A stretch of 29,742 bases of DNA from a virus, in the IMG/VR virus record IMGVR_UViG_3300032046_000151, positions 1 to 29,742 of that record; one strand, 5' to 3'. Made by a program: the position numbers and the translations under genes. Of the stretch, positions 1 to 29,742 are shown in pieces; within the stretch, counting starts at the first letter, position 1, and each line of letters begins with the position of its first letter. The notes below the pieces were generated by a model. It searched no databases, was not told the DNA's origin, and saw only the letters and a program-made list of their open reading frames with translations.

Positions 1-38
1 GTTTCTGAGTAAGAGCGCACGCCTTGAGCTTTTTTATT

Positions 39-239
39 ATGTATAAAGAACCTGAGTTATTAGAGTCTAGTTTAGTCAAGGTTAATATCCCTAGACAAAT
101 GATTTTGCGATATTTAAACAAAGAAAATATTACACGCAAAGAAAGGTCGAAAATTAGCCAGAAATTGAGGCAAATTGAGAAAGCGATAAATCAATTACAA
201 CATACTGCGAGTATTGTAGTTAGGATACTTAATAAATAA
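39..239 (+). CDS. Small hypothetical helical protein
   Basis: This encodes 66 aa from the ATG at 39; a TTG at 24 would add five residues. No convincing ribosome binding site precedes either start. The product is basic and probably helical, with Lys/Arg/Glu-rich heptads over residues 30-55 that could form a coiled coil. I recognise no domain. It ends just before the promoter-like sequence at 247 and so may be the last gene of the preceding transcription unit. A different frame is open from the window edge to a stop at 44-46, and could be the tail of an upstream gene. Confidence 0.5.
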   Translation: MYKEPELLESSLVKVNIPRQMILRYLNKENITRKERSKISQKLRQIEKAINQLQHTASIVVRILNK

Positions 240-246
240 GGGTTCC

Positions 247-275
247 TTGACAAACTTGACAAAATAGTAAATACT
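247..275 (+). promoter_or_regulatory. Candidate sigma70-type promoter
   Basis: A perfect TTGACA at 247-252 is followed after 17 bases by AATACT at 270-275, which matches 4 of 6 bases of the -10 consensus. A second TTGACA at 256-261 makes a tandem TTGACAAACTTGACA. The start point would be near 282, only a few bases before the ATG at 285, so a transcript from here would be nearly leaderless for that ATG. It would drive the HNH gene and the terminase genes. The call rests on consensus only. Confidence 0.45.
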
Positions 276-284
276 TTAAATAGA

Positions 285-323
285 ATGAATATAAGACAAC
301 AGAAAGTAATTAAATGCCAATAG
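285..323 (+). pseudogene. Orphaned 5' stub of terminase small subunit gene
   Basis: The ATG at 285 opens a 12-codon frame starting MNIRQQ and ending at TAG 321-323. Bases 287-302 recur at 801-816, where the same NIRQQ is read in the terS frame and continues LYKKYRLEG into an ordinary small-terminase N-terminus. Joining the two at the repeat gives one uninterrupted gene beginning MNIRQQLYKKYRLEG. I infer that this stub is the original start of terS, cut off by the HNH insertion. No Shine-Dalgarno precedes the ATG. Confidence 0.6.
287..302 (+). repeat. Direct repeat copy 1 flanking HNH insertion
   Basis: GAATATAAGACAACAG is identical to 801-816. The spacing between copies is 514 bp. The match stops exactly at both ends (T versus C before, A versus T after). 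It is read in the same phase relative to the terS frame in both copies. Confidence 0.9.
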
Positions 324-808
324 GTATCTATAAACATAAATCACATCAAGGATTTCAAAAAAATCATCCGAAATATTTATTCAATCATACTCAAGAAACA
401 AGATATAAATTGCGTTTAGCTTTGTGTGGTAATAAAAATGGAATTAAAGGGCATCTTTGTTCAAAAGAAACTCGGGAAAAATTAAGAAAATACAATCTTG
501 GTAAATGGATAGGCAGTAAGAGTCCTAATTGGCGAGGTGGTATAACTCCAATAGAAAAGAAAATTAGGAATTCAATAGAATGTCGACTTTGGCGAGAAGC
601 AATATTTTCAAGAGATAATTGGACTTGTCAAAGATGTCAGAACCGGGGAATATATTTAGAGGCACATCATATTAAAAGTTTTTCTCAATATCCTGAATTA
701 AGATTTGCTCTTGATAACGGTATTACATTGTGTGAATCCTGTCATAAATTAACAGATAATTTTACAGGCAGAAATAAAAGGAAAGAAAGGATAATCCCAC
801 GAATATAA
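314..808 (+). CDS. HNH homing endonuclease with NUMOD3-like region
   Basis: This 164-aa protein should nick or cut DNA at a specific site and promote spread of its own gene. The HNH nuclease domain covers about residues 98-150: Cys105 and Cys108 pair with Cys140 and Cys143 to hold zinc, AHHI at 117-120 carries the general-base histidines, and DNGITLC at 134-140 supplies the HNH asparagine. Residues 50-80 (SKETREKLRKYNLGK, then SPNWRGG) resemble the NUMOD3 DNA-binding motifs of homing endonucleases. The start is ATG 314 with only a weak purine run upstream. Its stop codon, TAA 806-808, lies inside the second 16-bp repeat, so the target sequence supplied the end of the gene. A helper role in packaging, known for some terminase-linked HNH proteins, is less likely given the insertion pattern. 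Confidence 0.88.
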   Translation: MPIGIYKHKSHQGFQKNHPKYLFNHTQETRYKLRLALCGNKNGIKGHLCSKETREKLRKYNLGKWIGSKSPNWRGGITPIEKKIRNSIECRLWREAIFSRDNWTCQRCQNRGIYLEAHHIKSFSQYPELRFALDNGITLCESCHKLTDNFTGRNKRKERIIPRI

Positions 809-816
809 GACAACAG
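801..816 (+). repeat. Direct repeat copy 2, terS junction
   Basis: This is identical to 287-302. It holds the HNH stop codon (806-808) and, in another frame, terS codons for NIRQQ. It marks the right border of the insertion. Confidence 0.9.
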
Positions 817-843
817 TTATATAAAAAATATCGGTTAGAAGGA

Positions 844-1269
844 TTGTCTGCATATCAATCCGCAATAAAAGCAGGATATTCTAAAGCTACTGCTTGGAAT
901 GCTCATAAGAACATTGAAAATCGTTGTAACTTTGAACAATTATTTGCAGAGGCTGGATTTGATGATAAGGCTATTGTTACTCTTATTTCAGCAGGGATGT
1001 TAGCGAAGAAACCTATTGCTTGTAATGTAATGATTAGAGATGATAACGGTAAATTAATAGTTGTTAAAAACGAGAATGACTGGATTGAATATGAGGATTG
1101 GAACGCAAGAGATAAATTTATTAAAAATGCTCTTGAATTAATGAAGAAGATAGATCATCAACCCTTAATTGACCAATCACTTCACAGCCATTTTACCTAT
1201 GTCTGGAAAGACACAAATCATCAAGATAGACTATTCACCCCAGAATTATCAGAGGGAGATTCACGATAA
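844..1269 (+). CDS. terS: Terminase small subunit with displaced start
   Basis: This is the DNA-recognition subunit of the packaging motor. The frame carries a typical small-terminase N-terminal helix-turn-helix (LEGLSAYQSAIKAGYSKATA). A middle segment follows (AGFDDKAIVTLISAGMLAKK) and then the usual DWNARDKFIKNALELMKK ending. No ATG or GTG start exists between the in-frame stop at 775 and the TTG at 844, and the purine run AGAAGGA directly abuts that TTG with no spacing. The terS-like reading actually begins at 802, inside the right copy of the 16-bp repeat, and its ATG lies at 285 beyond the HNH gene. Either a shortened protein is made from TTG 844, or an unusual start is used (an AUA at 805 overlaps the HNH stop), or the gene is inactive. 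It overlaps terL by about 70 bp. Confidence 0.8.
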   Translation: MSAYQSAIKAGYSKATAWNAHKNIENRCNFEQLFAEAGFDDKAIVTLISAGMLAKKPIACNVMIRDDNGKLIVVKNENDWIEYEDWNARDKFIKNALELMKKIDHQPLIDQSLHSHFTYVWKDTNHQDRLFTPELSEGDSR

Positions 1270-2521
1270 TCCTTCTCGTTATCGGGTCGTAGTAATCGGC
1301 AGGCGCGGGGGCAAGACCGAATTTCTTTTACAGGAAGAGATAAGGCTTGCTGTTAAAAATCCTGGCCTGCATTGGATAATCGCGCCTTCTTATCGCCAAG
1401 TCAAGTCAATTTGTTGGCGAAGGCTTAAAACCATTTTAGCAGTTGATACAGACTGGAAATATAATGAACAAGAATTATCAGCCGAGCATCCCAAAATAGG
1501 AACGAGAATGGAACTTAAAGGCGCGGATAATGAGGATTCATTAAAAGGGATAGGATTAAAAAGTGCCGGCCTTGATGAGTGCGCCCTTATGAAATTGAAT
1601 GTCTGGCCTGAAATCATACGGCCTATGCTTGCTGATTCCAGGGGCCCGGCAACATTTATCTCTACCCCAAGAGCCAAGAATTGGTTTTATGATTTATTTC
1701 TGAAAGGCTTTAATAAAGAAAAAGATTGGCAAAGTTGGCAGTATCCGACTTCGATAAATCAATATATCTTGAAAGAAGAAATTGCGGAAATGAAGAAAGA
1801 CATGTCAGAACGCTTATTCAGGCAAGAGGTCTTAGCTGAATTTTTAGAAGATGAGGCGGGGGTATTCCAGGGTGTTCGGTCTTGCATTGTGGGGAGTATA
1901 CAGAACCCTGTTATTGGTAGATTCTATGTTATGGGTGTTGATTTAGGCAAGGCTGAAGATTTTACAGTGTTAACAGTCATTGATGCGCTTACGAGAGAAG
2001 TCGTAGCTTTTGAGAGATTTCAGGATATTCGTTGGACAGAGCAGAAACTTCGGATTCAGCATTTAGCTCATAAATATAACAATGCTTTAACTGTAATAGA
2101 TGCAACCGGAGTGGGCGATCCGATTGCCGAGGATTTAGAGAACGCCAATATCAGCCTTTATTATGAAGGAGACAAGCCGGGTTATAGATTCACCAATGAG
2201 TCAAAAATGAGACTGATTGAACAGTTGATATTAGCGATTGAGCAAAGGCTTATTACTTTTCCCAACATCGAAATTTTAATTGAGGAATTAAAACAATTCA
2301 GCTACAGCATTTCTCCAGGGGGCAGGATAATTTATGGCGCTCCTGAAGGCAAGCACGATGATTGTGTGATTGCACTTGCTTTGGCGAATTGGGGGATAAG
2401 AACATATTTACACTCGGCGCAAGTATTACAAAGCCAAGAACGGGAAGTCAGGGATAAAGAAGGACAGGGAGAATTAATCGGAATTGACCAGGGCAAGGTT
2501 GACCGCCCCTGGCATCAATAG
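1199..2521 (+). CDS. terL: Terminase large subunit (ATPase and nuclease)
   Basis: This is the motor that pumps DNA into the capsid and cuts the concatemer. From ATG 1199 it is 440 aa. The ATPase half has a Walker A motif GRRGGKT at residues 34-40, Walker B acidic residues in AGLDECALM (Asp126, Glu127), and a coupling motif ATFISTP about 20 residues later. The nuclease half has an RNase H-like fold signature: MGVDLGKAEDFT near 240, TVIDATGVGDP near 300, and GKHDDCVIALALA near 390, supplying the metal-binding acidic residues. A TTG at 1169 would extend the protein by ten residues. No Shine-Dalgarno supports either start, so translation is probably coupled to terS. Length and motif order are normal for the family. 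Confidence 0.93.
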   Translation: MSGKTQIIKIDYSPQNYQREIHDNPSRYRVVVIGRRGGKTEFLLQEEIRLAVKNPGLHWIIAPSYRQVKSICWRRLKTILAVDTDWKYNEQELSAEHPKIGTRMELKGADNEDSLKGIGLKSAGLDECALMKLNVWPEIIRPMLADSRGPATFISTPRAKNWFYDLFLKGFNKEKDWQSWQYPTSINQYILKEEIAEMKKDMSERLFRQEVLAEFLEDEAGVFQGVRSCIVGSIQNPVIGRFYVMGVDLGKAEDFTVLTVIDALTREVVAFERFQDIRWTEQKLRIQHLAHKYNNALTVIDATGVGDPIAEDLENANISLYYEGDKPGYRFTNESKMRLIEQLILAIEQRLITFPNIEILIEELKQFSYSISPGGRIIYGAPEGKHDDCVIALALANWGIRTYLHSAQVLQSQEREVRDKEGQGELIGIDQGKVDRPWHQ

Positions 2522-2531
2522 AGAGGAATAA

Positions 2532-4514
2532 ATGCGAGAGACAGTTCATCCAGAAAACATAAATTCTGTAAATGCAGTTAAGATTACAACTGAGATAAGC
2601 GACTTTATAGCAGCCACCGCAAAAGATATTGAAGCAGAAAAAAGCAACCGTAGTCCCTGGGAGAATAAAATAGATGCCTTGATAGATTTGCGTTATGGCT
2701 ACAGGCAGAAAAAGACTCACCCTTGGCCTGATGCAGCCAATTATTCAATACCCCTCATAGACGCACATATAAATAAAGCCAAGCCTTCTTATGTTAATCT
2801 TGCGTTAGGAATATCTCCAATCTGTACCTTTGAGCCATTTGGCGCGGAAGATATTGAAGCCGCTAAGAAACGGGAGATTCTATTTGATTGGAGGATGCGG
2901 ACAAAGGTTAAATTTGCTCAACCTTATGCCATAGGTGTTGATAAGGGATTAGAGCAAGGCTCGGTAGTATTCAAGGTTGTCTGGAATTATACAACCCGCA
3001 ATTATCAAGATGAACTTGATTTAGCAGATTTGGATGAAAAGACATTGGGGGTTTTGCAAGACCCGAGAACAACGGATAATATTCTCGCTACCATAATCCA
3101 GGAAGAATTGGCGGTTGATGTAGACTTTGAAGAGAATATCGAAGAAATCAGGAAGGCAGTAATTAAATTCCGAGAAGGCGAGACAAAATTCAAATTCAAT
3201 TTTATCGAGATTGAAAATAACGAGCCAGAATTAACTGCTTGCAGCGTGAGAGAGGACATTGTTGTTCCTATCGATACTACTGATATTCAGTTTGCCCGCT
3301 TCATTGACCAGCCATTTTGGAGGACTACTACGCAACTGAAGAAAGCGATGCGCGATGAGAAATATCAAGAATATCCCGATGAGAATATAAATGCTTGGGG
3401 AAGTAAGGAAACCAAAAAAACATCTTCTTCGGGCAGGCAGGATGAAATAATCTTACTTCACGAAACCTGCGTCTGGTATGACATAAATAATGACGATATT
3501 AAAGAACGCTGTATTGCTACTTGGCCTGATAACGCTCCTTCGAGTGTATTGAGATTTATTGAAATTCCTTATGACCACGGATTATTTCCTTATGTCCAGG
3601 TGAGGCGTGAATTAAATGACGCAGGTTTTTATACCTCAAGGGGCATCCCTGCTCTTGATGAGGATTATCAAAAGGGCATATCGCAGGCAGTAAATCAAGC
3701 AGAGAATAATGGTACACTTGCCAATCCCGTAGTAGTGATGCGGCGTAATACGGTAACTAATCTTAAAAATAGGAGATATATCCCTGGCGAGACAGTTGAG
3801 ACTAATACCAGCCCAGATGATTATCAGATAAGATGGATGCAGAATATTTCTCAACCTGTATTATTGCAGTTTGCGCAATATTTAAAAAGTTGGGCGGATC
3901 AAAGAATTGGTAATATTAGTTCAGGATTAAGTGAGATAAACAATCTTCCTGGCGCAGGGGCAGGGGGCAAGAGGACAAAGGCAGAAATTGACTTGATTTC
4001 TTCATTACAAGGCGAAGTTCAATCCCTTGATTTGATAGTCTGGCAATTACAGATGGCCGATGTTTATTATCAGATTGACGCTTTATATAATCAATATGGC
4101 GATGAGGAAGAAGAAGTTATTATCACGGGCCAGCCTCCGCAGAAAATCAGTCGTAGAGAAACACAGGGTAAATGGAATATTATCCCCAATGGCAGGCTTG
4201 ATAATACTAATCCGGTCTTAAAGGCAAATAAGGCATTTAACCTGATGAAGATATTTATCGGAGACCCCGACATTAATCAGTATGAGCTTAAAAAATTATT
4301 CCTTACTGATTATGACCACAGAATTGCCAATAAGATTTTATATAAGCAGGAAGATAAACAACAGATGCAATTGCAACAGCAACAGATGATGGAAGCGATG
4401 AAGAAAAAAGCAGTTCAGGAAGGCGTAGATTTGAAACAAATGGAGATATTGCTTGAGGTCTATCGGGAGACCTTGTTAGCACCGATTCAAGGCAAACGTT
4501 ACGCAGCAGATTGA
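2532..4514 (+). CDS. Portal protein, P22-like
   Basis: This 660-aa protein should form the dodecameric ring at the capsid vertex through which DNA enters and leaves, and it is the docking site for terminase and adaptor. The N-terminal region has RYGYRQKKTHPWPDAAN and IPLIDAHINKAKPSYVN, typical of long P22-type portals. The C-terminus is glutamine-rich and helical (residues about 600-650), as expected for a coiled-coil barrel. It starts at ATG 2532 with an AGAGGA ribosome site five bases upstream, ten bases after terL ends. Its position between terL and scaffold supports the call. I infer the P22-type assignment from sequence character and length, without an alignment. Confidence 0.85.
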   Translation: MRETVHPENINSVNAVKITTEISDFIAATAKDIEAEKSNRSPWENKIDALIDLRYGYRQKKTHPWPDAANYSIPLIDAHINKAKPSYVNLALGISPICTFEPFGAEDIEAAKKREILFDWRMRTKVKFAQPYAIGVDKGLEQGSVVFKVVWNYTTRNYQDELDLADLDEKTLGVLQDPRTTDNILATIIQEELAVDVDFEENIEEIRKAVIKFREGETKFKFNFIEIENNEPELTACSVREDIVVPIDTTDIQFARFIDQPFWRTTTQLKKAMRDEKYQEYPDENINAWGSKETKKTSSSGRQDEIILLHETCVWYDINNDDIKERCIATWPDNAPSSVLRFIEIPYDHGLFPYVQVRRELNDAGFYTSRGIPALDEDYQKGISQAVNQAENNGTLANPVVVMRRNTVTNLKNRRYIPGETVETNTSPDDYQIRWMQNISQPVLLQFAQYLKSWADQRIGNISSGLSEINNLPGAGAGGKRTKAEIDLISSLQGEVQSLDLIVWQLQMADVYYQIDALYNQYGDEEEEVIITGQPPQKISRRETQGKWNIIPNGRLDNTNPVLKANKAFNLMKIFIGDPDINQYELKKLFLTDYDHRIANKILYKQEDKQQMQLQQQQMMEAMKKKAVQEGVDLKQMEILLEVYRETLLAPIQGKRYAAD

Positions 4515-4525
4515 GGAGAGTTAAT

Positions 4526-4825
4526 ATGACCTTTGAGGAAAGATTAAAACGCAACGCGCCGGAAGACCAGGTTGAAATCGGACAGATAGTTGATACCGCC
4601 CTTCAAGGTAATTTCGGGGATTTATTGCGTTGTATAATCAACGGCATCATTGCTGAACAGTTGGAGAACTCAAGGCGCAATCCGCAAATTATTAATTCGG
4701 ACAGGGCTTTGGGGAGGATTGAGTCATTAGACCAATTAACTGAAAGACTTGACCAAATTGTTGATATAAAAAATCAACTTTTTGCCGAGAAAAAGGCAGA
4801 AGAGGAGATAAAACCGAGTGAGTAA
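4526..4825 (+). CDS. Small hypothetical protein between portal and scaffold
   Basis: This 99-aa protein starts at ATG 4526, chosen because GAGGAGAG at 4513-4520 sits five bases upstream; the TTG at 4511 would lie before this site. The sequence is hydrophilic and helical, with a possible coiled coil in the last 35 residues (LDQLTERLDQIVDIKNQL). I recognise no domain. It sits in the capsid-assembly block, so a role in head assembly is possible but not shown. Confidence 0.7.
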   Translation: MTFEERLKRNAPEDQVEIGQIVDTALQGNFGDLLRCIINGIIAEQLENSRRNPQIINSDRALGRIESLDQLTERLDQIVDIKNQLFAEKKAEEEIKPSE

Positions 4826-4883
4826 TCGTTTCCCAAAACGTAAAATGCGTGAATACTCGGAGTGTTCTCCCACGAACACTTAA
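4818..4883 (+). CDS. Possible 21-aa GTG-initiated mini-gene
   Basis: The GTG at 4818 overlaps the end of the preceding gene and opens a frame to TAA 4881-4883 encoding a basic peptide (VSNRFPKRKMREYSE...). GAGGAG at 4802-4807 lies about ten bases upstream. The 3' end of the frame contains the perfect hairpin at 4861-4880. No homology is recognised and it may be chance. Confidence 0.22.
   Translation: MSNRFPKRKMREYSECSPTNT
4861..4880 (+). promoter_or_regulatory. Perfect RNA hairpin before scaffold gene
   Basis: AGTGTTC (4861-4867) pairs perfectly with GAACACT (4874-4880) across a six-base loop TCCCAC. No U-run follows, so it does not look like an intrinsic terminator. It ends 20 bases before the AGGAGG of the scaffold gene. 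It may be an mRNA processing or stability element that sets scaffold and capsid expression. Confidence 0.5.
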
Positions 4884-4913
4884 ATCAAAATGCGCGAAAA
4901 AGGAGGATTCAAA

Positions 4914-6002
4914 ATGGGAAAGGTAATTGACAAAACTAAAAGTCCAGAGGCTAAGGCGGACTTAAACCAAGAAACAAAAGAGACCGAGGATAAGAAGCGC
5001 AACGCTGTAAATGCTTTACTATCCACTCTTGATTTGCCAGAAGATAAACCCGAAAAAGAGGAGACTAAAGAGACTGAAGCTCCTGAAAAAGAAACAAAAG
5101 GGCTAGCTAAGAAAGCCGAAGGTAAGGAAAAAGAGGAGCCAGAGGTTGAGGAGTTTCAATCTGATAAAACCGATGAGGAAATCCTGGCAGCTGACGATAA
5201 AGACTTAAATGATAAGGAGAAGGAATATAAAAAACAACTCCAAGAAGCAGAAAAAGAAGAGGAGTTGATTCCTAAGTCCAAAGTCGAAAAAAGATTTAAA
5301 CAACTAACAGAGGAAATCAGAAAACTCAAGACGGCTCAAAAGCCAGAGGAAACAACCGATGCTGATGTATCTAAGCTTGAAAAAATGTCTCCTGAGAAGC
5401 TGGCTGAACTTAGGCAAAATATACGCCATGAAATCAGAGAAGGCAACCGGGGTATTGCCAAAGGTGAAGAAATTGACGAGAAACGCCTTGATGAGTTGGA
5501 CATTCTTGCGGATAAAGTTGATGAGGCAATAAGAACATCTCCGATAAGATTCCAAAAAGCACAAGTTGCTTTATATAACAAGGCGGCCGAAGAGATAATC
5601 TCCGAGATTTCTCAAGACCTTTCTGAAGATGAGATAAGAAAGGCTTGTCCAGAAATAAAAGAGATTGCGGAGAGTATTTACTTAAATTATCCGAAGTTAC
5701 AGCAATCCGAAGATGGGCAGGCATTGGCGTTGAAACTGGCAAGTGACCATTGGAAGGCTAAAAGGGAATTTTCAATAGGCAAATCAGAGACGGATAGATT
5801 AAAGCAGACACACAGAAAACTGCTCCGCCGAGTAACTTTAGATACTAATATCATCAAGGGCGATAAAGGGCGTAAAAACCTTGATGATTTAAAAATTAAA
5901 GCGGGCAAGGGTGGGACTGACGAGGATAGGCAACGATATGTCAAGGAACATCCAATGTTTAATATTGACGCTCTTATCCCTGATGAATTTAAAGGGAGGT
6001 AA
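4914..6002 (+). CDS. Probable scaffolding protein
   Basis: This 362-aa protein is extremely charged. Residues 1-130 are rich in Lys and Glu with almost no hydrophobic core, and the rest is predicted helical with coiled-coil character. These traits and its place directly before the major capsid gene fit a scaffold that directs procapsid assembly and then leaves or is degraded. The ATG at 4914 was chosen because AGGAGG at 4901-4906 lies seven bases upstream; an in-frame ATG at 4890 would place that site inside the coding region. No protease motif is visible. Confidence 0.78.
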   Translation: MGKVIDKTKSPEAKADLNQETKETEDKKRNAVNALLSTLDLPEDKPEKEETKETEAPEKETKGLAKKAEGKEKEEPEVEEFQSDKTDEEILAADDKDLNDKEKEYKKQLQEAEKEEELIPKSKVEKRFKQLTEEIRKLKTAQKPEETTDADVSKLEKMSPEKLAELRQNIRHEIREGNRGIAKGEEIDEKRLDELDILADKVDEAIRTSPIRFQKAQVALYNKAAEEIISEISQDLSEDEIRKACPEIKEIAESIYLNYPKLQQSEDGQALALKLASDHWKAKREFSIGKSETDRLKQTHRKLLRRVTLDTNIIKGDKGRKNLDDLKIKAGKGGTDEDRQRYVKEHPMFNIDALIPDEFKGR

Positions 6003-6005
6003 CAA

Positions 6006-6938
6006 ATGGGAGTTCTTTACGGAACGACTTACAAAACAATAGGTAACCGTGAAGGGTTGACTGATGTAATAGCTGATCTTTTTATGGATGAGACACCTTT
6101 GTTTTCAATGAGCGAAAAGATTAATGCTATATCAACCAAGCACGAATGGCAGGAAGATACACTCGCATCGGCAAGCCGGGCAGGTATAGTTGAAGGAGCT
6201 GATTTAACTTACGCACAAACCGCGGCAAGGACAAGGCTCTACAATTATACCCAGATCAGGCTTCGCAACTGGGCTGTATCTTTTACCCAGATGGCAGTAA
6301 CAACTGCCGGTATCAAGGATGATGTTGCCAGAGAGTTAATGAAGGCAATGAAAGCAATTGCTACCGACTACGAAACACAATTGCTTACAACTGGAGATAG
6401 AACAGTTGGAACAACCGCAATTGCAAGAGAATCAAGAGGTTTGTTAAAGGCGATTGTCAGTAACACTGGTTATGGTTCAGGCGGAGCTTCCGGAGATGCA
6501 GCAACAAGCCAGCTTACTGAAGATGTAATTAATGCTCGTTTGCAGGAAATTTGGGATGCAGGCGGAAATCCAAGAGCCTTAATTTGCGGTGGGTATCAGA
6601 AGAGAGTAATCTCCAAGAAATTCTCTGCAAAGACAGGGTTCACTTTCAATATTGAAGCATCAACACGCCAGGCCATTGCTAATATTAATAAATATGAAGG
6701 TTCGTTTGGAACTATTGATATTATTCCAGACAAGTTTATGGCTCAAACAAAACGCCTTGCGATTATCACTCCTGAGATGATTAAGATAGCTGTTTTAAGG
6801 GATATTAAACAATACAAGGGCGCACCAACAGCTTCTACAATCAAGGGATGGGTTGAAGGCGAGATGTGTTTGCAGTGGGGTAATGAGAAAGCGCACGCTG
6901 AGCAATATAGCTTACAGAACAGTGGAGCGATTGTGTGA
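6006..6938 (+). CDS. Major capsid protein, SU10/DUF5309-like
   Basis: This 310-aa protein should form the capsid lattice. It has features of the SU10 major capsid family (DUF5309): LYNYTQIRLRNWAVSFTQMA at about residues 78-97, followed by an AGIKDDVARELMKAM helix, then the ALICGGYQKRVISKK region near 195. The start is ATG 6006 with GGGAGG upstream. Its position after the scaffold and the strong terminator straight after it fit an abundant structural protein. The fold should be HK97-like, from family knowledge. Confidence 0.88.
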   Translation: MGVLYGTTYKTIGNREGLTDVIADLFMDETPLFSMSEKINAISTKHEWQEDTLASASRAGIVEGADLTYAQTAARTRLYNYTQIRLRNWAVSFTQMAVTTAGIKDDVARELMKAMKAIATDYETQLLTTGDRTVGTTAIARESRGLLKAIVSNTGYGSGGASGDAATSQLTEDVINARLQEIWDAGGNPRALICGGYQKRVISKKFSAKTGFTFNIEASTRQAIANINKYEGSFGTIDIIPDKFMAQTKRLAIITPEMIKIAVLRDIKQYKGAPTASTIKGWVEGEMCLQWGNEKAHAEQYSLQNSGAIV

Positions 6939-6948
6939 TAGTAGAGAG

Positions 6949-6978
6949 GGGGCTGGAGGAAACTCCAGCTCCTTTTTT
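6949..6978 (+). terminator. Strong intrinsic terminator after capsid gene
   Basis: GGGGCTGGAG (6949-6958) pairs with CTCCAGCTCC (6963-6972), a 10-bp stem with one G-U pair, closed by a GAAA tetraloop and followed by six T. It should end most capsid transcription and reduce read-through into the sugar cassette. Confidence 0.93.
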
Positions 6979-6998
6979 AAATTAAGAATTAGGGAAAT

Positions 6999-7142
6999 AT
7001 GAAACTTTCGGGTAATAGGTTACAAATGAGAGATGGCTCAATAAGGCATTTTAAATCGGCAATTGCAAGAGATAAATTTGAGCGTGCCGCTAATTTTTTT
7101 AGAACACATCCGTTAAAAGCAAGGAAAGCGTTTGGAAAATGA
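6999..7142 (+). CDS. 47-aa basic hypothetical protein
   Basis: This short ORF starts at ATG 6999 with AGGGA a few bases upstream and ends in a TGA that overlaps the methyltransferase ATG (ATGA at 7139-7142). The product is strongly basic (MKLSGNRLQMRDGSIRHFKS...) and probably helical. The overlap suggests translational coupling, with this as the first gene of the cassette after the capsid terminator. I recognise no family. Confidence 0.65.
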   Translation: MKLSGNRLQMRDGSIRHFKSAIARDKFERAANFFRTHPLKARKAFGK

Positions 7143-7657
7143 TAGGCGGAGAATACACAAAGCATTATAAGCAATCAATTTATTACCCAGTATGGCAACA
7201 CATCGTCAAATATGTCAAGCAAATTCCAGATGCTAAGATCCTGGAGATAGGATGTGGAACGGGGCAATTAGCACAGTTTTTATATGACGAAGGATTTAGG
7301 GATTATAAAGGACTTGATATAAATAAAGAAATGCTTGAGATAGCCAAAAATAACTCACCGCAGGATTTCTTATTGGCGGATATAAAGAATAAAGAGAGCT
7401 ATCCGGCAGATTATAATACAGTTATCGCAACGGAAGTATTGGAACATTTAGAGGATGATTTGGGGATATTCAAGAATATCAGGAAGGGCGTTAATTTTTT
7501 ATTCAGTATTCCAAGTTTCCAATGTAATGGGCATTTCAGGTGGTTTAACTCTGCACCGGAGATAACGAATTATTATTTTGATTGCCTTTATATCAAGGAT
7601 TTAAAAAGGCTAAAAAAACATAATAAATGGTTCATAGGCTGGGGGGTTACCAGATGA
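7139..7657 (+). CDS. Class I SAM-dependent methyltransferase
   Basis: This 172-aa protein has the Rossmann methyltransferase motifs: KILEIGCGTGQLA at residues 33-45 (motif I, SAM binding), GLDINKEM near 58-65 (acidic residue for the ribose), LLADI near 78, and ATEVLEHLEDD near 100. The substrate is not shown. Its place beside two glycosyltransferases and a sugar dehydrogenase suggests sugar O- or N-methylation, although many phages carry similar genes near the capsid. It is short, with a small region after the core fold. It is coupled by overlap to genes on both sides. Confidence 0.85.
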   Translation: MIGGEYTKHYKQSIYYPVWQHIVKYVKQIPDAKILEIGCGTGQLAQFLYDEGFRDYKGLDINKEMLEIAKNNSPQDFLLADIKNKESYPADYNTVIATEVLEHLEDDLGIFKNIRKGVNFLFSIPSFQCNGHFRWFNSAPEITNYYFDCLYIKDLKRLKKHNKWFIGWGVTR

Positions 7658-8085
7658 GCGAAGATAATAAACCGCAACATATCTCTAACGAAGATTTGCG
7701 CATAGCCGCGGTTAATGAGGTAAGTAGACATACAAAGGCGCTTGATAATCTCGACGAGTTTGTCAAAAAAGTAGGAAAACAGTTTATAGAAAGTAAACTT
7801 TATCATTTTCCTAAATTGTGCCTTGAGGCGCGCAGGGTTAATTATTTAAAGATAAAAGAGAATGAAGTGTTAGGCAATCCCGAAGGTTGGTCTAAAACTA
7901 AAGATTTTAAGTTTGATTATACTATCCCGAATGAGCTTTATATGTTTATGGTCAATATGGTCTATCGTGAATTTTGGGCTGAGGAGAACGAGAGAGTTTG
8001 GCGGTCGTTTATGAAGGGGATTATGCGCGGTAGTGAACCGATGGAATTATTAAAAAAAGTAAGGCTTCACTATCTTGCTCAATAA
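7654..8085 (+). CDS. Hypothetical helical protein in sugar cassette
   Basis: This 143-aa protein starts at ATG 7654, overlapping the methyltransferase stop (ATGA), with a G-rich run at 7641-7646 as a possible ribosome site. It is hydrophilic and helical, with a Trp/Tyr-rich C-terminal half (FMVNMVYREFWAEENERVW). I recognise no domain. The tight coupling suggests it works with its neighbours. Confidence 0.75.
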   Translation: MSEDNKPQHISNEDLRIAAVNEVSRHTKALDNLDEFVKKVGKQFIESKLYHFPKLCLEARRVNYLKIKENEVLGNPEGWSKTKDFKFDYTIPNELYMFMVNMVYREFWAEENERVWRSFMKGIMRGSEPMELLKKVRLHYLAQ

Positions 8086-8576
8086 TGGGACATTCATTAG
8101 CAAAATTATCTAAAAAGGAAATCGCAAATAAGGCAATCTTTGATTCTCGTTTTGTGGTTGAACTTTGCGAAAAAGTCCATTTCCATTACCGGAACTTACG
8201 TATCCTTTTAAGCCTGCCGGATTTCCTTGAATTAGCCAAGGGCTTGATTGTAGCTATGGAAAGGTGGCAGAAATTAGGCCAACCGGAGCCGCAAAAGGGG
8301 CAACACCTTGAATTATGCCGCAGGAAGGTGGCTACGGAGGCCTACAATGAGCAGATACAGGTTAATCTGAACCAGAACCTATACAATGCCAATAAGGGCA
8401 AAATATACGCTGAGGGATGTGAATTTGAAGAGGAAAAATATATACATATCAAGATGAGGGATACAAGATGGGAATGCTCCATTTCTGAATTTCATTTGAT
8501 TGCGGATGCTTTTAAAGAAGCGGAGGAAAAATTATGCCAAGTTGTATTGATTGCGGAAAACAAATTAAAGATTTAA
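8085..8576 (+). CDS. Unknown protein with HFHYRNLRI motif
   Basis: This 163-aa protein starts at ATG 8085 within a TAATG overlap with the previous stop. Residues 32-41 read HFHYRNLRIL, and a GQHLELCRR segment follows near 92-100. The closely spaced His, Tyr, Arg and Cys residues look like a conserved active or metal-binding surface, but I cannot assign a family. The C-terminal half is mixed beta and helical. It overlaps the GT2 gene by 43 bp, which points to coordinated expression and a function related to glycosylation. Confidence 0.75.
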   Translation: MGHSLAKLSKKEIANKAIFDSRFVVELCEKVHFHYRNLRILLSLPDFLELAKGLIVAMERWQKLGQPEPQKGQHLELCRRKVATEAYNEQIQVNLNQNLYNANKGKIYAEGCEFEEEKYIHIKMRDTRWECSISEFHLIADAFKEAEEKLCQVVLIAENKLKI

Positions 8577-9277
8577 AGATTGCCATTCTTGTCCCAAGTT
8601 ATAAACGACAAGAATACACTCTTAAATGTATTAAGGCCTTAGAAGAAGCGCAGGAATATCCTAATGTTACATTCTTTCTTGTAGATGATGGCTCTGAAGA
8701 TGGCACGGAAGATATATTAAGGCACGCTAATTTGAACAGAGAGGTAACCATTCATTATAAAAATATGGGTTTACGCAATGTCTTGATAGATTTCATTGAA
8801 TGGGCAAAATTAAAAGATTTTGACATTATGGGCGTAATCGGCAATGACTGCATTGTGCCTAAAAACTGGTTGAATGATTTACTTAGTATCTTTAAAGAAT
8901 CCGATGTGCAAGTGCTTTCTCCGAATGTTTTTCCGTCTAACGCGGCTTATAGATATGGCCGGAAGGTGGAGGGTTTGCCCTATTTGCCTTCACAGATAGT
9001 CGGCGGTTTATGGTTTATGTATGTTGATTTGGTCAAAGAAATAGATTTTACAAAACACGATGTTAGGGGTATTAAGGGAGCTTTTAATATTTTGAGACAG
9101 ATTATCATTGAGAAAGACCCGAAGATCGGCTGGTTGCCTAATGTAGTAGTACAAGATTTAGGCCATTGGTCGGGGATGCACCCAGAGTATATAAAGAGTA
9201 AAGAGCATTTGCAATATTATGAGGAGATAGGAAGGAATACCGATATGAAAAAATTATTTTGGTATCCTCTATTTTAG
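8534..9277 (+). CDS. Family 2 glycosyltransferase
   Basis: This 247-aa GT-A enzyme should transfer a sugar from a nucleotide-sugar donor. The N-terminal fold shows KIAILVPSYKR at residues 15-25 and FLVDDGSEDGT at 48-58, which bind the nucleotide. MGVIGNDCIVPKNWL near 102 sits where the DxD metal motif normally is, here as GND rather than DxD. A short CIDCGK at residues 4-9 precedes the fold and may be a zinc knuckle. The start ATG 8534 has GGAGG upstream inside the previous gene. The acceptor is unknown. Confidence 0.88.
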   Translation: MPSCIDCGKQIKDLKIAILVPSYKRQEYTLKCIKALEEAQEYPNVTFFLVDDGSEDGTEDILRHANLNREVTIHYKNMGLRNVLIDFIEWAKLKDFDIMGVIGNDCIVPKNWLNDLLSIFKESDVQVLSPNVFPSNAAYRYGRKVEGLPYLPSQIVGGLWFMYVDLVKEIDFTKHDVRGIKGAFNILRQIIIEKDPKIGWLPNVVVQDLGHWSGMHPEYIKSKEHLQYYEEIGRNTDMKKLFWYPLF

Positions 9278-9287
9278 GGAAAAAATA

Positions 9288-10454
9288 ATGAAATCACTCG
9301 TCGTGGGATTAGGTGAAGTCGGGCAGGCATTATTTAATATATTAAAATCTACCTATCCCGATATTCAATCTTATGATAAAAATCAAGCAAACGCCATTGC
9401 TCTGCCGATAGATATTATTCATATCTGTTTTCCATATACTGATGATTTTATAAAACAAGTGGACGATTATCTTAAAGCATATCCGTCCATTAAATATTTA
9501 GTTATTCATTCGAGCATAGCGGTAGGAACTACGGCAAAGATAGCCAAAGACGCAAAATGCAAAGTATGTTATTCCCCTATTCGTGGACACCACGAGAATA
9601 TGGAAAAAGAAATTCTGACTTATGTCAAATATATTGCCTTTGATAATGTTGTATTATCTGATGAAATTAGCCAATATTTTGAGAAAGCAGGGATAAAAAC
9701 CAAGATGATGTTTGGCACGGAATCTGCCGAATTGATGAAATTATTGGAACTCTATCGGTATGGTCTATATCTTGCAGGTGCGAAAGAACAGGAGAATATC
9801 TGTAAACATTTTGGTAAAGATTATGCGTTGGTAGTTACAGGGTTTGAGGAAACAAGCAATGAGGGATTGATTGAACTTGGTAAATCTCCACAATGCCAAC
9901 CGATACTTTGGCCATTCAAGGATTATGTAGGGGGCCATTGCACGGTTGAGGATATGGAGATATTACTCAAACAGATAGAAATGCCTTTATTAAAAGAGGC
10001 TTATAAAATAGACAGGGGAACGGTAATCTGGGGAAACTGTAATATCTACCCGGGGGCCAAAATTGGCAAGGGCTGTTCAATAGGGCAATTCTGCGAGATA
10101 GATGATGGCGTGGTGATAGGGAATAATGTCAGAATAGGAGCCTTTTGTTTTATTCCTTCAGGCGTAACTATTGAGGATAATTGTTTCATTGCTCCAAGAA
10201 TCTCGTTTAGCAATGACAAAAAACCGCCTTCTGATAAACAATGCTGGGGTAAGATCCTTATTAAAAAAGGCGCAATGATAGGTATGGGTTCAATTATCTT
10301 GCCTTGCGTTACAATCGGTGAAAATGCCGTAATAGGCGCAGGTTCGGTTGTAACGAAGGATATCCCGGATAATGAAGTATGGTATGGACAAGCGGCGTAT
10401 AAACATAATACAAAAGGGGAAGTTTATGCAGATAGTAGAGATCATCAATCATAA
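9288..10454 (+). CDS. Sugar dehydrogenase-like / hexapeptide acetyltransferase fusion
   Basis: This 388-aa protein has two parts. Residues 1-235 resemble the UDP-glucose/UDP-ManNAc 6-dehydrogenase family: an NAD-binding GLGEVGQAL at 7-15, VIHSSIAVGTT near 82, and VGGHC ending at Cys218, which matches the family's catalytic GGHC cysteine. The usual C-terminal nucleotide-binding domain is missing. Residues 240-380 are a left-handed beta helix of hexapeptide repeats (IYPGAKIGKGCSIGQF, then GVVIGNNVRIGAF) ending AVIGAGSVVTKDIP, as in WbpD-like N-acetyltransferases. WbpA- and WbpD-type steps act in one pathway for acetamido-uronic sugars, so the fusion is logical. The substrate is inferred. The shortened dehydrogenase half could also be non-catalytic. 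Confidence 0.85.
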   Translation: MKSLVVGLGEVGQALFNILKSTYPDIQSYDKNQANAIALPIDIIHICFPYTDDFIKQVDDYLKAYPSIKYLVIHSSIAVGTTAKIAKDAKCKVCYSPIRGHHENMEKEILTYVKYIAFDNVVLSDEISQYFEKAGIKTKMMFGTESAELMKLLELYRYGLYLAGAKEQENICKHFGKDYALVVTGFEETSNEGLIELGKSPQCQPILWPFKDYVGGHCTVEDMEILLKQIEMPLLKEAYKIDRGTVIWGNCNIYPGAKIGKGCSIGQFCEIDDGVVIGNNVRIGAFCFIPSGVTIEDNCFIAPRISFSNDKKPPSDKQCWGKILIKKGAMIGMGSIILPCVTIGENAVIGAGSVVTKDIPDNEVWYGQAAYKHNTKGEVYADSRDHQS

Positions 10455-10515
10455 CGGCTTGATTTATCAGCCGATACCTTTTCTTGAATATCTGAATAAA
10501 TGGGATAAAACATGA
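10426..10515 (+). CDS. 29-aa ORF overlapping both neighbours
   Basis: ATG 10426 has AGGGGAAG a few bases upstream and reads MQIVEIINHNGLIYQPIPF... to TGA 10513-10515, which overlaps the next ATG (ATGA at 10512). It overlaps the fusion gene by 29 bp. The ribosome site and coupling arrangement suggest it is translated. The function is unknown. Confidence 0.5.
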   Translation: MQIVEIINHNGLIYQPIPFLEYLNKWDKT

Positions 10516-11051
10516 GGATTGCAATTCACCAGGCTAATTTTTGTCCGTGGTTTCCTTTTTACCAAAAAATACACCAATCCGATATATTCGTAATTTTAAA
10601 AGAAGTGCAATTTCCTAAGAATAGTTGGACTAACCGTTGCCAGGTAAATGGCAAATGGTGGACTAATCCTGTTGAACACGGCCTCGTGCCTATCAAGGAA
10701 AAGAAATATACTACAGGGCAATCATTATTGGAACTTAACCTAATATTGATTTACGCTATGGCTAAATTGCTGAATATAGATACGAATAAGATAAAATTTG
10801 ATTTTCCGACGGAGAAGAAAGGTACGGAACGGATAGTCGAAATATGCAAGTATTATGAGGCAGATGAATATTTGGCTAATCCAGAAGCAACATTGAATTA
10901 TCTTGACGAGAAGATACTTAATGATAATGGGATAACCCTTATTCCTTTCGTAAGCCATCATAAGAAACATATTTTCGAATATTTTAATTCTATCGGGATT
11001 GAGAAAACAAGAGAATTATTGAATGAGCGGCAGACAAGCCAAACGACTTAG
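10512..11051 (+). CDS. WbqC-family protein
   Basis: This 179-aa protein has the WbqC-like signature: IAIHQANFCPWFPFYQKI at residues 3-20, SDIFVILKEVQFPKNSWTNR after it, and a region rich in conserved Trp and Asn (KWWTNPVEHG). WbqC-family genes lie in polysaccharide and O-antigen clusters and are thought to take part in sugar modification, though the reaction is poorly defined. Here it sits directly after the dehydrogenase/acetyltransferase fusion, matching that context. The protein is somewhat short, with a C-terminal HHKKHIFEYFNSIG segment. It starts at ATG 10512, coupled to the 29-aa ORF. Confidence 0.85.
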   Translation: MRIAIHQANFCPWFPFYQKIHQSDIFVILKEVQFPKNSWTNRCQVNGKWWTNPVEHGLVPIKEKKYTTGQSLLELNLILIYAMAKLLNIDTNKIKFDFPTEKKGTERIVEICKYYEADEYLANPEATLNYLDEKILNDNGITLIPFVSHHKKHIFEYFNSIGIEKTRELLNERQTSQTT

Positions 11052-11172
11052 ACAGGTAGCGAGAGAAGCAGGCAAGAAAGAGGCATTGAGATATATGACT
11101 TTGGTGTTAGCGGGTAAGAATTTTTGGGGTAGGTTACAAGTGGCTTGGAGGATATTGAAGTGCAGGATTTAA
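11023..11172 (+). CDS. 49-aa highly basic hypothetical protein
   Basis: ATG 11023 lies inside the end of the WbqC gene, and the frame runs to TAA 11170-11172. The peptide begins MSGRQAKRLRQVAREAGKK and ends NFWGRLQVAWRILKCRI. The basic helical head and the Trp-rich tail of the form FWxRLxxAWRIL look like a small conserved phage protein, possibly membrane- or nucleic-acid-associated. It overlaps both neighbours by short stretches. Confidence 0.6.
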   Translation: MSGRQAKRLRQVAREAGKKEALRYMTLVLAGKNFWGRLQVAWRILKCRI

Positions 11173-12161
11173 AACAATTCTTCTCTTTTATGAATGATAT
11201 AAATTTTTCTTATATAGTTTTAAGGAATTGGGAAGGTTTACCTTATTCTGTTGAATTAGGCGAACACTCTGACCTTGATTTGCTTGTTTATGATATGGAA
11301 CATTGGAAAGAGATTTATCCTGAAGCCAAACAGGTTTATCCTGACCCAAGAGTGCAGTTTAAAGTGCCGGTAAACGGAAGTTTCATTCAAGTTGATGTTC
11401 GGCATATCGGGGATGGTTATTATCCGCAACACTTCCAGAAACTTCTACTTAAAACTAAGGTCTGGAATACAGAAGGGTTTTTTATTCCTGCCTTTCCGCT
11501 TTTTCGTATTGCCCTTGCTTATCATTGTGTTCACCATAAGAATGAGAATAAATATTCTCGCTGGTTAGGCGAAATAAAGATTGAAGAACTCCTTTCCGCA
11601 TTAAAAGAATCAGACATTGGATGGGTTGAGCCGAAAGACCCAAGTGTAGGCAGGTTTAATTCTTATCTTAAAGGCGCGACTGCCACAATAGAAAAACAAG
11701 ATGACAGGGTTATAAAAAAACAAACTAATTATCTGGATTACGATTTGATTAAAAACGAAGTCCGCATTTTATCTAAATGCGACTCAAGGCATTTTCCTAA
11801 AATTTATAAAGCGGATGAGGACTCAATAGAACTTGAGGATTGCGGGAATGACTTAACTATTAAAAACCTGCCTAATGATTGGAAACAACAATTAGTGGAA
11901 ATCGTTAAGGATTTAAAAAAATATAAGATAGAACACAATGATATAAGATTAGAAAATTTAACAGTTAAAAATAATATAATTTATTTGATAGATTTTGGAT
12001 GGAGTTCTTTGAAGGGTGAAGATAAAAGTTATTTCCCTCAATGTTTAGGTTACCCCAATAGATTATCTTCGGGCTTATTGGATGACAATTATTCTATGGG
12101 TTGTGTAATTAAACAAATTGAATATAAATTAAACGAAAAAGCGGATGTTATATCAGTGTAA
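11160..12161 (+). CDS. Nucleotidyltransferase-like / protein kinase-like fusion
   Basis: The GTG at 11160 was chosen because GGAGG at 11147-11151 sits eight bases upstream; a TTG at 11145 has nothing similar. The product is 333 aa. The N-terminal half has YIVLRNWEGLP and EHSDLDLLV (residues 35-43), the acidic metal-binding pattern of nucleotidyltransferase folds (G/H-S-D-x-D). The C-terminal half has a kinase-like core: HNDIRLENLTVKNN near 260 (catalytic Asp and Asn) and IYLIDFGWSS about ten residues later (DFG metal loop). The ATP-binding half of the kinase fold is small. The fusion may phosphorylate a lipid, sugar or protein; the substrate is unknown. Confidence 0.72.
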   Translation: MQDLKQFFSFMNDINFSYIVLRNWEGLPYSVELGEHSDLDLLVYDMEHWKEIYPEAKQVYPDPRVQFKVPVNGSFIQVDVRHIGDGYYPQHFQKLLLKTKVWNTEGFFIPAFPLFRIALAYHCVHHKNENKYSRWLGEIKIEELLSALKESDIGWVEPKDPSVGRFNSYLKGATATIEKQDDRVIKKQTNYLDYDLIKNEVRILSKCDSRHFPKIYKADEDSIELEDCGNDLTIKNLPNDWKQQLVEIVKDLKKYKIEHNDIRLENLTVKNNIIYLIDFGWSSLKGEDKSYFPQCLGYPNRLSSGLLDDNYSMGCVIKQIEYKLNEKADVISV

Positions 12162-12250
12162 TATTTGTAAAACTATATATCACGCAAAACTATCGGAGAA
12201 TAGAAAATTTGGAAATATTATTTTAGTGTAAGAATAATCAGGGAATTAGA

Positions 12251-12382
12251 ATGGGCAAAGGAAGCAAGCCAAGACCATTAGATAAGCAGAAGTTTGATAA
12301 GAACTTCGATAGAATATTCAAGGGGGGAGAACAATGCCTTGTGGAAGTAGAAAAAAAAGGCGTAAAAGAAGATAAGGAATAA
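12251..12382 (+). CDS. 43-aa MGKGSKPRP-type small phage protein
   Basis: ATG 12251 follows an AGGGA site and reads MGKGSKPRPLDKQKFDKNFD..., ending at TAA 12380-12382. The start resembles small lysine-rich proteins often found in phage genomes. The function is unknown. The 90 bp before it (12162-12250) are AT-rich and hold no other gene that I can see. Confidence 0.55.
   Translation: MGKGSKPRPLDKQKFDKNFDRIFKGGEQCLVEVEKKGVKEDKE
12334..12375 (+). CDS. 13-aa arginine/lysine mini-ORF with strong RBS
   Basis: AGGGGGGAGA at 12321-12330 is one of the stronger ribosome sites in the cassette. It stands four bases before ATG 12334, in a different frame from the 43-aa ORF that contains it. The peptide is MPCGSRKKRRKRR. 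It may be a true micro-protein or a coupling device for the following glycosyltransferase. Confidence 0.35.
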   Translation: MPCGSRKKRRKRR

Positions 12383-12383
12383 T

Positions 12384-12389
12384 AAGGAG
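12384..12389 (+). promoter_or_regulatory. Shine-Dalgarno supporting an AUC start
   Basis: AAGGAG at 12384-12389 is followed six bases later by ATC at 12396, in frame with the GT4 gene. No ATG, GTG or TTG in that frame lies nearby until TTG 12459. Confidence 0.55.
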
Positions 12390-12395
12390 AATACT

Positions 12396-13523
12396 ATCAA
12401 AATTTTAGGCTTTGAGAGAAGCACGACTGCGTGCAATCACTACAGAATAGTCCAGCCATTGTATAAACTTCAGGAACACAAGATGGCTGATATATTGACT
12501 ATTCATCAGGGTAATGCTTCGGATTTGGGGTTTGTAACTAATAAGATTATAGAGGCGGATATTATTCTTATCCCAAGGCCGCAGGATGATAGATGGTTTG
12601 ATTTTATCAAAATAGCCCAGAAGCACGGGAAGATCATAGTCGCTGATTTTGATGACCATCCATTTACAATATCGCCTTTTAATCCTGCTTATCGCCACTA
12701 TGGGACATCAGAATTTGATTATAAATGGCCGGATGGCACAGTTACGCCAATCTGGAAAGACGGAGAAAAAGAGTTTCATATTGAAGAAAATATTACCCGT
12801 CAGGATTATTTTAAAGCAGCATTCAAAAGAGTGGATTTAATAAGCACAACAACTCCGATTTTGCAGGATATATTCCTTAAATTAAACAAGAACAGCGTAG
12901 TATTGCCCAATTTAATAGACTTTAATCTTTTCCCTGAAATTGAATGCGTGAAGAAAGAAATTAGGATTGGTTGGCAAGGCGGAGTATCACATTATGAGGA
13001 TTTATATATGGTTGCACCGGCAATCAAAAAAATCATAGCAAAATACGATAATGTTAAATTCATTTTTTTTGGGGATGTACGTTTCTATGGATTATTCAAG
13101 GATATACCGAAAGACAAGATAGAATGGCATCCTTGGGTGCAGAATGTTGCTTATCCCTATAAATTAGTAATATTAAATCTGGATATCGGTTTATGTCCGT
13201 TGATTGATAATGAGTTCAACAGGAATAAATCGGCGATTAAATATTTTGAGTATTCGACAATCAAGATACCGACAATCGCTTCTAACATACCACCCTATTC
13301 GCCAATAATGACTAATGAAGAAAATGGTTTGCTTGTTTCTGACGATGGATGGTTTGAAGTGATGGAACGATTGATTAAAGATAAAACTTTGCGAGACAGT
13401 TTGGCAAAAAGGGCATTTGATAATATTTATTGGAATCACAACGCGGACAAATTTGCTCATCTTTGGATGGATGCTTTTGAAAAATTACTCAAGAAAGATG
13501 TAACAGAACTTGTGGGGGTGTAA
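12396..13523 (+). CDS. Family 4 (GT-B) glycosyltransferase, AUC start
   Basis: From ATC 12396 the protein is 375 aa; from TTG 12459 it would be 354 aa. I prefer the longer form because its first residues, (M)KILGFERSTTACNHYRI, are the natural first strand and loop of a GT-B enzyme, and AAGGAG stands correctly before the ATC. Later features are IVADFDDHPF near 85, RVDLISTTTPIL near 148, IGWQGGVSHYEDL near 190 opening the donor domain, and a C-terminal YSTIKIPTIASNIPPYS then NEENGLLVSD, the GT4 nucleotide-sugar pocket. The enzyme should add a sugar to a glycan or protein in the cytoplasm. It closes the cassette and is followed immediately by the adaptor gene. Confidence 0.83.
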   Translation: MKILGFERSTTACNHYRIVQPLYKLQEHKMADILTIHQGNASDLGFVTNKIIEADIILIPRPQDDRWFDFIKIAQKHGKIIVADFDDHPFTISPFNPAYRHYGTSEFDYKWPDGTVTPIWKDGEKEFHIEENITRQDYFKAAFKRVDLISTTTPILQDIFLKLNKNSVVLPNLIDFNLFPEIECVKKEIRIGWQGGVSHYEDLYMVAPAIKKIIAKYDNVKFIFFGDVRFYGLFKDIPKDKIEWHPWVQNVAYPYKLVILNLDIGLCPLIDNEFNRNKSAIKYFEYSTIKIPTIASNIPPYSPIMTNEENGLLVSDDGWFEVMERLIKDKTLRDSLAKRAFDNIYWNHNADKFAHLWMDAFEKLLKKDVTELVGV

Positions 13524-13524
13524 T

Positions 13525-14202
13525 GTGGATTTCGCAGAACAGCAAACACTCTTATCTGAATTACTCGGGGACCCTAATTCTTCTTCGGATGATATGTGGC
13601 CTCTTGCTAGGCGCAAGGCAGCACTTAACAGGGGCGACATTAGTTTTTGTAAGGATAGCCATTGCACAAGGGCATATGCCACAGGGGCAGTGGCGAGTTA
13701 CGAAATAGCATTGCCAAGCGGATGGCTGGAAACTTTCTGCCTTATCATCAACGATGTGGTAATAGACAATGCAAGGGAAATAGACCTGCACGAATGGGGG
13801 AGATATCATTCGGCTGGCTCGGATGACCCATTTTATTATATCTGGGAATACAGTGGGACAAGAAAGATGAAATTTTTGGCAGGTAGTGGGGTCAATGGAC
13901 AGACTTATGAATTATATTATTTTAGGAAACAGACTACCGCTTTAGATGCCGATGCCGATGAATCAATAATCCCTGATGAATACAGAGAAGCGCCTGTTTA
14001 TCACGCAGCAAATTGGTTACTAAAACAGGCGGGATTAACCGAGTTGGCAGCGCAAAGCCGAGCTGAATATGATAGGCTCGTGGTAGAAGCTACATTAAAA
14101 ACAGAAAAGGAATATAAAAAGGAAAATAGGCCTTTTCCTGACTTGGGCGATAATGTTGAGGGTGGAGGTTATGCCGAGGGAGATGGGGGACATTTTGATT
14201 AA
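13525..14202 (+). CDS. Putative head-tail adaptor
   Basis: This 225-aa protein starts at GTG 13525 with GGGGGTG just upstream and two bases after the glycosyltransferase stop. The N-terminal half has a mostly helical ARRKAALNRGDISFCKDS segment. A beta-rich middle follows (WEYSGTRKMKFLAGSG, then YELYYFRK), and then IIPDEYREAPVYHAANWLLKQ. That pattern is typical of proteins that dock under the portal in short-tailed phages (P22 gp4/T7 gp11 position). The C-terminus is acidic and glycine-rich. The function is inferred from order and sequence character, not a firm family match. Confidence 0.65.
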   Translation: MDFAEQQTLLSELLGDPNSSSDDMWPLARRKAALNRGDISFCKDSHCTRAYATGAVASYEIALPSGWLETFCLIINDVVIDNAREIDLHEWGRYHSAGSDDPFYYIWEYSGTRKMKFLAGSGVNGQTYELYYFRKQTTALDADADESIIPDEYREAPVYHAANWLLKQAGLTELAAQSRAEYDRLVVEATLKTEKEYKKENRPFPDLGDNVEGGGYAEGDGGHFD

Positions 14203-14204
14203 AG

Positions 14205-16427
14205 ATGACTAAATTTAAAACTAATCGTGATGTATTAGACCGATCCAAACCGATTGAACTTGTGTTAGAATTATTGTCTTTTTCAGGTGGCGAGAATACC
14301 ATCGGAGAGGATGTGGCATTGAAAAACAATGAAGCCCGTATAATAGAAAACTGGGATGCTTTGTCTATTGGGGGAATGATACGCTCTAAAGGATTTAACG
14401 AAGTGGCGAAAGTTACCAATATAGATAGTTATGATGTGGCACTTATTCATTTTGACGGAGTGGATACGGCAACTGCCGCAGTTGAAACAGTCGCAGGAAA
14501 AACAATAACTTTTGGCGGGACAGCGCAGTTAGACACGGCACAAAAGAAATTCGGCTTATCCTCGTTATTACTTGACGGAAACAGCGATTATATCACTCTG
14601 CCATCCCACGCGGATTGGCAATTCGGGACTGGGCCTTTTACTATTGATGGGCAGTTTAGGATACACACAGACCAGGATTGCGTATTAGTCGGGCAATATG
14701 TAGATGCGAATAATTACTGGTATTTAAAATATTCCGCTACTGATAGTAAACTATATTTTAAGGTAATGATAGCCACAGTTACTAAGGCAGATTATTCGGT
14801 TACTTGGAATCCAGCACTTGATACTTGGTATCATCTGGAATTAGCGAGGAATACTACCACAGTTTATTTATTCATTGATGACGTTTCCCAGACATTGACC
14901 GAGACTACGGCCATAGCCGCAAATAGTATGCCGACATTTGATACAACTTTGAATATAGGCGCACAAAACGGAGCAGATTTCTTTGATGGTTGGATTGATG
15001 AGGTGAGGATTTGTAAGGGTATAGCCCGCCATACCGCCAATTTCACCGCTCCTACGCTTGCCTATGTTACCAATGGGAAGTTTGATTTATTGATACAGCA
15101 TAAAGAATCTACGACTACGCAGTTATTCGGAATCATAAAAGGGGATTTGGTTTATAAGGACACTTCTGCGATAAAACTCGCCGATGCGTCAGGTTTTACT
15201 TCTGGGCAATTATGCCACGCAGTATCGGCTGGGGATAAATTATGGATTACTAATTCACTTGATAATCTTAAATATAAGACTTTAGCCGGAGTATTGACCA
15301 TTCCTGCAAGCCAACCAGGAGCGGCAAGGGAACGCATACATTATCATCAATTCAGATTCATAGCCGAAGGTGGGGGTAAGACTGTTTATGGCTCAAGAGC
15401 GGCTTCGGGTAATTGGACGGCCGCAGATGCTTGGTCTTTGGCTAATGATGCTTGGAATATTGATATGCCCGATTATACTTATGGAGGAATCTCCGGATTT
15501 CCTTCGGGGGCATATTTTACTATCTTTACTTATTTCAGGGCCTATTTGCTTTATAATTTTCCCGATATAGCTTATGAACCGATTTCGGGTTCTCATGGTT
15601 GTTGCGCGCCGTTCTCTATTGTTAAGGGAGATGAAGGAATATATTTCCTCTCCAATTACCCGACTTTAGGGATATTCCTTTGGGATGGTGCTAACTGGAT
15701 AAATCTGACAGAAAATCACGATTTCGTCGAGGATATAGATCTATCAAAAAGGATTTTCGGATTCTATCGGAACGGAAAGTACTTTATAAATTACTGCGAA
15801 TCCGGATCTAACGCGAGTTATCCTAACCGACAGAAGATATATGACGCTTCTCTGGGGCGCTGGATGACTCGGCCTATCAATACAGTGCTTTCCGAAAATT
15901 GGGGTTATCCGGCATTACTCAAATATGATAATAATGAACTTTACAATGCTTCTTCCCTGAACGGCAGGATATACGAACTTGAAACCGAGGATAACTCGGA
16001 TGAAGGAGAAGATACTGTCGCTAATTACCTCACTAAAGATTTTAACTCTTCCGATTTTTCTGTGGCCAGCGGTGGACAGTTTCCGATAAGCAATGTAAGG
16101 TTGAAACTGACGAAGATGATTTTGACGTATTATGGAAATACCGGTAACATCACAATACGTTGGTCGGCAGATAGGGGAATAAGGGCAGGCGAACAGACTA
16201 TAACCATAACAAAATCCTATACGGGAGCCAAGATCAACAGTGACTTTACCGTTAATACTTCATATATTGTCTCTCCGGGCGAATTGCCTGATAGGACGGA
16301 AATGAGGTCTTTCAAAAATTCAGCAGTAGGAAGATTTTTCAATTTGCAGATACTGAACAATGCGATAGGCGAAAGACCCAAAATTAAAAGTCTGAAAATT
16401 CATGCAATCGCATTAGAAGAACTTTAA
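14205..16427 (+). CDS. Large tail propeller-like protein with LamG domain
   Basis: This 740-aa virion protein begins with ALKNNEARIIENWDALSIGG near residues 38-57, a start typical of beta-propeller tail nozzle or tail-stabilising proteins in short-tailed phages. A LamG/concanavalin-like domain is inserted at about 75-285: YDVALIHFDGVD, SLLLDGNSDYITLP, then FDGWIDEVRICKGIARHTA. The rest (about 290-740) is beta-rich with recurring aromatic strands, consistent with a propeller. The LamG insert probably binds carbohydrate on the host. The nearest purine run lies about 14 bases before ATG 14205, longer than usual. Confidence 0.72.
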   Translation: MTKFKTNRDVLDRSKPIELVLELLSFSGGENTIGEDVALKNNEARIIENWDALSIGGMIRSKGFNEVAKVTNIDSYDVALIHFDGVDTATAAVETVAGKTITFGGTAQLDTAQKKFGLSSLLLDGNSDYITLPSHADWQFGTGPFTIDGQFRIHTDQDCVLVGQYVDANNYWYLKYSATDSKLYFKVMIATVTKADYSVTWNPALDTWYHLELARNTTTVYLFIDDVSQTLTETTAIAANSMPTFDTTLNIGAQNGADFFDGWIDEVRICKGIARHTANFTAPTLAYVTNGKFDLLIQHKESTTTQLFGIIKGDLVYKDTSAIKLADASGFTSGQLCHAVSAGDKLWITNSLDNLKYKTLAGVLTIPASQPGAARERIHYHQFRFIAEGGGKTVYGSRAASGNWTAADAWSLANDAWNIDMPDYTYGGISGFPSGAYFTIFTYFRAYLLYNFPDIAYEPISGSHGCCAPFSIVKGDEGIYFLSNYPTLGIFLWDGANWINLTENHDFVEDIDLSKRIFGFYRNGKYFINYCESGSNASYPNRQKIYDASLGRWMTRPINTVLSENWGYPALLKYDNNELYNASSLNGRIYELETEDNSDEGEDTVANYLTKDFNSSDFSVASGGQFPISNVRLKLTKMILTYYGNTGNITIRWSADRGIRAGEQTITITKSYTGAKINSDFTVNTSYIVSPGELPDRTEMRSFKNSAVGRFFNLQILNNAIGERPKIKSLKIHAIALEEL

Positions 16428-16440
16428 GGAGGAATAAGAA

Positions 16441-17238
16441 ATGGCTTTTTCGAGTGATCTTGTAAGGACAAAAAACTGGGGAACGGAAATTTTAATCGAT
16501 ACCGATTTAGAGGGGCAATTAGACTTGATTATCGACTGGATAATGGCCGCACTAAATAGCTCTACCGGACACGGACACGAAGGCACTTCGAATAAAGGGC
16601 CTAAGATAAACGTAGGAACTGGTCTTGCCGTCACGAATCAAGCGCAGGGAGACGTTCTTTATGCCTCTTCCGCTTCTGCTTTTGCAAGATTAGGTGCAGG
16701 GACTAAAGGAAAATGTCTTACTACGGGTGGAGTAGGAGCTAATCCTACATTTGAAGGAATGACTACGCAAGGGGATGTTGAATACCACGATGGAACGAAC
16801 AGGGCAAGATTAGAAGCTGGCAATGCCACAGATTTATTAGGAAGCGGTGGAATTGCGGCCAATCCTTCTTGGAAAACTATTGCCCAAGTTTTTACAAATG
16901 TTGTTGTTCCAAAAACTTATGATAGTGGATGGTTTGCGTGTGCTGTTCAAAGCAATTATTCAAAAACTCATAATTTGGGAACTACAAAAGTAATTTATAA
17001 ACTATATTTCGCCACAGATGATATTGGAACTGCTATGGTAGAAGCAGGATTGACTGATATAGATATAGGTGGTGGGAATGTTCATTCTAATGCTGGAGGA
17101 TGTGTCGCGGCTATAACTACTACGACATTGGAAGTCCATTCGGGAGGTTCGGCGGTTGCGTATTATTTAGATGCGGATGGTGATAGAACTGAACCTGCTA
17201 CCGGATTCTATCGAGTGGTTGCAATAGCCTTAGCATAA
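16441..17238 (+). CDS. Tail fibre-like protein with GxGANP repeats
   Basis: This 265-aa protein starts at ATG 16441 with AAGGAGGA upstream. The N-terminus has a HGHEGTSNKGPKI segment, a common junction in tail fibres. Two degenerate repeats follow at about 70-145 (QGDVLYAS...ARLGAGT...GVGANPTF and QGDVEYHD...ARLEAGN...GIAANPSW). The C-terminal 110 residues are a separate beta-rich tip. Such repeats form trimeric fibre shafts. It probably contributes to host binding. Confidence 0.72.
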   Translation: MAFSSDLVRTKNWGTEILIDTDLEGQLDLIIDWIMAALNSSTGHGHEGTSNKGPKINVGTGLAVTNQAQGDVLYASSASAFARLGAGTKGKCLTTGGVGANPTFEGMTTQGDVEYHDGTNRARLEAGNATDLLGSGGIAANPSWKTIAQVFTNVVVPKTYDSGWFACAVQSNYSKTHNLGTTKVIYKLYFATDDIGTAMVEAGLTDIDIGGGNVHSNAGGCVAAITTTTLEVHSGGSAVAYYLDADGDRTEPATGFYRVVAIALA

Positions 17239-17248
17239 GGAGGATAAA

Positions 17249-17551
17249 ATGTTTTTGATATACAATAATACTACGCAAGATATTTATACAGTAAGTAATA
17301 AAGATGACACGATTGTTCCATCTGATCATACAAAAGTGGAACTAATTAATGATATAGAGAGCCAAAAATTTCCCGCACATCCTTGTTATTGTCAGTTCAT
17401 AGATGGAAAAATAACGCTTGACCATCAAAAGAATGTAATTCGATTGCAAAAAGAAATGGATAACAAAAAAAAGGCAGAAGATGAATTGCTTATTCAGGAT
17501 AAGATGAGAGAGATGGCCATAGATATATTAAAAACAGAAGGTAAATTATAA
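17249..17551 (+). CDS. Small hypothetical protein, possible fibre accessory
   Basis: This 100-aa protein starts at ATG 17249 behind AAGGAGGA. The first 60 residues are beta-rich (FLIYNNTTQDIYTVSNKDD) and the last 40 form a charged helix (NKKKAEDELLIQDKMREM). Its size, layout and place between two fibre-like genes would suit a fibre assembly chaperone, but I recognise no family. Confidence 0.65.
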   Translation: MFLIYNNTTQDIYTVSNKDDTIVPSDHTKVELINDIESQKFPAHPCYCQFIDGKITLDHQKNVIRLQKEMDNKKKAEDELLIQDKMREMAIDILKTEGKL

Positions 17552-17552
17552 A

Positions 17553-18725
17553 ATGGCAGACGGTTACATTGAACTTTCAAAAGAAAAATTAGAGACCCCT
17601 GCGGGCATAAACGAACTCAACCGTATGCTCCGGCAGTTGTATGAATTGATTTCTGGGGATAGCAAGACTACCAAGATATATTATGGTTATGGTTCACCCG
17701 AGGGCGTTGTGGTTGCCAATGTCGGCTCTATCTATATGAGGAAGGACGGCGGAACGGCTACCTCTATGTATATCAAGGAGAGTGGAACGGGAGCAACGGG
17801 CTGGGTGGCCGGTAGATCAAGCGACGCAGACACACTTGATACTTATCATGCTTCTACCAGCGCAGGTGCAAACAAAATCCCCGTTTCGGATGCTAGCGGT
17901 TATCTGCCCGATAATACCGTTGATATCGGAGCATTGAAAACTACGCTCGGAGAAGTTAGCAGGGGAACTACCGGGCTTTTAACCCTGCCAGGGGGTTCAT
18001 ATGGATTTGGCATTCAGGTCAAATGCGCCGATGTAACAGATAATATATATAATTATGTAGTAGGAAGCGGTTATTATAATTCTAACAATTACTGGACAGA
18101 AACGATTACTTATGACGGGCCCCATGTATTTGTATCTTTTGTAGGAGCTGGCGACACCTTTTATGCCCAGCACCGCTATGTTACATCTTCAGGTAAAAAT
18201 CATTGGTTATTTTTGCTTATAGATAAAATAACAGTAGGAATCATCGCCGCCTATTCCGCACCCGATCATCCAGCTTACGGCAGGGGTGGAGATTTTAATA
18301 AGATACCGCATCCTTTTCCGGATTATGACGAAAGCAAGCAGGAAATAGTCTTGGTTGATCAGGAAACTATTGCGGAATTAAAAGCGCAAGTTACGGAAGA
18401 AAGTACACTTTTGACATTAATAAATAATTTGTACAGACCCAATATGGCCAAAGAAGAGATTTATGAGCCTTTACATAGCGGCAAGTTTTTAGGACAGTCT
18501 CCGGAATTAATAGAAGTTATCCCCGATTATATCAAAGTCAGGAAACTTATAAAATTTACACCGGAAGAACTGGAAGAAAGGGATAGGATAAGGGAGCGAT
18601 TGAAATTAGAAGCCGGATTGGAAAATTTGAAAAGAGAGCAGGATCGTATATCGCTTATGGATAAGCTTATAGTTTTAGGATTAATAAAAGAAGAAATCGA
18701 TTTGCTGGTGGAGAAAAATGAATAA
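17553..18725 (+). CDS. Tail fibre/virion protein with coiled-coil C-terminus
   Basis: This 390-aa protein starts at ATG 17553, one base after the previous stop. Residues 40-90 contain a phage structural segment (ANVGSIYMRKDGGTATSMYI, then GTGATGWVAG), followed by DADTLDTYHAS, which resembles linkers in tail proteins. The central part is beta-rich. Residues 265-390 are strongly charged and helical, so the C-terminus is probably a long coiled coil, which is unusual for a receptor tip. It overlaps the next gene by 8 bp. Confidence 0.68.
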   Translation: MADGYIELSKEKLETPAGINELNRMLRQLYELISGDSKTTKIYYGYGSPEGVVVANVGSIYMRKDGGTATSMYIKESGTGATGWVAGRSSDADTLDTYHASTSAGANKIPVSDASGYLPDNTVDIGALKTTLGEVSRGTTGLLTLPGGSYGFGIQVKCADVTDNIYNYVVGSGYYNSNNYWTETITYDGPHVFVSFVGAGDTFYAQHRYVTSSGKNHWLFLLIDKITVGIIAAYSAPDHPAYGRGGDFNKIPHPFPDYDESKQEIVLVDQETIAELKAQVTEESTLLTLINNLYRPNMAKEEIYEPLHSGKFLGQSPELIEVIPDYIKVRKLIKFTPEELEERDRIRERLKLEAGLENLKREQDRISLMDKLIVLGLIKEEIDLLVEKNE

Positions 18726-19155
18726 CCGGATAACTCAAGGACAAATGTTAGCACAGGCATTTTTAATACTCAAACAATCAAATATCTATCCCAATGCCAA
18801 GCCAGCCGATTGGGTTAAAGTCCTTTTATATATGCACACAAAAGGCTGGCTTTATATCGGATTTGAAAAAGAGAAAATGGCTATGGTCGCAGGAATGTAC
18901 AGAATAAAGAAATTTAACAAGGATACCATAAAAGACCTGCCCAAAAAAGAAGAGGGTAATGTTCTTTATATTCCATTCTTCGCCTCAAGCGCGGAGGATA
19001 AACTATTGCCAAGAAAATTATTGCAAAGGTATTTATCGAAACACAAGAATATTAAAAAAATAACCTTTTATGCTGATGAAAAAGAAAGGACTTTTAACCG
19101 ATTGAAGGAGAGAAAAAATGGGAAAAGGAAGCGTATCGTTACCGGCAACGCCTAA
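18718..19155 (+). CDS. GNAT-like small virion-module protein
   Basis: This 145-aa protein starts at ATG 18718 with GGTGGAG upstream. The layout (WLYIGFEKEKMAMVAGMYRI, then VLYIPFFASSAEDKLLPRKL and IKKITFYADEKER) resembles a reduced GNAT acetyltransferase fold, as seen in some internal-protein genes of short-tailed phages. The canonical acetyl-CoA loop is not clear, so enzyme activity is doubtful. It sits directly before the ejection-type proteins. Confidence 0.5.
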   Translation: MNNRITQGQMLAQAFLILKQSNIYPNAKPADWVKVLLYMHTKGWLYIGFEKEKMAMVAGMYRIKKFNKDTIKDLPKKEEGNVLYIPFFASSAEDKLLPRKLLQRYLSKHKNIKKITFYADEKERTFNRLKERKNGKRKRIVTGNA

Positions 19156-19918
19156 GTATTTTGAAGATCCAAAGTTTACGGAAGGGATTGACCAGTTATT
19201 CGGTCTAGGCGGGAGATTGACTAATTTTGATTTCAGCGGCAGTTTATCGCCCTTACAGGATGTAATTAACATCAATCCTGATATGCTCAAGGGCTTCTTT
19301 TCTTCATTGCAGCCTTATTATAACCAAATGCGAAGAGGCACAATGAATGAATTAGCGGCTACTAATCAACTGGAGAGTTCGGTTACTGCCAATAGATTGG
19401 GGCAGATTGATACAGATATAGCTAATACTTTGCAAGGTTATACTTCTCAAATGATTCAGCAGGCATTACAAAACAGGATTAGTCTTTTTGGGACAGGATT
19501 AAATACCATAAGCGGGGCAACTGGATATGCGGGGCAAAATCAATCACAAAGAAATCAGTTTAATTTAAGTAATTATGAAAATGAGGTTGCTGCTGCTTTG
19601 GCAGGACGAGATTCAAGCGGTGGGTTAATGGGTGGATTGACGGGTGCAGCAGGGGGGGCAATGGCAGGTGCACCATTTGGGCCCTGGGGTATGGCAATCG
19701 GTGGTCTTGTTGGTGGCACTATAGGAGCTTTAAGTCCTTCAGGCACAGGTGGGCAATTATTAAGTTCAGGGGCAGGTTTATATGGAAATTATATGGGAAA
19801 TCAAAAACTTCCATATCAGCCAGGTTCAACCGCAAGTAATAATTCGTTTGGTTCATTAAACACAACTGATTTAGCGACTAAATATCCATATTTGTTTGGT
19901 GGATTAAATTATAATTAA
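19118..19918 (+). CDS. Internal virion/ejection protein with glycine zipper
   Basis: This 266-aa protein starts at ATG 19118, overlapping the previous gene by 38 bp. Residues 45-150 are helical and Gln/Asn-rich (YYNQMRRGTMNELAATNQLE). A long Gly/Ala-rich hydrophobic stretch at about 168-212 (GGLTGAAGGAMAGAPFGPWG and onward) looks like a glycine-zipper membrane insertion segment. Short-tailed phages eject proteins of this kind to form a DNA conduit across the host envelope. The call rests on this segment and on gene order. Confidence 0.68.
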   Translation: MGKGSVSLPATPKYFEDPKFTEGIDQLFGLGGRLTNFDFSGSLSPLQDVININPDMLKGFFSSLQPYYNQMRRGTMNELAATNQLESSVTANRLGQIDTDIANTLQGYTSQMIQQALQNRISLFGTGLNTISGATGYAGQNQSQRNQFNLSNYENEVAAALAGRDSSGGLMGGLTGAAGGAMAGAPFGPWGMAIGGLVGGTIGALSPSGTGGQLLSSGAGLYGNYMGNQKLPYQPGSTASNNSFGSLNTTDLATKYPYLFGGLNYN

Positions 19919-19927
19919 GGAGGCAAT

Positions 19928-20851
19928 ATGTCAGTATTAGATGCGATTTTGCGTTTTAAAGAATTGGAATCCGCAAAGACCCGAGCCGATATTGGGATGA
20001 TTAGTAACGCTTTCCAAAATTTTCAGCAATCAAAGCAAAATTCTTTGCTGCTTGAGATGGAAAAAAAGAGGTTAGACGTGAGCTTGGCTTCACGAGGATT
20101 AAAGTTTGGCGATAACGGACAAATCGTCCCCGCCACAGATTTGATAGGTAGTTTGGGGACAACAAAGGAATGGAAACCGAGGACAAAAGAGGAAGCGTTT
20201 GAGTTTGAAAGAGAAAAGGTGGGGATAAAAGCTGGAAGTCCTCAAGAAATAAATAAACAAGAAAGACAAGACTTACTTGATTCTACTAAAATACGAGAAG
20301 AATTTTTGAACAGGCCAGAAGTTAAAGAATACACGCTAATCAATACCCAAGTTAAATCTATGGATGCTTTATTAGGGAAAGCTAAAGAAGGAGATATAGA
20401 TAATAAAGTAGCATTAGATCAGGCATTAATTACTATGTTCAATAAACTTACCGATCCTAATTCAGTGGTTAGGGAATCCGAATATGCAAGAACTCCGCAG
20501 AATTTACCTCTTGCCAATAGGTTTAGTGGTGCTTTTCAAAAATTAGAGAAAGGCGGCGCTGGTCTTACTGATTCGGATAGAGATGCTCTTGTTTGGGGGG
20601 CTAAAGTTATTGCAAACGAAAGAGGCAATACCTACAATCAGACTTTAAAAGAATATAGTGATTTAGCAGGTAAATATAAGATTGATGAATCTTTAATTAC
20701 GCGAGGAAAACAACCACATCAAGAATATAAATTCGGCGTTGGCAAAGAAAAGAGTTCACAGAATTTCAAATCAGAAGCAGAAGCTTTATCTGCCAATTTA
20801 CCTAAAGGTACTATTGTAATTATAAATGGTAGAAAGGCGAGGATAGACTAA
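19928..20851 (+). CDS. Probable internal virion protein
   Basis: This 307-aa protein starts at ATG 19928 behind AAGGAGG. It is mostly helical and hydrophilic. Residues 180-215 (ITMFNKLTDPNSVVRESEYA) match a segment seen repeatedly in phage internal or tail proteins. The C-terminus ends LPKGTIVIINGRKARID, a small beta element also seen at the ends of such proteins. It has no membrane segment. Neighbours on both sides are likely ejection proteins. Confidence 0.65.
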   Translation: MSVLDAILRFKELESAKTRADIGMISNAFQNFQQSKQNSLLLEMEKKRLDVSLASRGLKFGDNGQIVPATDLIGSLGTTKEWKPRTKEEAFEFEREKVGIKAGSPQEINKQERQDLLDSTKIREEFLNRPEVKEYTLINTQVKSMDALLGKAKEGDIDNKVALDQALITMFNKLTDPNSVVRESEYARTPQNLPLANRFSGAFQKLEKGGAGLTDSDRDALVWGAKVIANERGNTYNQTLKEYSDLAGKYKIDESLITRGKQPHQEYKFGVGKEKSSQNFKSEAEALSANLPKGTIVIINGRKARID

Positions 20852-20986
20852 ATGCCTTTAAATGGCGTGAATAAAAGATGTTCTAAATGCACCAAAAAAT
20901 ATAAACAATGGAAACAGGTTTTATTGATAATCTGCCCTAATTATCAAGAAAAATCTGTCAAACCTGAAAAATTGCATTTAGACTAA
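20852..20986 (+). CDS. 44-aa Cys-containing small protein
   Basis: ATG 20852 directly follows the previous stop. The peptide is basic with CSKC at residues 10-13 and IICPNY near 26-31, a partial zinc-ribbon pattern that lacks its fourth cysteine. The ribosome site is weak. It may be a small regulatory protein or a remnant. Confidence 0.4.
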   Translation: MPLNGVNKRCSKCTKKYKQWKQVLLIICPNYQEKSVKPEKLHLD

Positions 20987-20996
20987 GCACAAAATT

Positions 20997-21032
20997 ACTG
21001 AAAATCGCCCCAAAACAGGGGGTATTTTCGGT
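20997..21032 (+). promoter_or_regulatory. Long imperfect hairpin
   Basis: Bases 20997-21011 pair with 21018-21032 across an AAAACA loop. The stem is 15 positions long with a G-U pair and two central mismatches. It lies in the only sizeable gap of the internal-protein block, just before a terminator-like hairpin. It may protect the 3' end of the upstream mRNA or help termination. Confidence 0.6.
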
Positions 21033-21058
21033 AAAAGGTAGCCAAGTATGCCTTTTTT
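21033..21058 (+). terminator. Weak intrinsic terminator
   Basis: AAAAGGTA (21033-21040) pairs with TGCCTTTT (21049-21056), 8 bp with one T-G pair, and the right arm runs into six T ending at 21058. Together with the hairpin just upstream it probably reduces transcription into the next gene. No convincing promoter is visible in the remaining 36 bases before ATG 21095. Confidence 0.55.
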
Positions 21059-21094
21059 AGTTTGTGCGTTGTAGGGCTTGAAAAGGGGTAAAAT

Positions 21095-22423
21095 ATGCCA
21101 ATTACATATTTAGACGAAGAACCACAAGTCGAAAGAAGAATTACTTATTTAGATGAAGAAAAACCTAAAACAGGTATCTCAAAAGTAGCCGAAGATGTTA
21201 CCAATTATGTTTTTCCTCAATTTTTGACAGATGCTAAATTTAAACCTGGACAAAGAAATTTATTGGGAGATCTCGGAGAAAGACCTGGCGCGGCAATCCG
21301 TTCTTGGTTAATGGGGAAAGGTTATAAAAAAGGTGCTTTAAACCCAGAAGAAGCGCCTAATCTATCAGAAGAAGCAATTAAGGAATATATAGATAGGGGT
21401 GGAAAAAATCCCGTTATGGGAACATTGGTGGGTATGGGCGGAGAGGTATTAAATCAAATTACTGAACCCGCGAATCTTTTAGCATTATTTCTCCCTAAAG
21501 CACCTGGTGCAAAACAGGCAGGGCAAGAAATAGGTAGAAGTGCCGGACTTATGAAAAATCTTGTGAATGAAACAACAGGAAAAATAATTAGTTCTCCTGT
21601 GGGGAAAATGACTCGGCAAGGATTAACGAATATAGAATCTGGCATTACTGCTCCCATTAGGTTTGTCCAGAATATAACAAGGAATATCAAGAATGTTAAA
21701 GACCCTGTTCAATTTTCTAAGACAGTAAGAAAGACATTTTTTGATGTAAAAAGGAAAGTTGGTGATGAATTTGAAAAAGGAATAACAACGCTTTCTAAGG
21801 CAAACCCTGAAAAAAGGATAGATTTAAGCGCAGAGGTTCAATATCTTAAGGATGCAATAGACGATACTGTAAATAATCCTGGTCTTGGTTCACAGGTAAA
21901 GTCTACTATTCGTTCAATCCGTAATCCCGAAAAAGCGAAGGTAATTCAGGGTATGATTGAAAATCCTATGAACGCTAAAGATTTGACTTTAGCACAAGCG
22001 CAGGAAATAAAGAATATGATACAACAAGCTCCTGCCATAGCTACTAAATTAAAACAGGGTAAGTTTGCCGATTGGAAGCCAGGAGATTTAGAATTGCTTG
22101 ATTTAATAGATGATATTAAATTAGCACAATCTGAGGTATTCCCTGAAATGGCACAAGTAAGGAAACCTTATGCGGAGTTTATGAATAATTATAAGAATGT
22201 TAAGAATATGTTTAAACCAGGTGCTTTATTAAATAAAATGCGTTCGGGTTTTGGTGATGAGGAAATACAATCAATGGTAAAGGCGATATTGCCACAGGAT
22301 ACTTTAAAAGCGATAAGAGGATTTAGGAGAACTGGTAAAGCATTAAAAATTGGGGCAGGTATAACAGGATTATTAACAGCAGAAGAACTAATTAGGCGTG
22401 GGATTCGTTCTGCGGGTCGGTAG
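21095..22423 (+). CDS. Probable internal virion protein, ITYLDEE repeat
   Basis: This 442-aa protein starts at ATG 21095 with AAGGGG upstream. The heptapeptide ITYLDEE occurs twice, at residues 3-9 and 16-22, and may be a packaging or docking tag. The body is helical and basic. A hydrophobic patch lies near 117-138 (MGGEVLNQITEPANLLALFL), and a short Gly/Ala-rich hydrophobic segment near the C-terminus (GAGITGLLTAEEL). Size and order suit an ejected internal protein. No lytic transglycosylase motif is visible. Its last 32 bp overlap the minus-strand gene. Confidence 0.62.
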   Translation: MPITYLDEEPQVERRITYLDEEKPKTGISKVAEDVTNYVFPQFLTDAKFKPGQRNLLGDLGERPGAAIRSWLMGKGYKKGALNPEEAPNLSEEAIKEYIDRGGKNPVMGTLVGMGGEVLNQITEPANLLALFLPKAPGAKQAGQEIGRSAGLMKNLVNETTGKIISSPVGKMTRQGLTNIESGITAPIRFVQNITRNIKNVKDPVQFSKTVRKTFFDVKRKVGDEFEKGITTLSKANPEKRIDLSAEVQYLKDAIDDTVNNPGLGSQVKSTIRSIRNPEKAKVIQGMIENPMNAKDLTLAQAQEIKNMIQQAPAIATKLKQGKFADWKPGDLELLDLIDDIKLAQSEVFPEMAQVRKPYAEFMNNYKNVKNMFKPGALLNKMRSGFGDEEIQSMVKAILPQDTLKAIRGFRRTGKALKIGAGITGLLTAEELIRRGIRSAGR

Positions 22424-22511
22424 AATGTTTTTTAATATAAGTTTCATAATATTCGATAAATTGAGTAATGGTAAAACCAAGACATATAAAACCTAAAATT
22501 ATCCAAACCAT
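22392..22511 (-). CDS. 39-aa membrane protein, only minus-strand gene
   Basis: On the minus strand AAAAAGGAGTTAAG stands directly before an ATG at 22511, with normal spacing from AGGAG. The peptide begins MVWIILGFICLGFTITQFIE, one clear transmembrane helix, followed by a short charged tail rich in Tyr, Lys and His. It ends at TAA (22394-22392), overlapping the 3' end of the gene at 21095. It would be transcribed against the late operon, so its mRNA would be antisense to that gene's end. It could be a small holin-, spanin- or exclusion-type protein. I recognise no family, but the ribosome site and hydrophobic profile make chance unlikely. Confidence 0.62.
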   Translation of the reverse strand: MVWIILGFICLGFTITQFIEYYETYIKKHSTDPQNESHA

Positions 22512-22540
22512 CTTAACTCCTTTTTACTATGGAGGTCAAT

Positions 22541-22561
22541 ATGGCTCATCTTAATACATAA
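22541..22561 (+). CDS. Six-codon leader mini-ORF (MAHLNT)
   Basis: A strong GGAGGT at 22531-22536 precedes ATG 22541, but the frame stops after six codons. The next gene starts 14 bases later in another frame with a weaker site. This may be a translated leader that passes ribosomes on by reinitiation, or the remains of a start displaced by an indel. Confidence 0.35.
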   Translation: MAHLNT

Positions 22562-22575
22562 CCAGAAGAAAATCA

Positions 22576-23532
22576 ATGAAAAACATATTCAAGGAAGAAG
22601 AAACCGAGCAACCAGCAAATAACCAAACCGTCATCAAATTCACTCCTATTCTGGATTCTCTTGAGAAACTCCAAAAGATTGCCGAAAGCCCGAAAGAAGT
22701 AAGCAATTTTGATGAAATAAAATTGCATTTACGCACCGAACTCAAGATTCTTTACGATAACCTCAAGAATATGTTCAGTGACCTGAAGATACCCGATTCC
22801 TTTAAGATAGAAGGGATTCCCAAAATTCAGGTAGTGCAACTTCAAAATCTTTTGGAATCAATCAATGACTTGCGGATTGCTTTGGCGCAGATTGACTTTA
22901 AGCCTGAGATTAAAGTTTCTCACGAGGTAATCCACGAGCATCCCGATATAAATATACCACCCATAAAAATACCTGAAATAAAAATTCCCAAGATAGAAGT
23001 TCCAAAGGCAGAAGTAACGATCAACAATGATATGGACTTGGATGATTTATTGGATGCCTTGAAACCTTTGAGATTGCTTTCTGATAAGGCCGGTAAACCT
23101 CTTTCTGTAAGATTATCTGATGGCGAAAGATTTATCAAAGCATTAACCGATATAGTCGGCAAACAGGAAAAGTGGGTTACGGCTTTCTCGGCAAGTAAAG
23201 GAATGGATGAAGGAGAATACGAAAATAAGGCAGAAAAAGTTTTTATCCCTAATAAAATAATTGATGGCAGGAAAACAGTAACAACTGCGGGAATAGCAGA
23301 ACAATTAACAGAAACGAGTTCAAAATGTAAATTTGTTATTCTGGTGGGCGAAACTGACAATTTTAATCCTGTTACTGTTGGCAATAGCACAGTAGTCGGC
23401 GCGGAAGCAACTAGGCGCGGTATTCCCATATATGCGGCACAACAAGTCAAAATAGAAATAAATGACCCAAGCAAATTATATTTGGATTGTATTACAGATG
23501 GAGAAGGGATTACCTATGCGGTATTTGCGTAA
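22576..23532 (+). CDS. Tail-tip-like protein with IxIPx repeat rod
   Basis: This 318-aa protein starts at ATG 22576 with AGAAGA upstream. Residues 20-115 are helical. Residues 126-147 form a short rod of repeated proline strands (INIPPIKIPEIKIPKIEVPK), which may be a trimeric beta segment. The last 90 residues (VTTAGIAEQLTETSSKCK, later GIPIYAAQQVKIEINDP and DGEGITYAVF) match a beta-sandwich common in phage virion proteins. It is probably a tail-tip or decoration protein. It overlaps the next gene by 17 bp. Confidence 0.65.
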   Translation: MKNIFKEEETEQPANNQTVIKFTPILDSLEKLQKIAESPKEVSNFDEIKLHLRTELKILYDNLKNMFSDLKIPDSFKIEGIPKIQVVQLQNLLESINDLRIALAQIDFKPEIKVSHEVIHEHPDINIPPIKIPEIKIPKIEVPKAEVTINNDMDLDDLLDALKPLRLLSDKAGKPLSVRLSDGERFIKALTDIVGKQEKWVTAFSASKGMDEGEYENKAEKVFIPNKIIDGRKTVTTAGIAEQLTETSSKCKFVILVGETDNFNPVTVGNSTVVGAEATRRGIPIYAAQQVKIEINDPSKLYLDCITDGEGITYAVFA

Positions 23533-26500
23533 GAAATTTTTTGTAGTATTGATTTTATTATTTATTTGTAATATGACTTTTGCTCAAAATTTTCCTCCTT
23601 TAATAGTAGAGGAAGAAGATGGCTCCCCAACTGGAGTTACTACTAAAATAAAAGTTAGTAATTCTACTCTTTCTCGTTTAGGAACAGTAGCGACCATAAC
23701 TATTCCAAATATTCCTATCTTGGCGAAAGACGTCAATACTGATACTTCCAACTTTAATGGTTCTTTATCTTCTGCTGATACTGATGTACAAAAAGCATTA
23801 GACACTTTAGATAATATGTCTGTAACTGACCTCCGTTACCTCAAACTCGATACCTCCAATGACCCATTAACAGGCGACCTTACAATAAATGCTAAACTCG
23901 GCATCCTTGAAACTGGTTTAACTCCTACCAAATATACCTACTTTCAGGGTGGAGACCAAACAATAGATTTGACTTATACTTTGCCTACTGCTTATCCTGC
24001 CGAAGATTATATGCCCTTACTTTCCACTACCGCTGGCGTATGGTCTTGGGGTGGTAATCTTAATTTTGGCGCTTATTATGCACAATTCTCCGAAATTTCC
24101 ACTCCTTCTACACCCGCCGCTAACAATATCCGACTCTATACCAAAGATGATGGTGCAGGAACTTCAAGGATTTATATCTTAGATGATGCTGGAATTGAAA
24201 CCGACCTTACGGGAGGTGGCGGGGGAGCGACGACCTTGTCTGCTTTAAATGATGTTGATGATGCTTTGGCTTATACCTCTGGACACGTCTTAAGAGCAGA
24301 CGGTTCTCAATTTACCAATGCCCAACTTGCCCACTCGGACTTATCAGGGATTGGCACTAACACCCACTCGGTAATAGACACCCATCTTGCATCAACCTCT
24401 AATCCCCACTCTGTAACCGCAGCACAAGTTTCGGCAGTTGCCTTAATAGGTGATGAGACAATCGCAGGAATAAAGACTTTTTCTTCTTTTCCGATACTGC
24501 CGAGTTCAGCACCTACCGCAGACTATCAAGCTGTCCACAAGACTTATGTTGATGCTTTTTCTCAAGGATTAGAGGTTAAATTAGCTTGCAGGGTGGCAAC
24601 GACAACAGCAGGAACTTTGGCGACTGATTTTGAAAATGGGGATACGATTGACGGGATAGTTTTAGCGACTGGAGACAGAATTTTAATCAAAGACCAAGCC
24701 GATGCTACCACCAACGGAATTTATACTGTCAACGCTTCAGGGGCACCGACAAGGGCGACTGATTATAACGTCTCATCAAAAGTTCAGGAAGGCACTTATA
24801 CCTTTATCACCGAAGGAACGGCTAATGGCGGTTATCAGTTTGTTCAAATAACCAAAGACCCAGTCCTCAATACTAATGATTTGGTTTTTACTTATTTGAA
24901 TAAAACAACTACTTATACTGCTTCTTTGGGAGTAGAATTGGTCGGGGCTGATTTCAGGGCTGATTTATTGGCAACTGGGGCTTTAGGTCTTACAGGCAAT
25001 GAATTAAAAGTTAATGTTGATGCTTCTTCAATCGAAATATCCACCAATGCTCTACAAGTTAAGGCACTCGGAATTACCAACGCAATGCTGGCTGGGTCTA
25101 TTACTGACGCCAAGTTAAGTCAGATAACTACCGCAAGTAAGGTTTCTGGGACAGCTTTTACTGGATTAGCAAGCATCCCTGTTGGGGCTGGTATTATTCC
25201 TATCGCTAATTTGGCTTCAGGAACTCCTGATGGGACTAAATATATCCGAGACGACGGCACTTTAGTTACTCCAAGTGGCGGTGGTTCATCTTCTTCTACC
25301 ATCTATATGCCTTTACACTGGATTGAGATGTCTTCAGTAGCCATAAATGGAGGTATCTGGACAAATCTACCAGCGGCGGAAACCGTCTTTATGGGAAGCA
25401 CCACTAAAGGCATTAGAAAGTTTGACGCTACTTTAGCTACTCAATATAGAATCGTCGTTTGGCAAACTGTGGCAGGATATGCTGGTTCAGACATAAGATT
25501 ACAATACTCTCTTGATGGTTCAACTAATTGGACTAATGCCGATGCCGCAGGAACAGAACTTGATGTTGGCACAGGGACAGGACTGAAAGCAACTGCCTTA
25601 TTAGATTTAGTGGCAGGAGCAAAAGGATATTATTGGTTCAGATTACTCGGAAAACAGGGCAACGGAACAATCGACCCTGCTTGGTCGGAGGTCAAGGTTG
25701 AGTTCAAAGTCCCAGGCGGAGACGCTTTGACTTTTACTTTACCCTTAGATTTAACCAGCACAATAGTTTCCCTAAAAGGATTAACAGGTTTCGGCACGGC
25801 AGGACAAGTTATCAAAACCAATGCCACTGTAGATGGTTTGGAATGGGGAGATGCTGGCGGAGGCGTTTCTGCTCACTCGCAATTAACCCAGTTAGATTAT
25901 GCTTCAGCAGGACATACTGGCTTTCAACCAGCGGGGAACTATCAACCATTAGACGCCACCCTTACTTCTATCGCTCTACTCGGCACTGCTGCTGATAAGA
26001 TGCTTTATACCACAGGAATAGATACTTGGGCAGAAGCAAGTATAACTGCCGCAGGTAGGGCTTTAATAGATGATGCCAACGCTGCCGCTCAAATAGCTAC
26101 TTTAGGTTTAGACGCCGACTTGGCTACCTTTAGTTTACCCGCCTCAACCACCATTACCGCCGCCGCCGCCACAATTCTTGACGATGCCACAGTCGGAGCA
26201 ATCAGAACTACTTTAGGCGTGGGAACAGGAGATAGTCCGACTTTTACAGATTTGACTCTAACTGATGTATCTCCATTAGTTAATTACCACGAAACTTCCA
26301 CTGGTGATTATAGAACAGGTGTTGATGCAAATATCTTTTTAATTGACTATGATGAGGGAGCAGACGGGGGAGGAGATTTCTCGCCATATACAAGGATGCA
26401 GATTGTAGGAGGAGCAGACAGTATGACGATTAGGCCAGCCGTGGACGGAGAACTTGCTATAGGGGACTCTACTCAACCCATAGGAAATATTTGTATGGAC

Positions 26501-27976
26501 TCCGGCAAAGCTATAGGAACTGATGATGACACGGATTTAATAACATTGACCGCTGATACTGTTACAGTGGCAGGAACGGTTGCCGCTACTACCCTCACAG
26601 AAGGTGGTAATGCGGTATATAGCTCTATTGAAGTCCCTGGTGGGGAACTTGGTGGAACTTGGGCTTCACCTACAATAGACGATAGTGTTACTGTTACAGG
26701 TTGGAGTTTAGGCGCATCTTCGGCAGGGACATCGCTTACATCTCCTATTTTTGCTTCTAATAATGCCGACCCTGCTGATGCAGGAATAGTAAGATTAGGC
26801 AACGCAGAGAATATAGCTTGGGAAGCAAGTCCAACTGGGACAGATATGACTTTGGGTGTAGATGCAACAGAAGTGCTTGTATATAGCGGCGATATGCAAT
26901 TATCTGGTGGGGATTTAATAGGAACTACAGATGGTAGTTTGAAATTGCACGCAGATACAGATATTATATTTGAATTGGACGACGATAGCGACGGAACAGA
27001 AACATTTCAAGTATTAGACGGAGCTTCTACGGAAGTATTCAGCATTGCTGAAAGTGGCAATGTGCAAATGGACGGCGACTTATCCGTTGACGGTGCGGAT
27101 ATAGGGTTAGCCGCAGACACAGACCTTATAGGACTTGCGGCGAATACAGTTACTATACGAGGCACGCTTGTAGCCAATACAGCACTTAACCCTGATGCCA
27201 ATGACGGAGCGGTTCTTGGTGCGGCAGGAACGGCTTGGTCTGATTTATTCTTGGCGGAAGGCGGAGTGATAAATTGGGATAGCAGTGATGCCACATTGAC
27301 CCAAGTAGCAAATATGGTGACTTTAGCAGGTGCAGATTTAACTGTCCCGAACATAACAGTCTCAACCGCCATAACAATCGGAGCGACGGCTATAACTTCC
27401 ACTGCCGCAGAGTTAAATATTTTAGACGGGGTTACATCTACGGCAGCAGAATTAAACCTCGTTGACGGCTCGGTGGCGGGAACTATAGTAAATAGTAAAG
27501 CAGTTATTTATTCTGCAGCAGGGGATATCGCCGCTACCTCAATTACTTTGGGGGAAGGTGGAATTTTATTAGACGCTGCTATTTCTGCTGATGGAAAATA
27601 TTCAGGTATTACTGAAGCAGGGACAGCTGGGACGACTTTAGCCTTTGGGGATTTGGTTTTTCTTGCTCAAATAGATAGCCGGTGGGAATTAGCCGACGCT
27701 AATGCGGCGGGTTCTGCCAGAAAATTGGGCATCTGCATTCTGGCGGCTGCGGCAGACGGTAGCGCTACAACTATTCTTTTGTGGGGTAAAGTTAATGCAA
27801 CTACTGCCTTCCCTACTTTGACAGCAGGGACACCATATTATATTAGTGAAACGGCTGGCGATATTACTGGAACTCAACCTACCACCACAGATGCTTATAT
27901 AAGAATTGTGGGTTTTGGCAATTCTGGGGATGAATTATTTTTCTGTCCAAGTCCAGATTACATAACTCACACTTAA
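23516..27976 (+). CDS. Giant fibre-like protein with Sec signal peptide
   Basis: This 1486-aa protein starts at ATG 23516, seven bases after GAGAAGGGA and inside the end of the previous gene. Residues 1-24 form a classical Sec signal: MRYLRKK, a hydrophobic core FFVVLILLFIC, and a likely cut after TFA. The rest is fibre-like and low in cysteine. DETIAGIKTFSSFPILPSSA and TYVDAFSQGLEVK are typical tail-fibre linkers. Repeats containing ADTVTVAGTV, AANTVTIRGTL and two TSTAAELN units form the shaft, and a distinct C-terminal domain starts near 1380. A signal peptide on a fibre is unusual, because virion proteins normally assemble in the cytoplasm. It may be a secreted or cell-surface adhesin, or a fibre matured in the periplasm. 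Confidence 0.8.
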   Translation: MRYLRKKFFVVLILLFICNMTFAQNFPPLIVEEEDGSPTGVTTKIKVSNSTLSRLGTVATITIPNIPILAKDVNTDTSNFNGSLSSADTDVQKALDTLDNMSVTDLRYLKLDTSNDPLTGDLTINAKLGILETGLTPTKYTYFQGGDQTIDLTYTLPTAYPAEDYMPLLSTTAGVWSWGGNLNFGAYYAQFSEISTPSTPAANNIRLYTKDDGAGTSRIYILDDAGIETDLTGGGGGATTLSALNDVDDALAYTSGHVLRADGSQFTNAQLAHSDLSGIGTNTHSVIDTHLASTSNPHSVTAAQVSAVALIGDETIAGIKTFSSFPILPSSAPTADYQAVHKTYVDAFSQGLEVKLACRVATTTAGTLATDFENGDTIDGIVLATGDRILIKDQADATTNGIYTVNASGAPTRATDYNVSSKVQEGTYTFITEGTANGGYQFVQITKDPVLNTNDLVFTYLNKTTTYTASLGVELVGADFRADLLATGALGLTGNELKVNVDASSIEISTNALQVKALGITNAMLAGSITDAKLSQITTASKVSGTAFTGLASIPVGAGIIPIANLASGTPDGTKYIRDDGTLVTPSGGGSSSSTIYMPLHWIEMSSVAINGGIWTNLPAAETVFMGSTTKGIRKFDATLATQYRIVVWQTVAGYAGSDIRLQYSLDGSTNWTNADAAGTELDVGTGTGLKATALLDLVAGAKGYYWFRLLGKQGNGTIDPAWSEVKVEFKVPGGDALTFTLPLDLTSTIVSLKGLTGFGTAGQVIKTNATVDGLEWGDAGGGVSAHSQLTQLDYASAGHTGFQPAGNYQPLDATLTSIALLGTAADKMLYTTGIDTWAEASITAAGRALIDDANAAAQIATLGLDADLATFSLPASTTITAAAATILDDATVGAIRTTLGVGTGDSPTFTDLTLTDVSPLVNYHETSTGDYRTGVDANIFLIDYDEGADGGGDFSPYTRMQIVGGADSMTIRPAVDGELAIGDSTQPIGNICMDSGKAIGTDDDTDLITLTADTVTVAGTVAATTLTEGGNAVYSSIEVPGGELGGTWASPTIDDSVTVTGWSLGASSAGTSLTSPIFASNNADPADAGIVRLGNAENIAWEASPTGTDMTLGVDATEVLVYSGDMQLSGGDLIGTTDGSLKLHADTDIIFELDDDSDGTETFQVLDGASTEVFSIAESGNVQMDGDLSVDGADIGLAADTDLIGLAANTVTIRGTLVANTALNPDANDGAVLGAAGTAWSDLFLAEGGVINWDSSDATLTQVANMVTLAGADLTVPNITVSTAITIGATAITSTAAELNILDGVTSTAAELNLVDGSVAGTIVNSKAVIYSAAGDIAATSITLGEGGILLDAAISADGKYSGITEAGTAGTTLAFGDLVFLAQIDSRWELADANAAGSARKLGICILAAAADGSATTILLWGKVNATTAFPTLTAGTPYYISETAGDITGTQPTTTDAYIRIVGFGNSGDELFFCPSPDYITHT

Positions 27977-27977
27977 A

Positions 27978-28628
27978 ATGAGAAGACCATTTATTTTACT
28001 TTTAATTCTTTTTATTACATCAACAAATTGCTTTGCGGCAGTTACCTCGTCTTTATTTCCGAACGCCGATGCTGCACCTAATGAATGGGATTTGACTGGA
28101 GGAGACGGAACAAATCATTACACGCCTGTAGATGAGACACCTGCGAGCGATGCGGATTATTTAGCGACAACCACTACGCTTTATGACGAAGAATTTGACT
28201 ACCCGACAGAAACGCTTACAGGACTTATTGCGATAACTTCTGTTACTGTGTATGTCAGAGTATATGGGGTACATACTGCACCTGGTGGTAGTCCAGCAGA
28301 CCCAGAGATAGGTATCAACATCTATATGGGGAGTGCTTGGCAGACTCAACAAACACGCACTGTTACAGGTAGTATTTGGATAGATGAAACTTTTACTTTT
28401 GATGGAACCTGGACACAGGCGGATTTAGATGCTATCCAGACAAGATGTAGACGAACTTCTGGTAATGCTCCTAATGGTGGCGGAGTATTAAGATTTTCAC
28501 AGATTTACGTGATAGCGACTTATACAGTATCGGGTATCAAAACTATTGATGGATTAGCGAAGGCATCTGTTAAAACTTGGAATGGGCTTGCTATAGCTTC
28601 AGTTAAGACAATCAATGGACTTCAATAA
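27978..28628 (+). CDS. Second secreted fibre-like protein with C-terminal repeats
   Basis: This 216-aa protein starts at ATG 27978, one base after the previous stop. Residues 1-20 are a Sec signal (MRRPFILLLILFIT, likely cut after CFA). The middle is a beta-sandwich (LIAITSVTVYVRVYGVH, then GGGVLRFSQIYVIATY) resembling a virion surface domain. The C-terminus has three 11-residue repeats: IKTIDGLAKAS, VKTWNGLAIAS and VKTINGLQ. It shares export and context with the giant protein before it, and the two may form one secreted complex. The function is unknown. Confidence 0.72.
   Translation: MRRPFILLLILFITSTNCFAAVTSSLFPNADAAPNEWDLTGGDGTNHYTPVDETPASDADYLATTTTLYDEEFDYPTETLTGLIAITSVTVYVRVYGVHTAPGGSPADPEIGINIYMGSAWQTQQTRTVTGSIWIDETFTFDGTWTQADLDAIQTRCRRTSGNAPNGGGVLRFSQIYVIATYTVSGIKTIDGLAKASVKTWNGLAIASVKTINGLQ
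28536..28625 (+). repeat. 33-bp coding repeats, 11-aa period
   Basis: Three tandem units encode (I/V)KT(I/W)(D/N)GLAxAS, the last truncated as VKTINGLQ. They form the extreme C-terminus of the secreted protein. The DNA copies are diverged, so they are protein-level repeats rather than a recent duplication. Confidence 0.75.
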
Positions 28629-28637
28629 GGAGGAATT

Positions 28638-28820
28638 ATGACGATAGAAGAAATCCAGAAAGAAATTGAAAGAGTATTGCCTATTTGTGAGAAGTATAAC
28701 AATTATCTTAATGCCTTACAGAAAGAATTGGCTTTACTAAATGAACCAGCAAAGACGCTTGAGGAGTTAAAGGTGGATGCGGATGCTTTGCTAATGGCAG
28801 AGGAGAAACCGTTACGATAG
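28638..28820 (+). CDS. 60-aa coiled-coil protein
   Basis: ATG 28638 follows AAGGAGGA. The product is an acidic helix, probably a coiled coil (IEEIQKEIERVLPICEKYNN), with a short disordered tail. The function is unknown. It opens the cluster of small proteins that may include lysis functions. Confidence 0.65.
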   Translation: MTIEEIQKEIERVLPICEKYNNYLNALQKELALLNEPAKTLEELKVDADALLMAEEKPLR

Positions 28821-28945
28821 ATAAGATTTTGAAATTCAGTATATTCTTGGCGCTTTGTTTTATGGCAATAGTATTATCAAGATTGTGCTCACTAATTGAA
28901 AGAAACTTGCCCTTGATAATAAGTTTAATCAAACAACATTGCTAA
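28817..28945 (+). CDS. Small membrane protein with AUA or TTG start
   Basis: This frame has no ATG before its membrane helix. From the AUA at 28817 it would read (M)DKILKFSIFLALCFMAIVLS..., 42 aa, with AGGAGA at 28801-28806 ten bases upstream and an ATAG overlap with the previous stop. From TTG 28829 it would be 38 aa with no ribosome site. One transmembrane helix is followed by a second weakly hydrophobic stretch. It lies between other small membrane genes and could be a lysis accessory. The start codon is uncertain. Confidence 0.45.
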   Translation: MDKILKFSIFLALCFMAIVLSRLCSLIERNLPLIISLIKQHC

Positions 28946-28956
28946 AGAGGAAAAAG

Positions 28957-29133
28957 ATGAATAAGGATATGTTTCGTGGTTTAATAATCGGCATATTGAT
29001 TACTGGTATACTTATAGGTGGGGGGATTTATCTTTACAACTTAGGACAAAGGGTAAGAGGACTGGAAAATTTTGTCAATCAGATAATCATAAATTCAAGG
29101 CAACAACAGATAAGACCAGAACCAGTTAAATAA
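28957..29133 (+). CDS. 58-aa single-span membrane protein
   Basis: ATG 28957 was chosen because AGAGGA at 28946-28951 stands five bases upstream. Residues 7-30 form one transmembrane helix (FRGLIIGILITGILIGGGIY), followed by a charged tail. It could be a holin-associated or spanin-like protein. It has no lipobox cysteine. Confidence 0.65.
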   Translation: MNKDMFRGLIIGILITGILIGGGIYLYNLGQRVRGLENFVNQIIINSRQQQIRPEPVK

Positions 29134-29143
29134 AGGAGTTATT

Positions 29144-29419
29144 ATGGACATCTGCGAGCAACATCAGCAGTTATTCAGCGATATTCAGGTAATCAAGGAA
29201 AAGGTTACGAATGTGGACAGAAGGGTAAATGGGTCTATTGACGCCATAGAGAAACATATCAAGGATGGCAAGACTTGGCGGGCAATAATCGCAAGCACGG
29301 CATTGGCAATAATCCTCAATGTAGTAGCATTTTCTTATATGTATGGGAAACTTTGCCAGAAGACGGATACTGTTGTTTATGCAATTGAGGAATTAAAGGA
29401 ATTGCATCCGAGGAAATGA
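29144..29419 (+). CDS. Holin candidate, XhlA-like layout
   Basis: This 91-aa protein starts at ATG 29144 with AAAGGAG upstream. Residues 1-45 are an amphipathic helix (SDIQVIKEKVTNVDRRVNGS), then a transmembrane segment at about 47-70 (WRAIIASTALAIILNVVAFS), then a charged tail. A cytoplasmic coiled coil followed by one membrane helix is the plan of XhlA-type holin-associated proteins. No endolysin is visible in the window, so the lysis role is inferred. Confidence 0.55.
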   Translation: MDICEQHQQLFSDIQVIKEKVTNVDRRVNGSIDAIEKHIKDGKTWRAIIASTALAIILNVVAFSYMYGKLCQKTDTVVYAIEELKELHPRK

Positions 29420-29610
29420 TGGAAAATAATATTCCGATATATATAAAATGCCAAAATTGCCTTGTTCAACAGATGATTAAGAGCAGAGCATTTGAGATTT
29501 ATGAATATCGGCAGGAATATAATGTTGCGGGTTTTGAATTAGGAGATTGGCTTGATGCAGAGAGAGAAGTATTAGAAAAAATAAATGGCGGTTATCGGAG
29601 CTTGATTTGA
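29416..29610 (+). CDS. Small DUF2934-like protein
   Basis: This 64-aa protein starts at ATG 29416, overlapping the previous stop (ATGA); an ATG at 29419 is equally possible. The segment SRAFEIYEYRQEYNV followed by GDWLDAEREVLEKI resembles the DUF2934 pattern (RAxEIYxxR... DWLxAExEL). CQNC lies at residues 12-15. The function is unknown. Confidence 0.6.
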   Translation: MMENNIPIYIKCQNCLVQQMIKSRAFEIYEYRQEYNVAGFELGDWLDAEREVLEKINGGYRSLI

Positions 29611-29742
29611 TGAAAAATAAAGAAATAGATAATATTATCCACGATAATATAATCCCTTTGCAACAGAAATTCATAAGTTATGCCGATTTATTCCTTAATC
29701 CTGGCTTTAGGCCAGATTATAGTAAGGCGTGCAAACAACTGG
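29610..29742 (+). CDS. Truncated HTH-like protein at window edge
   Basis: ATG 29610 overlaps the previous stop (TGATG), and the frame runs off the window after 44 codons. The sequence LQQKFISYADLFLNPGFRPD followed by YSKACKQL resembles the opening of homeodomain-like small-terminase or transposase-type HTH proteins, which continue as a lineage-specific HTH. The missing part prevents a firm call. Confidence 0.5.
   Translation, partial: MKNKEIDNIIHDNIIPLQQKFISYADLFLNPGFRPDYSKACKQL

Follow-up and report, generated by a model that had tools for sequence, protein, structure and literature searches.

The window analysed here is the whole of an IMG/VR virus record of 29.7 kb, which begins shortly ahead of the terminase genes. 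The features at its left end are the following:

247..275, + strand: promoter-like site (TTGACA, 17 nt, AATACT) just 5' of the displaced terS start; consensus scan, 10/12 matches, suggestive only as the scan yielded no more sites in total than in shuffles
285..302, + strand: left repeat copy, the displaced original terS start ATGAATATAAGACAACAG, reading MNIRQQ; repeat and junction alignment
285..323, + strand: 12-codon ORF MNIRQQKVIKCQ (then a stop) built from the displaced start, with possible translational coupling to the HNH gene; sequence
303..816, + strand: inserted 514-bp unit, its exact ends ambiguous within the repeat; repeat spacing of 514 and junction alignment
314..808, + strand: HNH endonuclease gene, 164 aa; Pfam HNH 1e-8, PHROG HNH endonuclease 4e-15
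383..487, + strand: NUMOD3-like DNA-binding motif, residues 24-58; 6e-4, 20.2 bits against a cut-off of 20.4
626..748, + strand: HNH catalytic domain, residues 105-145; Pfam
786..791, + strand: Shine-Dalgarno-like AAAGGA of the rebuilt terS, within the HNH ORF; sequence, with similar leaders in relatives L105 and L085
799..816, + strand: right repeat copy, the rebuilt terS start with ACG for ATG, in terS phase and overlapping the HNH stop codon; repeat and junction alignment
799..1269, + strand: terS, small terminase subunit, in phase from ACG 799; Pfam, PHROGs, PDB sequences
1169..2521, + strand: terL, large terminase subunit, start codon uncertain; Terminase_6N 1e-9, Terminase_6C 1e-8, phrog_2 3e-43

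An initial reading made from the sequence only had proposed that the HNH gene is flanked by a 16-bp direct repeat whose two copies both read NIRQQ. Both statements proved correct. The exact repeat, GAATATAAGACAACAG, is found at 287-302 and 801-816, either side of the HNH ORF and with a spacing of 514. If one mismatch is allowed, the repeat extends to 18 nt (ATGAATATAAGACAACAG at 285-302 and ACGAATATAAGACAACAG at 799-816, 17/18 identical). A first-order Markov model predicts ~1e-5 such 16-bp matches between the flanks of the HNH start and stop and ~0.7 across the whole window; given the latter figure, the evidence resides in the position and phase of the copies and not in their length alone. 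A cross-locus DNA null for the flanking repeat gave p ~0.003.

The left copy opens the 12-codon ORF, whose stop lies just within the HNH ORF, while the right copy is in terS phase and holds the HNH stop codon (806-808). The HNH gene therefore sits within terS codons 1-6: the old start (ATG + 15 nt) persists as a remnant on the left, and the 3' end of the HNH gene contains another in-phase terS start, preceded by a Shine-Dalgarno sequence of its own. The HNH ORF is the only one in the 514-bp unit. No transposase was seen in the unit and no terminal inverted repeats were detected at its edges. Comparison with Rfam introns yielded 0 matches to the insert, either at the gathering score or at E<=10, in agreement with the initial view that no intron ribozyme is evident; nor was any other RNA family matched.

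The HNH ORF matches both Pfam HNH (PF01844) and HNH_2 (8e-6), and its catalytic pattern (CxxC, HH, N and CH) is intact. NUMOD modules, which bind DNA, are typical of phage homing enzymes; the NUMOD3 match of this ORF falls marginally short of the cut-off. Matches of the terS phase to small terminase subunits are weak but consistent in the three collections listed above. A tblastn search for terS in cultured phages gave 0 matches, and a terS profile search of genome contigs gave no match; the terL search of genome contigs detected one distant locus.

The terS start in relatives

Relatives of terS were found by protein search, and those without an HNH gene at the site start terS with MN[I/T/V]RxQ. 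Examples are MNVRQQLYKKYR (L003), MNTRQQKYKKNR (L105), MNIRQQRYKKNR (L106) and MNIRMQKYKANR (L107). The sequence-only reading had predicted that HNH-free relatives would begin terS as the joined repeat copies do, and these starts correspond. No HNH motif was present in the DNA examined around terS of L003, L105, L107, L085, L088 and L090. Among the relatives scanned, an HNH motif near terS was detected only in the window, L002 and L106. In L106, a different HNH ORF is located around 1841, further upstream of an uninterrupted terS.

When the junctions were aligned, the left copy matched the HNH-free terS starts up to CAG and was followed by HNH sequence, and the right copy matched HNH-free terS from its start codon onward. 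This is the pattern required of an insertion that rebuilds the start of the gene. The relatives thus display the empty site expected if the HNH gene interrupts the start of terS, and joining the two copies recreates the ATG-initiated terS start of relatives, as had been suggested. The bases that precede the right copy (GAAAGGATAATCCC-ACG) resemble the terS leaders of L105 (GAAAAGGATATCCT-ATG) and L085 (GAAAAGGATTACAT-ATT); a terS leader thus seems to be part of the unit as well.

A second HNH gene occupies the equivalent terS position in L002. The ORF begins MNIRLEL and, at its 3' end, overlaps a terS that is intact and starts with ATG (MNIRRQL). The HNH proteins of the window and L002 share alignable sequence (42% over 92 aa) only in the region of the catalytic domain. 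Taken alone, the peptide match in L002 is weak (p ~0.02), and it is position that makes this locus notable. In the relatives L087 and L089, terL is 68-79% identical and the gene before it is a terS whose N-terminal part is unrelated and whose C-terminal tail is similar; gene-end exchange could have left such swapped N-termini as its trace.

Duplicated gene ends around other endonuclease genes

terS is not the only gene whose end occurs twice, once on each side of an adjacent HNH gene: this layout was detected at 14/227 phage HNH loci (score >=40), with ~0.4 expected. Among 150 distinct HNH ORFs from viral contigs, 12 had a flank score >=42, compared with 1.0 expected under a null in which flanks were taken from different loci. 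A position-aware test, in which the neighbouring gene's end was compared with the opposite flank, gave 9/150 HNH loci at >=40 versus 0.33 expected, and fresh HNH loci gave 5/77 versus 0.07 expected. Control ORFs reached >=40 in 10/601 and 8/521 cases. Part of these controls are unfiltered endonucleases or tandem paralogues, and this contamination explains why the difference between HNH loci and control ORFs at >=40 is only modest (Fisher 0.006 and 0.017). Endonucleases missed by the motif filter among the high-scoring controls include an HNH/NUMOD3 gene (L344) and two GIY-YIG genes with duplicated gene ends, one of 3' type (L120:7479-8231:-) and the other of 5' type (L388:4668-5396:+). A GIY-YIG set chosen by motif showed no excess (0/62), and no clear or convincing gene-end duplication was seen at 13 cultured-phage HNH loci. 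An exact-repeat scan of HNH relatives was mostly negative, a signal being obtained only with mismatches allowed and at the protein level; a first protein-level test, with 46 loci, was underpowered.

Clear examples involve an amidase gene (L060), the 3' end of a C-methyltransferase gene (L016), a PDDEXK nuclease gene (L033), an HK97-gp10-like gene (L117) and the 3' end of a DNA methylase gene (L234), as well as L304 and L128. The end carried is amino-terminal in the window and carboxy-terminal in L016, L234, L031, L264 and others. In all the 5'-type cases listed (8/8), the rebuilt start overlaps the 3' end of the endonuclease gene. In 3'-type cases the displaced tail comes after, often as an in-frame fusion to the HNH protein. 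In-frame fusion of the stranded start to the HNH ORF is found in L002, L060, L128 and L304. The HNH domain of L304 (L304:4159-4644:+) is fused in frame to a long N-terminus remnant of another gene, starting MAERRMFAERVVCSDKFLELS, and the rebuilt gene starts within the HNH 3' end.

Besides the window (17/18 nt), one other near-exact case was observed: in L264, where the HNH gene lies at 238-813 of the reverse strand, a 22-bp exact repeat (ACATTTCGCATGCAAAGCATAC) is present on both sides, at the 3' end of the upstream gene, and ISHAKHT followed by a stop is encoded twice. Elsewhere (for instance in L060, L016, L033, L128 and L304) the copies are of varying length and have diverged to ~50-80% nucleotide identity. 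Amino acid identity between diverged copies was above random expectation in 8/8 cases tested. Changes at third codon positions accounted for 20/27 in L060 and 15/20 in L016, both far outside expectation, and showed no excess in L304; as the diverged cases were picked by protein score, this comparison of the copies is biased.

How the HNH gene may have settled in terS

The layout, the phase, the empty sites and the recurrence described above are observations. We consider it probable that the 514-bp unit is an intronless, free-standing HNH homing element whose mode of movement is gene-end exchange. The HNH enzyme would cut or nick an HNH-free terS near codon 6 (CAG/TTA). Repair would then copy the donor HNH gene together with the donor terS 5' end, using terS homology on the right, and the left cut end would be joined to the element, leaving the old terS start stranded. 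The host gene would stay usable through the newly supplied start and not through RNA or protein splicing. Translation of the HNH gene may borrow the stranded start, by coupling to the mini-ORF in the window and by in-frame fusion in the four loci named above. Translation of terS would begin at ACG 799, directed by the nearby Shine-Dalgarno sequence and probably with the aid of ribosomes that end at the overlapping HNH stop.

The diverged gene-end copies found elsewhere, with mostly third-position changes in the best cases, point to two alleles brought together and not to one staggered cut that was filled in; they fit the joining of two functional gene ends from different phages. The near-identity of the copies in the window means that donor and recipient alleles are indistinguishable there. 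It also makes a recent event plausible, as initially proposed, and the window and L264 may represent either young insertions or insertions from near-identical donors. The rebuilt site, CAACAG/TTATAT, has a puzzling side: being intact, it might let the enzyme cut the very allele that encodes it, unless the recognised sequence extends 5' of the start codon or nicking is tolerated.

The start codon of the rebuilt terS counts against gene-end exchange as the best explanation, since ACG is found where the other 5'-type cases have ATG. The claim that terS has no ATG or GTG after the insertion is true in part: ATG codons exist further in; however, the terS phase contains no ATG, GTG or TTG between the in-frame stop at 775-777 and TTG 844. 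The position homologous to the terS start is ACG 799-801, 8 nt after the Shine-Dalgarno AAAGG. TTG 844 was considered as an alternative start and is disfavoured, as its use would lose the conserved NIRQQLYKKYR and its Shine-Dalgarno spacing is improper. RNA folding around the rebuilt start is ordinary (z -1.5). In L085 (1167-1169), as well as in L086 and L102, ATT occupies the terS start position, after AAAAGGATTACAT. No ATG, GTG or TTG is found in phase in L085 from the preceding stop to this ATT, and a short ORF, MKRITY, ends across it; the ATT is possibly a weak, coupled start.

Several other explanations must be weighed against gene-end exchange. ACG is a very poor start codon in bacteria and lies one transition away from ATG, the codon found in all other 5'-type cases listed. 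Hence, terS may simply be broken in this record, either because the rebuilt ATG mutated to ACG or because the C is a consensus error, and no normal TerS would be made from the genome or read set. We regard this as a serious possibility, albeit with a chance clearly below even. It is compatible with the homing layout, which may still be right. What speaks for a functional gene is that the terS frame is open and conserved, that the Shine-Dalgarno spacing suits ACG and that three contigs have ATT at the corresponding position, so this family may tolerate starts other than ATG. A rival to gene-end exchange is a transposon-like insertion, the sequence-only reading having likened the repeat to a transposon target-site duplication. 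A staggered cut of ~16-18 nt in terS would have been filled in to yield such a duplication, followed by a T to C change in the second start codon. Nearly identical copies that directly flank the unit are what such an event would leave. Neither a transposase nor terminal inverted repeats accompany them, however; in homologous layouts at other loci the copies have diverged, vary in length and lie at either the 5' or the 3' end of a gene, and a target duplication would not supply the leader, similar to those of L105 and L085, that precedes the second copy. We know of no 16-nt stagger for HNH enzymes. We thus find this part of the initial reading unsupported and judge it unlikely.

HNH packaging proteins of the HK97 gp74 type lie beside terminase genes, and the HNH gene of the window might be such a packaging cofactor, normally located beside terS, with the repeat a local duplication unrelated to homing. 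L002 and some cultured phages do have an HNH gene adjoining terS, and HNH genes beside terminase genes have been described with a packaging role (HrdP, PMC12724721). Yet most of the relatives scanned lack an HNH motif near terS, a NUMOD3-like motif is present, the HNH gene interrupts the terS start, and the same duplication layout surrounds HNH genes at amidase, methylase and tail genes. We judge a packaging role of this kind unlikely as well. Least probable of all, in our opinion, is that the unit is removed or skipped during expression, by RNA splicing or by ribosomal bypass from repeat 1 to repeat 2, to give MNIRQQLYKKYR from ATG 285. The joined repeats do recreate the terS start of relatives, and bypass adjacent to a homing gene has a precedent in T4 gene 60 (PMC5009743). 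Against such skipping, no intron family was matched, the insert is almost entirely ORF, the known T4 bypass spans 50 nt, a Shine-Dalgarno sequence precedes the second copy, and the rebuilt start is an ordinary ATG in the 5'-type relatives of the layout.

If gene-end exchange is extended beyond this locus, phages might harbour a common class of intronless homing elements, each an endonuclease gene with a replacement 5' or 3' end, that spread by gene-end swap. The window would be a very young one, and the substitution of ACG for ATG, the only difference within the 18 nt of imported start, might shield the rebuilt gene from the enzyme at the cost of a weak terS start. This is a speculation with low odds.

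Comparison with known mobile elements

It is poorly understood how free-standing endonuclease genes can establish themselves in a compact phage genome and leave its essential genes working. Gene-end exchange would be a concrete route, and one that leaves a recognisable scar. As the end of the remnant points to the likely cut site, it might provide a search rule for the cut sites of uncharacterised endonucleases. In addition, homing would drive mosaicism at the N- and C-termini encoded by phage genes. In the open-licence literature searched, no phage report of gene-end duplication around homing genes was found.

Like the Seg and Mob endonucleases of T4 and the I-HmuI-like HNHs of Skunavirus (PMC2988022, PMC12724721), the window carries a free-standing phage endonuclease gene that is present or absent between relatives. 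Free-standing endonuclease genes of T4 are intergenic and separated from their cut sites by hundreds to thousands of bp (PMC2988022); the same review covers split genes and intergenic insertion and makes no mention of gene-end duplication or a remnant. A comparative study of Xanthomonas phages found no conserved flanks around HNN-AP2 genes, and insertion was taken as sequence-independent (PMC2248197). Invasion of the coding sequence of an essential phage gene is shared with T4 mobA/gene 60 and Aeh1 mobE/nrdA (PMC2988022, PMC5009743); in those systems, however, the outcome is two polypeptides or a 50-nt ribosomal bypass, whereas in the window the gene end is supplied anew. The HNH gene of the window adjoins a terminase gene, as does HrdP of Skunavirus (PMC12724721). 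Unlike HNH packaging proteins, it is absent from most relatives, has a NUMOD3-like motif and interrupts a gene start.

A close likeness exists with the mobile ORFs that form gene hybrids in fungal mitochondria, described in atp6, atp9, cox2 and nad3 of Glomus and in atp6 of Allomyces macrogynus (PMC3630166). In both settings, an endonuclease ORF is bordered by an in-phase gene end on one side and by the displaced native end on the other. The paired gene ends of the fungal elements are diverged and come from different lineages, while those of the window are nearly identical. Fungal mobile ORFs involve C-terminal ends, mitochondria and LAGLIDADG or GIY-YIG enzymes, in contrast with the N-terminal end, the phage genome and the HNH enzyme of the window, where the rebuilt start also overlaps the 3' end of the endonuclease gene. 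Hence, the window would work like the gene-hybrid elements of Allomyces and Glomus; it is not filed as a member of that group, and the gene end that it appears to carry is the amino-terminal one.

Follow-up and report, generated by a model that had tools for sequence, protein, structure and literature searches.

The fibres of tailed phages are held to be produced in the cytoplasm and attached to the virion there. The locus described here, in which two consecutive fibre-like proteins of a podovirus begin with predicted Sec signal peptides, raises the question of where such proteins act. Other phages retain such proteins in the cell for virion construction; secretion signals on fibres suggest that these act, or are attached to the virion, beyond the cytoplasm. 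A clade with repeated Sec signals on its fibres would have either secreted free receptor-binding fibres or completion of the virion outside the cytoplasm, and the former, if true, would represent a little-noticed arm of phage-phage competition. A literature search, judged mostly by titles and the beginnings of abstracts, found no paper that treats Sec signals of phage fibres as a system of their own.

The window, i.e., the whole stretch of 29,742 nucleotides that was analysed, is IMG/VR virus record IMGVR_UViG_3300032046_000151. It encodes a terminase and the portal, capsid and adaptor proteins of an SU10-like podovirus (Table 1), and the phage is a member of an uncultured clade of such viruses, whose representatives were gathered with capsid, tail-protein and A2 profiles.

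Table 1. Features of the window that bear on the signal-bearing fibre locus.
Feature	Positions	Strand	Basis or remark
SU10-type portal	2532..4514	+	PF23899
SU10-type major capsid protein, used for clade definition	6006..6938	+	capsid profile used to collect relatives
SU10-type adaptor	13510..14202	+	PF24175
Conserved tail protein (A1 family), 740 aa, with Laminin_G_3 insert	14205..16427	+	
Anchor-type fibre without signal, 265 aa; first 60 residues conserved, body variable	16441..17238	+	
A2 family gene, 318 aa, immediately upstream of the 1486-aa fibre	22576..23532	+	
Fibre-like protein, 1486 aa, Sec signal (predicted)	23516..27976	+	17-base overlap with end of upstream gene
Predicted Sec signal peptide, residues 1-23, cut after TFA	23516..23584	+	rule-based predictor and inspection
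Fibre residues 324-506, domain common to phage head-decoration/fibre proteins (phrog_2647, phrog_30390) and Pelagibacter phage HTVC106P gp54	24485..25033	+	
C-terminal domain of fibre, 152 aa; 52% identity to signal-less 196-aa protein of phage contig L002	27518..27973	+	
Partner protein, 216 aa, Sec signal (predicted), beta-rich body	27978..28628	+	
Predicted Sec signal peptide, residues 1-20, cut after CFA	27978..28037	+	predictor and signal-less homologues
C-terminal repeat KT-x-x-GLA-x-ASVKT-x-NGL of partner; also in phage contigs L002/L003 (79%), weaker in L052	28515..28625	+	

The two signal-bearing proteins

The gene of the 1486-aa protein runs from an ATG at 23516 to its stop at 27976. 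The mechanically delimited open reading frame begins at 23462; a ribosome-binding site, GGAGAAGG, lies 8 bases upstream of the ATG at 23516, and none precedes the further upstream ATG. The 216-aa partner starts with an ATG right behind that stop and ends at 28628; its start has no clear ribosome-binding site and relies on coupling. The N-terminus of the larger protein reads MRYLRKKFFVVLILLFICNMTFA/QN (the slash marks the predicted cut) and that of the partner MRRPFILLLILFITSTNCFA/AV. Each comprises a basic n-region, a hydrophobic core and an A-x-A-like cut site (TFA/QN and CFA/AV, both resembling signal peptidase I sites), and neither protein has a lipobox. Signals were called with a simple rule based on charge, hydrophobic core and cut site, written for this analysis, which is crude and post-dates sight of the window proteins. 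Among the 23 open reading frames of the window of at least 150 aa, it produced signal-peptide-like calls on the two fibres only, in agreement with the initial annotation, which had noted Sec signals on both.

That annotation had also assigned tail-fibre-type bodies to the proteins. For the 1486-aa protein this is borne out by matches of residues 298-526 to PHROGs structural families (best E 5.9e-29; head decoration phrog_2647, 3e-24) and by the identity of its C-terminal domain to a phage protein. An AlphaFold model of this domain was dropped (pLDDT 38), and PDB searches with the A1, A2 and window fibre sequences returned nothing useful. Pfam and PHROGs scans of the 216-aa protein gave no match, and proteins related to it were found in phage contigs. 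The AlphaFold model of its mature form (pLDDT 56; best Foldseek E 0.0027, query TM-scores ~0.2-0.35) was unusable beyond indicating a beta-rich body.

Recurrence of the signals among relatives

The terminal fibre gene, which closes the structural run, is signal-bearing in 8 of 11 phages of the clade (7 of 10 when the window is set aside): the window, G011, G018, G014, G020, G015, G028 and G023 have the signal, and G016, G021 and G031 lack it. In this count G017 was merged with G018, their fibre and A2 sequences being identical over the stretch read; G031 has a disrupted A2 frame and intervening glycosyltransferases, and its 539-aa open reading frame was taken as the fibre with some uncertainty, the count being 8/10 when this phage is left out; and G020, whose fragment contains no capsid gene, was grouped by its A2 gene. 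The following gene is likewise signal-bearing in four of the eight (the window, G011, G015 and G020, the last weakly). An A2 gene just precedes the signal-bearing fibre in five of the eight (the window, G014, G015, G018 and G020), and the fibre start overlaps its end in the window, G015 and G020. The capsid tree places signal-bearing phages in each of its two larger groups and groups G016 and G021, both signal-less, as sisters. Among the phages that share the terminal-fibre signal the fibre bodies are divergent, and the signal is thus a recurring element joined to an exchangeable body. Scanning with A7 for further G023-like fibres returned just the two records already known, and the final A10 scan, which yielded no new complete genomes, led to G012.

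The cut sites are A-x-A-like in nearly all signal-bearing proteins (TFA, CFA, VFA, AFA, LHA). Only three signal-peptide-like calls were obtained among the other open reading frames of 12 records, a background from which the four second fibre genes were excluded and to which G030, a contig that stops short of a fibre, contributed; the resulting Fisher p of 2e-11 overstates independence because the phages are related. The rule also called 10 of 236 open reading frames in eight reference phages whose capsids are related, and none of these calls fell on an annotated fibre. That such signals are out of place on virion fibres, as the initial annotation had it, agrees with their absence from all 19 annotated fibre and tail proteins of these references (0/19), a set hand-picked from annotations in which two entries are HTVC106P hypothetical proteins. 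An artefact of start-codon choice was considered and ruled out by the good ribosome-binding sites before most first-gene starts; those of G028, whose start codon is TTG, and of G023 have weak sites only. The analysis thus confirmed that the predicted signals of the two window fibres look genuine and exceed chance. Neither cysteine content (0.69 per 100 residues in the exported fibres vs 0.54 in other fibres) separates the two kinds of fibre, nor was charge content decisive.

A lipobox pattern is matched by 1 of 12 signal-bearing proteins, the second one of G011 (L035:18243-18867, VTSC), which may be a surface lipoprotein rather than soluble. Directly after the major capsid gene of G030 lies a gene for a 132-aa protein with a clear predicted Sec signal and no Pfam match (L106:19576-19974).

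Origin of the signals

Two proteins from phage contigs, L052:10449 (phmmer E 4.5e-6) and L004:6751 (E 2.3e-8), align with the mature 216-aa protein close to its start; both begin with a plain Met at most one residue from the predicted cut and have no signal. Since these homologues begin at the mature end of the window protein, the signal would have been added to a phage module. In the initial annotation, homologues starting downstream of the signal counted against it; for the 216-aa protein they exist, and they mark a gain rather than a false signal, because signals recur at the locus in several relatives. In contigs L002 and L003, a protein ending in the C-terminal domain of the window fibre is followed by a repeat-tailed protein, both without signals, and this pair stands before a 491-aa gene identified by reading as portal-like. 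A phage two-gene module therefore appears, from these alignments, to have gained signals on both of its genes in the window lineage, as if the two products worked in one compartment.

Docking ends and the G012 fibre

A conserved N-terminal docking region was not found in the signal-bearing terminal fibres: over the first 60 mature residues of seven of them the median identity is 18%, as low as in the stretch behind. The anchor-type fibres of the same phages, in contrast, share 68% identity in their first 60 residues and 24% after, and the window phage retains such a fibre without a signal. This difference argues against docking of the signal-bearing fibres to a fixed virion site, and hence for free fibres.

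The exception is the anchor-type fibre of G012 (L142:11833-12675, the same as L016:13947-14789), which reads MKKILALILAISLPVNAFA/AWPSDSVRTKNWG. Its signal stands exactly where the start Met would be, and cleavage at NAFA/AWPS would leave an end identical to that of the homologues minus Met, with the anchor invariants intact. The signal-bearing gene is the only anchor-type copy within that record fragment. Of 21 anchor-type homologues it is the only one with a signal; the other 20 start with a plain Met. This seamless fusion amounts to a natural experiment.

Possible functions of the exported fibres

We regard as the most likely reading, with a probability of roughly 0.4, that late-exported fibres bind host surfaces as free decoys or coats. 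The clade would have fused a cleavable Sec signal onto the first residue of fibre modules; the fusion itself is seen in the sequences, and export is likely. The position of the fibre genes, at the end of the structural run and following or overlapping structural genes, suggests that fibre and partner are probably made late. They would then pass through the host Sec machinery, with cleavage after TFA and CFA, and the mature fibres would fold in the periplasm or at the cell surface. Free fibres might bind host surface receptors or glycans and so block superinfection, and at lysis they might keep progeny off the spent envelope. We infer this decoy or coat role from two considerations taken together, i.e., that virions form in the cytoplasm and that the terminal fibres have no conserved virion-docking end, so that they would act apart from the virion. 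Searches for an outer-membrane exit route, a surface anchor and a receptor for the exported fibres found none.

The G012 fibre speaks against free fibres. A signal that precisely replaces the start Met of a fibre with a retained docking end is what would be expected if exported fibres were later mounted on virions, and it favours the second most likely reading, a possible but distinctly less probable one, according to which virion fibres wait in the periplasm and dock during or after lysis, assembly being split across the cytoplasmic membrane. The same locus holds signal-bearing or signal-less fibres in different relatives, and the signal-less fibres of G016 and G021 imply that it may serve one virion role throughout. 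Mounting is harder to reconcile with the lack of a conserved docking end in the other signal-bearing fibres and with the single signal among the anchor-type homologues, and docking at lysis would presumably suffer from dilution unless it were very fast. A two-compartment assembly, in which heads and tails are cytoplasmic and Sec-exported fibres coat the cell before docking onto virions that leave at lysis, has a similarly modest probability. The signals might instead serve lysogenic conversion, the exported fibres being adhesins that alter the surface of an infected cell or a lysogen to the benefit of cell or prophage. Genes for an integrase (PF00589, 1.5e-29) and an S24 repressor are present in G028, one of the phages whose fibre bears a signal, and the partner genes differ, one of them resembling a lectin domain (Laminin_G_3, E 0.0012, under the curated cut-off). 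The fibre genes follow or overlap structural genes, however, and are thus probably expressed late, together with those of the virion; we consider this role unlikely.

Still less likely, the N-termini could be hydrophobic segments that are neither exported nor cleaved and that anchor the protein in a membrane or have a use within the virion. The signals are rule-based predictions and the second gene of G020 has only a weak site, but canonical A-x-A-like sites in nearly all of the proteins, and junctions that coincide almost exactly with the starts of signal-less homologues, argue for cleavable signals. Capture of host surface fibre genes is very improbable. Bdellovibrio-type bacteria do have secreted fibres of such a kind, according to the accessible part of a report on them (PMC10769870), and the G014 fibre contains a repeat similar to them; the bodies and the partner nevertheless match phage proteins, and the signal-less homologues lie in phage contigs, which rules out capture as the main reading. 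Among the explanations offered by the initial annotation, secreted adhesins, decoys and maturation outside the cytoplasm are therefore the right options, as the signals look real, recur and are out of place on fibres, and only the proposed acquisition from a host falls away.

Relation to known systems

One close parallel to free exported fibres is found in the mosaic adhesive trimer (MAT) fibres of Bdellovibrio, which include bd2133. In the portion of the study available (PMC10769870), they are described as surface-displayed, phage-like fibres with signal peptides. They have in common a beta-rich domain of ~130 aa placed directly behind the signal, and in 13 of 21 the C-terminus is an S74 chaperone/protease. 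Like them, as far as that description extends, the window proteins have a Sec signal (here predicted by rule) followed by a modular body resembling phage tail fibres. Unlike them, the signal-bearing fibres have no shared post-signal domain, judged by the 18% identity among the seven fibres themselves, and they are encoded by phage genes beside structural genes, whereas MAT fibres are, in the same partial account, products of bacterial genes displayed on the predator surface. A Pfam scan of the 12 signal-bearing proteins, fibres and partners together, gave no S74 hit. As to the trimeric beta-prism/repeat body of MAT fibres, the G014 fibre matched only two PDB entries at E <0.1, 8ond (bd2133, E 1.5e-4) and 8on4, both weakly and over a GNVGIGT-type repeat; the window, G015 and G023 fibres matched neither entry, and G018 matched unrelated entries only.

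A second parallel concerns adsorption. The accessible text on T5 (PMC9586334) states that the free receptor-binding protein pb5 blocks T5 infection and that T5 encodes an exported blocker, the small lipoprotein Llp, next to the gene of its receptor-binding protein. The window proteins would resemble Llp, which blocks adsorption, in being phage-encoded exported products; they differ from Llp, as described there, in that a 1486-aa fibre and its partner are not small and have no lipobox. SU10 has the same capsid, portal and adaptor type and several fibre proteins; in the part of its structural description available, long and short tail fibres dock to the adaptor and nozzle, and that part makes no mention of a signal peptide (PMC9509320). 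The window gene at 16441 suits this docking style better than the signal-bearing fibres do. Exported endolysins with Sec signals likewise join a cleavable signal to a normally cytoplasmic kind of phage protein, but, going by the accessible excerpt (PMC6116005), they are lytic enzymes and not fibres. The target proteins of phage DGRs have no detectable signal peptides in the section of the report at hand (PMC6199706). By the features tested, the window proteins are neither ordinary SU10 virion fibres nor Llp-type lipoproteins, and MAT membership was not shown; they may work like MAT fibres and perhaps like Llp.

Lifestyle, host and other genes of the clade

The integrase and S24 repressor genes of G028 adjoin (L104:2906-4687), in a record whose ends overlap as in a complete genome, and from this pair part of the clade is probably temperate. 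A host search with the capsid profile in genome contigs returned two loci, insufficient for host inference: one on a contig of the Parcubacteria bin viral-cat, the other on a Nitrososphaeraceae contig of 3 kb. In the phylum of the former, the profile matched 2 of 379 genomes, one being that bin.

The Laminin_G_3 insert of the A1 tail protein spans ~215 residues and is absent from that of the close relative G011 (526 aa). Between the capsid and adaptor genes of the window (7139-13523) lies a block of glycosyltransferase, methyltransferase, WbqC-like and hexapeptide-transferase genes that is retained in several relatives and may serve surface sugar modification.
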